Assembly (NCBI RefSeq): GCF_000709345.1
Contig: NZ_KL448325.1
Span: 62,001-126,000 of the forward strand
Source: Polaromonas glacialis
GTDB taxonomy: Bacteria > Pseudomonadota > Gammaproteobacteria > Burkholderiales > Burkholderiaceae_C
Direction of reading: 5' to 3'
DNA: 64,000 bases
The notes under the pieces are model-generated. The model had not been told where the DNA came from. It worked only from the letters and a program-made list of their open reading frames with translations, and searched no databases. Of this stretch, positions 1 to 64,000 are shown piece after piece. Positions within the stretch are counted from its first letter, which is position 1; every line of letters starts with the position of its first letter. The translations under genes were made by a program, and so were the position numbers.

Positions 1-1
1 T

Positions 2-271
2 TTCGTTTACTTCAGGGACCCCGATGGCCATCGGGTGGAATTGTTCTGCGATCACTATGCACTGATCGATAGCGAGGTTGAACCCGTGCTGTGGGACATG
101 AGCAAGCCCGGCCTGTCATTGCGCTGGGGCTTGCCACCCCAGGAGTGCTGGTTCACCGAAGCCACCCATTTCAGCGACGTTCCGGTCGTGGAACTCGATG
201 GCAAGCGGGGTCCCATGGCGACGCTTGAGAACTACCTGGCAGACAAAGCGCGCGCCAGGGCCGCTCAATAG
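2..271 (+). CDS. Extradiol ring-cleavage dioxygenase (VOC superfamily), C-terminal part
   Basis: Only the last 89 codons are present and the gene starts before the window. The reading frame is open from base 2 and contains YFRDPDGHRVELF, the typical last beta-strand of type I extradiol dioxygenases, in which the Glu of VELF is the third ligand of the active-site iron. The tail (EPVLWDMSKPGLSLRWG) resembles the C-terminus of homoprotocatechuate 2,3-dioxygenase-like enzymes, so a catecholic arylacetate is a possible substrate; this is inference. It sits 75 bp upstream of a flavin reductase gene, which fits a hydroxylation plus ring-opening operon whose oxygenase component would lie further upstream. 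Confidence 0.75.
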   Translation, partial: FVYFRDPDGHRVELFCDHYALIDSEVEPVLWDMSKPGLSLRWGLPPQECWFTEATHFSDVPVVELDGKRGPMATLENYLADKARARAAQ

Positions 272-345
272 TTCTGCACGGGGCCGCTTCGGTGGCCCCC
301 GCCTTGGCGGGACAACATCGACCCAAAAAATCGGAGACATTCAAA

Positions 346-1347
346 ATGACGACACAGATGGCCACCACGATTGAAGCGCGTAGCAGCGCTGTCACAACTA
401 GCTTTGACAAACGCAGCTTGCGGGACGCATTTGGCTCGTTCGCCACGGGCGTGACGATTGTCACCACGGCCGGGCCAACCGGGGCCGATATCGGTTTGAC
501 AGCGAACAGCTTTTCCTCCGTGTCGCTGGACCCGCCCATGGTGCTCTGGAGCCTGGCCCGCACCTCCGCAAACATCGATGCTTTTCGCAACAGCGGGCAT
601 TTCGCCGTGCACATCCTGTCTGCCGATCAGGAAGCGCTGTCGGGGCGGTTTGCAAGCAAGGTCGCAGACCGCTTCGAAGGACTTGCACTCGACCGCGGGC
701 CGGACGGCATTCCGATGTTGCCAGACTGCATGGCCCGCTTTGCCTGCAAGCTTGCTTACCAGTACGAGGGCGGCGACCACGTGATCTTCGTCGGCGAGAT
801 TGTCGATTTCGGCCATTCCGCGCGCAAGCCACTGGTCTTTCACGGCGGACGCTATGGTATGTTGCTGCCCAAGCAATCGGCCCCGGCGGCGGATTCGGCG
901 GATGCGCTCAGCAATCTGTCGTCGGATGATTTGCTGTACCAGGTCTCGAACGCCTACTTCCGGACACGGCAGGCCGTGGTTGATGAGCTGGAGCACCATG
1001 GCTGGACGGCAGAAGAGTATGCCGTACTCAGCATCATTGGTCGGGAAGATGGGTTGTGCATGCCTGAGATCGTGGCGCGTAGCGAAAAATTCCGGGGCCA
1101 GACGATTTCCGCCGAGATCGTTCAAAAGCTCGTCGCACGTGGCCTGCTTCACGAAGGCGATTCCACGGATGGACAGACAAAGGTCAGGTTGACCTCCGAA
1201 GGCCGCCTTTCGGTCATGGAACTAATCGCGATACGCAAGTCTAGCGAGGCCGATGTCCAGGGCAGTCTGGACCCGAGCGAAGTGCAACTGCTGAAACACC
1301 TTTTGGGTCGGCTTGAACATTCCGCCCACGTGGTGGCATCGACTTAA
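346..1347 (+). CDS. Flavin reductase with C-terminal MarR-like domain
   Basis: The protein has 333 residues. Residues about 20-180 form a flavin-reductase-like (HpaC/NphA2 type) domain with FATGVTIVTT and LTANSFSSVSLDPPMVLWSL. Residues about 210-330 form a MarR-like winged helix (WTAEEYAVLSIIGREDG, then LVARGLLHEG). The architecture matches the reductase component C1 of Acinetobacter baumannii p-hydroxyphenylacetate 3-hydroxylase, where the MarR-like tail binds the aromatic substrate and relieves inhibition of NADH-dependent FMN reduction. By analogy it would supply reduced flavin to a separate monooxygenase not seen here. The ATG at 346 was chosen because a GGAGA lies about 10 bases upstream; an earlier in-frame start at 292 has no clear ribosome site. 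Confidence 0.85.
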   Translation: MTTQMATTIEARSSAVTTSFDKRSLRDAFGSFATGVTIVTTAGPTGADIGLTANSFSSVSLDPPMVLWSLARTSANIDAFRNSGHFAVHILSADQEALSGRFASKVADRFEGLALDRGPDGIPMLPDCMARFACKLAYQYEGGDHVIFVGEIVDFGHSARKPLVFHGGRYGMLLPKQSAPAADSADALSNLSSDDLLYQVSNAYFRTRQAVVDELEHHGWTAEEYAVLSIIGREDGLCMPEIVARSEKFRGQTISAEIVQKLVARGLLHEGDSTDGQTKVRLTSEGRLSVMELIAIRKSSEADVQGSLDPSEVQLLKHLLGRLEHSAHVVAST

Positions 1348-1514
1348 GCACCCAAACCCGCAACGTTAATTGACCGATGTAAGTCTGATCAGATTGAAGC
1401 GGTGAGCGGCACGAAGCTTGTCTGTCCGGAACTCTCCGTCCCTTGAAGGGCCTCTGATTCTGGCCGGGCGAATATGACGCGCACAAAAAAAACCATGAAA
1501 TTGAGGAGACAAAA

Positions 1515-2483
1515 ATGAAACGACGAACACTTGCCTTTGTGGCCATAGGCCTTGGTTTAGCTTTACCGGTGAGCTGGGCGCAGTCCTTCCCTATGAAGCC
1601 GGTGCGCATCATTTCCCCATTTTCCGCAGGTAGTGGGCCCGATGCCCTGACCCGAATCGTTGCGGACAAGCTGTCGGCCATATGGAAAGTGGCCGTGGTG
1701 GTCGATCCCCGGCCAGGCGCCAGTGGTTTTCTGGCTGCTGGAGCCGCAAAACAGGCAGCGCCCACGGGCCACGACCTTTTCCTGGCTGATGTCGGTCATC
1801 TGGCTATCAACCCATCCCTGTTCAAAAAGCTGCCCTATGATCCGAAGGAGGACTTTGTGCCGGTGGGCGGCATGTTTCGCACCTCGTTTTTTATCATGGT
1901 GGGGGCCAATAGCCCGCTTCGCACTGTGAAGGATCTGATTGCCGCAGCCGCCACGCCTGGCAAAGTCACCTATGGTTCCACCGCGATCGGCAGCCCGCCT
2001 CACCTGGGCGCGGCGCAGCTCGCAGCGGCCAGCGGAACCAGGATGACGCATGTGCCTTACAAAGAGGTTTCGCAGCTCAACATTGCCGTATCCAACGGCG
2101 AGATTGACTGGACCATGAGCACCTTGGCCACCGCCGGACCGCTGCTCAAGGCCGGCAAGGTGCGGTTCATTGCCGTTGCGGATGGGATCCGCTCAGTAAG
2201 CTTGCCCAATGTCCCAACGGTGGAAGAGTCGGGTGGCCCCGCTGGCGTACAGGCGCGCAGCTGGGTTGCGTTGATGGCACCCAAGGGCACGCCTGCTGCC
2301 GTGGTAAGCACCCTGAACCAGAGCCTGAACGATGTGCTCAGGCAGTCTGAAGTTGCGGAAAGATTCGAAACCGTAGGCTTTGTGGCAGATCCAATGACGC
2401 CTGCCGCGCTCGCCAGCCTGATCGACAGCGACACAGTGGCCTATGCGGCCATGGTCAAACGCACCGGCGCCACCGTCGATTAA
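1515..2483 (+). CDS. Bug-family periplasmic solute receptor (TctC type)
   Basis: The 322-residue protein begins with a signal peptide ending near WAQ-SFP and continues with the Bug/TctC pattern: PVRIISPFSAGSGPD in the first lobe and DPRPGASGFLAAGAA in the second. Bug proteins bind carboxylates in the periplasm and usually hand them to a TctAB-type membrane complex; no TctA or TctB is encoded anywhere in this window. It is a close paralogue of the receptors at 20604 and 34206, sharing long identical stretches such as KQAAPTGHDL with the latter. A GAGGAGACAAAA leader precedes the ATG. It lies between a flavin reductase and a FAH-family gene, so an aromatic acid ligand is likely but unproven. 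Confidence 0.9.
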   Translation: MKRRTLAFVAIGLGLALPVSWAQSFPMKPVRIISPFSAGSGPDALTRIVADKLSAIWKVAVVVDPRPGASGFLAAGAAKQAAPTGHDLFLADVGHLAINPSLFKKLPYDPKEDFVPVGGMFRTSFFIMVGANSPLRTVKDLIAAAATPGKVTYGSTAIGSPPHLGAAQLAAASGTRMTHVPYKEVSQLNIAVSNGEIDWTMSTLATAGPLLKAGKVRFIAVADGIRSVSLPNVPTVEESGGPAGVQARSWVALMAPKGTPAAVVSTLNQSLNDVLRQSEVAERFETVGFVADPMTPAALASLIDSDTVAYAAMVKRTGATVD

Positions 2484-2498
2484 ACCGTGAGGCACGCC

Positions 2499-2639
2499 AT
2501 GAAAATAACCGCCGTTGATAAAATTTACAGTGGGCCAGCCGGACTGATGCTGGAAGTTTTAACATTTGTCCTTCAGCGCGACTACATCAGCGATGCAACA
2601 TCCTGCATCGGCTACTTTTTGGAGGAACCCGACGCATGA
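2499..2639 (+). pseudogene. 46-codon ORF, possible scar of a deleted FAD monooxygenase
   Basis: A short reading frame starts 15 bp after the Bug gene and ends in an ATGA overlap with the FAH gene. Its segment GPAGLML, and the underlying 22 bases from 2533, match with one mismatch the FAD-binding start of the monooxygenase at 35197, which follows a paralogous Bug gene in the same position. After that the similarity stops. The simplest reading is that a monooxygenase gene once stood here and was lost by an internal deletion, leaving its first codons. It could also be a small expressed ORF that couples translation to the FAH gene, or a chance match. Confidence 0.4.
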
Positions 2640-3568
2640 AGATCGCTCGCTACCTATCTTCCGCTGGTTCAGAGCGGCTTGGCATCGTCACCTCCTTGTT
2701 AGGCTGTGAGTTGTTGGTCGATGTCGCAAAAGCTGCCGCCATCCGTAGTGGCCCGTCTACGCCGTCGTCGGTAATGGGCCTGATCGAGGGCGAGGCACCG
2801 GCAATGGACGCCACGCGCGAATTGCTCTTGTGGGCCTCGCATCGTCAGGATCCCGCCTGGATGGATGATCCGGACTGCGTGCAGTGGCTCACCCCGGTGC
2901 CGCCCAAATCCATGATCTGCGCCGGCCGCAATTTCGGGCGCCACAAGATGGAGTCGATGAAGGGCAACTTGGTCAGTGGCAGCAAGCTGCACAGCGATTT
3001 TCCAACAGGCTTCGTTAAGCTGGGTCGCACATTGGTTCCGCACAAAAGCCAGGTAAAGCGTCCCAAGGACGTTCTTGACTTCGATTACGAAGTCGAGATC
3101 GTGCTCGTGCTGGGCAAGGCCATTGATGTGGACAGCGACATCGAGCCGTCCAGCGCCATCTTCGGCTACACCATCTTCAACGACCTGTCGGCACGCGAAT
3201 GGCAGCTGCGCGAAATGCACAACGGCATGATCATGTTGGGCAAGAACTTCCCCGGCTTCGGGCCCCTTGGGCCCTACATCCTCACCGCGGACGAAGTCCC
3301 CGACCCCAACGGCCTGGTCCTGTGGCTGAAGGTTAATGGCGAATTGCGCCAGCACTCCGACTGCCGCGACCTGATCTTCGACTTCGAGCGCATGGTGGCG
3401 TTCTGGTCTCGTTTCGGGCTGGTTCCCGGCGACCTGATCAGCACAGGTACGCCCGAAGGCGTGGCCTTGCACCACAAGCCAGACCCGAGCGCGTGGTACC
3501 TCAAGCCCGGCGACCGGGTAGAAGCAGGGGTGGACGGCATCGGTGTCCTGGAAACCTTCATCGTTTAG
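2636..3568 (+). CDS. FAH-family hydrolase (2-hydroxyhepta-2,4-diene-1,7-dioate isomerase/acylpyruvase type)
   Basis: The 310-residue protein has the catalytic core of the fumarylacetoacetate hydrolase family: FDYEVEIVLVLG gives the two metal-binding glutamates, NDLSAREWQ gives the downstream aspartate, and GDLISTGTPEGVAL is the conserved substrate loop. These Mg-dependent enzymes hydrolyse or isomerise ring-fission products. A GGAGG stands 10 bases before the ATG at 2636. The N-terminal 90 residues, before PKSMICAGRNFG, are less conserved, as is usual. It follows the Bug gene and a probable monooxygenase scar and precedes a glutathione transferase, so it is read as the lower step of the first catabolic module. 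The exact reaction cannot be told. Confidence 0.88.
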   Translation: MKIARYLSSAGSERLGIVTSLLGCELLVDVAKAAAIRSGPSTPSSVMGLIEGEAPAMDATRELLLWASHRQDPAWMDDPDCVQWLTPVPPKSMICAGRNFGRHKMESMKGNLVSGSKLHSDFPTGFVKLGRTLVPHKSQVKRPKDVLDFDYEVEIVLVLGKAIDVDSDIEPSSAIFGYTIFNDLSAREWQLREMHNGMIMLGKNFPGFGPLGPYILTADEVPDPNGLVLWLKVNGELRQHSDCRDLIFDFERMVAFWSRFGLVPGDLISTGTPEGVALHHKPDPSAWYLKPGDRVEAGVDGIGVLETFIV

Positions 3569-3685
3569 ACGAAGTGAACGCAGGTGTTTGCGCGGACTGC
3601 GGAGTCAGCCAGTCGATGCAACGCCCTCATACCGACTCTGTCGCAAGTCGCTGCTCCCCATCCCCCATCACATACGGAATGTTGT

Positions 3686-4306
3686 ATGAAACTTTACTTT
3701 TTGCCCGGTGCATGCTCGATCGGAATACACGCTTTGCTCGCCGAGATCGGCCAGCCGTTCGAGATCGAAAAGGCGGCTCGTCCGGGAACGCCCGAGTTCG
3801 AGGCCTACAAGCAGGTCAATCCCAAGGGAAAAGTCCCAGCCCTGATTCGTCATGACGGATCGCTTCTCACCGAGTTTCCAGTAGTAGCGCTTTATCTCGC
3901 CCGCATGAATCCTGAAAAAGAATTGATCCCGACGGATATGGAAGGCGAGATTCGCGTGCTGGAAATGACCGAATATCTTGTGTCTACCGTGCACATGCAA
4001 GGCTATACGCGTGTTCGCCGGCCCGAAAAATTTGCGCCAAGCGAATCGGACCACGCGACAGTCAAGTCGTTCGGCCTCGGGGTATTCCAAGCCGGACTCG
4101 ATCGAGCAGAACGGCAGATCAACGGCAAGGACTGGCTGTTCGAGAAAATGAGCATTGCGGATTTTGCGCTGTTCTATCTCGAGCACTGGTGTGTGGTCAA
4201 TGGAATTGGGTCTTTAGGTGATAATTGTCGGTCGCACCACGACCGCCTGTGGACGAACATCGAAATTCGTCGCGCTATTGAGTCTGAAACCATAACTTCA
4301 TCTTGA
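3686..4306 (+). CDS. Glutathione S-transferase, beta-class-like
   Basis: The 206-residue protein starts MKLYFLPGACSIGIH, the N-terminal thioredoxin-like strand with Cys at residue 10 as in beta-class bacterial transferases. It continues with NPKGKVPAL (cis-proline region) and LTEFPVVALYLA (glutathione contact), then an all-helical C-terminal domain. The zeta-class SSxxxxRVRIAL signature of maleylpyruvate isomerases is absent, so an isomerase role is not supported. The ATG at 3686 fits the family start; the reading frame is open further upstream to 3584 without family similarity. Its place after a FAH gene suggests detoxification or a thiol-dependent step in the same pathway. Confidence 0.82.
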   Translation: MKLYFLPGACSIGIHALLAEIGQPFEIEKAARPGTPEFEAYKQVNPKGKVPALIRHDGSLLTEFPVVALYLARMNPEKELIPTDMEGEIRVLEMTEYLVSTVHMQGYTRVRRPEKFAPSESDHATVKSFGLGVFQAGLDRAERQINGKDWLFEKMSIADFALFYLEHWCVVNGIGSLGDNCRSHHDRLWTNIEIRRAIESETITSS

Positions 4307-4318
4307 CCGCTTCTTCCT

Positions 4319-5224
4319 ATGGATATGTTACTCAAGCTAAAGGCTTTCATCGCGACAGCCGACGCTGGTAACTTCTCCGCAGCCGCGCGCAACTCGTATG
4401 CCTCACCATCGGTCATGATGAAGAGGGTCGACGCGCTCGAGTGGGATTTCAAAACGACGCTATTCGACCGATCAACCCGGCGATTGACGTTGACAAACAC
4501 GGGGCAAAGCTATCTTATCCATGCACGCCAACTGATCCGGTCCTACAACGACATGGTCAGCGGTGCGATTCTGAGCCCCGGCAGCATCGAAGGACCGATC
4601 AGGATCAAGGCTCCAGCCGTTTTGATCCGGCAGGGGCTTAGTGACCTATTTGCCGTCTACCGCGCCCAAAATCCGCTCGTCCATTTTGAGATCATTGCCT
4701 CTGACCGGGGTGGCAATCCAGCGACGGAGGGATTCGATATTGCGGTCGGGATGGATCAAATGGCCTACCCGGACGTCATCGAGCAGGTCATCCGGCCCTT
4801 TCCCCGGCTTCTTTGCGCGGCCCCTGCCTATCTCGCCCAGTGCGATGCGCCACTGCATCCCCGCGACCTGATTCATCACCCTTGCCTCGCATTTTCCCTA
4901 GCTGGACCGATTTGGGGGTTCAACTCGCCGGATGGGCGCATAGAAGTGGACGTGCGACCTGTTCTCAAAACAAATGATGCCGGATATTTGTGCGCCGCCG
5001 CCTGCGATGGCCAGGGGATTGTCCAGCTTGCACTACCGATTGTTGCGGATGCGCTGCTGGCCGGGCAACTCGTTCCTGTATTGGAGCAATTCCCGTTGGT
5101 AGAACGCTGGGTGAAAATCATGGTGCCGACTGCTCGACTGGAGCTGATGCGGGTCAAACTCCTGTTCGACAGGATGGTGCAGCATCTGGCATCCGCCAGT
5201 GGTGCGAGGATGGATTGCTATTAA
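4319..5224 (+). CDS. LysR-family transcriptional regulator
   Basis: The 301-residue protein opens with a winged helix (LKAFIATADAGNFSAAARN, then FDRSTRRLTLTNTG) followed by a LysR effector domain containing IRIKAPAVLIRQGLSDLF and the conserved GIVQLALPIVADALLAGQLV region. It is more like the CrgA/DsdC-related branch than the other LysR proteins of this window, which begin with MKLHQLR-type helices. It lies 12 bp behind the glutathione transferase on the same strand, so it may be the last gene of the first operon instead of being divergently transcribed as in modules 5, 6, 8 and 9. Confidence 0.88.
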   Translation: MDMLLKLKAFIATADAGNFSAAARNSYASPSVMMKRVDALEWDFKTTLFDRSTRRLTLTNTGQSYLIHARQLIRSYNDMVSGAILSPGSIEGPIRIKAPAVLIRQGLSDLFAVYRAQNPLVHFEIIASDRGGNPATEGFDIAVGMDQMAYPDVIEQVIRPFPRLLCAAPAYLAQCDAPLHPRDLIHHPCLAFSLAGPIWGFNSPDGRIEVDVRPVLKTNDAGYLCAAACDGQGIVQLALPIVADALLAGQLVPVLEQFPLVERWVKIMVPTARLELMRVKLLFDRMVQHLASASGARMDCY

Positions 5225-5259
5225 CCGGATCGCCGCGGGTTGAGCTACCTGTCCCTGCC

Positions 5260-5583
5260 GGAGAAACGGTTCAACCAGGTTGGTTTGTTTTTGATGGATT
5301 TGACCAACTCCTCGCGGCACGAGACCGCTCCATCAACTGCTTGCGTCCACCACCTTTTTTCAAACCCGGCCTTGCGCGGGAGCGCCTTGCAGTGCCAACT
5401 TCCGTGAGCCCGCGGCGAACCGTCTTGGCATCCACGCCCAACAGGCTTGAGATAGTGCCGCTGCCGAACTTGGCCGCCTTTATGGCCGCATATCGCTGCC
5501 GGTCATTTTACGACAGCGTCGCGAACGGCCGCTTCATCTTGACCTCAACGTCTTGTCCGTAACCCGTCTGTGTGGTCATTCAT
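5260..5583 (-). pseudogene. Remnant of an ISAzo13-like transposase N-terminus
   Basis: On the minus strand, three frames carry pieces of one protein: VEVKMKRPFATLS, then RYAAIKAAKFGSGTISS, LLGVDAKTVRRGLTEVGTAR and GLKKGGGRKQLME, then EELVKSIKNKPTWLN in another frame. The helix-turn-helix with TVRRGLTE followed by GGGRK is the pattern I associate with ISAzo13-family transposases. Stops and at least two frameshifts break it, and the DDE catalytic part is missing. It marks an old insertion between the first module and the decayed efflux locus. Family assignment is from memory of the pattern and could be wrong at the family level. Confidence 0.55.
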
Positions 5584-5639
5584 GGATTTTACGTAGCGGC
5601 TTCGCCTCGGCAAGTCACCCGTTGGGTAGCACCTGAATT

Positions 5640-5921
5640 TTGATCAGATAGAGAGTAGTTATTTCTGGCCACATCCTTAAGATTCGGGCTGTCCTGCATC
5701 GCCTGGGCCACCAAGCGATTGAACGTTTCGCCGCCAAAGTCGAGCCATCATTCGGCGATGACCGGCACTGGCACAGTGACTGCGCTCAAGCTCAGTGACG
5801 TTACATCGCGCAGGCTGCCCTGAGATTGAATGCCGGTCATGTCAGCGCAGCCAGTGATACCGGTGGCGATTAGTGCGAAAGCCACCAGCGCCATGCGCAG
5901 CGAGGCACGTGAAGCCGGCAT
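5640..5921 (-). pseudogene. Broken NodT-type efflux outer-membrane lipoprotein
   Basis: The minus-strand frame from 5921 reads as the start of an RND/Emr-type outer-membrane factor: a signal peptide with lipobox GITGC, ADMTGI, then VTVPVPVIAE, a TGA stop at 5748-5750 where a Trp is expected, and in the same frame WLDFGGETFNRLVAQA and MQDSPNLKDVARNN. That is the usual WW-x-x-F and LV-x-x-A-L-x-x-SP pattern of the family. The similarity ends near 5650, so the gene is both interrupted by a nonsense codon and truncated. It lies downstream of a MarR gene on the same strand, the usual neighbour of an emrAB-type efflux operon; no pump or adaptor genes remain here. Confidence 0.6.
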
Positions 5922-6006
5922 GTCCAGCTGCCCATTCGCCTGCTTGGGATCACTTCAGAAAAGGGAAAAAATCGTACTGTAAGGTGTGACGATGCTTGAA
6001 AAATAG

Positions 6007-6041
6007 CGTCAGGATTGAGTTGTTTTTATCTTTTCCTGACG
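6007..6041 (-). terminator. Inverted repeat, probable terminator of the MarR gene
   Basis: Perfect 8-bp arms (CGTCAGGA at 6007-6014 and TCCTGACG at 6034-6041) enclose 19 bases. On the minus strand the second arm is followed by CTATTTTT, as in intrinsic terminators. It lies about 130 bp past the MarR stop. An operator role for the downstream efflux gene is an alternative. Confidence 0.45.
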
Positions 6042-6174
6042 AATTTTAATTGGCGTCTAAGATTTCAAGCTGACGAGCCAATCCTTGCCATACGATTTTT
6101 TCTGAATTTTGCGAGGACCCTGCTTCAATACAATTAAAATCTGTGCTGTGTCTTCGCGAAATGGTGCGTTGGTT

Positions 6175-6705
6175 TTATTTGTCATTTTTTTCCACCTGTG
6201 CCTGCAGGGTTTGCGCCGTATCGAGCATGCGGCGCACATAGATCTTGAGGGTTTGCCATTCTTCGGCCGAGAAACCGGTTAGCAGCGCGTTTTGCATGCT
6301 GCAAAGAATGCCCGGAATCTCCTTGGCAGCCGCGCGGCCAGCATCGGTTAGTTCTAGGTTGACCACGCGCCGGTCATCCGACGAGCGCACCCGGTTGCAC
6401 AGCTGCTTGGCCTGCAGCCGGTCCAGCAGCCGCGTCATCGAGCCAGCGTCGAGTTCGCACTGGCGCGCCAGTTCGGTCGCCGTCGAAGCGCAGCCCATGT
6501 AGAGCTTGAGCATGGGCACCCACTGCGCATTGGTCAGACCCGAGGGTTCGAGTTCGCGCTCGACGCCTTGCGCAACCAACGAAATGATGCGGCGCATCAT
6601 GTAGCCGACGCTGTCATCGGGCGAATAACTTTCTGCCCGGTAAAAATCGGCCGAAGGGTTTGACGGTGCGTCACTGCAGGAAGTAGAGTTTTGCTTTGAA
6701 TCCAT
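6175..6705 (-). CDS. MarR-family transcriptional regulator
   Basis: The 176-residue protein has a MarR winged helix: LTNAQWVPMLKLYMG, STATELARQCELDAGSMTRL, the recognition helix LLDRLQAKQL and the wing RSSDDRRVVNLELTDAGR. The first 30 residues are a polar tail. It resembles EmrR/MprA-like repressors that sense phenolic drugs and control emrAB-type efflux. The broken outer-membrane efflux gene downstream on the same strand supports that role, but the pump itself is gone from this locus, so the regulator may now act elsewhere or be an orphan. A dyad directly upstream of its start is a likely autoregulatory site. Confidence 0.85.
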   Translation of the reverse strand: MDSKQNSTSCSDAPSNPSADFYRAESYSPDDSVGYMMRRIISLVAQGVERELEPSGLTNAQWVPMLKLYMGCASTATELARQCELDAGSMTRLLDRLQAKQLCNRVRSSDDRRVVNLELTDAGRAAAKEIPGILCSMQNALLTGFSAEEWQTLKIYVRRMLDTAQTLQAQVEKNDK

Positions 6706-6718
6706 GGCTCAAATAATA

Positions 6719-6742
6719 CTTGCCTAAGCAATTATTGGCAAG
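6719..6742 (-). promoter_or_regulatory. Candidate MarR operator
   Basis: CTTGCC at 6719-6724 pairs with GGCAAG at 6737-6742, and the overlapping TTGCCTAAGCAA has TTGC/GCAA arms of its own. A further TTTGCAA follows at about 6750. Such TTGC/GCAA dyads just ahead of a marR gene (14 bp before the start codon) are typical of self-regulated family members. Binding is inferred. Confidence 0.5.
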
Positions 6743-7137
6743 CCTGCGTTTGCAATGACAATCTGAATACCAAGAAACTTCCCACTTACTGGTAACGCAA
6801 TTGTTGTCGCAGATCAATGGGATGGACGCCCCTACCCAAGCTGACCCGCAATGTGACGAAGTTGAGGCGTCTATCAACCCACTTGAACAAGCAGGAGCGT
6901 ACGCCATGACCGGCTCTAGTGTCGCGTCATCAGAAAACTGTCGGTACGCCTTACTCTGAAGAGAGCAGGCTTTATACGCTTGACGCGACACTAGTCCTAC
7001 AGTGTCATAAATGCCGATCCCAATTCTGGATGAACTAATTTAGAGGTGCGGGAGTGGATGAATTTCACTCTCGTGCGCTTCATGCGAGCCTACCTGCTGT
7101 AGTTGGCGCATGTTCAGTCATTGCTGTTGCGGATCTT
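6743..7137. other. Non-coding stretch between the MarR gene and acetolactate synthase
   Basis: No convincing gene is seen on either strand. The only clear structure is the 79-bp inverted-repeat element at 6916-6994. The reverse-strand frame through this area has no family features and no ribosome site. Confidence 0.6.
6916..6994. repeat. 79-bp element with perfect 14-bp terminal inverted repeats
   Basis: CTAGTGTCGCGTCA at 6916-6929 is the exact reverse complement of TGACGCGACACTAG at 6981-6994. The 51 bases between them show no coding capacity. Exact terminal repeats around a short non-coding core are what a miniature inverted-repeat element or a nearly deleted insertion sequence would leave. 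No obvious target-site duplication is visible outside the arms. The element family is not recognised. Confidence 0.6.
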
Positions 7138-8874
7138 TCATAGATCCTCGGAGACGACTTGCGGCCTGAGCATCATGGCCGTCAGCGGTTTATCACTGGC
7201 CAGTGTCGGAAAAACGTTTTCGGTACGGTCGATCAAAACATCGACAAACACCAGGTTGTCTGAATCATGGACGGCATCGGCAAGCACCTGCGGCAAATCA
7301 AGGCTGCTTTTTACGCGTAGGCCACGATGGCCATAGGCTTCAGCCATCCCGACAAAGTCAGGAATCGATTCCATGTAAGACTGCGAGCGCCGGTTTTCAT
7401 GGAATAGCTCTTGCTGCTGGCGCACCATGCCCAGAAAATTGTTGTTGAGGCAGATGACCTTGATCGGAAGACGGTATTGCAGGCAGGTGGACAACTCTTT
7501 GGTGGACATCTGGATACTGCCGTCGCCGGTGATGCAGATCACCGTCGCGCCCGGATTGGCCATGGCCGCGCCGATGGCAGCTGGCAGGCCGAAGCCCATG
7601 GTGCCCAGTCCGCCCGAGTTGATCCACTTGCGCGGCTTCCTGAACTTGAAATACTGCGCCGTCCACATCTGGTGCTGGCCGACATCGGAGGTCACGATGA
7701 AGTCCTCGGCACCCGGCATTTGGGAAAGCAGTTCGATCACATGCTGCGGCTTGATCCGGTCAGATTTCTGATAGTCCAGGCAGCGCAGCGCGCGCCACGC
7801 CTCAATTTGCGCCAGCCAAGGGGCAAAGCGGCCAGCGTCTAGCGGATGGGGTTCGAGGTGCTCCAGAAGAAGATCGATGGCCTGGGCGCATTCGCCCACA
7901 ATCGGGATATGCACCGCGACGCGCTTGGAGATTGAGGTCGGATCCACGTCGATGTGAATGATCTTGCGCTGGGGCCGCATGAAGTCCTTGGGGTCGCCAA
8001 TGACGCGGTCATCGAACCGGGCGCCGATGGCGATCAACACGTCGCAATGCTGCATCGCCAGGTTCGCTTCATACAGGCCGTGCATGCCCAGCATCCCCAG
8101 GTACATCGGGTCAGTGGCAGAAAACGCACCCAAGCCCATCAAGGTACTGGTCACCGGCGCCCCAGTGGCGCGCGCGAGCTTTTGCAGACTCAGCGAAGCG
8201 TTGCCCAGCACGACGCCTCCGCCGTAATAGATCAGCGGCCGTTTAGCCTCGGCGATGGCCAGTGCAGCCGCTGCCAGCTGCCGCTGGGGAATGCTGCCGC
8301 CATGCCTGTACGCGCGGATGTTGACCTCGGCGGGGTAGTCGAACGAGCGTTTCATGGGCGCCGAGCTGATGTCGCGCGGCAGGTCGATCAGGACCGGGCC
8401 GGGCCGACCGGTGCGGGCTAGAAAGAAGGCTTTCTTGACCGTTTGCTCGATCTTCTCGGGATCCGTCAGCAGGAAGCTGTGCTTGACGCAGGAACGGGTG
8501 ATGCCCATCGTGTCCACTTCCTGGAAAGCATCCTGCCCCAGCATCTGGCTGGGTGCCTGTCCGGTCAACACCACCATCGGGATCGAGTCCATGAAGGCCG
8601 TCGCAATGCCGGTTAGCGCGTTGGTGACGCCCGGCCCCGAGGAGACCAGGCACACGCCAACGCGGCCGCTGGAACGCGCATAACCGTCGGCCGCATGGGC
8701 CGCGCTTTGTTCATGGCGAACCAGAACATGCTCAATCGCGCCGCTGCGGTCAAGCGCATCATAGATGGGCAGCGCGGCTCCGCCCGGGTAGCCGAAGACA
8801 TGGGTGACGCCTTCGGCTTGCAGTGCCTGGATCAGATGGTCGGCAGCAGTGGTGATAGTCGGTGGGTTTTTCAT
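7138..8874 (-). CDS. ilvB: Acetolactate synthase large (catalytic) subunit
   Basis: The 578-residue thiamine-diphosphate enzyme condenses two pyruvates to acetolactate. It has FGYPGGAALPIYDAL at the N-terminus, the catalytic Glu55 in VRHEQ, the FAD/thiamine middle region, and the GDGSIQMSTKELS thiamine-binding motif with NNNFLGMV. The usual MVRQWQ motif reads MVRQQQ: the conserved Trp is Gln487 (codon 7414-7416). E. coli AHAS I also has Gln there and lacks the strong 2-ketobutyrate preference. No small regulatory subunit (ilvH/ilvN) is adjacent. It lies 27 bp behind the E3 gene of pyruvate dehydrogenase on the same strand, so it is probably co-transcribed with a pyruvate-handling operon and may be a pyruvate-directed or overflow enzyme. 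Confidence 0.9.
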   Translation of the reverse strand: MKNPPTITTAADHLIQALQAEGVTHVFGYPGGAALPIYDALDRSGAIEHVLVRHEQSAAHAADGYARSSGRVGVCLVSSGPGVTNALTGIATAFMDSIPMVVLTGQAPSQMLGQDAFQEVDTMGITRSCVKHSFLLTDPEKIEQTVKKAFFLARTGRPGPVLIDLPRDISSAPMKRSFDYPAEVNIRAYRHGGSIPQRQLAAAALAIAEAKRPLIYYGGGVVLGNASLSLQKLARATGAPVTSTLMGLGAFSATDPMYLGMLGMHGLYEANLAMQHCDVLIAIGARFDDRVIGDPKDFMRPQRKIIHIDVDPTSISKRVAVHIPIVGECAQAIDLLLEHLEPHPLDAGRFAPWLAQIEAWRALRCLDYQKSDRIKPQHVIELLSQMPGAEDFIVTSDVGQHQMWTAQYFKFRKPRKWINSGGLGTMGFGLPAAIGAAMANPGATVICITGDGSIQMSTKELSTCLQYRLPIKVICLNNNFLGMVRQQQELFHENRRSQSYMESIPDFVGMAEAYGHRGLRVKSSLDLPQVLADAVHDSDNLVFVDVLIDRTENVFPTLASDKPLTAMMLRPQVVSEDL

Positions 8875-8901
8875 TGTGATAGGTCAAGAAGGTGGTTGCG
8901 C

Positions 8902-10773
8902 TCAACGTTTTGCCGGCGGCAAGTCCGTGCAACTGCCATGCGCCACTTCGGCCGCCATGGCGATGCTTTCTCCCAGCGTCGGATGCGGGTGAATCGTCTT
9001 GCCGATGTCCACCGCGTCGGCGCCCATTTCAATCGCCAATGCAATCTCGCCAATCATGTCGCCGGCATGCGTGCCGACCATGCCGCCGCCCAGAATCTTG
9101 CCGTGGCCGTGTGCCTCCGGTGAATCGTCGAACAGCAGCTTGGTGAAACCCTCGTCGCGGCCGTTGGCAATCGCGCGGCCTGAAGCCGTCCACGGGAACA
9201 GTCCCTTTTTCACCTTGATGCCCTGCGCCTTGGCCTGGTCTTCGGTCAGGCCAACCCAGGCCACCTCGGGGTCGGTGTAGGCGACGCTTGGAATCACCCG
9301 GGCGTTGAAGGCCGCTGCCGCCAGTTCCTTGTTGCCCTGCAGTTCGCCGGCGATCACTTCGGCGGCGACATGCGCTTCGTGCACCGCCTTGTGCGCCAGC
9401 ATCGACTGGCCGACGATGTCGCCGATGGCGAAGATGTGCTTGACGTTGGTGCGCATCTGGATATCCACCGGGATAAAGCCCCGGTCGGTCACGCTGACGC
9501 CGGCCTTGTCGGCGGCGATCTTCTTGCCGTTGGGGCTGCGGCCGACGGCCTGGAGCACCAGGTCGTAGGTTTGCAGCGCGGGCGCGGTGCCGCCCGGCTC
9601 GGCGCTTTCGAACGTCACCTCGATCCCTTCGGGCGTGGCCCTGGCGCCCACCGTTTTGGTCTTGAGCATGATGTTGTCAAAACGCGGCGCGTTCATCTTC
9701 TGCCAGACCTTGACCAGGTCGCGGTCGGCGCCCTGCATCAGGCCGTCCATCATTTCCACCACGTCCAGGCGGGCGCCCAGCGTGCTGTACACCGTGCCCA
9801 TTTCCAGGCCGATGATGCCGCCGCCCAGAATCAGCATGCGCTTGGGCACTTGCTTCAGTCCCAGTGCGCCGGTGGAATCGACCACGCGCGGATCGTCAGG
9901 CATGAACGGCAGGCGCATGGCTTGTGAGCCGGCGGCGATGATGCAGGTCTTGAAGCCGATGGTCTGCTTCTTGCCGGTCTTTTCCTGCGACGTGCCGCTG
10001 GTTTCCTCGACTTCGAGGTGGTTGGCGCCGGCAAAAGCGCCGTAGCCGCGCACCACGGTGACCTTGCGCATCTTGGCCATGGCGGCCAGCCCGCCGGTCA
10101 GCTTGCTCACCACCTTGTCCTTGTGGCCGCGCAGCATGTCGATGTTGAGGGTGGGCGCGCCGAAGTCAACGCCGAGCGCGGCCATGTGGCTGACCTCGTC
10201 CATCACGGCGGCCACATGCAGCAGCGCCTTGGAGGGAATGCAGCCTACGTTCAGGCAAACGCCGCCCAGCGCGGCGTAGCGCTCGACCAGCACCACCTTG
10301 AGGCCCAAATCAGCCGCGCGGAAGGCGGCCGAGTAGCCGCCGGGGCCGGCCCCCAGCACCAGAAGGTCGCAGTCCAGGTCGGCCGTACCGCCAAAGCTGG
10401 CGGCGGCCGGAGCCGGCGTTGTCGATGGCGCTGCAGCAGCGGGCGCTACTTTTCCAGCCGCTGCTGGTGCAGGCGCGGCCTGCGCAGGCGCCGGTTTTGG
10501 GGATTCAGCCGGAGCAGCGGCCGCGTTTCCAGCGCCAGCGACTTCCAGCGTCAGCACGACCGAGCCCTGCTTGACCATGTCGCCGAGCTTGACCAGGATG
10601 TCCTTGACCACGCCGCCGTGCGACGATGGGATTTCCATCGACGCCTTGTCGCTTTCCACGGTGATCAGGCTTTGTTCGGCCTTGATAGTGTCGCCGGGCT
10701 TGACCAGCACTTCAATGACGGACACTTCGTCAAAGTCGCCAATGTCGGGCACTTGAATATTGATGAATGCCAT
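8902..10773 (-). CDS. lpdA: Dihydrolipoyl dehydrogenase (E3) with N-terminal lipoyl domain
   Basis: The 623-residue protein starts with a lipoyl domain (Lys43 in [11 protein letters not shown]), a Pro/Ala-rich hinge at about 85-125, then a pyridine-nucleotide disulfide oxidoreductase: FAD motif GAGPGG at 141-146, redox pair Cys173/Cys178 in GGVCLNVGCIPSK, NAD site LILGGGIIGLEMG, and a C-terminal dimer domain with HPHPTLGES holding the catalytic His. It reoxidises dihydrolipoamide in the pyruvate dehydrogenase complex. Lipoyl-bearing E3 proteins are known from beta-proteobacteria and Neisseria. The start at 10773 (MAFINIQVPDIG) matches the lipoyl domain start; an in-frame GTG/ATG further upstream adds ten residues without support. 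Confidence 0.95.
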   Translation of the reverse strand: MAFINIQVPDIGDFDEVSVIEVLVKPGDTIKAEQSLITVESDKASMEIPSSHGGVVKDILVKLGDMVKQGSVVLTLEVAGAGNAAAAPAESPKPAPAQAAPAPAAAGKVAPAAAAPSTTPAPAAASFGGTADLDCDLLVLGAGPGGYSAAFRAADLGLKVVLVERYAALGGVCLNVGCIPSKALLHVAAVMDEVSHMAALGVDFGAPTLNIDMLRGHKDKVVSKLTGGLAAMAKMRKVTVVRGYGAFAGANHLEVEETSGTSQEKTGKKQTIGFKTCIIAAGSQAMRLPFMPDDPRVVDSTGALGLKQVPKRMLILGGGIIGLEMGTVYSTLGARLDVVEMMDGLMQGADRDLVKVWQKMNAPRFDNIMLKTKTVGARATPEGIEVTFESAEPGGTAPALQTYDLVLQAVGRSPNGKKIAADKAGVSVTDRGFIPVDIQMRTNVKHIFAIGDIVGQSMLAHKAVHEAHVAAEVIAGELQGNKELAAAAFNARVIPSVAYTDPEVAWVGLTEDQAKAQGIKVKKGLFPWTASGRAIANGRDEGFTKLLFDDSPEAHGHGKILGGGMVGTHAGDMIGEIALAIEMGADAVDIGKTIHPHPTLGESIAMAAEVAHGSCTDLPPAKR

Positions 10774-10851
10774 TTTCTCTTTCGTACAGGCAGTTGAGGC
10801 CACCGCCGGGCCTCGGAACAGGCAGCGGTCAACCTTGGAGCGTTTTGGTTT

Positions 10852-12546
10852 TTAAAGCAGGATGCGGCGAAAATCCGCCAGCACCTGGCCAAAGTACGCA
10901 TTGAAACGCGCCGCCGCCGCGCCATCAATCACACGGTGATCCCAGCTCAGGCTCATCGGCTGCATCAGGCGCGGCTGGAAAGCCTTGCCGTCCCAGACGG
11001 GTTCGATGCGGCTCTTGCACACGCCCATGATCGCCACCTCGGGTGCATTGATGATGGGCGTGAAGTAGCGCCCGCCAATGCCGCCCAGCGACGAGATCGT
11101 GAAGCACGCCCCCTGCATGTCCGCCGGACCGAGCTTACCGTCGCGCGCTTTCTTGGCCAGCTCGCCCATTTCCTGCGAAATCTGGATGATGCCTTTCTTG
11201 TCGGCGTCCTTGATCACTGGAACCACCAAGCCGTTGGGCGTGTCGGCGGCAAAGGCAATATTGAAATACTGCTTGAGCACCAGCTGGTCGCCGTCGAGCG
11301 AAGCATTGAACTGCGGGAACTTCTTGAGCGCAGCCACCGAGGCCTTGATCAGGAAGGCCAGCATCGTGATCTTCACGCCGGATTTCTCGTTTTCCTTGTT
11401 CATCTGCACGCGGAAGGCTTCGAGCTCGGTGATGTCAGCGTCGTCGTGGTTGCAGACGTGCGGAATCATCACCCAGTTGCGGTGCAGGTTGGCGCCGCTG
11501 ATCTTCTTGATGCGCGACAAGGGCTGGCGCTCGACCGGGCCGAATTTGGTGAAATCGACCTTGGGCCACGGCAGCAGGTCCAGCCCTGCGCCCGTGCCGC
11601 CGCTGGCTGCAGCGGCAGGCGTCGGGGCTTTGGCCACCTGCGCCTGGGTGCGGGTGTCGCCGGCCATCACGGCTTTGGTGAAACCCTGGACATCGTCCTG
11701 CGTGATGCGGCCCTTGGGGCCGGAGCCCTTGAGTTCGGCCAGCGGCACGCCCAGTTCACGGGCAAACTTGCGCACCGACGGCGAGGCATGCGGCAAGCCG
11801 CCCTGCGGCGCGGCCGTGGGTTCGTGTGCGGGCTGGGCCTGGGGCGCTGCGGCTGGCGCAGGCGCTGCAGCCGCCGGTGTGGTTGCGGCTGGAGCAGCCG
11901 GGGCTGCGGCCGGTGCCGGTGCAGGCGCACTTGCCGCCGCAGCGGCCGAGCCTTCCAGAATCGCCAGCAGGTCGCCGATATTGACGGTGTCGCCCAGCTT
12001 GACCTTGAGCTCCTTGATCACGCCGGCGGTGGAAGACGGAATCTCCATCGAGGCCTTGTCGGACTCGACCGTGATCAGCGATTGCTCGACCTTGACGGTG
12101 TCGCCCGTCTTGACCAGCACCTCGATCACGACCACATCCTTGAAGTCGCCAATGTCGGGAACGCGCACTTCGACCGGGCCTGCGGCCGCTGCCTGGGCAG
12201 GAGCCGAAGCAGGCGCTACCGGCGCAGCAGCTGGCGCTTCTGTTTTGATAGCTGCCGGCGCATTCTCAGCTTGCGCAGGAGCCTGTTTTGGCTCGGATTG
12301 TGCGGCGCCCGCCACTTCCAGTGTCAGCACGACCGAACCCTGCTTGACCTTGTCGTCGAGCTTGACCTTGATGTCCTTGACCACGCCGGCGTGGCTGGAG
12401 GGAATCTCCATCGAGGCCTTGTCGGACTCGACCGTGATGAGCGACTGCTCGGCCGTCACGGTATCGCCCGGCTTGACCAGCAGTTCGATGACCGTCACTT
12501 CGTCAAAGTCCCCGATGTCAGGGACTTGAATATCAATAAGAGACAT
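10852..12546 (-). CDS. aceF: Dihydrolipoamide acetyltransferase (E2) of pyruvate dehydrogenase
   Basis: The 564-residue protein carries two lipoyl domains with lysines at 43 and 164 (both in [12 protein letters not shown]), Ala/Pro-rich linkers, a peripheral-subunit-binding domain at about 253-290 ([24 protein letters not shown]), and a catalytic acetyltransferase domain ending in [16 protein letters not shown], where His537 and Asp541 are the expected active-site residues. It forms the core of the complex and transfers acetyl groups to CoA. It sits 46 bp behind aceE and 78 bp before the E3 gene, giving the order E1-E2-E3 on the minus strand. Confidence 0.96.
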
Positions 12547-12592
12547 GCGTTTCCTTGTTCTTGTTGTTCAGGTGCAGAGCAGATGGGCCGGG

Positions 12593-15271
12593 TCAGTCCT
12601 GGGCCAGCAGCGTGAGGGCGGCCTGGACGATGCTGGCGGCATCGACGCCAAAGAAGGCGCGCAGTGCCGCGCGCGTGTCACTCCGGCCAAAACCGTCCGT
12701 GCCCAGGGTAAGGTAGTCACGCCCGTCGGGCACGAAGGCGCGCACGCTTTCCGGCACGGCACGGACATAGTCGGTCGCGGCAATGATGGGGCCACGGCTT
12801 TTGCGCAGCATGCCGGCAATGAACGGAACCGACTCGCTCTTCTTGCCCGCTGGCGTGTGCTGGGTGCTGGCTTGGCCTTCGCGTGCGAGTTCGCTCCAGC
12901 TGGTCACGCTGAACACGGTCACCGAGATGCCCTGCCCGGCCAGCTGCTGCGCAGCCTTGATCACCTCCAGAAGGATGGCACCGGACCCCATCAAGGTCAC
13001 TTCTTTGGGCGCTTCATCGCCCTGCGCTTGACCATCGCCGCCCAAGTAGCTATTGAATTTATAGCACCCTCGAATCACGTCGGCCGCCGCGCCGTCGGGC
13101 AGGCTGGGCTGGGCGTAGTTCTCGTTCATCATGGTGATGTAGTAGAAAACGTCCTTTTGCTCCACCATCATCTCGCGCATGCCGTGGTCGATGATGACGG
13201 CCAACTCGCCGGCAAATGCCGGGTCGTAGGCCTTGCAATTGGGAATGGTCGCCGCAACGAGGTGACTGGTGCCGTCCTGGTGTTGCAGCCCTTCGCCGCC
13301 CAGCGTGGTGCGGCCCGACGTGGCGCCGAGCAAAAAGCCGCGCGCCCGCTGATCGGCTGCGGCCCAGATCTGGTCGCCCACGCGCTGAAAGCCGAACATG
13401 GAGTAATAGATGTAGAACGGCAGCATGGCCAGGCCATGCACGCTGTAGCTGGTGGACGCCGCGGTCCAGCTGGCCAGTGCGCCCGCCTCGGAAATGCCTT
13501 CTTCCAGGATCTGGCCGTCCATGGCTTCGCGGTAGCTCAGCACCGAGCCGATGTCTTCCGGCGCGTAGCGCTGGCCCACGCTGGAATAGATGCCGACCTG
13601 CTTGAACAGGTTTGCCATGCCGAAGGTCCGGGCCTCGTCGGCCACGATCGGCACGATGCGTTGGCCCAAGGCCGGGTCCTTGAGCAAGCCGCCCAGCATG
13701 CGCACAAACGCCATGGTGGTGCTCATCTCCTTGCCGTCGGCCTTGAGGGCGAACTGGGCGTAGCTGGCAATCTCGGGCACGGCGACCTGCTCGCACGCGG
13801 TGTAGCGCTTGGGCAGGTAGCCGCCCAGTTTCTGGCGCTGCGCATGCAAATATTGCATCTCGGGGCTGTCCGCCGGAGGCTGGTAAAAGTTCAGGGACGT
13901 GACCTGCTCGTCCGTCAAGGGCAGCTGGAAGCGATTGCGAAACGCAATCAGGTCGGTCTCGTCAAACTTCTTCTGGCTGTGCGTGGTCATCTTGCCTTGG
14001 CCCGCGCTGCCCATGCCGTAGCCTTTCTTGGTATGCGCCAGGATCACCGTGGGCTGGCCCTGGTGCTGCGCGGCAGCCGCATAAGCGGCGTAGATCTTCA
14101 CCATGTCGTGGCCGCCGCGCTTGAGCCGGTCAATCTGTTCGTCGGTCATGCCTTGAGCCAGCGCGGCCAGGGCCTCGTTCTGGTCAAAGAAGTGTTCCCG
14201 GTTGTAGCGCCCGTCCTTGGCGGCAAACGTCTGCATTTGGCCGTCCACCGTGTTCGCAAAGACCTTGGCGAGCGCACCGGTCACATCGCGTGCAAAGAGG
14301 CCGTCCCAGTCGCTGCCCCACACCAGCTTGATGACGTTCCAGCCGGCACCTAGAAACAGCTGCTCGAGCTCGTCGATGATGCGGCCATTGCCGCGCACCG
14401 GGCCGTCGAGCCGCTGCAAGTTGCAGTTGACCACCCAGACCAGGTTGTCCAGCTTTTCACGTGCGGCCAGCGTGAGCGCACTCATCGATTCGGGCTCATC
14501 CATCTCGCCGTCGCCAAACACGCCCCAGACCTTTCTGGCCGAGCAGTCGAGCAGCTGGCGATGCGTGAGGTAGCGCATGAAGCGCGCGTGGTAGATCGAG
14601 CTGATCGGGCCGATGCCCATCGAGCCAGTGGGGAACTGCCAGAAATCGGGCATGAGGTAGGGATGAGGATAGCTGCACAAGCCGCGCGGTCCTGTTCCGG
14701 TCACGGCTGCGGGCGCCGTCAATTCCTGGCGGTAGTAGCTCAAATCCTCGACGTTCAGCCGCCCTTCTAGATAGGCCCGGGCATACACCCCTGGCGAGCT
14801 GTGCGGCTGGAAGAACACCAGGTCGCCCAGGTGCTGACGCCCGGGTTCGTCGCAGCGCGCTTGGAAGAAATGGTTGTAGCCGGTCTCGAACAGATCGGCC
14901 GCACTTGCATAGCTGGCGATGTGGCCGCCGAGTTCGCCATAGGCCTGGTTGGCCCGCACCACCATGGCCAGCGCATTCCAGCGCACGAGCGAGGCCAAAC
15001 GTTCTTCCATGGCCAGGTCGCCCGGAAAGACGGGCTGGTTGTCCACGTGGATCGTATTCACATAAGGCGTTCCGCGTGCCGGCTGCCAGGCGATCTTCGG
15101 ATCTCGGCTCATCGCATCGAGCATGTCCAGAATTTGCCGCGTGCGCTCCGGACCGGACGCGTCAAGCAGGGACAGCAGCGCAGCGCGCCATTCGGCGCTT
15201 TCCCTAGGATCAGGATCGATGGACTCAACAGAAGAAAAGGAAACAGGGAGGTGTTGCATGGAAAGTCTCAT
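12593..15271 (-). CDS. aceE: Pyruvate dehydrogenase E1 component, homodimeric type
   Basis: The 892-residue protein is close to the E. coli length of 887. It shows the thiamine motif GDGEMDEPES and VNCNLQRLDGPVRGNG, plus conserved HTKKGYGMG and EGLQHQDGTSH regions. It decarboxylates pyruvate and acetylates the lipoyl arms of E2. Two starts are possible, 15271 and 15259 (MQHLPVSF); neither has a strong ribosome site, so the first is kept with some doubt. It heads a - strand operon with aceF, lpdA and ilvB, and shares a 122-bp upstream region with a divergent Lrp/AsnC gene. Confidence 0.96.
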   Translation of the reverse strand: MRLSMQHLPVSFSSVESIDPDPRESAEWRAALLSLLDASGPERTRQILDMLDAMSRDPKIAWQPARGTPYVNTIHVDNQPVFPGDLAMEERLASLVRWNALAMVVRANQAYGELGGHIASYASAADLFETGYNHFFQARCDEPGRQHLGDLVFFQPHSSPGVYARAYLEGRLNVEDLSYYRQELTAPAAVTGTGPRGLCSYPHPYLMPDFWQFPTGSMGIGPISSIYHARFMRYLTHRQLLDCSARKVWGVFGDGEMDEPESMSALTLAAREKLDNLVWVVNCNLQRLDGPVRGNGRIIDELEQLFLGAGWNVIKLVWGSDWDGLFARDVTGALAKVFANTVDGQMQTFAAKDGRYNREHFFDQNEALAALAQGMTDEQIDRLKRGGHDMVKIYAAYAAAAQHQGQPTVILAHTKKGYGMGSAGQGKMTTHSQKKFDETDLIAFRNRFQLPLTDEQVTSLNFYQPPADSPEMQYLHAQRQKLGGYLPKRYTACEQVAVPEIASYAQFALKADGKEMSTTMAFVRMLGGLLKDPALGQRIVPIVADEARTFGMANLFKQVGIYSSVGQRYAPEDIGSVLSYREAMDGQILEEGISEAGALASWTAASTSYSVHGLAMLPFYIYYSMFGFQRVGDQIWAAADQRARGFLLGATSGRTTLGGEGLQHQDGTSHLVAATIPNCKAYDPAFAGELAVIIDHGMREMMVEQKDVFYYITMMNENYAQPSLPDGAAADVIRGCYKFNSYLGGDGQAQGDEAPKEVTLMGSGAILLEVIKAAQQLAGQGISVTVFSVTSWSELAREGQASTQHTPAGKKSESVPFIAGMLRKSRGPIIAATDYVRAVPESVRAFVPDGRDYLTLGTDGFGRSDTRAALRAFFGVDAASIVQAALTLLAQD

Positions 15272-15323
15272 TTAATAAGGTCTGAACAGTTGCTCTACTG
15301 TAAAAAGAGAACAGCAAAATTTG

Positions 15324-15338
15324 TAGCTTAAATAGCTA
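15324..15338. promoter_or_regulatory. Lrp-type dyad between aceE and the Lrp/AsnC gene
   Basis: TAGCTTAAATAGCTA is a perfect 5-5-5 dyad (TAGCT/AGCTA), the size and layout of Lrp-family sites; it keeps the outer YAG and CTR positions of the E. coli Lrp consensus. ACAG/CTGT half-sites occur next to it at 15289-15315. The location between the divergent aceE and regulator genes makes control of both plausible. Confidence 0.5.
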
Positions 15339-15393
15339 AACTATGAGGCATTCACCGGCAGATCGTGCCGTAAATCCAAGGTTTTAAAGCATT

Positions 15394-15858
15394 ATGGAAA
15401 TTGACAGCACTGATCTGAAGATACTCAACGAATTGCAGGCCGATGCCAGCCTGTCGAATGTGGAGCTTGCCCGGCGTGTTTACCTCTCCCCCTCGCCCTG
15501 CTTGACGCGCGTTCGCGCGCTGGAGGCGCAGGGCTTGATCCGGCAATACGTGGCCTTGCTGGACGCCAAACAACTGGGCCTGCACCTCAATGTGTTCATC
15601 TCCATCAGCCTCAAACAGCAAAGTCGCAAGGCGCTGCAGGCGTTTGAAGAACGCATTTGCGTGCGCGACGAGGTCATGGAGTGCTACCTGATGACTGGGG
15701 ACGCGGACTACCTGCTGCGCGTGGCCATTGCCGACATGCCGGCGCTGGAGAGGTTCATTCTGGAGCAGTTGGCGCCGATCGCACAGGTCGAAAAGATCCG
15801 CTCCAGCTTCGCGCTCAAGCAGGTCCGCTACAAGACAGCCTTGCCATTGAGTCTTTAA
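15394..15858 (+). CDS. Lrp/AsnC-family transcriptional regulator
   Basis: The 154-residue protein has the family layout: helix-turn-helix at about 5-50 ([19 protein letters not shown], then [19 protein letters not shown]) and a RAM ligand-binding domain ([18 protein letters not shown]). Lrp-type proteins act as dimers or octamers and sense amino or keto acids. It is divergent from the pyruvate dehydrogenase operon across 122 bp that hold an Lrp-like dyad, so it probably regulates aceE-aceF-lpdA-ilvB and itself. The ligand is unknown; pyruvate or a branched-chain amino acid would make sense because acetolactate synthase is in the operon. Confidence 0.88.
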
Positions 15859-15948
15859 TTTCACAAAGTCGTGACGCTACTGTGTCAAGGAGGGGGAAAA
15901 GCGTCATGAACGAGATGCCTCACGGTAGTACGCAGCCGGGGGCCAGGT

Positions 15949-16866
15949 TCACTGCGCTGGATGAAAGGGCGTGCCTGCTGCCCGCTGCAAAAGAAGAGAA
16001 AAATGTTCCGCAGCCGGGGTCAGGGGAAACCGGACAGGATGCATTTGCACAATCTCCGGGGCTGCCAGTTGTTCCTCAATGGCAATGCTGACAAGAATTC
16101 CGGCAAACAGCGGGCTCGACGACCAGACCCTCGGCAAAATAGCCAGCGCGTCAGTGGTGCCGAGCAGCGCGACAAGGACCAGCATCGATTCAGCCCGCGT
16201 CCGCACGGCCGGGCTTGGCAAGCCGTATTGGGAAAAAACTTCCTCAAACTCCTCTTCGACGCGATCACGCAATCCGGCAATCAGCCACTCGGCATCGACC
16301 AGCGCTGCCAGGCTTTTTGAACCCGCCAGCGGATGCCCTTTGCGCGCCATGATCACGCGCTCGTTATCGGCGATGCGCTCGATGCAGTAGCCTATACCCC
16401 TCTCTTTTTCAGGACGTGGCCCGATATAAAAATCGAGTTCTCCGTCGCGAAGTCTGTGTTCGATCAGGGGGAACTGCCCCTCCACGAATCGAACACTGAT
16501 GGCGGGCCAAACTTTGCGGAACTGGGGATAGGCATGGGGCAAGAGCCCCAGAACGGCCGCGCTGGACAGGGAAACGGACACCGTGCCGCGCAGGTCACCC
16601 TGGAACTGGCGCGCCTCCTCAAAACCGCGTCGTATGGATTGCGTGGCAATCTGCGCGCGAATGAGGAATTTTTCACCCGCCGGCGTGAGGACAACCCCCC
16701 GCGCATGCCGCTCGAAAAGCGGCACGCCCAGTTCTTCCTCCAGCTCCTGCAAACTGCGTGAAATCGCCGGTTGCGTCAGACCCAAAGACACTGCAGCACT
16801 TCGCAGGCTGCGAGAGTTGGCGATGGCCATGAAATCACGCAGATGGCGGCTTTTGAGCATAAGCAT
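15949..16866 (-). CDS. LysR-family transcriptional regulator
   Basis: The 305-residue protein has the N-terminal winged helix (KSRHLRDFMAIANSRSLRS, LTQPAISRSLQELEEELGV, HARGVVLTPAGEKF) and a LysR effector domain (RGTVSVSLSSAAVLGL, ELDFYIGPRPEKERG). It belongs to the same branch as the regulators at 31928 and 33161, which share the SRxxELExELxxxLxERHARGVVLT pattern. It is the last gene of a co-directional set Bug-monooxygenase-dioxygenase-SnoaL-FAH-LysR, 32 bp behind the FAH gene, and so is probably part of the operon it controls. A second ATG six bases downstream is possible. Confidence 0.88.
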   Translation of the reverse strand: MLMLKSRHLRDFMAIANSRSLRSAAVSLGLTQPAISRSLQELEEELGVPLFERHARGVVLTPAGEKFLIRAQIATQSIRRGFEEARQFQGDLRGTVSVSLSSAAVLGLLPHAYPQFRKVWPAISVRFVEGQFPLIEHRLRDGELDFYIGPRPEKERGIGYCIERIADNERVIMARKGHPLAGSKSLAALVDAEWLIAGLRDRVEEEFEEVFSQYGLPSPAVRTRAESMLVLVALLGTTDALAILPRVWSSSPLFAGILVSIAIEEQLAAPEIVQMHPVRFPLTPAAEHFSLLLQRAAGTPFHPAQ

Positions 16867-16898
16867 GGCAGTCTAAGTCTTGCCCAACCAACAGCGTG

Positions 16899-17786
16899 TC
16901 AAAAAATCGAGGCGCTTTGCGCAACCACCCGGTTTTCGATCATGCCGATGCGGTCGATCTCGACGCGAACGACGTCGCCAGCCTGCAGCCACCGGGCGGG
17001 TTTGAAGCCGATGCCGACACCGCCCGGGGTTCCTGTGAGGATGAGGTCACCGGGTTCGAGCGTCATGGCCTGGCTCAGATGGGCCACTTGCTCGAAGCAG
17101 TTGTAGATGAGCTCCTTGGTGTTTGAGCTCTGCCGGATCTCACCGTTGACGAAACAGCGAATATCGAGTGCATGCGGATCGCCAAGCTCATCAGACGTGA
17201 CGATCCAGGGCCCGTAAGGGCAATGCGTGTCGAACGACTTGCCCAGCACGAACTGGGAAGTCTTGAGTTGCCAGTCCCGAACGCTGACATCATTGGCCGC
17301 GCAGTAGCCGAAGATCACTTCGTGCGCTCGCTCGACAGGCACATTCCTGCACCGCGTGCCGATGACAAAGGCCAGTTCGGCCTCGTAGTCCAGTTGTGTC
17401 GATGCGAGCGGCAGTTCGATCGATGCGAACGGCGCATTGGTCGAGGTGACGGCCTTGGCAAACCAGACCTGATCGGCAGGCCGGCCCATTCCCGATTCCG
17501 CGATGTGGTCGGCGTAGTTCAGACCTATGCCGAATATCTTTCCCGGGCGCGGGACCGGCGCCAGCAGCGTGACGTCGGCCAGCACAAGTTCGTCTGCCCC
17601 GCCCGCCTTGCCCGCCAGCGCTTCGAAACGCGGCCGCTGCGCCGTCCACTGATTTATCAGGCCGATCATGTCGCTTGGCACATCGGCCAAGTGGGCGGCC
17701 ACGTCGATGATTCTGTCATTGACGACGATGCCGATGCGGGCTTCCTGCGCGCCCTGCGCGTATTTCGAGAATGAAACCAGTTTCAT
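16899..17786 (-). CDS. FAH-family hydrolase
   Basis: This 295-residue enzyme has the complete family core: LDYEAELAFVIGTRC with the metal-binding glutamates, AANDVSVRDWQLK with the aspartate, GKSFDTHCPYGPWIV, and GDLILTGTPGGVGIG. About 75 N-terminal residues precede the FGIGLNYADHIAESG segment that starts the catalytic domain. It would hydrolyse an acylpyruvate or isomerise a ring-fission product made by the upstream extradiol dioxygenase. It is paralogous to the enzyme at 28247 and clearly diverged from those at 41498 and 58762. It is fifth of six genes in its operon. Confidence 0.9.
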   Translation of the reverse strand: MKLVSFSKYAQGAQEARIGIVVNDRIIDVAAHLADVPSDMIGLINQWTAQRPRFEALAGKAGGADELVLADVTLLAPVPRPGKIFGIGLNYADHIAESGMGRPADQVWFAKAVTSTNAPFASIELPLASTQLDYEAELAFVIGTRCRNVPVERAHEVIFGYCAANDVSVRDWQLKTSQFVLGKSFDTHCPYGPWIVTSDELGDPHALDIRCFVNGEIRQSSNTKELIYNCFEQVAHLSQAMTLEPGDLILTGTPGGVGIGFKPARWLQAGDVVRVEIDRIGMIENRVVAQSASIF

Positions 17787-17838
17787 GCGGTGTCCTTGAC
17801 TTTTGGAAGGTTAAAGGGAAATTGAAGCGCTTGACGTC

Positions 17839-18255
17839 TCAAGGCTGGAAGACGACAGTCGTTCTGCGGTGCTTGAACTTCCAGCCGGCAGCCGTCAACA
17901 CATAGTCGTCGGCGTACTCGGCCACCAGCGGCGATGAAACCGGAAGCGGCGCATTTTTTGCGGCCGTTGCTTGATACATCAAGGCCAGGCAGGTTCCCGT
18001 TGCCGTCCCGGGCCCAGTCATGTCGATGCGCACATTGGTGCAAAAATGCCGCGTGACCCGGTCCGCCGGACGTGCATCGAGGAATTTTCGGATCGCTTCA
18101 TGGCCGCGGCTTTGCAGCCCGGCGCGTTCGAATACGCCATCGTCGGCAAACAGCGCGACGAAGCCGTCGTAGTCGAGCGTGTCGACGCTCCAGGCGAAGT
18201 CGTAGCACAGGCGGGTACAGTCGTGCTCGCAGCGGAGCTGGTCTTCAGTATTCAT
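17839..18255 (-). CDS. SnoaL-like / NTF2-fold protein
   Basis: The 138-residue protein fits the SnoaL-like cone fold: N-terminal helix with LCYDFAWSVDTLDYDGFVAL, FADDGVFERAG, the GHEAIRKFLDARP helix, and a C-terminal sheet with AGWKFKHRRTTVV. Members include hydroxylating dioxygenase beta subunits, isomerases, dehydratases and proteins of unknown role. No alpha subunit is present, so a dioxygenase partner is unlikely. It lies between the extradiol dioxygenase and the FAH gene, and related SnoaL proteins occur in modules at 55050 and (broken) 53874, which suggests a recurrent step, perhaps isomerisation or dehydration of an intermediate; that is inference. Confidence 0.75.
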   Translation of the reverse strand: MNTEDQLRCEHDCTRLCYDFAWSVDTLDYDGFVALFADDGVFERAGLQSRGHEAIRKFLDARPADRVTRHFCTNVRIDMTGPGTATGTCLALMYQATAAKNAPLPVSSPLVAEYADDYVLTAAGWKFKHRRTTVVFQP

Positions 18256-18274
18256 GATGAGAAGGCGCCTAGGG

Positions 18275-18877
18275 CTAGCGAAGCGCCGTCAGCGTATCCA
18301 GGCCGCGAGCGCCGCCGTCCGGGCGCTGCTTGATCGAGGCTTCATCCTCGCCGGAATGAAATCGCCGCGCCAGTTCTTCGGGCTCAAAGTCCACGCCGAT
18401 CGGATTTTTTGCGAAAGCCGGGCTGTAGAAGAATTCACCGGCTTTTTCGACCGTGTCGTAGTTGTCCACCTGCAGCTCGACCTGGTTGCCGTCCGGGTCG
18501 GCGTAGTACATCGACGTCGTCGGACCATGGTTGATGCAGGTCACCGGTCGGATGCCGACCTTATCCAGTCGTTCATAGGTCGCCACCAGGTCGCTCAGCG
18601 CGGCATAGGTAAACGCCATGTGATGCACGCCCGCCACGCCCGGCACCTGCGGTTGCAGGCCGGGAATGTTGAGAACGGCGATGCGGTGGTGCTCTTCGTC
18701 GTAGGACAAGAAAGCCAGGTGGCCGTCGGAAAAAGCGGTCTTCGCGCCCAGCACGGTTTTGTACCAGTCGACCAGCGCATCGAACTGCGAACTGCGCAGC
18801 ACGACATGCGCAAGCCGCGCCGGTGAAATGGCGGCCGGCACGGCACTTTGCGGGCGGGATTCAAGCGTTTGATTCAT
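18275..18877 (-). CDS. Single-domain extradiol dioxygenase (VOC family)
   Basis: The 200-residue protein is one VOC unit pair: LAHVVLRSSQFDALVDWY with the first His, GVHHMAFTY with the second, and YYADPDGNQVELQVDNY with the Glu ligand, so the 2-His-1-carboxylate iron site is intact. It would cleave a catechol-type ring. The start at 18877 is set by an AAGGAGA eight bases upstream, and this start overlaps the end of the monooxygenase gene by 17 bp, indicating translational coupling of hydroxylation and ring opening. It is much shorter than the two-domain dioxygenases elsewhere in the window, which run to about 315-335 residues. Confidence 0.85.
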   Translation of the reverse strand: MNQTLESRPQSAVPAAISPARLAHVVLRSSQFDALVDWYKTVLGAKTAFSDGHLAFLSYDEEHHRIAVLNIPGLQPQVPGVAGVHHMAFTYAALSDLVATYERLDKVGIRPVTCINHGPTTSMYYADPDGNQVELQVDNYDTVEKAGEFFYSPAFAKNPIGVDFEPEELARRFHSGEDEASIKQRPDGGARGLDTLTALR

Positions 18878-20552
18878 GAAGGGTCTCCTTGTCTTGATTA
18901 GCGTGAGAAACAGTCGCGGGTTGTTGCCCGGTCGCCATCGAAAGCACATCGAAATTCTCGCGGTCCGGCCATGCGTCGCCCGTCCATGCGATGTGCTGGT
19001 CCGGCCGGATCAAGGTCAGGCGGCGCGCATAGAGAGCCGCCAGCGCAGGGTTGTCTGGCTGCAATATCGTCAGGGGAACGCCTAGCCGGGCCGCATCGCA
19101 CGCTGCAGCTTGAACAGCGGCGGCGCTTGAGGTGCTGGCCGAGCTATCCGGCAGGGCCAGCAGCGTGAAGCCCGCACCAAAGTGGTCAAAGAGCGAGCTG
19201 CCATCGTGCAGCCAGGCATGCGGAGCGCGCCCGCCCGGCAGTGAGCTTGGAACGTAGTTCAGGAAATCGCGCGGCACGGCAGGCGCTGCGGTCAGCTGCT
19301 GGACGATGGGCGAATCGGTGTAGCGGTCGCCCAGGATCGTGCCCAGTGTGTAGAACTCGGAGAGTTTTTCAGCGTTGATGCGCTTGCCGACGCGCTCGCG
19401 CGCCGCCTGACCGGCCGGTGTGTCATCTTCCAGTCCCTCTTCGCAAAGGGCATTGCTGATCTTCGAGTGGTTTGCGCTGGATTCCTGCAGCACATGCATG
19501 TGCACCGGGCGGCGCTCAAGCTCGTAGCTTTCCAGCAGGGCCTGGCCACCCCAGCCCTGAAGCGTTGCCGCAAGCTTCCAGCCCAGGTCGACCGAATCGC
19601 TCACGCCCATGTTCATGCCGAATCCTCCATAGGGCGGATGCAGGTGGCACGCATCGCCGACCAGAAAAACCCGCCGGTCGCGGTAGTGGTCGGCAATAGC
19701 CCGGTGCGCCTTCCACTCATCGATGCTGAGTACCTCGAACGGCAAATCGATCCCGGTGGCGCGGCGAATCAAATCGGCGGCCGTCTCCAGTGTGACCTGC
19801 ACGTCGGGCGCAAGCCCGGTCGGCATGAAGAACCAGAGGTCCCCCGAGTCCATCGGACCGATCATGCTGGGCACTTCGCCGTTGATCTGCCAGTACATGA
19901 TGGCACGGCCATGCGGATGGGCTTGTGCCAAGCCCGGCGCACGAAAGACGATGTTGTAGTTCCTCGACAGGCCAAACGTGCCTTGCAGGCGTGCCCCGAT
20001 CGCGTCACGCACAAAACTGTTCCCGCCATCACAACCTGCGAGAAATCGGGCCTGGACCTGGCTCTGCTCACCGCTGACCACATCACGCAGCGTCGCGACA
20101 ACAGACTCGCCATCCTGCTCAAAGCCCATCAGCTCGCAGTTGAGCCTGACCTGAACGCTGGGGAGCGTGTCGAGGTGGCGGCGCATCACGCGCTCCACCG
20201 TGTACTGGGGAATCCATTGCGCGTTCTCGGAATACAGCGGGTTGCGCCCCGGCGCGCAGTACAGGGCATTGTCAAAGCGCGTCAGCAAGTGGCCCGACAT
20301 CCGCGTGGTGAATGCGATGTTGGACGGATAGTCCACACCCAGGGGCGAGGCATCGCGCAGGGCGTCAGCAATGCCCCAGCGCCGGAAATGCTCGCGCGTC
20401 CTGACGTTGGTGTTCTTGGCACGCGGCGCCACGCCGATGCGCGGGTTCTTTTCGATGACCAGGCAGTTAATGCCGCGCTGGCCCAGTTCGATGGCTAGCC
20501 CTTGGCCCGCCGGCCCGGCGCCGACGATGAGGACTTGTGTTTTAGTGTTCAT
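18861..20552 (-). CDS. FAD-dependent aromatic monooxygenase (PF01494 type)
   Basis: The 563-residue flavoprotein has LIVGAGPAGQGLAIELGQRG for FAD binding, the middle DG motif region (GCDGGNSFVRDAIGA), and GDACHLHPPYGGFGMNMG for the FAD ribityl contact, followed by DLGWKLAATLQGW and a C-terminal thioredoxin-like tail. It resembles MhpA/PheA-type phenol hydroxylases that use NAD(P)H and O2. The ATG at 20552 was preferred over 20588 because the family start directly precedes the VLIVGAG strand. It is the second gene of its operon, 51 bp after the Bug gene, and overlaps the ring-cleavage gene downstream. Confidence 0.9.
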   Translation of the reverse strand: MNTKTQVLIVGAGPAGQGLAIELGQRGINCLVIEKNPRIGVAPRAKNTNVRTREHFRRWGIADALRDASPLGVDYPSNIAFTTRMSGHLLTRFDNALYCAPGRNPLYSENAQWIPQYTVERVMRRHLDTLPSVQVRLNCELMGFEQDGESVVATLRDVVSGEQSQVQARFLAGCDGGNSFVRDAIGARLQGTFGLSRNYNIVFRAPGLAQAHPHGRAIMYWQINGEVPSMIGPMDSGDLWFFMPTGLAPDVQVTLETAADLIRRATGIDLPFEVLSIDEWKAHRAIADHYRDRRVFLVGDACHLHPPYGGFGMNMGVSDSVDLGWKLAATLQGWGGQALLESYELERRPVHMHVLQESSANHSKISNALCEEGLEDDTPAGQAARERVGKRINAEKLSEFYTLGTILGDRYTDSPIVQQLTAAPAVPRDFLNYVPSSLPGGRAPHAWLHDGSSLFDHFGAGFTLLALPDSSASTSSAAAVQAAACDAARLGVPLTILQPDNPALAALYARRLTLIRPDQHIAWTGDAWPDRENFDVLSMATGQQPATVSHANQDKETLHESNA

Positions 20553-20603
20553 TGCGCTGAATCCTTTGTCTGGGTTTGCCGATTTCATACCTGGGCGATG
20601 GCG

Positions 20604-21581
20604 CTAGTCGACACTTGCGCCCGTGCGCTTGACCATGTCGGCGTAAAACACGGTCTCGCTGTCGATCAGGCTTGACACGGCGCTTGGCGCCAACGGATAG
20701 GGAACAAAGCCAAAAGTAGAGAATTTTTCAGCGATTTCGGGCTGTTTGAGAACATCGTTGAGGCTGTTGTTCAGGGTGGCGACAAGGGCTGGTGGTGTTT
20801 CCTTTGGGGCCATCAAGGCTACCCAGCTGCGAACGATCACGCCCTTGGGTCCGCCGGACTCTTCAAATGTCGGCACATTGGGCATCGCGGTGGAGCGGGC
20901 AGTGTCGGCAACGGCAATCAGCCGGACCTTGCCGGCCCGCAGCAGCGGCCCTGCGCTTGCCAGGCTGCCCATGGCCCAATCGATTTCTCCGGTGGACACC
21001 GCCAGGTAAAGCTGGGAGATTTCCTTGTAGGGAACATGCACCATCTTGGTTCCCGAGACGGCCTCCACCTGCGCGGCGCCCAGGTGCAGCGGCCCGCCGA
21101 TCGAGTTGGAACCATAAGTGACTTTGTCAGGACTTTTTGCTGCCGCTGCGATCAAGTCTTTTACAGAATGAAACGGGCTGTTGGCGCCAACAACAACAAA
21201 AAAAGAGGTTCGGTAAATTCCGCCAACCGGAACAAAATCTGTTTTGGGTGTGTAGGGAAGCTTTTTGAACAACGAAGGGCTGATCGCCAGATGGCCCACA
21301 TCAGCAAGTAGCAGGTCGTAACCGGTGGGAGCCGCCTGCTTGACCGCACTGGCTGCCAAAAATCCACTGGCACCGGGGCGACTATCGATCACCACAGGCT
21401 GCTTCCAGCTTGCCCCAAGGCGTTCTCCAACAATGCGCGCAATGACGTCGGGCCCGCTGCCTGCGGGAAATGGGGAAATAAAGCGCACTGTCTGATTAGG
21501 AAACGACTGCGCCCAGCCGTTTCCACCAAGCAGTCCAAAACCCAGGGCTGCGGCTAGAAATAGAGTGTTTCGCTTTTTCAT
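20604..21581 (-). CDS. Bug-family periplasmic solute receptor (TctC type)
   Basis: The 325-residue precursor has a signal peptide ending GWAQ-SFP, then TVRFISPFPAGSGPDVIARI and DSRPGASGFLAASAVKQAAP. It is a close paralogue of the receptors at 1515 and 34206 and likewise stands first in its module before a FAD monooxygenase, so the three share a common ancestral gene order. The start is supported by an ACTGGAGACAAA leader. The ligand is probably an aromatic or related carboxylate; no cognate TctAB membrane proteins are in the window. Confidence 0.9.
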   Translation of the reverse strand: MKKRNTLFLAAALGFGLLGGNGWAQSFPNQTVRFISPFPAGSGPDVIARIVGERLGASWKQPVVIDSRPGASGFLAASAVKQAAPTGYDLLLADVGHLAISPSLFKKLPYTPKTDFVPVGGIYRTSFFVVVGANSPFHSVKDLIAAAAKSPDKVTYGSNSIGGPLHLGAAQVEAVSGTKMVHVPYKEISQLYLAVSTGEIDWAMGSLASAGPLLRAGKVRLIAVADTARSTAMPNVPTFEESGGPKGVIVRSWVALMAPKETPPALVATLNNSLNDVLKQPEIAEKFSTFGFVPYPLAPSAVSSLIDSETVFYADMVKRTGASVD

Positions 21582-21664
21582 TTTGTCTCCAGTTTTTATG
21601 TGTGTCGAACATGATGATTGTTAGAGACTGCTGAAAAAACAACCAGCCTACCAATTAGAAGTTA

Positions 21665-21683
21665 CGATGCCTTTTTGGCATCG
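21665..21683. other. Perfect hairpin upstream of the Bug gene
   Basis: CGATGCC and GGCATCG form a 7-bp stem around five T residues. It lies about 85 bp before the Bug start and 48 bp before the IS630 fragment. It could be a terminator-like barrier, an operator or the relic of the insertion; none can be decided from sequence. Confidence 0.35.
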
Positions 21684-21730
21684 CTCAGACTAAGGGTGAA
21701 AATCATGCGGCCGATTAACCGCCGCGGAGA

Positions 21731-22141
21731 TTGATCAGGAATGGCCCTTTGCGCAACAAAGCCGTGCACGACAGCGAAGCGTTGGCACTGGCATTACGTT
21801 TTAAAACCGCGCATAGACCGCGCAACTTGCCGGGCTGGTCGATGTCAAGTGTCCTGACTGCCGCTTCGGTCATCGTGCTGGATAACCTGAACTCGCACAA
21901 GGTGGCCGGCGTCAAGGTAGCTATTGAGGGCGCGGGCGCTGCGCTGCGGTACTTGCCGTCGTACAGCCCAGATTTCAACCCGATCGAGCAAAGCTTGGCC
22001 AAGCTCAAGGGCTTGCTGCGCAAAACCCGGGCCCGCACGCTCGAGGCGCTCTGTAGCGCCATTGGTTCATTGATGGACCAGTTCAGCAACAGCGAATGCG
22101 AGCACTACATTCGCCATTGCGGCTATTGCCAGTTAGGGTAA
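21731..22141 (+). pseudogene. IS630-family transposase, C-terminal fragment
   Basis: The 136 residues contain the end of an IS630 DDE transposase: VIVLDNLNSHKVAGVK (second Asp with the DN-x-x-x-H motif), YLPSYSPDFNPIEQSLAKLK (catalytic Glu) and the usual C-terminal CGYCQ. The N-terminal helix-turn-helix and first catalytic Asp are missing, and no ATG or ribosome site precedes the fragment, so it is not functional. It separates the module ending with the Bug gene at 20604 from the eight-gene operon at 22174-31795. Confidence 0.8.
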
Positions 22142-22173
22142 TTCCGCTCTAGCCGCTGCAGGGCCGACTGCGT

Positions 22174-23694
22174 TCAGTCCTTGTGGGCGGGGTCGAGTGC
22201 AGACTCCAGCGTCTTGACCGACTGTTTTTCATACTCGGCGGCCACATCCTTCTTCTGCTTTTCCAGCGCATCCTTCGAAAAATATTTGCCCTTCAGGAAC
22301 ACGCCGGCGATCTTGCCGAGGTTGGCCACATCGACGACCGGGTTGGCATCGAGCAGCACCAGGTCGGCATTTTTTCCCTCGTCAACGGTTCCCATCGTTG
22401 CTTCACGCTTGAGGAACTGCGCGCCGTTCAGCGTGGTCATCTGCAACACCTCGAGCGGCGACAAGCCGGAGGCGGCCAGTTCACGGAACTCCTGGTGAAG
22501 ACCAAAGCCCGGGATTACCCAGATGCCGCCCAGGTCGGAGCCGGCGAGCATTTTCACGCCATTTTGCTTCATCAGCTTCGTGACTTGTTTCTCCAGTCCA
22601 TAAAATTGCTGCAGCGTGGCGACCGCAGCGGGCGGCAGCGTCGTCACAAAATCCTGCCCCAGCTTTTCCCACAGCGCCCGGGTGGTCTTGTCAACATAGA
22701 CAAGGTTCGGATCGGTGCGGTACAGCGGATCGCCGCCGAAGCTCTGCGTGCGCAGGCGAATCAAGGTGGGCACCTGCCAGGTTTCGTTTTTCACGAAGGC
22801 TTGCGACAGGCTCTGACACTTGGCATCGCTGTACGTGTCAAAGATGCGCTGGTATAGCGGGGCGTTCTGCGCGCCGTCATAAATCCGTGGATTGAGTACG
22901 AAGGTGGCCGGAAAGGGCGGCCTGGCGGCTTGGCCGCTCAACACGGCCTGTCGAATGCTTGTCTCGTCATTGGCGCAATCGAGCATCAGCCCCCAGCCGG
23001 AGCCCAGGTGTTCGATGGCGCGCCAGCCTGCGTTGCTTGACTCCAGCGCACTGAGGCTAGGCACCAGGTGGCCCGCGACAGTCAGTCCCTGATTTTTGGC
23101 TTCCCCCAGAATCGCCAGGACGGGGTCGCGTGCGCCGGCGGAAATTTTGATGAAGTCCGCGCCATTGGCCTTTTGCTGCTGGACAAACTGAACCGCAAGG
23201 GGCGCCGTAGGGGCTTGACCGCCGAATATGTCGCCCGGGATCATCAAAATTTCGGGGGCGTCAACGCGGCCTGCCGCCCTGTCGGCATTGAGCTGGCGGG
23301 CGCGCTGGATCAAGGCGGCCGAGCCCGACATCTCGCGGATGCCGGTGATGCCGTTGGCGATGAGCAGCGGCCAATAAGTGGGCTGCTGGTCGGCGGCGCT
23401 CATGGCGTGGGTGTGCATGTCCAGGTAGCCCGGCACCAGGTACTTGCCCGAGGCATCGATGGCCTGCGCGCTCCCGCTGAGGCGAATGGCTGTGCCGGCC
23501 ATGATTTTCTGAATTTTTCCCTCGTCAATGATCACCGACATTCCGGAAGCGAGCGAGCCGTCCCGGGTATTGACCACTGTTGCATTCTGAATGACCGTGC
23601 CTTTCGTGACTTCGAACGCGTCACCACCGCCGCATGCAGAAAGGATCGCGCCGATAGTGACGGTGGCGACGCCTGCGATAAAAAGTTTTTTCAT
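22174..23694 (-). CDS. Amidohydrolase-superfamily lipoprotein (imidazolonepropionase/prolidase-like)
   Basis: The 506-residue protein has a lipoprotein signal (lipobox LSAC at about residue 21), then a metal-dependent hydrolase: LDMHTH, the Lys of DFIKISAG, His of VAGHLVPS, His of AIEHLG and Asp of LAGSDLGG, which together make a binuclear-metal site; NADLVLLDANP is the C-terminal beta-sandwich signature. It is probably anchored in the periplasm, where it could cleave an amide or ester. It is the last of eight same-strand genes running from the FAD monooxygenase at 31795; its location after a Rieske oxygenase and Bug receptor suggests it frees the transported aromatic acid from a conjugate, which is inference. 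Confidence 0.8.
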   Translation of the reverse strand: MKKLFIAGVATVTIGAILSACGGGDAFEVTKGTVIQNATVVNTRDGSLASGMSVIIDEGKIQKIMAGTAIRLSGSAQAIDASGKYLVPGYLDMHTHAMSAADQQPTYWPLLIANGITGIREMSGSAALIQRARQLNADRAAGRVDAPEILMIPGDIFGGQAPTAPLAVQFVQQQKANGADFIKISAGARDPVLAILGEAKNQGLTVAGHLVPSLSALESSNAGWRAIEHLGSGWGLMLDCANDETSIRQAVLSGQAARPPFPATFVLNPRIYDGAQNAPLYQRIFDTYSDAKCQSLSQAFVKNETWQVPTLIRLRTQSFGGDPLYRTDPNLVYVDKTTRALWEKLGQDFVTTLPPAAVATLQQFYGLEKQVTKLMKQNGVKMLAGSDLGGIWVIPGFGLHQEFRELAASGLSPLEVLQMTTLNGAQFLKREATMGTVDEGKNADLVLLDANPVVDVANLGKIAGVFLKGKYFSKDALEKQKKDVAAEYEKQSVKTLESALDPAHKD

Positions 23695-23838
23695 AGTCCC
23701 GGTTTCTTATAAATGTAGGAAAAATTCGGATGCGGATCATTCCGGCGCCGGAACCTGCTGCATCCAAAAGGGCTGCTTCAAATTATCGAGTGAGGCGGAA
23801 AACCGGCAGGCTTTGCTTTGAGATATTTGAGCGACCTG

Positions 23839-24891
23839 TTAGGGGTTGGCGGCAGCTTCTCTAACTTTCATTTCGCTCTCCATCATGCCCGCCACCAGTC
23901 GGCGGGCATGAACCAGTCCGGCGTCCGATGCAATCATGACGAGCGGAGCCCCCTCCAGCCTGTCGATTGATTCTTGCTGCGCCTCGACCACCACCTTGTC
24001 CTCGGCAAACGTGATCGGCAGGCTGGTCAGCAGCTTGGCGCGCATATCGGATTGGCCTTCTTCGTAGTTATGCGCACCCGACCAGAAGTAGTGGGTCGTC
24101 TTTTCGGTTTCTGGGGTCTGCAGGTTCAGGCCCATAAACGCCAGGCCGCCCTCGCGGTGTCCTTCCCGCGCGCCGGTGCCTGCATCTGTGGCGCCGGTGT
24201 GGATACGCACGACGACAGGCGCAAAGAAATCAATCTCCATCCAGCGGTCCACCGTCGGCGTGTTGAACTTGTGCGCGGCAAGGTAGGAAGGCGGCGGCAC
24301 CGAGTTCATCATCCAGCGCGTTACCTTGACGCCGGTTTCAGAGCGCGTGGTCTGGGTGTCGGCATCCGAATGCGCCTGCGGCGTGCCGCCGATGGTGCGC
24401 TGGTGGACATACCCGACATGTGTCAGGTCCATAAGGTTGTCGGTCACCAACTGGTAGTTGGCCTTGATGGAATACCTGTCCTTGATCCACACCCAGGCCG
24501 GGTCGTCATGCCATGGGTGGCGCACGATCAGCGCCGGATTCGCCAGTGCAGGCTCGCCCATCCATATCCAGAGCATCTGGTCCTGCTCCACCACCGGGTA
24601 GCTCCTGACCCGAGCCTGCACAGGAATGCGTTCTTGGCCCGGCACCTTGACGCAAAGGCCGTTGCGGTCATAGACTAGCCCGTGGTAACCGCACTGAAGC
24701 TGATCGCCGACAACACAGCCGTGCGACAGCGGCAACGCACGATGGCAGCACCTGTCTTCCAGCGCGAGCGCCATTCCATTTTCCGTGCGGTAAAAAACCA
24801 CCGGCAGGTTGAGCAGGACACGGCCCAACAAGCCCTTTGGCTTCACTTCATCGGCCCAAGCGGCCATGTACCAGGCGTTGTATACGAACAT
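23839..24891 (-). CDS. Rieske non-heme iron oxygenase, VanA/dicamba-demethylase-like
   Basis: The 350-residue protein opens MFVYNAWYMAAWADEV, has the Rieske cluster motif CCHRALPLSHG and LQCGYHGLVYD (C-x-H, C-x2-H), and the catalytic iron motif DNLMDLTHVGYVH. These features place it with single-subunit O-demethylases such as vanillate demethylase oxygenase and dicamba monooxygenase. Such enzymes need a reductase (VanB or ferredoxin), which is not encoded in this operon. It lies between a Bug gene and a lipoprotein amidohydrolase, so a methoxylated aromatic acid may be the substrate of this module; the product would be a phenol suited to the flavin monooxygenase at 30092. Confidence 0.88.
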   Translation of the reverse strand: MFVYNAWYMAAWADEVKPKGLLGRVLLNLPVVFYRTENGMALALEDRCCHRALPLSHGCVVGDQLQCGYHGLVYDRNGLCVKVPGQERIPVQARVRSYPVVEQDQMLWIWMGEPALANPALIVRHPWHDDPAWVWIKDRYSIKANYQLVTDNLMDLTHVGYVHQRTIGGTPQAHSDADTQTTRSETGVKVTRWMMNSVPPPSYLAAHKFNTPTVDRWMEIDFFAPVVVRIHTGATDAGTGAREGHREGGLAFMGLNLQTPETEKTTHYFWSGAHNYEEGQSDMRAKLLTSLPITFAEDKVVVEAQQESIDRLEGAPLVMIASDAGLVHARRLVAGMMESEMKVREAAANP

Positions 24892-24933
24892 GCTGTGTTT
24901 CCTTCCCGTTCGGGGTTGCGGTTATTGCAGTTA

Positions 24934-25923
24934 TTACGGCTTGGCCCCCACGTCGCGCAGCGCTTTTTCCCAGCGGTTGCGCTCGTTGGCGAGGTAGTCG
25001 GTGAATTCCGGCACGGTCATGTTGCGCGGGAAGATAGCCATGCCAGCCATCTTTTCAACGACGTCCGGCATGGAGGTGACTTTTGCAACATCTGCGTTGA
25101 CCTTTTGCACCACCTTCGGATTGAGGCCTGTCATGGCCAGCACACCGAACCAGCCGTTGACCACCAGGCCCGGAAAAGTCTCCGATACCGCCACCCAGTC
25201 CGGATGCGCGGGCATCCTTTTTGCGGAGAAAGTGGCCAGCGCCTTGAGCCGTCCACCCTGGATCAGCCCGTCGAGTGCAGGCAGCCCATCGATGACCACC
25301 TGTACGTCTTCGCCCACCACGGCCGAGGCGCCCTGGCTGCTGCCGGGATACGGCACGGACCGCAGGGATGCCCCCGCAGCTTTTGACAGCAACTCGTTCG
25401 TCAAATGCGGCAATGAAAATTGCAGCGGTACTGCCGTCACCAGCGTGTCGGGTTGCCTGCGCATGGCCGCCAGCAGCTCTGCAAAGCTTGAAATAGGGGA
25501 ACCTGCCTTGACCGCCAGGATCATCGGGCTCTCGCCAATAAAGGCCACCGGCGTGAGGTCGCGTGCAATATCGACCTGCGTGCTTTTGTACATGTAAGGC
25601 GACAGCGCGACGCTACTGGCGGGCGCGAAGGTAAAGACGTGGTCGTCTTTTTCAGTCATTTTCATGTTGGAAAATGCCACCATGCCACCGGCGCCGGGAC
25701 GGTTATCGACAATCACCGGCTGGCCCCACATGCGCGACAGCTTGTCGCCAATGAGGCGTGCCATGATGTCAGGCGCCGTACCCGCTGGAGACGGCACCAC
25801 CAACCGTACGGGCTTGCTTGGCCAAGCTGGAGACTGAGAATTTGCAGGGCCTGCCGCAGCTGTTGCAAGCAGCACACCTGCCAGCATTAATTGGCGCCGA
25901 AATTTATTCATTGGATGTTTCAT
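24934..25923 (-). CDS. Bug-family periplasmic solute receptor (TctC type)
   Basis: The precursor has about 329 residues with a signal peptide ending near PANSQ-SPA, followed by PVRLVVPSPAGTAPDIMARL and DNRPGAGGMVAFSN, the two conserved Bug loops. It is only distantly related to the receptors at 1515, 20604 and 34206, so it came from a different lineage. The start at 25923 (MKHPMNKF) is chosen; MNKF at 25911 is possible and the longer frame to 26025 has no support. It is followed by the Rieske oxygenase gene and preceded by a porin gene, an arrangement that would provide entry and capture of the same compound. Confidence 0.85.
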   Translation of the reverse strand: MKHPMNKFRRQLMLAGVLLATAAAGPANSQSPAWPSKPVRLVVPSPAGTAPDIMARLIGDKLSRMWGQPVIVDNRPGAGGMVAFSNMKMTEKDDHVFTFAPASSVALSPYMYKSTQVDIARDLTPVAFIGESPMILAVKAGSPISSFAELLAAMRRQPDTLVTAVPLQFSLPHLTNELLSKAAGASLRSVPYPGSSQGASAVVGEDVQVVIDGLPALDGLIQGGRLKALATFSAKRMPAHPDWVAVSETFPGLVVNGWFGVLAMTGLNPKVVQKVNADVAKVTSMPDVVEKMAGMAIFPRNMTVPEFTDYLANERNRWEKALRDVGAKP

Positions 25924-26043
25924 TTTCTTTTGTACTGCGTTTGTCAAAAATAGCGACCAGGCCACGCCAGCGGTTTGCGCTGGACGGTGCCAGAAGTAAT
26001 ACGATTTGTTAATTAGGAAAGACAAATTACAAAAAGACTAAAG

Positions 26044-27090
26044 TTAAAATGCATGACGTATACCTAGCGCCACTCCGGTTTGGCCTTGACCAGGCGATGA
26101 CATCACCGTCGCAAATGCCACCCCAAAGTTGCTGTTCTTGCCATTCAGCACGCGCGCGGCAGAGGTATAAACAAGCGTTCGTTTGGAAAGACTGTAGGTT
26201 CCAAGAACACCGGCGAGTCTTGTTTTATCGCCAAGATCAAAATTATATTGTCCCGCATGCGCTACCACACGCAATGCTGGAGAAAATTTATACCCGATAC
26301 TTCCTATATAAACATCTCCGGCAGGTGAAATGTTCAAGTTGCCACTCACTTTTACATAATCAGCAAACAACTCGAACGGACCTGTGTCATACCGTGCGGC
26401 GACGCTTAAACGTTTATCCGACAAAGAAGACAGATTGGTCGCCGCCACTGTTCCATTAGAAGTTTCATAAGTGACACGCGTGCGGAACTTGTTGTTAACA
26501 TACTCCAGACCGGCACCCTTGTACCGACCGGCGCTGCTATTGCCAGGCAACTCTTGGCCAAACGAATACATGACCGTTCCTGAGATGCCAGCGAAGCTTG
26601 GCGATACATACTTGATTGCGTTATTTAATTTATAAAGCTGGATAGGCACTGCATTTAGGGAACCAATCCCGTATGTCGTTCCATAAGTCGGGTCATATGT
26701 GCCAAGCACCGTATAGTCATACTGCACGCCCCCCAAACGACCAGCCGAAACAGTGCCCCAATTGTTACTCAGGCCAACGTAAGCAAAGCGGTTAAAAAAT
26801 GCTACCGGAGTTGCCTGAGCGCCCGTGTCAACGTTGAAGCTATTTTCAAGTTTAAAAAATGCTTTGGCGCCGTCACTCAAGTCCTCGGCACCTGTAATTC
26901 CCCAGTTTGAAGGTAAAAAACTTCCGGAATTAAGTGCTGTCAAAGAAGTACCAGCAGCATTTTTATTGGTTGTGTAATTCAAGCTGGCATCCACGGATCC
27001 ATAAAGTGTCACAACACTTTGGGCGAACGATGAGGTTTGTGCAAGAAGGCCTGCAAATGCTAGGGCGGTAAAATGAGTTTTATTGTTCAT
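26044..27090 (-). CDS. Burkholderiales-type outer-membrane porin
   Basis: The 348-residue protein has a signal peptide (ALAFAGLLAQTSSFAQ) followed directly by SVVTLYGSVDASLNYT, the standard first strand of Gram-negative porins of this order. NWGITGAEDLSDGAKAFF and WGTVSAGRLGGV correspond to the conserved strands, and it ends GVALGIRHAF with the terminal Phe needed for barrel assembly. It has lower GC than its neighbours in its middle part. It is inside the operon between BKACE and a Bug gene, with its own hairpin-bearing leader, so its expression may be tuned separately. Confidence 0.9.
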   Translation of the reverse strand: MNNKTHFTALAFAGLLAQTSSFAQSVVTLYGSVDASLNYTTNKNAAGTSLTALNSGSFLPSNWGITGAEDLSDGAKAFFKLENSFNVDTGAQATPVAFFNRFAYVGLSNNWGTVSAGRLGGVQYDYTVLGTYDPTYGTTYGIGSLNAVPIQLYKLNNAIKYVSPSFAGISGTVMYSFGQELPGNSSAGRYKGAGLEYVNNKFRTRVTYETSNGTVAATNLSSLSDKRLSVAARYDTGPFELFADYVKVSGNLNISPAGDVYIGSIGYKFSPALRVVAHAGQYNFDLGDKTRLAGVLGTYSLSKRTLVYTSAARVLNGKNSNFGVAFATVMSSPGQGQTGVALGIRHAF

Positions 27091-27121
27091 ACTTTTGTCT
27101 CCAGTTTAATTTTTAAAATTT

Positions 27122-27142
27122 GTACGTCTTCATAAGACGTAC
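27122..27142. promoter_or_regulatory. Nine-bp perfect hairpin in the porin leader
   Basis: GTACGTCTT and AAGACGTAC pair perfectly around CAT, 32 bp before the porin start in the gap after the BKACE gene. In the minus-strand transcript it is followed by an A/U-rich run (AAATTTTAAAAATT), so it could act as a weak terminator or attenuator, a 5' stabilising hairpin, or as DNA an operator. Confidence 0.5.
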
Positions 27143-27245
27143 GGTCACATAGCACAATTATTCCGGCGCAACGATTGCCGGTTTATTAATTGCAAGTTAA
27201 TTCCATTAACCTGACGAAAAATCCACTCCAGAAACTGGACGATAT

Positions 27246-28232
27246 TTATTTGGCGCCAACCAATACCCCGGCCTTAACTTGGTGATCGCTGGTCGTCAAT
27301 GCCGCAGGCATGTTCAACCCCTCCCTTCCCTTCAAGCCCAGCATCGCGCGCGCCTCGGAAGGCGTGGCAATTTCCATCCCCAGGGCTTCGAGCACCCCGC
27401 GAATCAGCTGCACCTGCTGGGCATTGCTGGTCGCCATTTCATTGGGTTTGAGGTAGAGCGAATCCTCCAGCCCGACGCGCACATTGCCGCCCATTAACGC
27501 CGCCTGCGTGACCAGTCCCATCTGCCGGCGGCCAGCGCCCAGCACTGACCAGTCGTAGTCGGCGCCGAACAGTTTGTCGGCGATGTGCTTCATGTGCGTG
27601 AGGTTCTCTGGATCGGCGCCGATACCGCCCAGCACGCCCAGTACGAACTGGATGAATGGCCGCTTGACAAAGCCGCGCTGCACGAAATGGTGCAGCGTGT
27701 ACAGGTGGCCCACGTCGTAGCACTCGAATTCAAACCGGGTGCCGTGCGGCTTGGCCAGACGCTCGAACAACTGCTCGATGTCGCCGAAGGTGTTGCGGAA
27801 AATCCCGTTGCGCGAACCCTCCAGGAACTCCGGCTCCCACGCATGCTGCCACGTCTTGATTTTTTCCAGTATCGGGAAAAAGCCAAAATTCATTGAGCCC
27901 ATATTGCAAGAAGCCATCTCCGGCAAGACGTCGAGCGCGCCGGCCAAACGCTGGTCCAAGGTCATGGTATGGGAGCCGCCCGTGGTGATGTTGAGCACCG
28001 CGTCGGTCTGCGCATGGATAGGTTCGAGGAACTGGCGGTAGATGGCCGGGTCGAAGGCGGGCCGGCCGTCGAGCGGGTTGCGCGCATGCAGATGCAGCAC
28101 CGCCGCGCCGGCCTGGGCGGCGGCAATGGCCTGCTCGGCAATTTGCGCCGGCGTGATGGGCAGGTGCGGCGACATGCTCGGCGTGTGGATGGAGCCGGTG
28201 ATGGCGCAGGTAATGATGACTTTGCGTGCCAT
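27246..28232 (-). CDS. BKACE-family beta-keto acid cleavage enzyme (DUF849)
   Basis: The 328-residue protein has the family marks: KVIITCAITGSIHTPSMSP at the start, VLHLHARNP with the two zinc-binding histidines, the TTGGSHTMT substrate loop, and VRVGLEDSLYL with the zinc-binding Glu. Known members condense a beta-keto acid with acetyl-CoA to give acetoacetate and a new acyl-CoA, as Kce does in lysine fermentation. It lies 14 bp behind a FAH gene and in an operon with a monooxygenase and extradiol dioxygenase, so a ring-fission product carrying a beta-keto acid group is the likely substrate. I know of no standard meta pathway that uses this step. Confidence 0.88.
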   Translation of the reverse strand: MARKVIITCAITGSIHTPSMSPHLPITPAQIAEQAIAAAQAGAAVLHLHARNPLDGRPAFDPAIYRQFLEPIHAQTDAVLNITTGGSHTMTLDQRLAGALDVLPEMASCNMGSMNFGFFPILEKIKTWQHAWEPEFLEGSRNGIFRNTFGDIEQLFERLAKPHGTRFEFECYDVGHLYTLHHFVQRGFVKRPFIQFVLGVLGGIGADPENLTHMKHIADKLFGADYDWSVLGAGRRQMGLVTQAALMGGNVRVGLEDSLYLKPNEMATSNAQQVQLIRGVLEALGMEIATPSEARAMLGLKGREGLNMPAALTTSDHQVKAGVLVGAK

Positions 28233-28246
28233 GGTGTAGTTTCCTT

Positions 28247-29122
28247 TCAGATGTTTTCGGGCTCAGCCACGACACGGTTCTCGATCTGGCCGATACCGTC
28301 AATTTCCGCACGCATCACGTCACCCACTTTCAGAAAACGCGCAGGCTGCATGGCAATGCCGACGCCTGACGGCGTTCCTGTGGCAATCAGGTCGCCAGGC
28401 TCCAGCGTGAAGGCAGCCGACAGGTGCTCGATCTGCTGATAGATGTTGTAGACCATGCCTGCCGTGCTTTCCTGCTGACGCAACTCGTCGTTGATATACA
28501 TGCGCATGTTCAGCGCGTGCGGATCAAGCACCTCGTCATCGGTCACGATCCACGGTCCGGTTGGCCCTGAGGTGTCGAACGATTTGCCTATCGTCATGGT
28601 GGGCGAGCGCAATTGCCAGTCGCGCACCGTGACGTCGTTGCAGACCATGTAGCCGGCGATGACCTGGCGCGCGTTGGCTGCGCTCACATGGCGGCAGCGC
28701 TGGCCAATCACCACGCACAGCTCCACCTCATAGTCGAGCTGGTCCGACACGCGCGGCATGTGCACGTCGCCTGTCGGGCCGTTGACGCAGGTGACTTGTT
28801 TGTTGAACCAGATCTGTACCTCAGGCACTTTCATGCCAGCGCGAAGGGCTTCTTCAACATGCTTGCGGTAGTTCATGCCAATGGCCAAAAACTTGCGCGG
28901 GTTGGGCACCGGTGCCAAAAGCCGCACCTCAGCGAGCGGGTAAGCAATGCCCTGCCCGGGGGAAATGGCCTGAGCGCGTTTCAATGCTTCGCTGCCTGCG
29001 GCGAGCAGCTCCATCATGGTGGACGGCAAACCAGCGTCGGATGCGGGCAGGTCCAGGACCTGGTCGCCCACTACTTTTCCAATAGAGGTGCGCTCGCCAC
29101 GGCGGTAGGTTACAAGTTTCAT
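28247..29122 (-). CDS. FAH-family hydrolase
   Basis: The 291-residue enzyme has LDYEVELCVVIGQRCRHV (metal glutamates), VCNDVTVRDWQLR (aspartate), GKSFDTSGPTGPWIV and GDLIATGTPSGVGIA. It is most like the enzyme at 16899. The start ATG at 29122 is followed by MKLVTYRRGERTSIG, the standard N-terminal domain strand, and a GGAGAC lies just upstream. It is third in the eight-gene operon, 21 bp after the extradiol dioxygenase gene and 14 bp before BKACE, so it probably prepares the ring-fission product that BKACE then consumes. Confidence 0.9.
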   Translation of the reverse strand: MKLVTYRRGERTSIGKVVGDQVLDLPASDAGLPSTMMELLAAGSEALKRAQAISPGQGIAYPLAEVRLLAPVPNPRKFLAIGMNYRKHVEEALRAGMKVPEVQIWFNKQVTCVNGPTGDVHMPRVSDQLDYEVELCVVIGQRCRHVSAANARQVIAGYMVCNDVTVRDWQLRSPTMTIGKSFDTSGPTGPWIVTDDEVLDPHALNMRMYINDELRQQESTAGMVYNIYQQIEHLSAAFTLEPGDLIATGTPSGVGIAMQPARFLKVGDVMRAEIDGIGQIENRVVAEPENI

Positions 29123-29143
29123 GGTGTCTCCAAAAAGGTATCG

Positions 29144-30088
29144 TTATTCGAAAAATTCAGGGGTCAGCGGCGGTGCCCATTGCGACAGGCCTTCGAGTTG
29201 GAGAGGGCCGTGGCTGGGCTGGTGCTGGTCGTTCACCAAATCGCCATCGGTCCAGTGCTCCACCTTGTGGCCAAACGGGTCGCGCCAGTAGTCAAACAGC
29301 TGGCTGCCCAGCACATGACGCCCGACACCCCAGCTGTGGCGCCAGCCACCCGCCTTGAGGTGGGCATGGCCCGCCTGCAGGTCTTCCAGGTCCAGCACCT
29401 CGTAAGCCACGTGATCGAAGCGGGCGCTTTCAATCCCGCCCGGCGGCGTGCCCAGGGCAAGCGTGTGGTGGTCGGTGTAGCGCGCGCCCAGACCGCAGTG
29501 CAAAAACGCGAAGGTGGTCTTTTCCGGATCCTGCATATGCAATGAGTCGGAAATCCTAAGGCCCAGCACCTGGTGATAGAAGTCGAACACCGGCTCGAAA
29601 TCCGGGACAAATAAAACCGCATGGCCCAGACGCATCACCTGCGAAGGCCCGCCGGCCGTGCGAACTGCCCCTTGGGGGCGCCGGCGGACATCGGCCGCAT
29701 TGAGTTGATGCGACGGCCGCACCGCCAGCGGCTCGGCAAGGGTTTGTCCGCACAGCACCTCGACGCGAAAACCGGCCGGATCGGTGCAGCGCACCACCTG
29801 TCCGCCTGCCGGCTCAGGGCTGTCTTCGACCCCGGTGCCCAGGTGGTCTGCCAGGCGCTGCAGGTCCGCGCTGCTTTGCGCGCGCAACCCCAAGCCGATT
29901 CCCCTGGCCGTTGGCCCCTGGTGGGTGATATGCACATAGGGAGCGGAGCCCTTGCCACGCATGTACAGCGTGTCGGCAGTGCGGGCCGCCCGCACCAGAC
30001 CGAAGTCGATGAGAAAACGCTCCATCAGCTCAAGATCAGGCGCTTCAAAGCGCACATAGGCAATGTCTTCAACGGCAATAACAGGCAT
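29144..30088 (-). CDS. Two-domain extradiol dioxygenase (VOC family)
   Basis: The 314-residue protein holds two VOC domains, at about 5-110 and 150-290. The second has the iron ligands: LGHAVLFVPDFEPVFDFY (first His), FDHVAYEVLDLEDLQ (second His) and YWRDPFGHKVEHWTDGD (Glu). Type I extradiol dioxygenases of this shape open catechols next to the two hydroxyls. It is separated by only 3 bp from the monooxygenase upstream, so the two are tightly coupled in expression. Sequence is clearly different from the dioxygenases at 39548, 42426 and 60682, pointing to a different substrate. Confidence 0.88.
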   Translation of the reverse strand: MPVIAVEDIAYVRFEAPDLELMERFLIDFGLVRAARTADTLYMRGKGSAPYVHITHQGPTARGIGLGLRAQSSADLQRLADHLGTGVEDSPEPAGGQVVRCTDPAGFRVEVLCGQTLAEPLAVRPSHQLNAADVRRRPQGAVRTAGGPSQVMRLGHAVLFVPDFEPVFDFYHQVLGLRISDSLHMQDPEKTTFAFLHCGLGARYTDHHTLALGTPPGGIESARFDHVAYEVLDLEDLQAGHAHLKAGGWRHSWGVGRHVLGSQLFDYWRDPFGHKVEHWTDGDLVNDQHQPSHGPLQLEGLSQWAPPLTPEFFE

Positions 30089-30091
30089 GGC

Positions 30092-31795
30092 TTAACTCCT
30101 AGGAAAAAGACCGGTGACAAGGCGCAGCACAGGCAAGGGGCCCGAGCTGGCCGGGCCGCGCCACGCGATGTGGTGGTCAGGACGGATCAGCACCAGTTCG
30201 GCGCCATACAAATCACGCACAGCCGCATCGGTGCGTATCACCTTCTCAAGCGGAACGCCCAATGCGGCCGCAGCACTCGACCAATCAGTCTGTGCTGCAG
30301 GTGCCAGCTCCACCGTGCTCAACAGGGTAAAGCCAGTGCCGAACAGGTCCAGCAACGAGCTGCCTTGCGGCATATCCGCTTGTTGATCAGGCAAGTGGGG
30401 AGCGCGCGCGCCGGGGTAGCCACTGGCTACGTAGGTATTCGGGCTGTCAAGGGGCGGTTCGCCAGCTTCATGGGCGACGATGGCACTTGCATACCGCACA
30501 CCCAGCTGAAGGCCCGGAATGTTGAATTCATCTGCCACATGCTTAAGCAGTGTTTGCCCCAGCGTCTTGCGCGCCTGCTCGCCTTCGGGCGTGCCGGCTT
30601 CGAGCTCGGGCGGCATGACCAGCTGGCCGATGCTGTCAGCCATGCGGTGCGCAAACCGGGTATTGCGCTCGGCCATCGGGTGGCGTTCGGCGTGGTAGCT
30701 GTCGAGCAATGCGTCCGGCGCCCAGCCCTGGGTGACGGCGGCCAGTTTCCAGCCCAGGTTCACCGCGTCATCGACACTGGTGTTGTAGCCCATGCCGCCG
30801 GTGGGGGTGAACAAGTGGGCCGCATCCCCCGCAATGAAGAGGCGGCCACGCCGAAAGGCCTCGGCCACCAGCATGTAGCCGGCGGTCCAGGTTCCGCTGT
30901 GAAGCATCTCGTATTGAAAAACCGGCCCCCCGGACAGCGTGCGAAACACCTCGTCCGGATTGATGCTGTCGGCCGACTGGCCTGGCTTGAGTTGAATGCC
31001 AATGGCGAACTCGTCCACGCCATTGATGGTCACCAAAATGCCGCGCATCTCGCAGTTGACGATCCAGGACTGCCAGGCCGGGCGCTGCAAAGGTCCCTGT
31101 GCCAGGCGTTGGTACAGGTCTGCCGACCGGAAGTGAAACGTCATCATCTGGCCGCCGAAGAATTCGCGCTGCGCCTGGCTGGCGCCTTGGTAGCCGACCT
31201 GCATGGCCTCGCGCACCAGACTGCGGGGCCCGTCGCATCCCACAGCATAGTCAGCATTTATTGTTAATGTGCTTTTGCCCGCCACTTCACAAGCGGTGAC
31301 AACCGTACCCTCTGCCGTATCAGCCACTGACATGACCTGCCAGCCATAGCGCGTTACCACGCTGGGGTAGCGAGACACCTCTTCGCGCAGGATGCGCTCG
31401 ATGTACATCTGCTGGGCGCGGTGCGGCAACTCTGGCGTAGGCCAGGCGGCTTCTCCGTAATCGCCAAAGTCGCTGCGCTCGGTAGCCTGCGCACGCGAAG
31501 GAATCCGGAAACGCGCGATTTCATGACCCGTCAGCCGGGTGCAGTACAGCACGTCCTGAGGATGGTCTTTCGTCATACCCACCTGACGCACACGGCCTGC
31601 AAAACCCCTGCGGCGGTAATGCTCCATGGTGCGCGAGGAAGTTGCGTTGGCTTTCGGTACTGAAGGCGCTTCGCTCTGTGCCTCAATCAGCACGCAGGGC
31701 ACGCCCCGGCAACCCAGTTCGATGGCGAGCATCAGCCCGCTAGGGCCGCCCCCCACGATGGCAACAGCTTGTCTCAATAAGGTTTGATTTGTCAC
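30092..31795 (-). CDS. FAD-dependent aromatic monooxygenase (PF01494 type)
   Basis: The 567-residue flavoprotein has VAIVGGGPSGLMLAIELGCRG, KANATSSRTMEHYRRRGFA, the GCDGPRSLVREAM motif and GDAAHLFTPTGGMGYN followed by VNLGWKLAAVTQGW. It is a strong paralogue of the enzyme at 35197: the two share KANATSSRTMEHYRRRGF and NTSVDDAVNLGWKLAAV exactly. It starts with GTG at 31795, with GGAG about 10 bases upstream. It heads the eight-gene operon and is divergent from the LysR gene at 31928 across 132 bp. It would hydroxylate a phenolic acid before ring cleavage by the next gene product. Confidence 0.9.
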   Translation of the reverse strand: MTNQTLLRQAVAIVGGGPSGLMLAIELGCRGVPCVLIEAQSEAPSVPKANATSSRTMEHYRRRGFAGRVRQVGMTKDHPQDVLYCTRLTGHEIARFRIPSRAQATERSDFGDYGEAAWPTPELPHRAQQMYIERILREEVSRYPSVVTRYGWQVMSVADTAEGTVVTACEVAGKSTLTINADYAVGCDGPRSLVREAMQVGYQGASQAQREFFGGQMMTFHFRSADLYQRLAQGPLQRPAWQSWIVNCEMRGILVTINGVDEFAIGIQLKPGQSADSINPDEVFRTLSGGPVFQYEMLHSGTWTAGYMLVAEAFRRGRLFIAGDAAHLFTPTGGMGYNTSVDDAVNLGWKLAAVTQGWAPDALLDSYHAERHPMAERNTRFAHRMADSIGQLVMPPELEAGTPEGEQARKTLGQTLLKHVADEFNIPGLQLGVRYASAIVAHEAGEPPLDSPNTYVASGYPGARAPHLPDQQADMPQGSSLLDLFGTGFTLLSTVELAPAAQTDWSSAAAALGVPLEKVIRTDAAVRDLYGAELVLIRPDHHIAWRGPASSGPLPVLRLVTGLFPRS

Positions 31796-31927
31796 GATGC
31801 GCCTATCTCCTGCGTTTTATAGAACCAGCGATGCCGCATCTTAAAAATCATTCAATGAAAACAAAAGATAGCAAAAAAATTCCAGAGCTATATTTTTGTT
31901 ATCACCTTATCATTGAGAAATTACCGT

Positions 31928-32836
31928 ATGACAGCTAACCTTAAACTTCATCACCTGCGTCATTTCGTTGCCATTGCCCAGCATCAAAGCGTGCGGTCTG
32001 CCGCGCGCGCACTAGGGCTCGCCCAGCCGGCTGTGACGCGCAGCCTGCGCGAGCTGGAGAAGGAGCTCAACGCCTCTTTGGTTGAAAGGCACGCGCGCGG
32101 CGTGGTGCTGACCGAAGTCGGCAAACGCTTTCTGGTGCGTGCGCAAAGCGCCGTGTCCGAGGTGCAGCGCGCCTCTGAGGAAGTGGGGCAACTCGGTGGA
32201 TCCGGCGAGGGCACGGTCGTGGCGGCACTCTCAGCTGCAGCCATGCTGGCCCTTGCGGCACCGGCAATCAGTGCGTTTCGCCTTGGTTATCCCAGGGTGC
32301 ATTTGCGGCTGATTGAAGCGGTATTTCCCACCGTGGAATCACGACTGCTCGACGGCCAGTTGGACTTTTATGTTGGCGCCAAGCCGGTGCACATGCCGCG
32401 TGAACTGCGCTCGGAGTTTTTCTTTCACAACGAACGTGTGGTGGTCGCGCGCCAGGGCCACCCGCTGAGCAGTGCGCGCAGCCTGAAGCAACTCATCCAG
32501 GCCGATTGGATCATGACCGGTTTGCGCGAAAAAGAAGAGGCGGAGTTCGAAGAGCTTTTCTCGGCGTTTGACCTGGCTGCCCCGCACTCGCGCACCCGGA
32601 TCGAATCCATGGTCGGTCTTTTGATGGTGATGAGCAGTACCGATGCGCTGGTACTGCTGCCGAGGCAGTGGACAAATCTACCCCTGTTCAAGGGGGTGCT
32701 GGCGCCAATACTTATTGAAGAAAAATTGCGTGCGCCTGACATTGTCTTGATTGCCAGAAGCTCTGTGCCGCTGACGCCCGTTGCAGAGCGCTTTGCGGTG
32801 CTGTTGCAACGCGCAGCGGGAAAGCCTTTTGTGTAA
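31928..32836 (+). CDS. LysR-family transcriptional regulator
   Basis: The 302-residue protein has the winged helix LKLHHLRHFVAIAQHQSVRS, LAQPAVTRSLRELEKELNA and ERHARGVVLTEVG, then a LysR effector domain (DFYVGAKPVHMPRELRSEF). The ATG at 31928 is preferred to a TTG at 31913. It is transcribed away from the monooxygenase operon 22174-31795 and is its likely activator. The intergenic region is AT-rich and includes the small palindrome GATGCCGCATC at 31830-31840, a possible contact point. Confidence 0.9.
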   Translation: MTANLKLHHLRHFVAIAQHQSVRSAARALGLAQPAVTRSLRELEKELNASLVERHARGVVLTEVGKRFLVRAQSAVSEVQRASEEVGQLGGSGEGTVVAALSAAAMLALAAPAISAFRLGYPRVHLRLIEAVFPTVESRLLDGQLDFYVGAKPVHMPRELRSEFFFHNERVVVARQGHPLSSARSLKQLIQADWIMTGLREKEEAEFEELFSAFDLAAPHSRTRIESMVGLLMVMSSTDALVLLPRQWTNLPLFKGVLAPILIEEKLRAPDIVLIARSSVPLTPVAERFAVLLQRAAGKPFV

Positions 32837-33160
32837 AACTACCAATTGGTCCACCGCCGATCAAGTCACCGAGGCAAACCGTTCGAACCCAAGGTAACGG
32901 TTGCTGCGCGAAGTTTCCAACTTCTGAGGATTGCAAGCTGTTATTGCTGACACGATGCCAGCGCATTGCTTACCAAAGCTTAGACGATAAAGTGATGCAT
33001 CCATAAATTCATGTCCTCTTTTGGGACATGAAGAAAGATAAAGCATGGAGCCAGATCTCGCTGGCTTTTTCTCGCCTCTTCAACTAACGATAAAAACCGT
33101 TTTTGGCGCAAGAAGTGATGCTGGTCGCTTGGCACCAATGCCTAGCCAGCAGCTCAACTC
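32837..33160. other. Non-coding gap between two convergent LysR genes
   Basis: The region holds no supported gene. Two hairpins are visible: CATGTCC/GGACATG at 33010-33030 with a 7-base loop, and the terminator-like structure at 33049-33070. Confidence 0.6.
33049..33070 (+). terminator. Candidate intrinsic terminator for the LysR gene at 31928
   Basis: AGCCAG and CTGGCT form a 6-bp stem around six bases and are followed by TTTTTC on the plus strand. The structure is about 210 bp past the LysR stop and lies between convergent genes. Confidence 0.5.
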
Positions 33161-34096
33161 TCACAAGTTCTGAGCCATAGCACTGACCAATTGATGACCT
33201 TCATACGGCTTCCCGGAGGCCCGTTCAAACAAGGTCGCCAGCTTTTCGGCCAGTGGTGTCAAGGGCAGGGCGTTGCGCCGGATCAGCACAATGTCGGGAC
33301 CGGCCAGCGCTTCGGCCACCGGGATTTCCTGCAGGGAGGTTTTGAAGATGGCGCTGCTCACCCACTGCTGCGGCAAGAATGCCAGTGCGTCGGTCGATGT
33401 CAGCAAGGCCACTACCGGCAGCGTGGTCAGTGTTTGCGTGACCGACCGGGGCGCTGGCAGACCATGCAACGCGAACTGCTCTTCGAATTCGATCTCCACC
33501 GGCTGGCGCAGGCCCGTCATGATCCACTCGGCATCGATCAGCCCGCGCAAGCTGCGCACACCGGCCAGCGGATGGCCACGGCGGCCCACCACCACCCGCT
33601 TGTTGCGAAACAGCAGCTGCACGGCATAGGAATGGTCCAGCTCGCCCAGGGGCTGCGGCCCAATGTAAAAGTCGAGGCTGCCATTTCTGAGCTGGGGCTC
33701 CAGCGCCGGGAAAAGCCCTTCCGTCAGGCTCACCTGCGCATCCGGAAAATTCTTGCGAAAAGCCGGATACACCTGCGGCACCAGCGACAAAAACACTGCG
33801 CTCGACAGCCCGGCGCTGACCTTGCCGGCGACACCGCCCTTGAGCTGCTCGATTTCCTGCCGCCCGCGCTCGACATCGTTCAGGATGGAGCGGGCGCGCA
33901 TGACGAAGGCCTGGCCATAGACGCTGAGCGACACGCCCTTGCCGTGCCGCTCCAGCAGGGGAACGCCGAGTTCTTTTTCCAGATCGCGCAGGCCCCGCGT
34001 GATGGCCGGCTGCGCCAAGCCTTGCGCGCGCGCCGCAGCCCGGATGCTGCTGGCGTCGGCCACGGCGACCAGATTGCGCAGTTGGTGTAATTTCAT
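33161..34096 (-). CDS. LysR-family transcriptional regulator
   Basis: The 311-residue protein starts MKLHQLRNLVAVADASSIRA, continues LAQPAITRGLRDLEKELGV and ERHGKGVSLSVYG, and has the LysR effector domain (DFYIGPQPLGELDHSY). It is divergent from the Bug-monooxygenase-FAH-esterase-dioxygenase set that begins at 34206, with a T-N11-A site close to its own start codon, so it is the likely regulator of that module. It is a paralogue of the regulators at 15949 and 31928, consistent with whole modules having been duplicated with their regulators. Confidence 0.9.
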   Translation of the reverse strand: MKLHQLRNLVAVADASSIRAAARAQGLAQPAITRGLRDLEKELGVPLLERHGKGVSLSVYGQAFVMRARSILNDVERGRQEIEQLKGGVAGKVSAGLSSAVFLSLVPQVYPAFRKNFPDAQVSLTEGLFPALEPQLRNGSLDFYIGPQPLGELDHSYAVQLLFRNKRVVVGRRGHPLAGVRSLRGLIDAEWIMTGLRQPVEIEFEEQFALHGLPAPRSVTQTLTTLPVVALLTSTDALAFLPQQWVSSAIFKTSLQEIPVAEALAGPDIVLIRRNALPLTPLAEKLATLFERASGKPYEGHQLVSAMAQNL

Positions 34097-34101
34097 AAGT
34101 G

Positions 34102-34116
34102 ATGCCTATCAGGTAT
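34102..34116. promoter_or_regulatory. Candidate LysR binding site (T-N11-A dyad)
   Basis: ATGCCTATCAGGTAT contains TGCCTATCAGGTA, a T-N11-A motif with CCT/AGG half-sites and AT ends, placed 5 bp from the start of the LysR gene and 90 bp before the Bug gene. The layout fits a LysR regulator acting on the shared promoter region. Only the sequence pattern supports it. Confidence 0.5.
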
Positions 34117-34205
34117 CAAAAGTACCATTTTGCATGCTTATTGTTTTGTTGATCGACATCAATAATCGCCACATTGCTAAGTGGTAGTCAATTACTGGAG
34201 ACAAA

Positions 34206-35180
34206 ATGAAACGTCGATCATTCACTTTTCTGGCCGCCGGCATGGGCCTGAGCCTGCTGGCCAACCCGGGCTGGGCGCAGTCCTTTCCCGCCCAGCCGGT
34301 GCGCATCATTTCCCCGTTTCCGGCGGGCAGCGGCCCCGATGTGGTGGCTCGCATCGTCGGGGAAAAGCTGACCGCCGGCTGGAAGCAGGGCGTCGTGGTC
34401 GATGCCCGGCCGGGCGCCAACGGTTTTCTGGCCATCGGCGCGGTCAAACAGGCGGCGCCCACCGGCCACGACCTGCTGATCGCCGACGTGGGCCATCTGT
34501 CCATCAGCCCCTCGCTGTTCAAGAAACTCCCCTATGACCCGAAGGCCGATTTCGTTCCGGTGGGTGGGGTGTACCGCACCTCGTTCTTCGTCGTGGTGGC
34601 AGCCAACAGTCCGATCCGCACGGTCAAGGACCTGATTGCTGCCGCCGCCACCCCGGGCAAGGTCACCTACGGTTCGAACTCGATCGGCGGTCCGCTGCAC
34701 CTGGGCGCCGCGCAGTTAGAGGCTGCCAGCGGCACCAAGATGACGCATGTGCCCTACAAGGAAATCTCGCAGCTCTACATTGCCGTGTCCACCGGCGAGA
34801 TCGACTGGGCCATGGGCAGCATGGCCAGCGCCGGCCCGCTGCTCAAGGCGGGCAAGGTGCGCTTCATCGCCGTGGCCGACGACGCCCGTTCCCCCAGCCT
34901 GCCCAACGTGCCGACGCTGGAAGAGTCGGGCGGCCCGAAGGGTGTCAAGGCGCGCACCTGGGTGGCCTTGATGGCACCCAAGGGAACGCCTGCAGCCGTT
35001 ATCACCACACTGAACCAGAGCCTAAACGATGCGCTCAGGCAGCCTGACGTGGCTGAAAAATTCGCGAACTTCGGCTTCGTGCCGGACCCGACCACGCCCG
35101 CAGCGCTCGCCAGCCTGATCGACAGCGATGCCATGGTCTATGCGGCCATGGTCAAGCGCACCGCCGCCAGCGTTGACTGA
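34206..35180 (+). CDS. Bug-family periplasmic solute receptor (TctC type)
   Basis: The 324-residue precursor has a signal peptide ending GWAQ-SFP, then PVRIISPFPAGSGPDVVARI and DARPGANGFLAIGAVKQA. It is a close paralogue of the receptors at 1515 and 20604, and all three start modules that continue, or once continued, with a FAD monooxygenase. ACTGGAGACAAA stands directly before the ATG. The stop codon lies 16 bp before the monooxygenase gene. The ligand is probably an aromatic carboxylate. Confidence 0.9.
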   Translation: MKRRSFTFLAAGMGLSLLANPGWAQSFPAQPVRIISPFPAGSGPDVVARIVGEKLTAGWKQGVVVDARPGANGFLAIGAVKQAAPTGHDLLIADVGHLSISPSLFKKLPYDPKADFVPVGGVYRTSFFVVVAANSPIRTVKDLIAAAATPGKVTYGSNSIGGPLHLGAAQLEAASGTKMTHVPYKEISQLYIAVSTGEIDWAMGSMASAGPLLKAGKVRFIAVADDARSPSLPNVPTLEESGGPKGVKARTWVALMAPKGTPAAVITTLNQSLNDALRQPDVAEKFANFGFVPDPTTPAALASLIDSDAMVYAAMVKRTAASVD

Positions 35181-35196
35181 CAACAGGAGCCAGGCC

Positions 35197-36891
35197 ATGA
35201 AACAAACAACTGATGTCGCCATCATCGGCGGCGGGCCAGCCGGCCTGATGCTGGCCATTGAACTGGGTTGCCGGGGCGTGGACTGCGTGCTGCTCGAGGA
35301 AGACATTGCCGCGCCGGATTTCCCCAAGGCCAATGCCACCTCGTCACGCACCATGGAGCATTACCGCCGCCGCGGCTTTGCCCAGCAGATTCGCTCGCTG
35401 GGCCTGGCCGCTGACCACCCCCAGGACGTGGTGTACTGCACCACACTGGCGGGCAGGGAACTGACGCGATTTTCAATTCCTTCGCGCACTGAGGCCCTGA
35501 ACCGGACATCCTTTGGCGACTACGGCGAGGAATCCTGGCCCACGCCTGAGCTGCCGCACCGGGGCCAGCAGATGTTCATCGAGCCCGTGCTGCGCGCGCA
35601 GGCTGGGCAATATGACAGCGTCAAGCTGATGCTCGGCTGGCAGGCCGAGTCGATGGCAATGGATGACCAACAGGTCAGCATTGTGTCCCGGCATGCCGAA
35701 AGCGGCGAAGCGCTGACCTTGAGCGCGCGCTACGTCGTGGGCTGCGACGGCCCGCGCAGCTTGGTGCGCAAGACCTGCGGCATTCGCTACAGCGGCCAGA
35801 GCGACGAAGCGCGCGAGTTTTTCGGCGGGCAGATGCTGTCGGTGTATTTCACCTCCAGCACGCTCTACCAGGTGCTGGGCAAGGAGAAAGCCTGGCAATA
35901 CTGGGCCGTCAACGCGGTGCAGCGCGGCCTGCTGATCGCCATTGACGGCGTGGACCAGTTTTTGTTCTGCCTGCAGCTCAGCGCCGGGCAAACGCCCGAA
36001 TCGGTGGACTTCCGGGCCGCGATGTTCGCGGCCATCGGCCGTGAATTCGCGTTCGAGCTGATCGCCGTCGGCCCCTGGCATGCCGGGTTCACGCTGGTGG
36101 CGGACCAGTTCTCCAAAGGCCGCGCCTTCATCGCCGGTGATGCCGCGCACCTGTTCACGCCCACCGGCGGCATGGGTTACAACACCAGCGTGGACGATGC
36201 GGTCAACCTGGGCTGGAAGCTGGCGGCCGTGGTCAAGGGCTGGGCCGGCGAGGAACTGCTCGACTCGTACGAGGCCGAGCGCAAGCCCATCGCGCAGCGC
36301 AACACCACGTTCGCCCGCGCCATGGCCGACAGCATCGGCGGCATCAAGGTGCCGCCCAATGTCGATGCCGAGGGCCTTGATGCCGAACGCGTGCGCCAGC
36401 AGCTCGGTGATGCCCTGCACCGGCATGTGCGCAACGAATTCAACATTCCTGGCCTGCAGCTGGGCCTGCGCTACGAGGGCAGCCCCATTGTGGCGAGCGA
36501 AGCGGGCGCGCCAACGCTTGATGAGCCCAATCACTACCTTCCTTCGGCGCGCCCTGGCGCGCGCGCACCGCATATCTGGCTGGACGGCGCCTCCATCTTC
36601 GACCTGTTTGGGCGCGATTACACCCTGCTGTGTTTTACCGCCAGTGACCACAATGCCCCGCCCGCCGATGCCCTTGCCTGGCAGGCTGCTGCCGCCGCCA
36701 TGAATGTGCCGCTGGCACTGGTGTACTGCGCCAGCCTGGACGCTAGAGACCTGTACGGCGCCGACCGGGTGCTGGTCCGGCCCGACCACCATGTGGCGTG
36801 GCGCGGAGATGCCAGCGCCGATGCCCATGCCTTGCTGGCGATGGCCTGCGCCCGGGAAAGCCTTCCGGCCCTGCAGCCCATCGCCGCGTAA
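35197..36891 (+). CDS. FAD-dependent aromatic monooxygenase (PF01494 type)
   Basis: The 564-residue flavoprotein has VAIIGGGPAGLMLAIELGCRG, GCDGPRSLVRKTCG and GDAAHLFTPTGGMGYN, then NLGWKLAAVVKGWAGEELLD and a thioredoxin-like C-terminus. The ATG at 35197 follows CAGGAG by 9 bases; the longer frame from 35128 overlaps the Bug gene and is rejected. It is a paralogue of the enzyme at 30092. The first bases of this gene match the short scar at 2499, where the same neighbour (a Bug gene) stands upstream. It would hydroxylate the ring of the compound taken up by this module. Confidence 0.9.
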   Translation: MKQTTDVAIIGGGPAGLMLAIELGCRGVDCVLLEEDIAAPDFPKANATSSRTMEHYRRRGFAQQIRSLGLAADHPQDVVYCTTLAGRELTRFSIPSRTEALNRTSFGDYGEESWPTPELPHRGQQMFIEPVLRAQAGQYDSVKLMLGWQAESMAMDDQQVSIVSRHAESGEALTLSARYVVGCDGPRSLVRKTCGIRYSGQSDEAREFFGGQMLSVYFTSSTLYQVLGKEKAWQYWAVNAVQRGLLIAIDGVDQFLFCLQLSAGQTPESVDFRAAMFAAIGREFAFELIAVGPWHAGFTLVADQFSKGRAFIAGDAAHLFTPTGGMGYNTSVDDAVNLGWKLAAVVKGWAGEELLDSYEAERKPIAQRNTTFARAMADSIGGIKVPPNVDAEGLDAERVRQQLGDALHRHVRNEFNIPGLQLGLRYEGSPIVASEAGAPTLDEPNHYLPSARPGARAPHIWLDGASIFDLFGRDYTLLCFTASDHNAPPADALAWQAAAAAMNVPLALVYCASLDARDLYGADRVLVRPDHHVAWRGDASADAHALLAMACARESLPALQPIAA

Positions 36892-36925
36892 ATCTTTTTA
36901 ACGACCCAACACTGAAAGCATCGAC

Positions 36926-37783
36926 ATGCGTTTTTTAAATTTCAAACAGGGTAGCCAGCCAGGCATGGCCGTGGCCGACGGCGCGCAATTCAGGGGCCTT
37001 TTCAGCTCCGACGCGGGCTTTCCGGGCGACCTGCAGTCCTTGCTGGCCCAGGGGCCGCAAGCGCTTCAAGAGGCCGCCGAGGCGCTGCGCCAGGGGCCGG
37101 TGATTGACCTGGACACAATCACCTACTTGCCGCCACTGGAAAACCCGGGCCGCATTTTCTGCATCGGCCTGAACTATGTGGACCATTCGGTCGAAAGCGG
37201 GTTTGCCGTGCCGACCTACCCGGCGATTTTTTCGCGCTTTGCCGCCAGCATGACCGGCCACGGCGAGCCTATCGTGCGCCCCAAAGTCTCGACGCAGCTG
37301 GACTACGAAGGTGAACTCGTCGCCGTCATCGGCAAGGCCGGGCGCTACATCACCAAGGAGCAGGCGCTCGACCACGTGGCGGGTTATTCGATCTGCAATG
37401 ACGCATCGATCCGCGACTACCAGTTCAAGTCCGCGCAGTGGACGATCGGCAAGAACTTTGACGACACTGGCCCGTTTGGCCCGCACTTTGTCACCAGCGA
37501 CGAGCTGCCGCCCGGCGCGGCGGGTCTGAAGATCCAGACCCGGCTCAACGGCGTCGTCGTGCAGGACGCCTCGACGTCGTCATTGATCTTTGACGTGGCC
37601 ACGCTGGTCAGCCTGCTCAGCGAAGCGGTCTGCCTGCAGCCTGGCGACGTGATCGTCACCGGCACCCCGTCGGGCGTCGGCCTGGCGCGCAAGCCGCCGC
37701 TGTTCATGAAGCACGGCGATGTCTGTGAAGTCGAAATCGAAGGCCTCGGCATCCTGCGCAACCCGGTGGTGGACGAGCAATAA
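36926..37783 (+). CDS. FAH-family hydrolase
   Basis: The 285-residue enzyme has FCIGLNYVDHSVESG, LDYEGELVAVIGKAGRYI with the first metal-binding positions, ICNDASIRDYQFKSAQW with the Asp, GKNFDDTGPFGPHFV and GDVIVTGTPSGVGLA. The usual second Glu of the E-x-E pair is kept (YEGEL). It is 34 bp behind the monooxygenase and 70 bp before a lipoprotein esterase. It belongs to a different branch from the near-identical pair at 41498/58762, so its substrate probably differs. Confidence 0.9.
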   Translation: MRFLNFKQGSQPGMAVADGAQFRGLFSSDAGFPGDLQSLLAQGPQALQEAAEALRQGPVIDLDTITYLPPLENPGRIFCIGLNYVDHSVESGFAVPTYPAIFSRFAASMTGHGEPIVRPKVSTQLDYEGELVAVIGKAGRYITKEQALDHVAGYSICNDASIRDYQFKSAQWTIGKNFDDTGPFGPHFVTSDELPPGAAGLKIQTRLNGVVVQDASTSSLIFDVATLVSLLSEAVCLQPGDVIVTGTPSGVGLARKPPLFMKHGDVCEVEIEGLGILRNPVVDEQ

Positions 37784-37853
37784 ATCAGGCGCGTTGCCGC
37801 CATCCGGCCACCGTTCGCTGATTCCCCGATAGAAAAATAACGAGAGACAAACA

Positions 37854-39485
37854 ATGAAACCAGTGGCAAAAAAATGGGCACCCGCAGCAGCCCTGGCACT
37901 AAGCATTCTAGGCATGGCCGGCTGCGGAGGCGGGTCAGACCCGGTCGACGCGGCCCAGTCGCTCACCAGCACGGTAGGGGTGGCCAATGGCACCCTGGTC
38001 GGCAATGAGCGCGATGCGGCAGGCATCCTGAATTTCAAGGGTATTCCGTATGCGGCAGCGCCTGTCGGCGACCTTCGGTGGCGCGCGCCCCAGCCGGCGC
38101 CAAACTGGACAGGAACGCGAGACGCTCGTCAATACGGCAGCAAGTGCTGGGCCAACGGCACGCCTGCGCCTGTGGTCGCCGATCCCACAGTCAGCGAAGA
38201 CTGCCTTTTCCTGAACGTGTGGAGCGGTGCCCGGACATCGGGCGAGCGGCGTCCAGTCATGGTCTGGCTGCATGGTGGCGGGTTTCAGTTCGGCACCTCG
38301 GGCGATCCCCGCTGGGAAGGCCATAATTTGGCCAAAAAAGGCGTGGTCGTGGTCTCGCTCAATTACCGGCTGGGTGTTTTCGGTCACTTGGCACGCCCTG
38401 ACCTGGCCGCTGAATCGGGCGGTAAATCTTCGGGCATGTATGGCCTGCAGGACCACCTGGCCGCGCTGCAATGGGTCAAGAGCAACATTGCGTCTTTCGG
38501 CGGCGATCCAGCCAACATCACGCTGTTCGGCGAATCCGCGGGCGCCCACGCGGTCGGCATGCTGTCGGCATCGCCGCTGGCGGCAGGCACGTTTCACAAA
38601 GCAATCGGCCAGAGCGGCGCGTTTTGGGAAAGCGAGTTCGGGCCGCTGCCGTCACGCGTCACCGCGGAACAAAAAGGCCTGGCGCTGGGCACGACCCTGG
38701 GCGCTGCCAGCCTGGCCGCGCTTCGCGCCGTGCCAGCGCTGCAGCTGGCCAGCGCGACCAATGCTGCAGCGCCGCCGTTCGCGCCGCCTTTCGGCCCCAG
38801 CCTGGATGGTTACGTGCTGCCTGAAGAACCCGCAGCCCGATTTTTTGCCGGCCGGCAAAACGATGTGCCGCTGCTGGTCGGGCAAAACGTCGCTGAGGGC
38901 AACATTTTCGCTGTTCCCGGCCGCGCCCTGCCCAATACCCCAACCGGGTTTACCGCCGCCGTGACCAAGGTGTTTGGCGCGTCCAACGTCAGCAGCCTGC
39001 TCGGGTTTTACCCAGCGGGAACCGACGCGCAGGCAGCGCAGTCATCGGTGCAGCTGCTGGGCGACCTGATCATCGGACTGCAGACCTGGACCTGGGGCGT
39101 CGTCCAGAAGGCCACCGGAAAGTCGCCGGTGTACAGCTACTACTTCAAGCAGGCCTCGCCCTACACCCCGCTGGCCGTCCACGTCTCGGAAGTCCCCTAC
39201 GTGTTCCAAAATCTGGTACCCAAGGGAACGGCAGCAGCACCGGTGCTGCCCGGCGCGCAGGACCAGGCGCTGGCCGACACGATGTCCTCCTACTGGACCA
39301 GCTTTGCCAAAAGCGGCAATCCCAACCAGCCGGGTCTGCCGGTCTGGCCCGAGTATTCAGGCGCCGGCGGCAATGTCATGGGCCTGGGTGCCACCGTCGC
39401 GCTAGAGCCCGAACCTTTCACGGCGCGCTACCAATTTTTGAACAAATTCAGAGACAGCACTGGCAGCCTGACGGTAAAGTTCTGA
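37854..39485 (+). CDS. Carboxylesterase type B, predicted lipoprotein
   Basis: The 543-residue protein has a lipoprotein signal (GMAGC, lipid Cys24) and the type B esterase fold: NFKGIPYAAAPVGDLRW, SEDCLFLNVW, oxyanion loop WLHGGGF near residue 140 and nucleophile Ser228 in FGESAGAHA; the acidic residue and His of the triad lie in later conserved blocks including HVSEVPYVF. It is likely held on the outside of the cell or in the periplasm and would hydrolyse an ester of an aromatic acid. Its location between FAH and extradiol dioxygenase genes suggests that it releases the ring compound that this module then takes up. Confidence 0.9.
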   Translation: MKPVAKKWAPAAALALSILGMAGCGGGSDPVDAAQSLTSTVGVANGTLVGNERDAAGILNFKGIPYAAAPVGDLRWRAPQPAPNWTGTRDARQYGSKCWANGTPAPVVADPTVSEDCLFLNVWSGARTSGERRPVMVWLHGGGFQFGTSGDPRWEGHNLAKKGVVVVSLNYRLGVFGHLARPDLAAESGGKSSGMYGLQDHLAALQWVKSNIASFGGDPANITLFGESAGAHAVGMLSASPLAAGTFHKAIGQSGAFWESEFGPLPSRVTAEQKGLALGTTLGAASLAALRAVPALQLASATNAAAPPFAPPFGPSLDGYVLPEEPAARFFAGRQNDVPLLVGQNVAEGNIFAVPGRALPNTPTGFTAAVTKVFGASNVSSLLGFYPAGTDAQAAQSSVQLLGDLIIGLQTWTWGVVQKATGKSPVYSYYFKQASPYTPLAVHVSEVPYVFQNLVPKGTAAAPVLPGAQDQALADTMSSYWTSFAKSGNPNQPGLPVWPEYSGAGGNVMGLGATVALEPEPFTARYQFLNKFRDSTGSLTVKF

Positions 39486-39547
39486 CTGACGTCAAAGTTG
39501 AAATAGAAGGTGGCCTGTACCAGCTTGCCGCCTGAACCCTTTGGAGA

Positions 39548-40549
39548 ATGAAAATGCAAGTGCGTCAAGACCGGTTGCCTGTCGCCCGTCGCGCCGGCAC
39601 CTTCGCCGTCCATTCCGTCGAGCGAGTCGTGTTCACTGTGCCCGACATCGCACCAGCCGAGGCGTTCTACACGGCTTTCGGGCTGGATGTGAAGCGTGCC
39701 GGCCCGCGAATCGATCTGTATACCCACGGGCACAGCCACTGCTGGATGACGGTGGTCGCCAACGGCCAGCCCAAGGCCCTGCAGTACGTCAGTATGGGGA
39801 TTTTTGCCGAAGACAGGCCTGCCTTCGAGGCAAAGATCCAGGCGCTGGGCATCGGCTGCGGGCCGCATCCGATGGCCATGGATGACTCCGGCCTATGGCT
39901 GCGCAGCCCTGACGGCATGCCGATGCAACTGCTGGTCTGCGACAAGGTGTCTCCCAGTTGCAAGACCCCGGCCCATCCTGTGCGCATACCAGCGCGGCAG
40001 ACGGCTGCTGCACACGCGCGCAGCCAGTGCGCCCGGGTTTTTCCGCGCTGGCTGTCGCACGTCCTGCTGTTCACGCCCGATGTCGCGCGCATGCTGGGGT
40101 TTTGCGACGAGGTGCTGGGCCTGCGGCTGTCGGATCGCTCGGGTGACCTGGTGGCCTTCATGCACTCGCCGCATGGCAGCGACCACCATTTGCTGGCCTT
40201 CGTCAAGTCCGGCGGTCCGGGCCTGCACCACACCAGTTGGGACGTCGGCAGCCTGGACGAAGTGGGCGAGGGCAGCGAGCAAATGCGAACCGCCGGTTTC
40301 ACCGAGGGCTGGGGTGTGGGGCGCCATGTGCTGGGATCGAACTATTTTTACTACGCGCGCGATCCGTGGGGCAGCTTTGCTGAATATTCCTTTGACATTG
40401 ACTTTGTCTCGCCAGCCAGCGACTGGACTGCCGGCGACTACGCGCCGGAAGACTCTTTTTACCTCTGGGGCCCTGCCGTGCCCGAATGGTTCGTGGCCAA
40501 TGCGGAGTTACCGGCACCATCCGCCTTTGAGGCCAGCCAAGCAGGATAA
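39548..40549 (+). CDS. Two-domain extradiol dioxygenase (VOC family)
   Basis: The 333-residue protein has two VOC domains. The first (HSVERVVFTVPDIAPAEAFY) lacks obvious metal ligands; the second has SHVLLFTPDVARMLGF (first His), GLHHTSWDVGS (second His) and YARDPWGSFAEYSFDID (Glu), an intact iron site. It is related to the dioxygenases at 42426 and 60682, sharing HSPHGSDHHL and EGWGVGRHVLGSNYF-like segments, but differs at many positions. It closes the module regulated from 33161. GAGAATGAAAATG at the start gives two close ATG codons; 39548 is used. Confidence 0.88.
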   Translation: MKMQVRQDRLPVARRAGTFAVHSVERVVFTVPDIAPAEAFYTAFGLDVKRAGPRIDLYTHGHSHCWMTVVANGQPKALQYVSMGIFAEDRPAFEAKIQALGIGCGPHPMAMDDSGLWLRSPDGMPMQLLVCDKVSPSCKTPAHPVRIPARQTAAAHARSQCARVFPRWLSHVLLFTPDVARMLGFCDEVLGLRLSDRSGDLVAFMHSPHGSDHHLLAFVKSGGPGLHHTSWDVGSLDEVGEGSEQMRTAGFTEGWGVGRHVLGSNYFYYARDPWGSFAEYSFDIDFVSPASDWTAGDYAPEDSFYLWGPAVPEWFVANAELPAPSAFEASQAG

Positions 40550-40573
40550 AAAGTGCATCAGGCGTTTACACCG

Positions 40574-40592
40574 CAATGATTTGCAATCATTG
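40574..40592. terminator. Candidate terminator between convergent genes
   Basis: CAATGAT and ATCATTG form a perfect 7-bp stem around TTGCA. It lies between the end of the dioxygenase gene (+) and the end of the TetR gene (-), where a bidirectional terminator is expected. The stem is AT-rich and lacks a strong U-run, so the call is moderate. Confidence 0.4.
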
Positions 40593-40626
40593 ATTTCAGA
40601 AATTGATGGTCAATTGATCGCATGGA

Positions 40627-41406
40627 TCACGAATGTTTTGCGCTGGGCGTGCTGGCTTTCAGCCTTGAAAAAATAGGCCCTTCCACCGCTCCCGGCATTT
40701 CAAGCGGCATGAAGGCGATGGCTTCGGCTTCCGTGGGCGTTAACCCCAGACCGATGAGCACGCTGCGCACCAGTTGCTCGGCGTGGTTGCTCCGGGTCGG
40801 CTCCGTCAACATCGTTTCGATGCCATAAAAAATGGCGCCCAGCACAAGGTCGCGGCCTACGCGAACGCTGTCCACCGACAGCCGCCCGCTCTTGTGCGCA
40901 AGCTCCAGGTCGCGCGTCAGGAAGAGATCGATCAATTGACCCCGCGTTGCGATGCGTGTGCCCACTTGCGTAATAAAGCTGCCCCACAGGGGATACCGCA
41001 AGGCCATCTGCATATAAAGGCGCGATCCTGCCGCAAAGCGCTGAATCGGATCGTCGTAGTGCAGCACCAAGGGGTCAACGATCTGCAGCACCTCGTCACT
41101 CATGGCCGTGGCAAGGGCAAACAAGAGCTCGCTGGTGGTCTTGAAGTGGTTGTAGAACGTGCCGCGCGACACACCGGCAGCAGCAATGAAGTCATCGATC
41201 ACAGCAACGTCCGGTCCCTTTTCGTTGAAGACGGTCAGTGCGGTCTCCAGAAGGCGAAGCCGTGTCTTTTCCCGACGTTGCGCCCCTACCCGCACGCGAT
41301 GGTCTGCAACGGGTTCTTCGCTGTCTTCATTTGCGATTGTTGTAGAGCGTGCCAGTGCACCCTGCGGAGCAGGCAACTTCCGGGTACTAAGGGAAACCCC
41401 TACCAT
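40627..41406 (-). CDS. TetR-family transcriptional regulator
   Basis: The 259-residue protein has about 50 disordered N-terminal residues, then a TetR helix-turn-helix (RLRLLETALTVFNEKGPDVA, AAGVSRGTFYNHFKTTSELL) and a helical ligand-binding domain. It is the only TetR protein in a window of LysR regulators. It is divergent from the FAH-dioxygenase-monooxygenase-channel-permease-cupin set starting at 41498, with a clean dyad in the 91-bp gap, and so probably represses that set until an aromatic inducer binds. The true start could be further downstream, near residue 30 to 45. Confidence 0.88.
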   Translation of the reverse strand: MVGVSLSTRKLPAPQGALARSTTIANEDSEEPVADHRVRVGAQRREKTRLRLLETALTVFNEKGPDVAVIDDFIAAAGVSRGTFYNHFKTTSELLFALATAMSDEVLQIVDPLVLHYDDPIQRFAAGSRLYMQMALRYPLWGSFITQVGTRIATRGQLIDLFLTRDLELAHKSGRLSVDSVRVGRDLVLGAIFYGIETMLTEPTRSNHAEQLVRSVLIGLGLTPTEAEAIAFMPLEMPGAVEGPIFSRLKASTPSAKHS

Positions 41407-41425
41407 TTTATACCTTTTGTCATGT

Positions 41426-41439
41426 TGACGAAATCGTCA
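41426..41439. promoter_or_regulatory. Candidate TetR operator
   Basis: TGACGAAATCGTCA is a perfect dyad (TGACG/CGTCA, 4-base centre) 19 bp from the TetR start codon and 58 bp before the FAH gene. TTGACG at its left edge could be a -35 box for rightward transcription, so binding would block initiation. Confidence 0.55.
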
Positions 41440-41497
41440 TATCGGTTAAAAATTCATTTTATACAAACAGTTTAATTCAACCAAAGGAGTCTATTAA

Positions 41498-42337
41498 ATG
41501 AAGCTGCTACGTCACGGTCCCGTAGGCCAGGAAAAACCCGGCGCACTCGACGCCAATGGACAGATTCGCGACCTGTCACTCTTGATTTCTGACTTCACGC
41601 CCGAGTGGATGTCGCCAGCCAAGCTGCAGGCCTTGGGAGCGATCGACTTGTCGCGCATGCCGCAGGTAGCGCAAGGCACGCGCCTGGGCGCGCCGGTGGC
41701 CGGCACGCGCCAGTTCGTCGCCATTGGCCTGAACTACCGCAAGCATGCCGAAGAATCTGGCTTGGAAATTCCCAAGGAACCCGTTGTCTTCACGAAGGCG
41801 ATTACCTGCATCGCAGGCCCTAACGACGATGTCGAGCTGCCCGAAGGCTCAGTAGCCGGCGACTGGGAAATCGAACTGGGTTTTGTCATCGGTACGCTGG
41901 CCCGCAAAGTGTCTGTCGCGCAAGCTCTCTCGCATGTGGCCGGCTACTGCCTGGCCAATGACGTGTCCGAGCGTGATTGGCAGATCAAGCGCAATGGCCA
42001 GTGGGGCAAGGGAAAGAGTTTTGACGGTTTTGGACCCATCGGCCCTTGGTTGGTGACCAGCGACGAATTGCCCGATCCGCAGAGCATCCCGCTGGAGCTC
42101 GCCGTCAACGGCGAGACGCGGCAGCAGAGCAACACGGCCGACATGATCTTCCCGGTGGCCGAGATCGTCTCGTATCTCAGCCAGTTCATGACGCTGCTGC
42201 CCGGCGATCTCGTCATCACCGGTACACCACAAGGTGTGGGCCTGGGTATGAAGCCAAGCCCGGTGTTCCTGCGTCGTGGTGATGTGATGACGCTGAGCGC
42301 CGGCCCGCTGGGCACGCAGCGTCAGCAGGTCATCTAA
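41498..42337 (+). CDS. FAH-family hydrolase, copy 1 of a near-identical pair
   Basis: The 279-residue enzyme has AIGLNYRKHAEESGLEIP, DWEIELGFVIGTLARKV with the metal glutamates, LANDVSERDWQIKRNG with the Asp, GKSFDGFGPIGPWLV and GDLVITGTPQGVGLG. It differs from the protein at 58762 at only five residues by eye (for example QVAQ against LVPE and K against Q in NYRKH). An AAAGGAG precedes the ATG. It is the first gene of the TetR-controlled set and stands directly before the extradiol dioxygenase. The residue pattern supports hydrolysis of a ring-fission acylpyruvate, the exact substrate being unknown. Confidence 0.92.
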   Translation: MKLLRHGPVGQEKPGALDANGQIRDLSLLISDFTPEWMSPAKLQALGAIDLSRMPQVAQGTRLGAPVAGTRQFVAIGLNYRKHAEESGLEIPKEPVVFTKAITCIAGPNDDVELPEGSVAGDWEIELGFVIGTLARKVSVAQALSHVAGYCLANDVSERDWQIKRNGQWGKGKSFDGFGPIGPWLVTSDELPDPQSIPLELAVNGETRQQSNTADMIFPVAEIVSYLSQFMTLLPGDLVITGTPQGVGLGMKPSPVFLRRGDVMTLSAGPLGTQRQQVI

Positions 42338-42372
42338 CCCGCAAGCCAACCTGAAACAGCAACCAAAAAACG

Positions 42373-42387
42373 CCGCGATTGTCGCGG
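42373..42387. other. Conserved 15-base hairpin behind the FAH gene, copy 1
   Basis: CCGCGATTGTCGCGG forms a 6-bp GC-rich stem with a TTG loop. It is kept exactly at 59638-59652 in the duplicated copy. With no U-run after it, a role in transcript processing or stability is more likely than termination. Confidence 0.55.
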
Positions 42388-42425
42388 TGCGGGCGGAGCC
42401 TTGCCCGGATCACCAGGAGACAACG

Positions 42426-43406
42426 ATGACTCAAGCTACCGGCCAGCACGCGCCCCCCGACTTTCTTGCGGTGCATTCTGTCGACGAATTTGTCTTTAGC
42501 GTGCCAGATTTGGAGCAAGCCCGGCACTTCTACACCAGCTTTGGCCTGGATGTGCGCGACGAAAACGGTGCGCTGGCTTTGTACACCCATGGCCATGCAC
42601 ATCGATGGGCACGCATTTTCCCAGGCGTCACCAAACGCCTTTTGTGGCTCAGCCTGGGCATTCATGGGGCTGATGAAGCGCGATTTGTGCAACGCCTTGC
42701 CCAGCAGGGAATCGCTCGGGCGGTACCACCGTCACAGGCCGACCAAGCCGGCCTATGGATCGAAGGGCCGGACGGGCTGGCCCTGCAGTTACGTGTCGCA
42801 GAAAAATCATCGCCTTCGGAGCCGGCACCGCGGGAGCTCCCGCTGCAAAGCCGCAACCAGGGCCGCTCGCCCAGCCGCAGCAAGGCCCAGGCGGTGCGAC
42901 CACTGTACCTCTCGCACATCCTGCTGTTCAGCGCCGATGTCGATCAGGCGGTGCGGTTTTACGAGGACATCCTGGGCTTGCGGCTTTCTGACAAGTCCGG
43001 CTCGGTAATTGCCTTTTTGCACAGCCCGCACGGCAGTGACCATCACCTGATCGCGTTTGCCAAGTCCGGTGGCCTGGGGCTGCACCACAGCAGCTGGTGC
43101 GTTCCTTCCATCGACGCTGTCGGGATCGGTACGCAGCAGATGGTGCAGGCTGGCTACGAGCAGGGCTGGGGCGTTGGCCGGCACGTGCTGGGCTCGAACT
43201 ATTTCCGCTACGTACGCGATCCGTGGGGCAGTTATGCCGAGTATTCCTACGACATCGACTTCGTCCACGCTGGCGACCAGTGGCCCTCGGCAGACCACCC
43301 CGGCGAAGACTCTCTCTACGTCTGGGGCCCCGCGCTGCCTAACGACTTCATCATCAACCACGAACTGCCAGCCTCGGCAACGGGCGGCCAAGGACAACCA
43401 TCATGA
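42426..43406 (+). CDS. Two-domain extradiol dioxygenase (VOC family), copy 1
   Basis: The 326-residue protein has a first VOC domain (HSVDEFVFSVPDLEQARHFY) and a catalytic second domain: SHILLFSADVDQAVRFYEDI (first His), GLHHSSWCVPS (second His) and YVRDPWGSYAEYSYDID (Glu). The start at 42426 follows CAGGAGACAACG; the longer frame from 42387 lacks support. The second domain is about 96% identical by eye to that of the protein at 60682, while the first is much more diverged. The stop codon overlaps the monooxygenase start (ATGA at 43403), so ring hydroxylation and cleavage are coupled. Confidence 0.9.
   Translation: MTQATGQHAPPDFLAVHSVDEFVFSVPDLEQARHFYTSFGLDVRDENGALALYTHGHAHRWARIFPGVTKRLLWLSLGIHGADEARFVQRLAQQGIARAVPPSQADQAGLWIEGPDGLALQLRVAEKSSPSEPAPRELPLQSRNQGRSPSRSKAQAVRPLYLSHILLFSADVDQAVRFYEDILGLRLSDKSGSVIAFLHSPHGSDHHLIAFAKSGGLGLHHSSWCVPSIDAVGIGTQQMVQAGYEQGWGVGRHVLGSNYFRYVRDPWGSYAEYSYDIDFVHAGDQWPSADHPGEDSLYVWGPALPNDFIINHELPASATGGQGQPS
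42897..43370 (+). repeat. Near-identical dioxygenase second domain, copy 1
   Basis: These 474 bases encode the catalytic VOC domain and are nearly the same as 61171-61644; only about six residues differ between the translated copies, against roughly 30% difference in the first domains of the same two genes. Confidence 0.85.
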
Positions 43407-45031
43407 GCCAAGACAACATTCCTTTTTACGATGTCGTGCAGATCGGGTATGGCCCGGTCAGCGAAATCATGGCCCTTGCACTGGCGCGCCAGGGTCGCAG
43501 CGTGGCCGTTTTCGAGCGCTGGCGCGTGCGGTTTGCCCTGCCGCGTGCGGTGTGCATCGACCACGAGCTTTACCGCGTGCTGTCAGCGCTGGGCATGGGC
43601 AAGGAGCTTCCCGCAGTCAGCCATTCCGGACCCATGTACCGCTGGTTCAACGCTGACTGGAAAGAGTTGCTGGCCATTGACTGGGAGTCCGAATCGATTT
43701 CAGGCGGGCCGGAGGTCAACTTCGTGCACCAGCCGACGTTGGAAAAGCTGTTCGAAGACGTCGTCGAGGCTTGTCCCAATGTTGAGCTCAACCTGGGTTG
43801 GGAAGCCGTGGAGGCAACCCAGACGGCTGACTACGCGCAGCTGGTGGTTCGCGACTTCGAGACGGGTGAAACCCGAACGGTACGGTGCAAATACCTCATT
43901 GGCGCTGACGGGGCGAACAGCTTGGTGCGTCGCGCCATCGGCTCGACTCAGGAAGACAAGGGCTTTGAGGCCGACTGGCTGGTGATCGACGTGTTGCCTC
44001 ACGAAGGCGTCACGCTCGACGTCCCACCGGCCGCGCAATACTGCAACCCACTGCGGCCCACCACGATCGTGCCCGCCGGTGTCAAGGACGGCCGGTACTT
44101 TCGTCGCTGGGAGTTCATGCGCCTGCCGCACGAGACCGCCGCAGAGATCGAGAACGAAGACTTTGCGTGGGAACTTCTTGCGCCGTGGGTGACGCGCGAC
44201 CAAGCGACCATCGTGCGCCACAAGGTCTACACGTTCCGCTCCCTGCTGGCCAACACCTGGCGCAAGGGCCGGATGCTGATCGCCGGCGACGCCGCGCATG
44301 TGATGCCGCCGTTCATGGGCCAGGGCATGTGCGCCGGTCTGCGGGACGATTGGAACCTGGCGTGGAAGCTCAACCTCGTGCTGGACGGCCAGGCGAGTGA
44401 CGACTTGCTCGACACCTACCAGCCCGAACGCCGGCCCCATGTCAGCGACGTGATTGACTTGTCAATGTATCTTGGCAAAGTGATTTGCATCGCCGATCCC
44501 GCAAAAGCGGCGCAGCGCGACGAAGCCTTTTTCAGCGGCAAGGCGCCACCGCCGCCCGCCTTCCCCAGCTTGAGCGACGGTATTTTGCGCCGCGGGCCTG
44601 ATGGCGCGGTGCAGGCACCGGCCGGATTGCTCAGCCCGCACGGGACCGTTCGCTCAGGCGATCGGCAAGGGCGCTTCGATGAGGTCGTCGGCCTGGGCTT
44701 CGTGCTGGTATCGAGGAGCGCTGCGGTCGAGGCCGAGCTTGGCGAGAAGCAGCGCGCTTTCCTCGATGCGCTGGATGCTAAACGCATTGTCATTGGCGCA
44801 GCGGGCACCGAAGCGGGTCCGGGCGCCTGGGAGGACCTGGACGGCAAGTTCATACCGTACATGGCGCAGCACGGCATCGAAGCCATGCTGGTGCGGCCGG
44901 ACTTCTACCTGTATGGCGCGGCGTCGAAAGCGAGCGACATCAATCAACTGGTGGATGACCTGGCCAAGGATTTGAGACGCCATGGCGTCACCCTCGGCAC
45001 TCAGCCTGAGCAGGAAGCCGCAAGCGCTTAA
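43403..45031 (+). CDS. MhpA-like FAD monooxygenase (3-(3-hydroxyphenyl)propionate hydroxylase type)
   Basis: The 542-residue protein has IGYGPVSEIMALALARQGRS, PRAVCIDHELYRVL, GADGANSLVRRAIGS and GDAAHVMPPFMGQGMCAGLRD, the PF01494 layout closest to MhpA. The third glycine of the usual G-x-G-x-x-G is Ser in GYGPVS, while the rest of the FAD site is intact. It differs strongly from the three other FAD monooxygenases of the window. It overlaps the dioxygenase gene by 4 bp and is followed by an outer-membrane channel gene. The role would be ring hydroxylation of a phenolic acid to a catechol-type compound. Confidence 0.9.
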   Translation: MSQDNIPFYDVVQIGYGPVSEIMALALARQGRSVAVFERWRVRFALPRAVCIDHELYRVLSALGMGKELPAVSHSGPMYRWFNADWKELLAIDWESESISGGPEVNFVHQPTLEKLFEDVVEACPNVELNLGWEAVEATQTADYAQLVVRDFETGETRTVRCKYLIGADGANSLVRRAIGSTQEDKGFEADWLVIDVLPHEGVTLDVPPAAQYCNPLRPTTIVPAGVKDGRYFRRWEFMRLPHETAAEIENEDFAWELLAPWVTRDQATIVRHKVYTFRSLLANTWRKGRMLIAGDAAHVMPPFMGQGMCAGLRDDWNLAWKLNLVLDGQASDDLLDTYQPERRPHVSDVIDLSMYLGKVICIADPAKAAQRDEAFFSGKAPPPPAFPSLSDGILRRGPDGAVQAPAGLLSPHGTVRSGDRQGRFDEVVGLGFVLVSRSAAVEAELGEKQRAFLDALDAKRIVIGAAGTEAGPGAWEDLDGKFIPYMAQHGIEAMLVRPDFYLYGAASKASDINQLVDDLAKDLRRHGVTLGTQPEQEAASA

Positions 45032-45178
45032 GGCAAGCGTAGACAAGAAACCCAAATGAAGGCGCCCGCCGGAGGACATGGGTCACCGGTCAGTGCGGCG
45101 CGAGCCTGCTCGGATCCAAAAGAGTCAAGCGTCACGACAGTGCATTTTTTCAATTTTTTCAACTCTGGGGAGACATTC

Positions 45179-46081
45179 ATGACCACTAAATTACTTACCT
45201 GCGTGCCTGCGCTTCTGGCTGGACTGCTGGCCACTTTGAGCATGACAGGCCATGCGACGGAGGGAGGCGGCAGCTTGTATCCCAACGGGGCAGACAATTT
45301 CAGCGCAGGCGCCATGCCGCCTCCGGGGTTTTATGGAATGCTGTTCGCGAACCACTACAGCGCGGACCGCGTGAACGATGCCAACGGCAACAATTTGAAC
45401 GTTCCCGGGTTCAAGGTCACGGCCAACGCGGTGGTGCCCCGCTTCATCTGGGTGACGGGCGCCAAATTTCTGGGCGGCGACCTCTCGCTCCACGCCCTGC
45501 TTCCGGTGGTTGATCTGAAGGTTTCAGCCGCAGGCAACTCACAAAGGAAGTCCGGCATTGGAGACCTCACCACTGGCCCGGGACTGGGCTACCACCACAG
45601 TCCCAACCTGCACAGCCTGCTCGGCCTCGACTTCTACCTGCCCACGGGCGGCTACAACAAAGGTGATCTGGCCAATATCGGACGCAATTACTACGCTGTC
45701 GAGCCTTTGTACATCCTGAGCTACATCGATCCCCAGGGGTTCAATGGCGACATCAAGATGGGCTACCTCTTCAACCAGCGCAACAAGGACACCGATTACC
45801 GGTCAGGGCAGGAATTTCACTTTGATTATGCCGCCGGCTGGGGATTGGGCAATGGCTTGACCGCCGGTGTCGGCGGCTACTACTACCAGCAAACCACCAC
45901 CGACAGGCAAGCCGGCGTCGATCTGGCCAACAGCAAGGCAAAGGCGTTTGCCATCGGGCCCTCCTTGAAATACGACAGCGGCAAGGGCTGGTTTGCGACC
46001 GTCAAGTGGCAAAAGGAAATGAAGTCGGAAAACCGCGTGCAGGGCAACGCGCTGTGGGTCAAGGCGGTGTTTCCTCTTTGA
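45179..46081 (+). CDS. MetA-pathway outer-membrane channel protein
   Basis: The 300-residue precursor has a signal peptide (LLAGLLATLSMTGHA) and then TEGGGSLYPNGADNFSAGAM, the start of the phenol-degradation 'meta pathway protein' family (PF13557), which is thought to form an outer-membrane barrel for aromatic uptake. Later segments GIGDLTTGPGLGYHHSPN and FDYAAGWGLGNGL are typical. It ends in VKAVFPL. The ATG at 45179 follows GGGGAGACATTC; the longer frame from 45056 is unlikely. It stands between the monooxygenase and the MFS permease, so this module has its own route across both membranes. Confidence 0.85.
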   Translation: MTTKLLTCVPALLAGLLATLSMTGHATEGGGSLYPNGADNFSAGAMPPPGFYGMLFANHYSADRVNDANGNNLNVPGFKVTANAVVPRFIWVTGAKFLGGDLSLHALLPVVDLKVSAAGNSQRKSGIGDLTTGPGLGYHHSPNLHSLLGLDFYLPTGGYNKGDLANIGRNYYAVEPLYILSYIDPQGFNGDIKMGYLFNQRNKDTDYRSGQEFHFDYAAGWGLGNGLTAGVGGYYYQQTTTDRQAGVDLANSKAKAFAIGPSLKYDSGKGWFATVKWQKEMKSENRVQGNALWVKAVFPL

Positions 46082-46211
46082 CACCCACGCTGGGCGCGAT
46101 CGGACTTGCATTTCACGCTCACGCAGCAGCACGCCTATTGGATGAAAGCCTCGCGCTGTCCTCTAAAAGAGGGCTGCGTTTTCCAACAAACCACCTGAAC
46201 AACTAATCACC

Positions 46212-47462
46212 ATGAACACGCATGTCAACATCAATCCGAGCATCGGCACGACGTCCCGCTGGGACGTGAGCTACGAATGGAAAGCCGTCACCCTCCTGTG
46301 CCTGGCCTTTGGCTTGGTCGGCATGGACCGGTTCATGCTGCTGCCGCTTTTTCCTGTGATTGCGCCTGATCTCAAGCTCAATTACCAGGATTTGGGCCAC
46401 ATCACCGGCATTTTGGCAGTCGCCTGGGGCGTCTCTGCATTGTTCATGGGCAACCTGTCGGACCGGCTCGGGCATCGCAAGGTCATCATCCCGGCCATCA
46501 TCGTCTTCTCGTTACTGGCCGGCTTCAGCGGCCTGGCAACCAGTGTCGTCAGCCTGATGGCCATTCGCGCGCTGATCGGCTTTGCCGAAGGCGCCTACAC
46601 GCCCCCCAGCATTGTTGCAACGCTCGATGCGTCCAAGCCGTCGCGGCAAGGCTTAAATATCGGGATTCAACAGGCGGCGCTGCCGTTGTTCGGCCTGGGC
46701 ATTGCGCCCATCCTCGTCACGCAGTTGCTCAAGGTGGTCGAGTGGCACTGGATTTTCGCGATGGTCTCGATTCCAGGCCTGATCGTGGCGTACCTGCTGT
46801 ACCGCGTGCTACGCAACACGACGCCAACGGTCGCGGCACTGCACACGTCGACCCATGATGCGTCTGAGCACAAGTGGAGCGATGTGTTCAAGTACCGCAA
46901 CATTCCGTTGAACATGCTGGGGATGCTGTGCTGGCTCACCTGCCTGGTGGTGCTCAGCGCCTTGCTGCCGAACTACCTGATCGACTACCTGCACCTGTCG
47001 CTCGAACAGATGGGCCTAGTGCTCTCGGCGATTGGTTTTGGCGGCACGATGGGCACCTTGGTCATGCCAGCACTGTCCGATCGCCTTGGACGCAAGCCGG
47101 TCATGATTATTTCTGTCATCGGCGCAGCGATCGGTCTGTATTTCCTCATGCATACCGGGGCCGAGCCGTATCGCTTGTTTGCCAGCCTGTTCGTCACGCT
47201 CTTTTTTGTTTTCAGCATGATCTGCCTGACGGTGGGGCCGATCAGTGCCGAGTCGGTGCCTGCCAAGCTGATGTCAACGGCCTCGGGCATCGTGGTCGGC
47301 ACCGGCGAGATTTTCGGCGGCGGCATCGCACCCGTCATTGCCGGGTATGTCGCGCAAAACTACGGCATTCAATACATCATGTACCTGGCCGCGGTCGCAC
47401 TGGCAGTTGGGTTCGTGGTGACGCTTTGCTTGAGAGAAACCGCGCCGTCCAAGCAGCGCTGA
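46212..47462 (+). CDS. MFS transporter, aromatic-acid-symporter-like
   Basis: The 416-residue protein has twelve predicted membrane helices with the MFS motif A GNLSDRLGHRKVI between helices 2 and 3 and a second copy LSDRLGRKPVMI in the C-terminal half. The MDRFMLLPLFP segment in the first helix is typical of proton-driven carboxylate transporters. It follows the outer-membrane channel gene, so the likely substrate is the aromatic acid degraded by the same set. This is the only inner-membrane transporter in the window. Substrate assignment rests on context. Confidence 0.88.
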   Translation: MNTHVNINPSIGTTSRWDVSYEWKAVTLLCLAFGLVGMDRFMLLPLFPVIAPDLKLNYQDLGHITGILAVAWGVSALFMGNLSDRLGHRKVIIPAIIVFSLLAGFSGLATSVVSLMAIRALIGFAEGAYTPPSIVATLDASKPSRQGLNIGIQQAALPLFGLGIAPILVTQLLKVVEWHWIFAMVSIPGLIVAYLLYRVLRNTTPTVAALHTSTHDASEHKWSDVFKYRNIPLNMLGMLCWLTCLVVLSALLPNYLIDYLHLSLEQMGLVLSAIGFGGTMGTLVMPALSDRLGRKPVMIISVIGAAIGLYFLMHTGAEPYRLFASLFVTLFFVFSMICLTVGPISAESVPAKLMSTASGIVVGTGEIFGGGIAPVIAGYVAQNYGIQYIMYLAAVALAVGFVVTLCLRETAPSKQR

Positions 47463-47550
47463 ACATCTCCTATAGACAGGCCAAGAAATCACAGGCCAGC
47501 ACTCAGAAAAATCGCAACAGTCAATACTTTTTACCCATGGAGCCTGAAGC

Positions 47551-47976
47551 ATGAAAAACAATGACCTCACCACCCTTTTTTCCCACATCAAACCTTCGGA
47601 TACACCCTTCGTTTCCGGTGGCCTGCGCGATTTTTTCACCTATCGTGATTTGGGTATTGAACAAGCTACCAACGGACGGGTTGTGGCACAACTCGTGAGA
47701 GCGAACCAGGCGCCCGAGCGCGGCACCGGGTGGCATGTGCATGAGGCTCAGTTTCACATTGTGTACATGCTCAAGGGCTGGGCACGCTTCATGTACGAGG
47801 ATCGGGAGACACTGGTCGAAGCTGGTGACTGCGTGCATCAGGCGCCGGGAATTCGCCATTATTTGTTCGATTACTCGCCGGACATGGAATACCTGGAGGT
47901 CGTTGGTCCGGCCGCCTTCACCAGTATCGAAGCAAAAGGCCCGTGCGCGGTGCCCGAACCAATGCCCTGGGCATGA
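47551..47976 (+). CDS. Cupin-domain protein
   Basis: The 141-residue protein is a single cupin barrel at about residues 45-130: WHVHEAQFHIVYMLKGWARF supplies H-x-H and a further His, and VEAGDCVHQAPGIRHYLFD the last metal His. Small cupins of this kind act as metal-dependent oxygenases, isomerases or sensors. It is the last gene in the TetR-controlled set, 88 bp after the permease. Function cannot be fixed; a step on a ring-fission product or an auxiliary role is possible. Confidence 0.75.
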   Translation: MKNNDLTTLFSHIKPSDTPFVSGGLRDFFTYRDLGIEQATNGRVVAQLVRANQAPERGTGWHVHEAQFHIVYMLKGWARFMYEDRETLVEAGDCVHQAPGIRHYLFDYSPDMEYLEVVGPAAFTSIEAKGPCAVPEPMPWA

Positions 47977-48149
47977 GCGCTCGACAGTAACGCGGTTCAA
48001 GAGTCATTCCAGCAATTCCTAATCGGCCCTTGCCAAATTTGCAGCCATGGCTTTGACGGCCGCCGTTTTCAAACTTCTCGACCATTGATTAAACCGATTT
48101 AGTAGCATAGACGAGCAGGTGGCTTACCAGCCAATGCGAAGCAATCCTC

Positions 48150-49061
48150 TCACGTCTGCCGCGCGGACACATAATGGACGCTGGCACGTCGGAACATGTC
48201 GCACAAATAATCTGCTGCCGGCGTCAGCGGGAATCCGGTGCGCCGGATCACGACGATATCCGGAGCCGGCAGTGGCTCCTCTATGTCGATCACCTGCAAT
48301 GCACTGCGGGTCAGTTCGAACTCATCGTATTGCCGCAGTGTCACTGCTAACGCATCCGATGACATCAGCGTGATCAACGCGCTGAGCATGGATTCGGCTC
48401 TGATGACCAGGCGCGGCGGTGGCAACTTGTGGTGTACAAACAGTGCTCGGAACTCTGCCTCAGCGTCGCTGGTCGTGCCCGTCGTGATCCAACTGGCCCC
48501 AACCAAGTCTCGCAATGAACGCGCCTGTGCCAGTGGGTGACCGCGACGGGCAAAAACCCGCCGTGTATTGTTGAACAATTTCTCGACCGAATATTCGCGT
48601 GAGGGTGCGGGTTTTGGCGCTGGGCCCAGGTAAAAATCCATGCTGCCATCGCGCAGCCGGGTCTCCACGGCCGGGAACGAGCCTTCGACGATCTGCAAAT
48701 GCACGTTGGCGAACCGCTGCTGAAACAAGGGCAAGGCCACAGGCAGCAAGGTGAAATGGGTCACGATGGACAGGCAGACCGCCACGTGGCCTTTGTCGCC
48801 CCCGAGGTACTGCTGCACATCTTCTAGCACATGGCGCGATTCGTTGGTAATGGTGCGAGCCCGCCTTAAAACCAGTTCGCCCACCGGCGTTGTTGTCATG
48901 CCGCGTGAACGTCGTTCAAACAGGGGCGCACCGAGCTCCCGCTCAAGTTCGCCGATGTTGTGGGTAAGCGCGGGTTGCGACATGCCCAACGCACGCGCTG
49001 CGCCACGAAGGCTGCCCTGCTCTGCCACCGCCAAGGCCGCACGTAATTGATGCAATTTCAT
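48150..49061 (-). CDS. LysR-family transcriptional regulator
   Basis: The 303-residue protein has MKLHQLRAALAVAEQGSLRG, MSQPALTHNIGELERELGA and ERRSRGMTTTPVGE, then an effector domain with DFYLGPAPKPAPSREYSVEK. It is divergent from the Bug-aldehyde dehydrogenase-amidohydrolase-alcohol dehydrogenase set from 49199 and is its likely activator. The 137-bp gap includes CCTAGACTAGC at about 49127, a small palindromic piece, but no clear T-N11-A dyad was picked out. Confidence 0.9.
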   Translation of the reverse strand: MKLHQLRAALAVAEQGSLRGAARALGMSQPALTHNIGELERELGAPLFERRSRGMTTTPVGELVLRRARTITNESRHVLEDVQQYLGGDKGHVAVCLSIVTHFTLLPVALPLFQQRFANVHLQIVEGSFPAVETRLRDGSMDFYLGPAPKPAPSREYSVEKLFNNTRRVFARRGHPLAQARSLRDLVGASWITTGTTSDAEAEFRALFVHHKLPPPRLVIRAESMLSALITLMSSDALAVTLRQYDEFELTRSALQVIDIEEPLPAPDIVVIRRTGFPLTPAADYLCDMFRRASVHYVSARQT

Positions 49062-49198
49062 GATTGATAAATAAAAACTGTCGCTGGAACACTTTTGACA
49101 TCTTACGTTGTTCTCTGTTCGTTCCTAGACTAGCTACCAGAGCCGAAAAGGCCACGGCCTGGCTGGTCAAAAAATTCAAACCACTGGAGACATATCCG

Positions 49199-50164
49199 AT
49201 GCGTATTCGCAATGCACTTCTTTCCGCCATCATCCTGGCGACACCTTTTTTATCGGTGACAGCACAGACAGCACCGGTGTTTCCAAGCCGGATGTTGACC
49301 ATCGTCGTTCCCGTCGGGCCTGGAGGCAGTTACGACTACCTTGGGCGGTTGTTGGGCGACGGATTGTCAAAGGAACTGGGGCAGCCGGTACTAGTGGACA
49401 ACAAGCCCGGCGCGGGGACTGTCGTCGGAACGACTTTCGCAGTCAAAAGTCCACCCGATGGCTACACCATGGTGGTGGGGGGGGTCGGCAGCATTGCTCA
49501 GGCACCGGCGCTGACACGTAATTTGCCTTATAACCCCACCAAAGACCTGCAGCCGTTGCAGCTGGTTTCGACCAATGGCTACACGCTGATTGCGCGTCCC
49601 GACCTGCCGCAAAAGACATTGCCTGAATTGATTGCTTATGCGCGGGCCAACCCCGGCAAACTCACGATCGGCACGCCCGGTCAGGGGAGTGGACAAGCGG
49701 TCGGGGCTGCACTTTTAAAAAGCCTGGCGGGCATCGACATCCTGGAAGTTCAGTTCAAGGGCACTTCACCCGTCTACACCGAACTCATAGCTGGTCGCAT
49801 CGACCTTTTCTTTGACGGTACCGGGACTGCGCAGCCCTTCGTCAAAAGCGGCAAGGTGCAGGCCCTCGTAACTTCTGGCGAAACCCGCGAGCTGCCTGAT
49901 ATCCCAACAGCGCGGGAAAGCGGCTTACCCGATTTGGTGCTGTCCAGTTGGACGGGGCTTTTCGTGCCTGCTGCCACACCCCGGCCCATCGTACTTCGCT
50001 TACGTCAGGCTATCGAGAAGGTGGTGTCAACGCCGGCTTTCAAGGAACACCTGAATTCGCGCAGCTTCAGCCCATTTACGACGCCGGATGTCGAAACTTT
50101 CGTGCGTGCTGAGAACCAGCGCTGGCCCGCCTTGCTGGCAAAGGCCGGCATTCAACCTCAGTGA
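49199..50164 (+). CDS. Bug-family periplasmic solute receptor (TctC type)
   Basis: The 321-residue precursor has a signal peptide (AIILATPFLSVTAQ), then LTIVVPVGPGGSYDYLGRLL and DNKPGAGTVVGTTFA, the two Bug loops. It resembles the receptor at 55679 (GTVVGT, PPDGYT) more than the others. The start at 49199 follows CTGGAGACA by a usual distance. Alone in its operon it is followed by dehydrogenases and an amidohydrolase and by no ring-cleavage gene, so its ligand may be an aldehyde-yielding or aliphatic side-chain acid. Confidence 0.9.
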   Translation: MRIRNALLSAIILATPFLSVTAQTAPVFPSRMLTIVVPVGPGGSYDYLGRLLGDGLSKELGQPVLVDNKPGAGTVVGTTFAVKSPPDGYTMVVGGVGSIAQAPALTRNLPYNPTKDLQPLQLVSTNGYTLIARPDLPQKTLPELIAYARANPGKLTIGTPGQGSGQAVGAALLKSLAGIDILEVQFKGTSPVYTELIAGRIDLFFDGTGTAQPFVKSGKVQALVTSGETRELPDIPTARESGLPDLVLSSWTGLFVPAATPRPIVLRLRQAIEKVVSTPAFKEHLNSRSFSPFTTPDVETFVRAENQRWPALLAKAGIQPQ

Positions 50165-50192
50165 CGACCCACTATCGACCCAAGGAAATGAC

Positions 50193-51686
50193 ATGACAAG
50201 TACAAAAGAAAGTGCAAACGCAATAGCGTCCGGAATCCGGTCTCATCAACAGCTGATTGACGGGGAATGGGTAGCGGCTGCAAGCGGCCAAACCTTCGAT
50301 GACATCAATCCGTACACCGGGGAGGTCTTCGCCCGGATACCCGCCTCCGGCGCTGCCGATGCGAAACGCGCCATCGATGCAGCGGAAAAAGCTTTTCCGG
50401 CCTGGGCCAAACTGGGAGCCCGCGCCCGTCAAGCACTGTTTCTCAAGGCGGCGGACATTGTGGAGCGCCGCGCCGATGAGTTGGTCAGCATCATGGCTCT
50501 GGAGACGGGTGCGTCGAACGCTTACTCCCGCTTTCAGATCCAGTGGTCTGCGGGGCTCCTGCGGCAGGCAGCCGGTTACCCCTATCTGTCAGGCGGAGAG
50601 ATAGTTCCATCGGATACCCCTGGCGTCTTTGCCATGGCAATCCGCAAGCCGCTGGGCGTGGTGGCGGGCATATCACCGTGGAACGGGGCCCTGGCACTGG
50701 GGCTGCGCACGGTGGTAAGTCCACTGGCATGCGGAAACACGGTGGTGCTTAAACCCTCGGAGGAAGCGCCGATCTGTGCTGGCCTGGTCATCGGGGAGAT
50801 TCTTCACGAGGCGGGATTCCCAGCAGGCGTGATCAACGTCATCACGCATGCACCTTCACAAATCGGACCTATTGCCGACGAGCTGTTCGAAAGCCGCGCT
50901 GTACGCGCCTACAACTTCACAGGCTCGTCAGCAACGGGCTCCATGCTGGCCGCACGCGCTGGCAAACACCTCAAACGCATTGCGCTGGAACTCGGTGGCT
51001 ACAACCCGATGCTGGTGCTGCACGATGCCGACCTGGCGTACTCCGTCGATACCGCCATCTTCGCGTCGTTCTTTCACCAAGGACAGATCTGCATGAACAC
51101 GCGCAAGATACTGGTCGCCAGGCCGCTGTTTGACGACTTCCTGGAGCGGTTTGTTGAGCGTGCCAAGGCCCTCAAGCCCGGCGACCCGACAAATCCGGCA
51201 ACCAAAATAGGGCCGCTGATCAACGACCAGGCCGTTGCAAAGGTGCGTGACGGAATTGCCAGTGCCGTGGCGCTGGGCGCTCGCGTCGTCGCTGGCGGAA
51301 ACCACAACGGCCGATGCTTCGAGCCAACCGTCCTTGTCAACGTGCCAACGAACGCCCCCATCTATTGCGAAGAAGTGTTCGGCCCTGTCGTATTGATTGA
51401 ACCGTTCGACGACGAACAAGAGGCTGTGCAAAAAGCAAATGGCAGCGACTACGGATTGTCCGCCTCGATCATGTCGCGCGATGCGTGGCGCGCCATCACA
51501 CTGGCCGGGCAGATCGAGGCCGGCATGGTCAATGTGAACGGACCAACCATGGGCGGCGAACCGCAGATTCCATTTGGCGGTGTCAAAGACAGTGGATGGG
51601 CCCGATTTGGCCGCTGGGCAATCGACATCTTCTCCGACCTGCATTTGGTGACCGTGAGTGAGCAGAAACGGCACTACCCTTTTTGA
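50193..51686 (+). CDS. NAD(P)-dependent aldehyde dehydrogenase
   Basis: The 497-residue enzyme has the aldehyde dehydrogenase core: SPWNGALALG, the FTGSSATGS nucleotide loop, general base Glu in LELGGYNPM and catalytic Cys in FFHQGQICMNT, and PFGGVKDSGWARFG near the end. It is most like vanillin, benzaldehyde and salicylaldehyde dehydrogenases, where LELGGK is common; here the residue after the GG is Tyr. The ATG at 50193 follows CAAGGAAATG. It is the second gene of the set, ahead of an ACMSD-like amidohydrolase and an alcohol dehydrogenase, and would oxidise an aldehyde to its acid. Confidence 0.92.
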   Translation: MTSTKESANAIASGIRSHQQLIDGEWVAAASGQTFDDINPYTGEVFARIPASGAADAKRAIDAAEKAFPAWAKLGARARQALFLKAADIVERRADELVSIMALETGASNAYSRFQIQWSAGLLRQAAGYPYLSGGEIVPSDTPGVFAMAIRKPLGVVAGISPWNGALALGLRTVVSPLACGNTVVLKPSEEAPICAGLVIGEILHEAGFPAGVINVITHAPSQIGPIADELFESRAVRAYNFTGSSATGSMLAARAGKHLKRIALELGGYNPMLVLHDADLAYSVDTAIFASFFHQGQICMNTRKILVARPLFDDFLERFVERAKALKPGDPTNPATKIGPLINDQAVAKVRDGIASAVALGARVVAGGNHNGRCFEPTVLVNVPTNAPIYCEEVFGPVVLIEPFDDEQEAVQKANGSDYGLSASIMSRDAWRAITLAGQIEAGMVNVNGPTMGGEPQIPFGGVKDSGWARFGRWAIDIFSDLHLVTVSEQKRHYPF

Positions 51687-51709
51687 ACGCCCCAATTGCA
51701 AGGACCATT

Positions 51710-52738
51710 ATGAAAAAGCTCGACATCTACAACCATGTACTGCCGCCGGCGTACTTTGAACTGGTCAAGGCACATTCCAGGGATGCAGGCCTCCTCAAAC
51801 GCATGGCGAGCATACGCATGCTATGGGACGTGGAGGCCCGCGCAGAGATGCTGGTCCAGAAGTTTCCCGACCTAGCGCAGGTGCTCACGTTGAGCGCGCC
51901 ATCGCCCGAGATGCTGGGTGGGCCGCTTGAATCTCCCGAGTTCGCCCGCGTGGCCAACGACGGCATGGCCGAAATTTGCAGGCGATGGCCAGACCAGTTT
52001 CCGGTCTTTGTCGCGTCGCTGCCCATGAACAACCTGTCCGAGGCGCTCAAGGAGATGGACCGTGCCATCAATACGCTGGGTGCGCGCGGCGTGCAGTTGC
52101 TCACCAGCGTCAATGGCCGCCCGCTTGACGACCCGGAGTTTTTTACGATCTTCGAGCGCATGGCCAACCATCACAAGCTGCCAGTCTGGATGCATCCGTT
52201 TCGGCCCGGCACCCGATCCGACTATCCGGAAGAAGAACGCTCACGCTATGAGATCTGGCAAGTGCTGGGCTGGCCGTTCGAGACGTCGGTGGCCATGTCA
52301 CGGATGGTGTTCTCGGGCCTGCTGGAAAAACTGCCCGATCTGCGCATCATCACGCACCACTGCGGCGGGATGTTGCCTTACTTCGCCGGGCGCGCCGAAT
52401 CCTTGTGGGCACAACTGGGCAGCCGTAGCGCAGACGGCAGCGAGGCAGACGTGCTCAAGCGCCTGTCCAAGCCGCCTATCGAATACTTCAAGATGTTCTA
52501 CGGCGACACGGTGCTGGGCGGCTCCCGTGCGGCGCTGCGCTGCGGACTCGACTTTTTTGGTGTCGATAACGTGGTCTTTGCATCCGACTGTCCGTTCGAT
52601 CCCGAAGGCGGGCCGATGTTCATCCGCGAGGGCATACGCTCCATCGAGGAGCTGGGACTGAGCGACGAGGACCAGGACAAACTCTATCTTGGCAATGCGC
52701 TGCGCCTGATGCGTATGACCAAAGGGAGCAAGCCATGA
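51710..52738 (+). CDS. Amidohydrolase_2 family protein (ACMSD-like decarboxylase/hydrolase)
   Basis: The 342-residue protein fits the ACMSD/gamma-resorcylate decarboxylase family (PF04909). It starts KKLDIYNHVLPPAYFELV, where the usual D-x-H-x-H metal motif reads D-I-Y-N-H, so the first His is Tyr6. The other expected ligands are present: VWMHPFRP, RIITHHCGGMLPYF and FASDCPFDPEGG. A decarboxylation or hydrolysis of a carboxylated intermediate is likely. The gene start follows AAGGACC, and its stop overlaps the alcohol dehydrogenase start in an ATGA at 52735. Confidence 0.85.
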   Translation: MKKLDIYNHVLPPAYFELVKAHSRDAGLLKRMASIRMLWDVEARAEMLVQKFPDLAQVLTLSAPSPEMLGGPLESPEFARVANDGMAEICRRWPDQFPVFVASLPMNNLSEALKEMDRAINTLGARGVQLLTSVNGRPLDDPEFFTIFERMANHHKLPVWMHPFRPGTRSDYPEEERSRYEIWQVLGWPFETSVAMSRMVFSGLLEKLPDLRIITHHCGGMLPYFAGRAESLWAQLGSRSADGSEADVLKRLSKPPIEYFKMFYGDTVLGGSRAALRCGLDFFGVDNVVFASDCPFDPEGGPMFIREGIRSIEELGLSDEDQDKLYLGNALRLMRMTKGSKP

Positions 52739-53877
52739 ACCCAGGCAACCAACCGCCTTCCACACTGAACTTGCCGCGCGTCTTGTTCGCGGCTGGGGCA
52801 TTGTCCGCGCTTGCCAGCGAACTAGACGCACTCGGCATCCATCGGCCGCTGCTGGTGACGGATCAGGGGCTGGTTGCGGCTGGACTGGCCACGAAGGCGA
52901 TTGCCGCTTGTGGGAAGGCCGCACCGGCAGTTTTCGACTGCGTAACGGAGAACCCGCTGTTCATCGATGTCGACAGCGGCGCCGCATGGTATGCCCAGCA
53001 GGGCTGCGATGGTGTGCTTGCATTGGGTGGTGGATCGGTGATCGATACCGCAAAAATGATTGCACTGCTGGCTACCAACCCCGGCTCAGTCGCCAACTAT
53101 GCCGGTGTACGAAATGCGGTCCATGGACCCAGCGCTCCGCTGATCGTCATTCCGACGACTGCTGGCACAGGCAGCGAAGCCTCGCCGTCCGCAGGCATCC
53201 ACCCTGACGCAGTCACCGCCTCAGTCGGCATGAACTCTCGCCACCTTGTTCCGAAGCTTGCCATCCTTGACCCGGATCTGACGCGCAGCCTGCCGGCGCG
53301 CCTGACGGCAGCCACCGGCGTGGATGCGTTGTCTCATTGCATCGAAGGCTTCTTGTCAAAAAAAGACATTCCGCTTGGCAAATCGATCGCGCTGGACGGA
53401 ATCGCCCGCGTAGCCCGTTACCTGCGTCGTGCCGTTACGAACCGCGATGACGTTCAAGCCCGTGGGGAAATGATGCTCGCGGCTTTCGCGGGCGGGGCGG
53501 CAATCGGCATGGGTCTCGGACCCGCGCACGCCATCGCCATCGTCTGCAGTGATCAAGGCTTTCACCACGGACTGTTGAGCGGAATCGGACTGGTCGCCAC
53601 GCTGGATGCGACCAGTGCGCACGTGCCAGAGCTGGCTGCTGAAGTTGCGTTGGCCCTTGGTCTGGGGCGTACGGAATCGTTGGGGCAAGCGGTTGCTCGC
53701 CTCATGCGTGAATTGGGTCTGCCGGCGACTTTGGCAGAGCTGAACTACGTGCCGCGTGATCTGCAGACACTTGCCGATGCCGCGCACCAGAGCCATTTCA
53801 ACCTGTTCGCGCCGTTTCATCCAACGGCATCGGACTACGCAGTCATGTTTGCCAGTTCACTGAGGAAAAATTCATGA
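52735..53877 (+). CDS. Iron-containing alcohol dehydrogenase family protein
   Basis: The 380-residue protein has the group III dehydrogenase pattern: VLFAAGALSALASEL, ALGGGSVIDTAKMIAL for NAD binding, IPTTAGTGSEASP, then DALSHCIEGFLS and GPAHAIAIVC with GFHHGLL, supplying the Asp and His metal ligands. Relatives include maleylacetate reductase and 1,3-propanediol dehydrogenase, so either an alcohol/aldehyde or a maleylacetate step is possible. It overlaps the amidohydrolase by 4 bp and its own stop overlaps the start of a broken SnoaL gene, showing tight coupling in this operon. Confidence 0.88.
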   Translation: MNPGNQPPSTLNLPRVLFAAGALSALASELDALGIHRPLLVTDQGLVAAGLATKAIAACGKAAPAVFDCVTENPLFIDVDSGAAWYAQQGCDGVLALGGGSVIDTAKMIALLATNPGSVANYAGVRNAVHGPSAPLIVIPTTAGTGSEASPSAGIHPDAVTASVGMNSRHLVPKLAILDPDLTRSLPARLTAATGVDALSHCIEGFLSKKDIPLGKSIALDGIARVARYLRRAVTNRDDVQARGEMMLAAFAGGAAIGMGLGPAHAIAIVCSDQGFHHGLLSGIGLVATLDATSAHVPELAAEVALALGLGRTESLGQAVARLMRELGLPATLAELNYVPRDLQTLADAAHQSHFNLFAPFHPTASDYAVMFASSLRKNS

Positions 53878-53949
53878 GTACAACACGATGGCAACTCCGT
53901 CGCGTTGTACACGCTGCTCGACCGCGCTGCCATCACACAGGTAGTGTAG
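53874..53949 (+). pseudogene. Remnant of a SnoaL-like gene behind the alcohol dehydrogenase
   Basis: An ATG at 53874 overlaps the dehydrogenase stop. After MSTT the conserved continuation is found one base out of frame: DGNSVALYTLLDRAAITQVV, ending at a TAG at 53947-53949. LLDRAAITxVV is the usual first helix of SnoaL-like domain proteins. A frameshift and a truncation after the first helix mean the gene is dead. The intact SnoaL gene of the next operon begins at 55050, so this may be a relic of a similar gene order. Confidence 0.45.
53878..53910. terminator. Imperfect hairpin between convergent genes
   Basis: GTACAAC at 53878-53884 pairs with GTTGTAC at 53904-53910 and the inner bases extend the stem with two mismatches. 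It sits between the dehydrogenase (+) and the LysR gene (-). No U-run follows, so termination is only a possibility. Confidence 0.3.
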
Positions 53950-53971
53950 GACAGGGGCCTGAGGCGGACGC

Positions 53972-54877
53972 TCACTTTTCCAGGTTGTAGCGGCTCGCGG
54001 GGCGGCGCATCATGTCGCAGAGATATTCAGCTGCCGGCGTTGGAGGAATCGCATTGCGTTGTATCAAGACAATCGCCGGTGCCGCAATCAGTTCCTGCAC
54101 TTTAATCTGAGAAATCACACCTTTGATGAGCGGAGAATCCAGCCATTGCACGGGTGACATGGTCAGCATGTCAGTGGATGCCACAGCAGTGATCCAGGTC
54201 AGCGCAGATTCGGCCTGGATGGACAGCCGCGGTGCGGGCAAGCCGAAACTGGCGAACACGCTGCTGAACTCAGCCTCGGCATGATCGGTAATTGACGTGG
54301 TGACCCAGCTGGCATCTATCAGCTCAGCCAGGGAGCGAGCCTTCGATAGAGGATGTCCGATCCGGCACAAAACAACCCGGGTATTGTCAAAAAGTTTAAC
54401 CATTTGAAGGTCGGGTGCAGGCCCACCTTGGGGCGCCGCTCCGATATAGAAGTCAACTGATCCGCTCTTGAGCTTTGCTTCAACCACCGGATAAACGCCT
54501 TCGATAATGCGCAATTTGACATTGGGATAGGCGTGATAAAACGGTGACAGGGCTTCCGACAGCAATGCAATGTGCGCGACGCTCGACACGCAAGCAACGA
54601 CGGTACCATGCACAGATCCCTGAAGTTGCTGGACTTCTTCGCGCGCGCGCCTGAGTTCATTGACGGCAGACGTTGCACGGCGTGCGAACAGGATGCCCAT
54701 GGGCGTCAGCACGGTGCCTGTTGGCTGGCGCTCCAGCAAGGGAACGCCGATTTCGCGCTCCAGTTCGCGCACGCTCCTGCTGAGCGCTGGTTGCGCCATG
54801 CCAAGGTGCTTCGCCGCTGAATTGATGCTTCCCTTTTCCGCAATCGCTAGCAAATCACGCAGGTGATGCAGCTTCAT
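53972..54877 (-). CDS. LysR-family transcriptional regulator
   Basis: The 301-residue protein has MKLHHLRDLLAIAEKGSINS, MAQPALSRSVRELEREIGV and ERQPTGTVLTPMG, then an effector domain with DFYIGAAPQGGPAPDLQMVK. The start at 54877 is set by an AGGAGG about ten bases upstream; the longer frame to 54940 runs through a tandem repeat and is unlikely. It is divergent from the SnoaL-Bug-RutE-porin-FAH-Bug-dioxygenase-Bug set from 55050 and probably controls it. Confidence 0.9.
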   Translation of the reverse strand: MKLHHLRDLLAIAEKGSINSAAKHLGMAQPALSRSVRELEREIGVPLLERQPTGTVLTPMGILFARRATSAVNELRRAREEVQQLQGSVHGTVVACVSSVAHIALLSEALSPFYHAYPNVKLRIIEGVYPVVEAKLKSGSVDFYIGAAPQGGPAPDLQMVKLFDNTRVVLCRIGHPLSKARSLAELIDASWVTTSITDHAEAEFSSVFASFGLPAPRLSIQAESALTWITAVASTDMLTMSPVQWLDSPLIKGVISQIKVQELIAAPAIVLIQRNAIPPTPAAEYLCDMMRRPASRYNLEK

Positions 54878-54911
54878 ATTTTTGCCTCCTGGGCGTGTAC
54901 CTAAGCCGTAA

Positions 54912-54935
54912 ATGGATTCCTGCATGGATTCCTGC
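54912..54935. repeat. Tandem 12-bp direct repeat
   Basis: ATGGATTCCTGC occurs twice in a row. It lies 35 bp upstream of the LysR start and 114 bp before the SnoaL gene. It may be a replication-slippage duplication or two binding sites for the regulator. Confidence 0.6.
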
Positions 54936-54966
54936 GCCAAGGCCTATGCGTAACAAGTATAGGGTG

Positions 54967-54981
54967 GACTAATTTGTAGTC
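54967..54981. promoter_or_regulatory. Candidate regulatory dyad before the SnoaL operon
   Basis: GACTAATTTGTAGTC has perfect GACTA/TAGTC arms around five bases. It lies in the divergent LysR-SnoaL gap, 69 bp before the SnoaL start, a fitting place for a regulator site. Confidence 0.4.
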
Positions 54982-55049
54982 TGGCGTTGCCGCTGCCCCA
55001 GGATGAAACTAGCGCTACTTTATTTACTTTAGTTCTGGATCGAACATCA

Positions 55050-55682
55050 ATGCAAAACAAAGAACTCGACGGTTTGGTGGAGCGAGCAAAGATTTCAGCG
55101 TTATTGACGGGCTGGGGTTACTGGCGTGACACCTGCAATTGGGCGCGTCTGGCAGATTGCTACACAGCCGATGCGCATATGTTGACCACGTGGTTTGACG
55201 GGACAGCTTGCGCTTTCTTGGAAGCATCGCAGCGCATGGCAGCGAAGGGCTCCAACCTGCAGCATTACATCGGAACACCCATCATCGACATCCATCAGGA
55301 TCGCGCAACTGCCGCAACACGCATCCAGTTGCTGGTGCGGGGGGAGATTGAAGGCGTAGCGGTCGATGCGACCTGTTATGGCCGTTTTCATGATCGGCTT
55401 GTCAAGCAAAACGGCACCTGGCGTATTCAAAGGCGGGTACCGGTTTATGAAAAAGACACTCTTTGCGTCGTACATCCCGAGGACGAGTTGACGCTCGATG
55501 TCGAACGGCTGCAGACGTTTCCGGCTCATTACCGGTTTCTCGCCTATTTGCAGTCCCTGGGGGGGGCCACCATTTCCCCGGATCTGCCGGCGCCCAACAG
55601 CCCTGCTGAGCACCAGTTGTTCAAGGAAGACGACGCATGGCTGTCGTCCTCTCAATCCCCCACTAAGGCTGACAAATCATGA
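55050..55682 (+). CDS. SnoaL-like / NTF2-fold protein
   Basis: The 210-residue protein has an N-terminal cone fold (LVERAKISALLTGWGYWRDT, CYTADAHMLTTWFDG, ATCYGRFHDRLVKQNG, WRIQRRVPVYEKD) plus about 70 extra C-terminal residues, longer than the protein at 17839. The ATG at 55050 (MQNKEL) was chosen from family length. It is the first gene after the divergent regulator and overlaps the next Bug gene by 4 bp. Catalysis (isomerase, dehydratase or hydrolase) or binding is possible. Confidence 0.75.
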   Translation: MQNKELDGLVERAKISALLTGWGYWRDTCNWARLADCYTADAHMLTTWFDGTACAFLEASQRMAAKGSNLQHYIGTPIIDIHQDRATAATRIQLLVRGEIEGVAVDATCYGRFHDRLVKQNGTWRIQRRVPVYEKDTLCVVHPEDELTLDVERLQTFPAHYRFLAYLQSLGGATISPDLPAPNSPAEHQLFKEDDAWLSSSQSPTKADKS

Positions 55683-56653
55683 AACTCAAACCCCTCATCG
55701 CCCTGGCGGCCGTGTGCGCCACCCTCCTTTCTCCATCAGCCCGCGCCGCCGACGCCTACCCCGGCAAGCCGGTCGTCATCGTCGCCCCGTCAGGCGCGGG
55801 CGGCGGCTTTGACTTTGTCGGGCGCATGATGGGGCAGACCTTGACCGAGCAGCTCAAGGGCAGCTTCATCGTGGACAACCGCACCGGCTCGGGCACCGTC
55901 GTGGGCACCAAAAGCGTGGCCATCGCGCCACCCGACGGCTACACGCTGCTGGTCGGCGGGCTGAGCAACATGGTCTTCAACGCGGCGCTGTACGACAAGC
56001 AGGCCTACAGCCCGCAAAACGACTTCATCCCTGTCAAGCTGGTCGCCCGCTACCCCTACGTGCTGGCGGCCCGCGCCGACCTCAAGCTCGACACAGCCAG
56101 CCAGATCATGGCCGCGGCCAAACTGCAGCCCGAGACCTTCACCATTGCCACCGCCGGCGCGGGCAGCGGCCAGCAGGTGCTGGCCGCCGCGTTTGAAAAG
56201 AGCGCCAAGGCTAAGTTCCTCATCGTTCCGTACAAGAGCGCGCAGGCCGCCTACCAGGACCTGATCGCCGGGCGGGTGGACCTGTTTTTCGATACCTTGC
56301 CCTCGGTGCGGCCGCACCTGCAGTCCAAGCGCGTCAAGGCCATCTTCATCACCAGCCCGGTGCGCAACCCGGCCGTTCCCGCGTTGCCGACGGCCAGGGA
56401 AATCGGCCTGCCAGAGCTGGAAATGGGCTCGTGGTTCGGCCTGTTCGCGCCGCGCAAGACGCCGCCGAACGTGGTCACAGAGCTGCGCCGGGCGCTGGAC
56501 GCGGGCATGAAAGAGCCCGCCATGCTGACGCGGCTCGACGCCGCCGGCATCGAGCCCCTGGCGCTCACCCCGGAGCAGACCGACGCTTTCATCAAGGCTG
56601 AGTACACCAAATGGACAGGCGTCATCAAGCAGGCCGGCATCACGGCTGACTGA
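55679..56653 (+). CDS. Bug-family periplasmic solute receptor (TctC type)
   Basis: The 324-residue precursor has a signal peptide (LIALAAVCATLLSPSARA), then KPVVIVAPSGAGGGFDFVGRM and DNRTGSGTVVGTKSV. It is closest in style to the receptor at 49199. Its start overlaps the SnoaL stop in an ATGA, so translation is coupled. It is the first of three different Bug receptors in this one operon, the others being at 59691 and 61766, which are not close to each other. Confidence 0.9.
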   Translation: MKLKPLIALAAVCATLLSPSARAADAYPGKPVVIVAPSGAGGGFDFVGRMMGQTLTEQLKGSFIVDNRTGSGTVVGTKSVAIAPPDGYTLLVGGLSNMVFNAALYDKQAYSPQNDFIPVKLVARYPYVLAARADLKLDTASQIMAAAKLQPETFTIATAGAGSGQQVLAAAFEKSAKAKFLIVPYKSAQAAYQDLIAGRVDLFFDTLPSVRPHLQSKRVKAIFITSPVRNPAVPALPTAREIGLPELEMGSWFGLFAPRKTPPNVVTELRRALDAGMKEPAMLTRLDAAGIEPLALTPEQTDAFIKAEYTKWTGVIKQAGITAD

Positions 56654-56718
56654 GCTGTTCATGGATTGATTGATGGCTTGAGGCTGCGCAACCCCTTTTA
56701 CTTTTTTTTGCATCCACC

Positions 56719-57306
56719 ATGACCGACTCCAACGACTTCCTCGACACCGTTTTTAACCATGCGCGAACGGCCAATGCCTTTACCGACACGCTGGTGGCGC
56801 CCGAGCTTTTGCGCCAGGCCTATGACATCGCGAAAATGGGCCCCACATCCATGAACACGCAGCCGGCGCGTTATGTGTTCTTGACCACAAAGGACGCCAG
56901 GGCGCGTCTGATTCCAGCATTGAGTCCGGGCAACGTGGACAAAGCCATGCAGGCACCCGTCATCGCCATCGTGGCGACCGACACCCGTTTCTACGAGTTC
57001 ATGCCCCTGGTGTTTCCCCATAACGCGAACGCCACCGCCCTGTTCGAAGGCAACGCAGCGCTGGCCAGCGGGACGGCCGCGCGCAACGGCACGCTGGGCA
57101 GCGCCTACTTCATCGTGGCAGCGCGCGCGCTCGGCCTGGATTGCGGGCCGATGAGTGGCTTTGACATGGCCAAGGTCAACGCGGAATTTTTCCCCGATGG
57201 CCGCTGGCAGGCGAATTACCTGATCAACCTGGGCTACGCAGACAAATCGAAATTGTTCGGTCGAAGCCCTCGTTTGACGTTCGAACAAGCGGCAGTAGTG
57301 CTCTGA
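56719..57306 (+). CDS. RutE-like nitroreductase-fold oxidoreductase
   Basis: The 195-residue FMN protein follows the RutE/HadB pattern of the nitroreductase superfamily: AKMGPTSMNTQPARYVFL near residue 38 for FMN binding, ARNGTLGSAYFIVAARALGL and GPMSGFDMAKVNAEFF, and LINLGYADKSKLFGRSPR. RutE reduces malonic semialdehyde to 3-hydroxypropionate in pyrimidine breakdown, and this one may reduce an aldehyde or quinone from the ring pathway. No other rut gene is present, so the specific reaction is inferred from fold only. It lies 65 bp after a Bug gene. Confidence 0.82.
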   Translation: MTDSNDFLDTVFNHARTANAFTDTLVAPELLRQAYDIAKMGPTSMNTQPARYVFLTTKDARARLIPALSPGNVDKAMQAPVIAIVATDTRFYEFMPLVFPHNANATALFEGNAALASGTAARNGTLGSAYFIVAARALGLDCGPMSGFDMAKVNAEFFPDGRWQANYLINLGYADKSKLFGRSPRLTFEQAAVVL

Positions 57307-57433
57307 CAAGCCAAGGCCGAAATTTAACAATTACCCGCAAGGGAGTTGCTCCGAGGGCTTGGTAGCCGCTGAAGCGAAATGCGCAAGCGGTGGCTCAACC
57401 GTTGCCCATGTTTTACATAAAGAGAGACGCAAT

Positions 57434-58636
57434 ATGAAAAAAAATCTTATCGTTTTAGCTGCCATCGGCACCTTCGCCGGCATGGCGCAAGCGCAGTCCA
57501 CCGTGACGATTTACGGTTTGCTCGACGCAAATATCGGCATCTTCAAAACCAACGTAGTCGTCGGAAACACTGTTCAGAATCTGAGCCAGCGTGCAGTTCA
57601 AACGGATGGCCTGAGTGGAAGCCGGTGGGGCTTTCGAGTAAGCGAAGATCTAGGCAATGGCCTTGCGGCTGTCGCCAACCTCGAAAGCGGTATGGCCATG
57701 GATACTGGAGCTTCTGCGCAGGGTGGTGTGTTGTTCGGTCGTCGTGCCAACGTGGGCCTGGCCGGAGGATTTGGGACGGTGACCATCGGGCGCAATACCA
57801 GCTCGTACGAAGACGTGTCTTCTGAGGGTTCTGCCATGGGTCACTCTGTGATTTTTGACCCGTCCCAGACCAATAACGGTCCATCCACAGCCGTAGCTGG
57901 TTCAGCTTTGACTGCTGGCAGTGCGGCAACTCTGTTGTCCCACGGCAGCAAGACCTGGATCGGGTACCAGACGCGTTTCAATAACAGCATCAAGTACATC
58001 AGTCCAAATATCGCCGGCTTCACTGGCTCGCTGACGTATGCCGTCGGAGAAGACAAATCAAACCCGGTTGTCTCCGCCAATGCCAGCAAAAGCATCTCGG
58101 TTTTCCTAAAGTATGTCAACGGGCCACTGCTGGTATCCGGTGGTCACCAATCGGAAGCGCCAGGTGGTACGCTGGCAGTCGCTGGTGCCGGCGTGACGAA
58201 TGCAGCGAACGGCAGTGCGCGGCCGGCACTGCAAAACACGCTCATCAACGTCGCCTATGACTTCGGTATGTTGAAAATCGCCGGTGGCCTGAATCGCGCC
58301 AAATTCAAGGACGTGTCCGCACCGGCGCAACTCAATGGGGGCAGTGTCGGGGGCGCTTTTGCTGCACAAAAAGAAGTCACCCTGAGTGTTGCCGTGCCGG
58401 TGGGCGCTGCAATGCTGAGCGCAGGCTATGCACAGTCAAAAGGTGACACGCTCGGCAAGAGCGCTGGCGTTGGCGTGCAGGCCCTGTACGCATTGAGCAA
58501 GCGAACGACCTTGTATGCGGGCGGTCTTAATGTCAAAGCGTATGACAAGCTGGCTGCTGCGGTTGTTGTGGGATTGCCCGGCAGCAGCATTGGCCGCACC
58601 ACCACGTACGCCGCTGGCATTCGCCACACTTTCTGA
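57434..58636 (+). CDS. Burkholderiales-type outer-membrane porin
   Basis: The 400-residue precursor has a signal peptide ending GMAQAQ, followed by STVTIYGLLDANIGIF, then GSRWGFRVSEDLGNGLAAV and FGTVTIGRNTSSYED, and ends TYAAGIRHTF with the terminal Phe. It is longer than the porin at 26044 and not close to it. The ATG at 57434 follows GAGAGACGC. It stands between RutE-like and FAH genes, giving the module an outer-membrane entry route. Confidence 0.92.
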   Translation: MKKNLIVLAAIGTFAGMAQAQSTVTIYGLLDANIGIFKTNVVVGNTVQNLSQRAVQTDGLSGSRWGFRVSEDLGNGLAAVANLESGMAMDTGASAQGGVLFGRRANVGLAGGFGTVTIGRNTSSYEDVSSEGSAMGHSVIFDPSQTNNGPSTAVAGSALTAGSAATLLSHGSKTWIGYQTRFNNSIKYISPNIAGFTGSLTYAVGEDKSNPVVSANASKSISVFLKYVNGPLLVSGGHQSEAPGGTLAVAGAGVTNAANGSARPALQNTLINVAYDFGMLKIAGGLNRAKFKDVSAPAQLNGGSVGGAFAAQKEVTLSVAVPVGAAMLSAGYAQSKGDTLGKSAGVGVQALYALSKRTTLYAGGLNVKAYDKLAAAVVVGLPGSSIGRTTTYAAGIRHTF

Positions 58637-58761
58637 TTCAAAACGGACCTTAACCCGATTTTCAGGGAATCGGCAGGTCGTTCACGAATATCCGTAGCGG
58701 CCTGCATTTCTGAAAACCTGTTCAGACAAATCATTTAACTCACTGATAAAGAAACCGATAT

Positions 58762-59601
58762 ATGAAACTGCTGCGTCACGGTCCCGTAGGCCAGGAAAAA
58801 CCCGGCGCACTCGACGCCAATGGACAGATTCGCGACCTGTCGCTCTTGATTTCTGACTTCACGCCCGAGTGGATGTCTCCAGCCAAGCTGCAGGCCTTGG
58901 GAGCGATCGATTTGTCGCGCATGCCACTGGTGCCTGAAGGCACGCGCCTGGGCGCGCCGGTTGCCGGCACGCGCCAGTTCGTCGCCATTGGCCTGAACTA
59001 CCGCCAGCATGCCGAAGAATCCGGCTTGGAAATTCCCAAGGAGCCCGTTGTCTTCACGAAGGCGATTACCTGCATCGCCGGCCCCAACGACGATGTCGAG
59101 CTGCCCGAAGGCTCAGTGGCCGGCGACTGGGAAATCGAACTGGGTTTTGTGATCGGTACGCTGGCCCGAAAGGTGTCTGTCGCGCAAGCTCTCTCTCATG
59201 TGGCCGGTTACTGCCTGGCCAATGACGTGTCCGAGCGCGACTGGCAGATCAAGCGCAATGGCCAGTGGGGCAAAGGCAAGAGCTTCGACGGTTTTGGACC
59301 CATCGGCCCTTGGTTGGTGACCAGCGACGAATTGCCCGATCCGCAGAGCATCCCGCTGGAGCTCGCCGTCAACGGCGAGACGCGTCAGCAGAGCAACACG
59401 GCCGACATGATCTTCCCGGTGGCTCAGATCGTCTCGTATCTCAGCCAGTTCATGACGCTGCTGCCCGGTGACCTTGTCATCACCGGTACGCCACAAGGTG
59501 TGGGCCTGGGCATGAAGCCAAGCCCGGTGTTCCTGCGCCGAGGTGATGTGATGACGCTGAGCGCCGGCCCGCTGGGCACGCAGCGTCAGCAGGTCATCTG
59601 A
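58762..59601 (+). CDS. FAH-family hydrolase, copy 2 of a near-identical pair
   Basis: The 279-residue enzyme differs from the one at 41498 at only five residues by eye, all outside the metal motif and mostly at surface-like positions (LVPE, NYRQH, PVAQIV). All family motifs are present: DWEIELGFVIGTLARKV, LANDVSERDWQIKRNG, GDLVITGTPQGVGLG. The identical region starts at the ATG, so the promoter and ribosome site are unrelated to those of copy 1. It lies 125 bp behind a porin and ahead of a Bug gene that copy 1 lacks. Confidence 0.92.
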   Translation: MKLLRHGPVGQEKPGALDANGQIRDLSLLISDFTPEWMSPAKLQALGAIDLSRMPLVPEGTRLGAPVAGTRQFVAIGLNYRQHAEESGLEIPKEPVVFTKAITCIAGPNDDVELPEGSVAGDWEIELGFVIGTLARKVSVAQALSHVAGYCLANDVSERDWQIKRNGQWGKGKSFDGFGPIGPWLVTSDELPDPQSIPLELAVNGETRQQSNTADMIFPVAQIVSYLSQFMTLLPGDLVITGTPQGVGLGMKPSPVFLRRGDVMTLSAGPLGTQRQQVI

Positions 59602-59637
59602 CCCCACAAGCCCACCTGAAATAGCCACCAAAAAACG

Positions 59638-59652
59638 CCGCGATTGTCGCGG
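59638..59652. other. Conserved 15-base hairpin behind the FAH gene, copy 2
   Basis: The same CCGCGATTGTCGCGG stem-loop as at 42373-42387, in a tail that otherwise shows several base changes. Preservation of both arms suggests selection, though the short time since duplication could also explain it. Confidence 0.55.
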
Positions 59653-59690
59653 TGCGGGCGGAGCCTAGCCCGGATCCACAGGAGACAAAA

Positions 59691-60665
59691 ATGAAAGCAG
59701 TAAAGGCCATCATCCTTGCCGTGGCTGCGACTTGCAGCTTCTGGGCAGCTGCGCAATCATCAACGCGCGCAGTCAGCATCATCGTGCCGCAGCCGCCCGG
59801 CAATCCGACCGACGGCGTGGCGCGCAAGCTCCAAACGCTGCTGCAGACCGAACTGAAGCAGACAGTGATTGTCGAGAATGCGGCGGGCGCCGGCGGTTCG
59901 ATCGGCACGGCCAAGGTTCTCGCATCCAAGGCCGACGGCAATACGATCCTCATCGCATCGCAGACCGAGCCAATCCTCACGCCCTTCACGCTTTCTCACG
60001 TCAAATACAAGGCTGAAGACCTTCGGATGGTCGCGCTGGTCTGCCGCACATCCTACGTTTTGGTGGGTCGGCCCGATCTGCCGGCCAAAACTTTGGCGGA
60101 GTTGACCGATCAGGCCAAAAAACCAGGGGCTAAGCCGCTTAACTTCGGACACATCGGCCCGGGATCGATGATTCATTTGCTGGGTGAGCAATGGTCCAAA
60201 CAGAGCGGCGTTCCCGTGATGCATGTGCCTTACAAGGGCGTGCCTCCGCTGTCGCAGGATGTGATGGCCAGCCAGATCGACATCAGCTTTTTGCCCTTGG
60301 GCGGAACCTTGCCGTCATTGATTGAAAGCGGCAAAGTGCAGCCGTTCAGCACAACTGCGGCCACGGTGCACCCCCGTTTCATCAAGGTGCCGACGATGAC
60401 TTCACAAAGCCCTGCACTCAAAGACTTCATCTATGGGACGTGGGTCGCGTTGCTGGTGCCCAGGAGCACGCCCGCAGACGTGGTGGGCCGGCTGCACCAG
60501 GCGCTCGCAGTGGCGATGAAAGACAGCGAATTGCAAGCCTACGTGGACTCGACGGGCATGGAGATGGCGCAGCCGATGTCACAGGCCGATCTCGACAAGT
60601 TTTATCGGCAAGAGACAGGGACCTATCAAACGCTTGCACGCAATGTCGGTGTTGACAGCAAATAA
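59691..60665 (+). CDS. Bug-family periplasmic solute receptor (TctC type)
   Basis: The 324-residue precursor has a signal peptide (IILAVAATCSFWAAAQ), then SIIVPQPPGNPTDGVARKLQ and ENAAGAGGSIGTAKVL; the loops are less typical (PPGNPTD for P-x-x-AGG-x-x-D), so its ligand pocket may differ from the others. The start at 59691 uses the CAGGAGACAAAA leader that comes from the duplicated block. It appears inserted between the FAH and dioxygenase genes relative to copy 1 at 42337-42426. It ends 16 bp before the dioxygenase start. Confidence 0.88.
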   Translation: MKAVKAIILAVAATCSFWAAAQSSTRAVSIIVPQPPGNPTDGVARKLQTLLQTELKQTVIVENAAGAGGSIGTAKVLASKADGNTILIASQTEPILTPFTLSHVKYKAEDLRMVALVCRTSYVLVGRPDLPAKTLAELTDQAKKPGAKPLNFGHIGPGSMIHLLGEQWSKQSGVPVMHVPYKGVPPLSQDVMASQIDISFLPLGGTLPSLIESGKVQPFSTTAATVHPRFIKVPTMTSQSPALKDFIYGTWVALLVPRSTPADVVGRLHQALAVAMKDSELQAYVDSTGMEMAQPMSQADLDKFYRQETGTYQTLARNVGVDSK

Positions 60666-60681
60666 CTGGGAGGAAATGAAA

Positions 60682-61656
60682 ATGACGTCTACCAACACGA
60701 TAGCCGAACCCGTGCGCCCAGGACCGGACGCAACACTTCTGGCCGTGCACTCTGTCGACGAATTCGTCTTCAGCGTGCCTAACCTTGAGGAGGCCAGGCA
60801 TTTCTACACCAGCTTCGGGCTGGACGTGCGCAACGAGGATGGCGCACTGGCCCTTTACACATTTGGGCACCCGCATCGCTGGGCAAGAATCCTTCCGGGC
60901 GCCACCAAGCGATTGCTCTGGCTGAGCCTGGGCATCCATGCCACCGATGAACAGCGCTTTGAGCAGCACCTTGAGGAGCAGGGAATTTCCCGCATCGCGC
61001 CGCCACATGGCGCAGGCACCGGCGGCCTCTGGATTGAAGGACCGGACGGTCTGCCCATTGAACTGCGCGTTGCGGACAAATCGTCTCCCTCTCAGCCTGC
61101 GCCGCGCGAGTACCCGCCGCAACACGGCAACTTCGGCCGCTCACCGAGCCGGAGCAAGGCGCAAGCCACGCGTCCGCTGTACCTCTCGCACATCTTGCTG
61201 TTCAGCGCCGATGTCGATCAGGCGGTCCGTTTCTACGAGGACATCCTGGGCTTGCGGCTTTCTGACAAGTCCGGCTCAGTGATTGCCTTCTTGCACAGCC
61301 CGCACGGCAGCGACCATCACCTGATCGCGTTTGCCAAGTCGGCCGGCCTGGGACTGCACCACAGCAGCTGGTGCGTGCCTTCCATCGACGCCGTTGGCAT
61401 TGGCACGCAGCAGATGGCGCAGGCGGGCTACGGGCAAGGCTGGGGCGTTGGCCGGCACGTGCTGGGCTCCAACTACTTTCGTTACGTGCGCGATCCGTGG
61501 GGCAGTTATGCCGAGTATTCCTACGACATCGACTTCGTCAACGCTGGCGATCAGTGGCCCTCGGCAGACCACCCCGGCGAAGACTCTCTTTACGTCTGGG
61601 GGCCCGCGCTTCCTGACGACTTCATCACCAACCATGAACTGCCGGTCCGAACATGA
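60682..61656 (+). CDS. Two-domain extradiol dioxygenase (VOC family), copy 2
   Basis: The 324-residue protein has the same architecture as the enzyme at 42426: HSVDEFVFSVPNLEEARHFY in the first domain and the catalytic second domain with SHILLFSADVDQAVRFYEDI, GLHHSSWCVPS and YVRDPWGSYAEYSYDID. The first domain is about 70% identical to copy 1 and the second about 96%. The ATG at 60682 gives better spacing to GGGAGGA than the ATG at 60676. No FAD monooxygenase follows here, so this module may depend on hydroxylation by the enzyme at 43403 or accept an already dihydroxylated compound. Confidence 0.9.
   Translation: MTSTNTIAEPVRPGPDATLLAVHSVDEFVFSVPNLEEARHFYTSFGLDVRNEDGALALYTFGHPHRWARILPGATKRLLWLSLGIHATDEQRFEQHLEEQGISRIAPPHGAGTGGLWIEGPDGLPIELRVADKSSPSQPAPREYPPQHGNFGRSPSRSKAQATRPLYLSHILLFSADVDQAVRFYEDILGLRLSDKSGSVIAFLHSPHGSDHHLIAFAKSAGLGLHHSSWCVPSIDAVGIGTQQMAQAGYGQGWGVGRHVLGSNYFRYVRDPWGSYAEYSYDIDFVNAGDQWPSADHPGEDSLYVWGPALPDDFITNHELPVRT
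61171..61644 (+). repeat. Near-identical dioxygenase second domain, copy 2
   Basis: Counterpart of 42897-43370. The contrast with the diverged first domain ends sharply around the linker (RSPSRSKAQA), the pattern expected from gene conversion or recombination within the gene. Confidence 0.85.
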
Positions 61657-61765
61657 GCCTACTGGCGACTGCGCTTTTGGTGAAGGAAACCGCGCCAGCC
61701 TAGCTGGCCCACCTCAACGCCGAGAGGCTTTTGAAACTCTAAACACGCCCACTGGAGACAACATC

Positions 61766-62749
61766 ATGAAAAAATCGATGCTCAAGCTGGCTGCAGCCAC
61801 ACTCGCGGGCGCCCTGTTGTCCGCCACCGCTGCGGCCCAAAGCCCTGCCGCGTTTCCGTCTAGGACCGTAACGCTGGTCGTGCCCTTCACCCCGAGCAGC
61901 GGCAGTGACATCATCGCCCGCATCATTGCGCCTAAGCTGGCAGCACGCTGGGGCCAAGCCGTGATTGTTGACAACAAGCCCGGTGCCAGCGGCAACCTGG
62001 GCACCCAGGCGGTGGCCAAGGCAACGCCAGACGGGCACACTCTGCTGATGGCGATCAATACGTTCACCATGGCGCCGGCGATCTACAAGAACGTCAACTA
62101 CGACCCCGTGGCAGATTTCGCCCCGGTTACCCAGCTGGCCGAGACCGGCTTTGCGTTTGTGGTGAACCCCTCCGTGCCCGCCAAGGACATGAAATCGCTC
62201 ATGGAGCTGGTGAAGAAAAGCGGTGGGAAAATCAACTACGCCTCGCCCGGCAACGGCACGCCGCACCACCTGGCCATGGAGCTATTCAAGTCGCGCCGCC
62301 AGCTCGCTATGTTGCACGTGCCCTACAAGGGCATACAAGGCGCTCTGACCGACCTCATGGGCGGCCAGGTACAGATGATGTTCGCCACTGTGCACTCGAC
62401 GCGCCCGCTTGAGCAGGCTGGTAAGTTGCGCTTCATTGCCGTGACAGGTGAGGGCCGCAACCCTATCGCGCCAGAAGTGCCGACCTTCAAGGAGCAAGGC
62501 ATCAACGAACTGGAAGGGATCGATGCTTGGTACGCCGTGCTGGCGCCTGGCCGCACGCCGCCCAACACCATCGCCCGCCTCAACCGCGACATCGCCAAGG
62601 TGATGAACAGCGCCGACATCAAAGCTGACCTCGCAGCCAAAGGGCTGGTCGTGAAGACCTCCACACCGGCCCAACTCGCCAGCGTCATCAGGGGCGACCT
62701 GGTGCGCTGGGAAAAGGTCGTCGTTGACGCCCACATCACCGCCGATTGA
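61766..62749 (+). CDS. Bug-family periplasmic solute receptor (TctC type)
   Basis: The 327-residue precursor has a signal peptide (LAAATLAGALLSATAAAQ), then TVTLVVPFTPSSGSDIIARI and DNKPGASGNLGTQAVAKATP, the Bug loops in their usual places. CTGGAGACAACATC precedes the ATG at 61766; the longer frame to 61331 lies over the dioxygenase gene in another frame and is a shadow. It is the last intact gene of the module and the third receptor in it. Confidence 0.9.
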   Translation: MKKSMLKLAAATLAGALLSATAAAQSPAAFPSRTVTLVVPFTPSSGSDIIARIIAPKLAARWGQAVIVDNKPGASGNLGTQAVAKATPDGHTLLMAINTFTMAPAIYKNVNYDPVADFAPVTQLAETGFAFVVNPSVPAKDMKSLMELVKKSGGKINYASPGNGTPHHLAMELFKSRRQLAMLHVPYKGIQGALTDLMGGQVQMMFATVHSTRPLEQAGKLRFIAVTGEGRNPIAPEVPTFKEQGINELEGIDAWYAVLAPGRTPPNTIARLNRDIAKVMNSADIKADLAAKGLVVKTSTPAQLASVIRGDLVRWEKVVVDAHITAD

Positions 62750-62859
62750 GCGACCGCCAGAATAGACTTTAGCCCTTGCTTGAAAGCATTCGGCGCATGC
62801 ACATGTCAAACTGTATAACCCGTCGGCCAAAAACGACGCCAATCAGGGCTTAGGTCATC

Positions 62860-63162
62860 ATGAAGCTTCATCAACTGCGGAATTTCTTTGCCATCGTCGA
62901 AAAGGTAAGCATCAGCGCAGCGGCCAAATACCTCGACATCGCGCAGCCATCGCTGAGCCGCAGCATTCGTAAACTCGAAAAAGAGCTGGGCATTCCCTTG
63001 TCTAAACGGCATGTGCGAGGCCCGGTACTAACACCCTTGGGCACCAAGTTTTCCAAAAGCGCCCGACTTTCCATGATAGAGCTTGAAAAGGGGTCACTTC
63101 AAGAAACGGATCACAGCGTACTACAAGGGCGTTTTCCGAAGTCAAGCAACACTTTCCCCTGA
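62860..63162 (+). pseudogene. Truncated LysR regulator (DNA-binding part only)
   Basis: The first about 75 codons are a normal LysR winged helix: MKLHQLRNFFAIVEKVSISA, IAQPSLSRSIRKLEKELGI and RHVRGPVLTPLG. After MIELEKGS at about 63090 the family similarity stops and an unrelated 25-residue tail runs to a stop, so the effector domain is missing. A solitary DNA-binding domain is unlikely to work as a regulator, though it could still bind DNA and interfere. It is in the same direction as the operon before it. Confidence 0.75.
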
Positions 63163-63485
63163 CGACCTGCATGCATGGGTCGCCACATTTCCGGGAACCA
63201 GCGGATGGAAGCTGCACCTCTTTTGGACGACAGTGATGAGGAAGAAACACAAGGCGCGGACTGGCTGAACTACAAACGGACATGATTGCTGCGGCTGTTG
63301 GCAGCGGTCCCTGATGAAAGACGCACGCGGGGGCCTCGTTCGTTAATCGAGGTGGCCAAAGGCCACATCCGTACGTTTTCCAGGCATTCCCCGTGCAGGT
63401 CCAACCTTGCTTCATCACTGAAAGCCGTCAAGCGGCGGTAGTCATCAATTCTTTCGTGTCTCGGGATTAGACTGGGAGGGTCGCG
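63163..63485. other. Non-coding gap behind the truncated LysR gene
   Basis: No gene is supported. GTGGCC and GGCCAC form a 6-bp stem around AAA at 63352-63366, followed by ATCCGTACGTTTT, a weak terminator candidate. The bases from about 63090 to 63290 have coding-like frames without recognisable family features and may be the residue of whatever cut the LysR gene. Confidence 0.5.
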
Positions 63486-64000
63486 CTATGTGAGATCTGC
63501 CTGGTGCAATGTCTTCTCGGCCAGCCGGATCACAGGCAGATCGACCATGCGACCATCCAGACTGAATGCTTCACCCGAATGCACTTGAGCGGCTTGGATC
63601 ACCCGGCGGGCCCATTCGATCTCGTTCAGGGTCGGCGCAAACGTCTCGTTGACCGGGGCTACCTGTGCCGGATGGATGCACAACTTGCCACCGAAGCCGA
63701 ACGCCCGTGCGCGCCGCACGTCCGCGAGGAGCCGCTCGCGGTTGCCCGTGTCTGTCGTGACCCCGTCGATCGGCGGCGGCAATTGCGCACGCCGTGAGGC
63801 GGCTACCAGAGCAAAGCGTGCGCAGGTAAGTTCAGCCTCTTCTGCTGCGCAACGCATGCCGAGATCGAGCTGAAAATCCAGGTGACCGAAGGCCAGACGA
63901 ACGACCTGCTCCATTGATGCCAATTCGTCCACCGCATCCAGACCGGCAAGCGACTCGACCAGCGCCACAATTGCGGCTTTCGGTCCCAGCGCCGCAGCCG
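63486..64000 (-). CDS. CitE/HpcH-family lyase, C-terminal part
   Basis: The frame is open from the window end to the stop at 63486, so the N-terminus lies beyond the window. The visible 171 residues show VALVESLAGLDAVDELA (acidic metal site), VRLAFGHLDFQLDLG, AFGFGGKLCIHPAQVAPVNETF and a C-terminal helix. This is the citrate lyase beta-subunit/HpcH aldolase fold; FGHLDF and KLCIHPAQV are typical of CitE-like (CoA-thioester) members. Substrate unknown. It is convergent with the module before it and probably belongs to another operon. Confidence 0.85.
   Translation of the reverse strand, partial: AAALGPKAAIVALVESLAGLDAVDELASMEQVVRLAFGHLDFQLDLGMRCAAEEAELTCARFALVAASRRAQLPPPIDGVTTDTGNRERLLADVRRARAFGFGGKLCIHPAQVAPVNETFAPTLNEIEWARRVIQAAQVHSGEAFSLDGRMVDLPVIRLAEKTLHQADLT

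Follow-up and report, generated by a model that had tools for sequence, protein, structure and literature searches.

The orcinol and resorcinol meta pathways of pseudomonads, attributed to Chapman and Ribbons, are said to run through a hydroxylase, an extradiol dioxygenase, a 2,4,6-trioxo acid and a hydrolase giving pyruvate, and they reportedly end in pyruvate and acetate. To our knowledge, these pathways contain no step catalyzed by a beta-keto acid cleavage enzyme (BKACE). Such a step occurs in the anaerobic phloroglucinol pathway of Clostridium scatologenes (PGR-DPGC-TfD-TAL), where, according to the available part of the report, a BKACE-family enzyme converts a polyphenol-derived beta-keto acid (triacetate) and acetyl-CoA into acetoacetate and a CoA ester; however, the ring is attacked reductively there and opened by a cyclase-type reaction, and the same text names no monooxygenase, extradiol dioxygenase or FAH-family protein (PMC10470551). 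In a variant of the beta-ketoadipate pathway, a DUF849 gene replaces pcaIJ/pcaF, and the accessible sections propose a BKACE instead of CoA activation at the end of this aerobic aromatic pathway, but ring cleavage is of the ortho (intradiol) type and the BKACE belongs to a different subfamily (Methylobacterium, PMC8963497; Betaproteobacteria, PMC6449761). In the meta pathways for naringenin (fde) and isoflavones (ifc), a glyoxalase-type ring-cleaving dioxygenase acts after an FAD monooxygenase, but the available excerpts mention no BKACE and give cupins and an alpha/beta hydrolase as the downstream ifc proteins (PMC11069340, PMC11303751, PMC8552027).

In the window, that is, the whole stretch of 64,000 nucleotides from Polaromonas glacialis that was analysed, four ORFs on a single strand encode an FAD monooxygenase (FMO), an extradiol dioxygenase (EDO), an FAH-family protein (FAH) and a BKACE. 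These genes and their surroundings are as follows:

30092..31795, minus strand: FMO, FAD-dependent aromatic-ring monooxygenase, 567 aa, PF01494 and PF21274 (Rng_hyd_C), NF004780 subfamily
29144..30088, minus strand: EDO, two-domain VOC-type extradiol dioxygenase, 314 aa, PF00903
28247..29122, minus strand: FAH, FAH-family C-C hydrolase, proposed acylpyruvase, 291 aa, PF01557
27246..28232, minus strand: BKACE, 328 aa, PF05853 (DUF849)
27227..27239, minus strand: terminator-like stem, then a T-rich tract, just 3' of the BKACE stop
31913..32836, plus strand: LysR-type regulator, divergent (Pfam)
26044..27090, minus strand: porin, 155 bp past BKACE (Pfam)
24934..26025, minus strand: TctC-type solute-binding protein (Pfam)
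23839..24891, minus strand: Rieske oxygenase with a VanA-type C-terminal domain (Pfam)

The initial annotation had placed the DUF849 gene directly after the FMO, EDO and FAH genes at close distances, and this layout was confirmed: the gaps are 3 bp (FMO/EDO), 21 bp (EDO/FAH) and 14 bp (FAH/BKACE), and the Pfam domains agree. Co-transcription of the four genes is likely and no firmer than that, because terminator-like stems are equally common in shuffled sequences (11 in the window versus a mean of 10.4, no enrichment). A Pfam scan of the ten ORFs around the operon (22174 to 34096) revealed no beta-oxidation gene, no intradiol gene and no phloroglucinol-type reductase and cyclase genes.

The BKACE scored 354.8 bits against PF05853 (cut-off 24.8) and 497.7 bits against NF053538, the model of 3,5-dioxohexanoate:acetyl-CoA acetone transferase (cut-off 430). 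The name of the latter model says little about the role of the protein, because 55 of 349 Burkholderiales genomes contain a protein above its cut-off. The residues His47, His49, Glu170, Tyr172, Arg252, Glu256 and Asp257 are kept and align with those of Kce and of BKACE15 from Paracoccus denitrificans (8RIO/8RIP/9HNF), which is 55% identical to the window's protein and has the same catalytic residues; this conservation supports an enzyme that looks active. With three exceptions, we assume for these positions the metal-ligand and catalytic roles usual in the family. The exceptions are the catalytic Glu, Tyr and Arg, for which the roles of Glu171, Tyr173 and Arg254 are given in the available parts of two reports (PMC11961710, PMC12871164). 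BKACE15 accepts 3,5-dioxohexanoate, and in the accessible text its genetic context is taken, in one sentence, to suggest aromatic degradation and its physiological role is stated as unknown (PMC11961710). Two other roles were rejected for the window's BKACE. First, it reached only 229.7 on NF052387 (cut-off 382) and has Ile15 at the column of the amine-binding Glu14 of Kce, so a lysine-fermentation role does not fit and activity confined to 3-keto-5-aminohexanoate, a case that the initial annotation had raised against its own proposal, appears unlikely. Second, the equivalog for 3-oxoadipate gave 160.9 against a cut-off of 350, and the ten ORFs scanned lack the intradiol gene of an ortho pathway.

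The FMO scored 578.2 bits against NF004780 (cut-off 445). EDO and FAH fell below every NCBIfam equivalog cut-off listed, the best model for FAH being NF053535 (2,4-diketo acid C-C hydrolase; 207.8, cut-off 500). With two VOC domains and the residues of a 2-His-1-Glu iron site, EDO passes as a type I (VOC) extradiol dioxygenase, and of 96 EDOs in the alignment, 96 share His156, 96 share His226 and 95 share Glu277 (one gap), the three residues that we take from the family to be the iron ligands. In FAH, His88xxGlu91, Glu132, Glu134 and Asp163 are invariant across all 28 FAHs aligned from the EDO clade; HxxE and the acidic metal ligands presumably have their family roles, and the motif cannot tell hydrolases from decarboxylases. 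We propose that FAH is an acylpyruvase acting on a 2,4-dioxo acid.

Our main reading, to which we assign a probability of about 50%, is that the operon encodes the lower pathway for a (substituted) resorcinol-type phenol and ends in BKACE. The chemistry and the substrate that we infer are as follows. First, FMO would hydroxylate the ring next to an existing hydroxyl, giving a triol. Second, EDO, with its iron-ligand residues intact, would open the ring beside the substituted carbon to the 2,4,6-trioxo acid HOOC-CO-CH2-CO-CH2-CO-R. Third, FAH, whose catalytic residues are intact, would hydrolyse this acylpyruvate to pyruvate and the beta-keto acid R-CO-CH2-COOH. Fourth, by a reaction type known for the family, BKACE would move the CH2COOH unit onto acetyl-CoA, forming acetoacetate and R-CO-CoA, so that the side chain would exit already activated. 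The acetoacetate could then be activated by acetoacetyl-CoA synthetase or CoA transferases, the genes for which are present in the same genome. Methyl is an unlikely R, and orcinol itself was put aside as the substrate, since it would deliver acetoacetate to BKACE, which with acetyl-CoA gives a null reaction; longer alkyl- or aryl-substituted resorcinols are thus the leading candidates. Against this, the neighbouring porin and TctC genes point to a substrate that is polar and not long-chain.

The arrangement goes beyond chance: in 64 of 80 related loci the gene right after EDO is FAH, and the order EDO-FAH-BKACE recurs on one strand in four other loci in different genera (L013, L039, L041 and L047; gaps -4 to 67 bp). 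A canonical BKACE lies near only 4 of 80 EDO loci (45 stretches extend 8 kb to either side, and in the other 35 at least one side falls short of this), one of the 4 being the incomplete L099, with BKACE on the opposite strand and no FAH match. Seen from BKACE, too, the link is rare: EDO, FAH or FMO was found within ~8 kb at none of 60 NF053538-type loci from other genomes of the order (E 1e-80 or better; 50 of 60 are 12 kb or longer). Wider versions (L161-L167) of the short EDO loci L004-L010 gave no BKACE or ADC match, and 9 of the 46 plasmid records with an EDO match were examined. A two-component monooxygenase replaces FMO in L013, L041 and L047, and in the BKACE tree the genes of these three loci fall outside the starred 20-row set containing the window's BKACE, so EDO and BKACE may have come together on more than one occasion. 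With all 12 ring-cleavage-linked BKACEs treated as one kind, the tree has 6 label changes, at least 4 of them forced by starred branches; the argument uses canonical genes only. Partial or split BKACEs (L091, L157, L158, L160) and a copy of L002 (L168) were dropped from this tree, and L011, whose EDO frame is broken, from the EDO tree. As further support for the main reading, a TodX/FadL-type channel gene follows BKACE in L041 (Pseudomonas alkylphenolica) and L047, and in L039 genes of beta-oxidation type come before it. The view that a separate CoA ligase is dispensable is not general, since L039 also carries an acyl-CoA synthetase-type gene, and at the FMO-EDO loci of B. multivorans and Microvirga the stretches read contain a synthetase but no BKACE.

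Within the window's EDO clade (31 loci), a BKACE-family gene is present at 11 loci, an acetoacetate-decarboxylase (ADC)-family gene at 14 and both at none (hypergeometric 1.5e-4, the clade having been chosen post hoc, after the tree was seen). Such genes occur in 25 of 31 clade rows versus 2 of 65 outside (Fisher, likewise post hoc). In both figures the rows are related to one another and include two pairs of identical EDOs, and the absences are weakened by stretches below 16.8 kb (8 of the 30 clade loci fetched and 30 of the 65 outside the clade). The best reading is that the two families are two ways of consuming a beta-keto acid. This exclusion and the recurrent gene order argue for the beta-keto acid intermediate postulated earlier, but it most likely arises after acylpyruvate hydrolysis by FAH and not, as first suggested, at ring fission. 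Six BKACE2 genes in the clade belong to another subfamily than the canonical one, and the three aligned (L012, L034, L036) have Phe at the catalytic Tyr position, for which reason BKACE2 was set apart in the BKACE tree. Phe likewise replaces Tyr in BsfD, whose chemistry is different according to the available text (PMC12871164), so BKACE2 may not cleave beta-keto acids. At L035, the two-component monooxygenase is present along with EDO and FAH, yet neither BKACE nor ADC gave a match.

A gene for a pyrogallol-transhydroxylase-like molybdenum enzyme lies near 13 of 80 EDOs, all 13 in the window's EDO clade, and the L034 protein matches pyrogallol hydroxytransferase at 8.6e-257, a family that includes resorcinol hydroxylase in the accessible part of one report (PMC10100899). 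No FAH match was found at the molybdenum-hydroxylase loci L033, L045 and L046, which shows that FAH need not be nearby. A PF21423 search of the P. glacialis genome gave no match, and it gave none in any control genome either; the molybdenum-hydroxylase argument draws on relatives. More tentatively, and with the odds somewhat against it, the operon may belong to a largely undescribed modular family of aerobic resorcinol meta-cleavage pathways. Ahead of its one EDO-FAH core, any of three ring hydroxylases could stand (an FAD monooxygenase, an HsaA-like two-component enzyme or a transhydroxylase-like molybdenum enzyme), and at the lower end the beta-keto acid sink would be exchangeable as well: BKACE where the ring is substituted, an aldehyde dehydrogenase together with an ADC-family enzyme where it is not. 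The window would hold the FAD-monooxygenase/BKACE combination.

The same genes could instead serve a flavonoid or chromone, FMO and EDO attacking the A-ring as in fde/ifc, FAH releasing pyruvate, and a pyrone or lactone opening to a 3,5-dioxo acid as the BKACE substrate. This is unlikely, although the window's BKACE exceeds the cut-off of the 3,5-dioxohexanoate model and the substrate reported for BKACE15 fits (PMC11961710, in the part available). The accessible text on naringenin and daidzein likewise describes degradation by an FAD monooxygenase and a glyoxalase-type dioxygenase and identifies a pyranone intermediate of daidzein, but its ifc account names cupins and an alpha/beta hydrolase without fumarylacetoacetate or beta-keto acid cleavage (PMC11069340), and the transhydroxylase link favours simple resorcinols. 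It is still less probable that BKACE serves a neighbouring pathway, such as side-chain beta-oxidation, and that FAH makes no beta-keto acid. A FadB-like match occurs in 25 of the 60 BKACE loci unlinked to ring cleavage, and FadB-like and thiolase genes are present at L039, so supplying or relieving beta-oxidation may be a frequent role of this subfamily; however, the BKACE-FAH operon contact in five loci including the window and the BKACE/ADC exclusion both fit an FAH product better, and the ten ORFs scanned contain no beta-oxidation gene. A chance insertion of BKACE as a passenger behind a three-gene ring-cleavage operon is very improbable, for although 76 of 80 EDO loci (35 of the 80 stretches being short) lack a canonical BKACE and none of its 60 relatives adjoins such genes, the 14 bp gap, the intact catalytic residues and the order repeated in four loci of different genera speak against it.

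If the resorcinol-type lower pathway ending in BKACE is correct, meta cleavage would here release the side chain directly as a CoA ester, with no ligase involved, and BKACE15-type enzymes would gain a physiological role. The BKACE/ADC exclusion in one EDO clade makes the key intermediate predictable. The initial annotation knew of no meta-cleavage pathway with this ending, and we found none described in the open literature, including that on alkylresorcinol, olivetol and orcinol; BKACE endings of other aromatic pathways, however, are in print for anaerobic phloroglucinol degradation (PMC10470551) and, as a proposal, for the beta-ketoadipate pathway (PMC8963497, PMC6449761).

Around the operon, the divergent LysR-type protein is its probable regulator, and the porin gene is possibly a separate unit. 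The Rieske oxygenase farther downstream is a possible O-demethylase.

The four genes that the initial annotation had described as one operon were confirmed as consecutive ORFs on the minus strand, and Pfam backs the family of each. The gaps between them are 3, 21 and 14 bp:

30092-31795, minus strand, FAD monooxygenase (FMO, PF01494-type family)
29144-30088, minus strand, extradiol dioxygenase (EDO)
28247-29122, minus strand, FAH-family hydrolase (FAH)
27246-28232, minus strand, DUF849 protein (BKACE)
31913-32836, LysR ORF, divergent from the operon

A porin gene lies 155 bp past the BKACE gene and is followed by genes for a TctC protein, a VanA-type Rieske oxygenase and an amidohydrolase (Pfam).

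The solved structures nearest to the window BKACE were 3e49, 3e02 and BKACE15 of Paracoccus denitrificans (8rio/8rip), with identities over the alignment of 59% to 3e49 and 55% to BKACE15. Counterparts of Glu171, Tyr173 and Arg254 of BKACE15 and of the metal ligands of Kce, the BKACE of lysine fermentation, are present. The column of Kce Glu14, which contacts the 5-amino group (PMC10470551, excerpt), holds Ile15 in the window protein, as it does in BKACE15. The protein scored 497.7 bits against NF053538, the NCBIfam model for 3,5-dioxohexanoate:acetyl-CoA acetone transferase (cut-off 430), and far under the cut-offs of the lysine and 3-oxoadipate NCBIfam models. The genome contains one further BKACE-family gene, whose product is 28% identical. 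Among the aligned EDOs, the iron-ligand columns were conserved in 96/96, 96/96 and 95/96 sequences (one gap in the last), and the HxxE and acidic ligands were conserved in all 28 aligned FAHs, which come from the EDO clade of the window. The top NCBIfam model for FAH, with a score under its cut-off, was 2,4-didehydro-3-deoxy-L-rhamnonate hydrolase, a C-C hydrolase acting on a 2,4-diketo acid.

To survey gene neighbourhoods, the species-genome collection was scanned with a three-EDO alignment, and the best 80 of 375 relatives were analysed; 45 of these loci extend 8 kb to both sides. Within 8 kb of the EDO gene, FAH was found at 70 of these best 80 loci (directly downstream on the same strand at 64), a PF01494-type or two-component monooxygenase at 51, an acetoacetate-decarboxylase (ADC) family gene at 14, a gene of the second DUF849 subfamily (BKACE2) at five and a canonical BKACE at four. 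EDO matches also occurred in 46 plasmid records, and the nine examined included two with a canonical BKACE (L013, adjacent; L017, 5.7 kb off) and one with BKACE2 (L012). In a Burkholderia cenocepacia plasmid (L011, 10001-10931), the EDO gene is broken over two frames and the adjoining FAH ORF is intact; an aldehyde dehydrogenase ORF spans the record start, followed by an ADC-family gene.

The order EDO-FAH-BKACE on one strand was shared by the window and four further loci, with the following gaps:

window: EDO-FAH 21 bp, FAH-BKACE 14 bp
L013, Paraburkholderia largidicola: 31 and 54 bp
L039, bog gammaproteobacterium: -4 and 1 bp
L041, Pseudomonas alkylphenolica: 37 and 56 bp
L047, Pseudomonas sp. 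GM21: 27 and 67 bp

A two-component monooxygenase replaces FMO in L013, L041 and L047; that of L041 is HsaA-like by its best model, with a score under that model's cut-off. In L041 and L047, a gene for a TodX/FadL-type channel comes after BKACE, and L039 further encodes FadB-like, thiolase-family and acyl-CoA synthetase-type proteins, a zinc reductase and a tannase-family protein. The short stretch from Pseudomonas jinjuensis (L035) has a two-component monooxygenase, EDO and FAH, yet no BKACE or ADC match.

At an E-value of 1e-80 or lower, NF053538 matched 57 of the 349 genomes sampled from the order, at 61 places including that in the window's genome. The remaining 60 were compared together with flanks of up to 8 kb; none had an EDO, FAH or FMO match at 1e-10, and 25 had a FadB-like match. 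Thus, in the sampled genomes, this subfamily mostly has another role and is rarely employed as in this operon.

In the BKACE tree (n=70), the 12 ring-cleavage-linked BKACEs, five of which are BKACE2, required six label changes, at least four of them by starred branches. A starred set of 20 rows includes the BKACEs of the window, L039, L017 and L099, and the canonical BKACEs of L013, L041 and L047 fell outside it. BKACE2-type genes lie near EDO in L012 (11070-11951), L025, L034 (13930-14805), L036, L043 and L091. In the three that were aligned (L012, L034 and L036), the catalytic Tyr is replaced by Phe, as in the phosphonate enzyme BsfD, which performs different chemistry (PMC12871164, excerpt); for this reason, BKACE2 was not counted as canonical.

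In the EDO tree (96 rows), the window EDO fell within a starred clade of 31 rows (99/85) that takes in all of the Mo-hydroxylase-linked and ADC-linked EDOs of the set and 5/7 of the canonical BKACE-linked EDOs. A BKACE-family gene was present in 11 of the 31 clade loci (5 canonical, 6 BKACE2), an ADC-family gene in 14, both in none and neither in six (L021, L024, L033, L035, L040 and L042, with short stretches in L021, L035, L040 and L042). The hypergeometric chance of zero overlap is 1.5e-4, a value that ignores kinship and concerns a clade picked post hoc. An HpaE-like aldehyde dehydrogenase gene accompanied 11/14 ADC loci of the clade versus 0/11 BKACE loci, and a BKACE or ADC gene was found in 2/65 rows outside the clade. 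Not every member of the ADC family is a decarboxylase; the single ADC-family protein compared aligns with 3cmb through a common Pro-Lys.

Genes for a large molybdenum protein and for a 4Fe-4S protein were found near EDO at 13 of the best 80 of 375 loci (L023, L024, L025, L026, L032, L033, L034, L037, L038, L043, L045, L046 and L091), directly behind EDO-FAH in ten. FAH matches were absent at L033, L045 and L046; none of the 13 had a FAD monooxygenase match, and one (L023) had a weak two-component monooxygenase match. These loci pair an oxygen-independent hydroxylase type with an oxygen-dependent ring cleaver. The large Mo protein of L034 matched pyrogallol hydroxytransferase at 8.6e-257 and contains PF21423, and the remaining ones are 71-87% identical to it in the matched parts. 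Resorcinol hydroxylase and pyrogallol hydroxytransferase are members of one group (PMC10100899, excerpt), so these transhydroxylase-like proteins point to resorcinol-like substrates for the EDO clade.

From gene content and known chemistry, we infer the following scheme. Hydroxylation of orcinol, followed by extradiol opening of the ring next to the substituent, yields a 2,4,6-trioxo acid, and other 5-substituted resorcinols would behave likewise. Acylpyruvase action of FAH would then release pyruvate and R-CO-CH2-COOH, the putative substrate of BKACE. With unsubstituted resorcinol, the fission product would be an aldehyde, whose oxidation and decarboxylation would yield acetylpyruvate, a route that fits the loci with aldehyde dehydrogenase and ADC genes. 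The beta-keto acid intermediate proposed initially is supported by the conserved order and the BKACE/ADC exclusion, but it would arise after the FAH step rather than from ring fission itself. Acetoacetate is probably usable by this organism, because its genome has an acetoacetyl-CoA synthetase (647.9 bits, cut-off 520.9) and eight CoA-transferase matches.

No description of an EDO-FAH-BKACE pathway was found in the open-access papers searched, but excerpts report a BKACE ending as known for the anaerobic phloroglucinol pathway (PMC10470551) and as proposed for the beta-ketoadipate pathway (PMC8963497, PMC6449761). The BKACE15 paper mentions an aromatic context and gives the role as unknown (PMC11961710, excerpt), and the naringenin and daidzein meta pathways have similar enzymes at their start (PMC11069340, PMC11303751, excerpts). 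A gene row that resembles a phloroglucinol-type route occurs in Rhizorhabdus wittichii pSWIT02 (L170, 4945-8927): a DUF849 gene is lined up with genes for a cyclase, a cupin, an SDR and a 3-hydroxyacyl-CoA dehydrogenase, and a hydroxyquinol 1,2-dioxygenase gene lies nearby.

Three additional modules of FMO, EDO and FAH genes, none with BKACE, were observed in the window:

15949-21581: FAH at 16899, EDO at 18275, FMO at 18861
34206-40549: FMO at 35128 (56% identical to the operon FMO), FAH at 36926, EDO at 39548
41498-46081: FAH at 41498, EDO at 42387, FMO at 43403

TctC-type solute-binding proteins are numerous across 1515-62749 (eight PF03401 ORFs among the ORFs scanned), and several adjoin FMO or FAH genes. 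The region 58762-61656 nearly duplicates part of the 41498-43406 module (best protein-level matches: FAH 98% and EDO 82% identical), which suggests a recent duplication.
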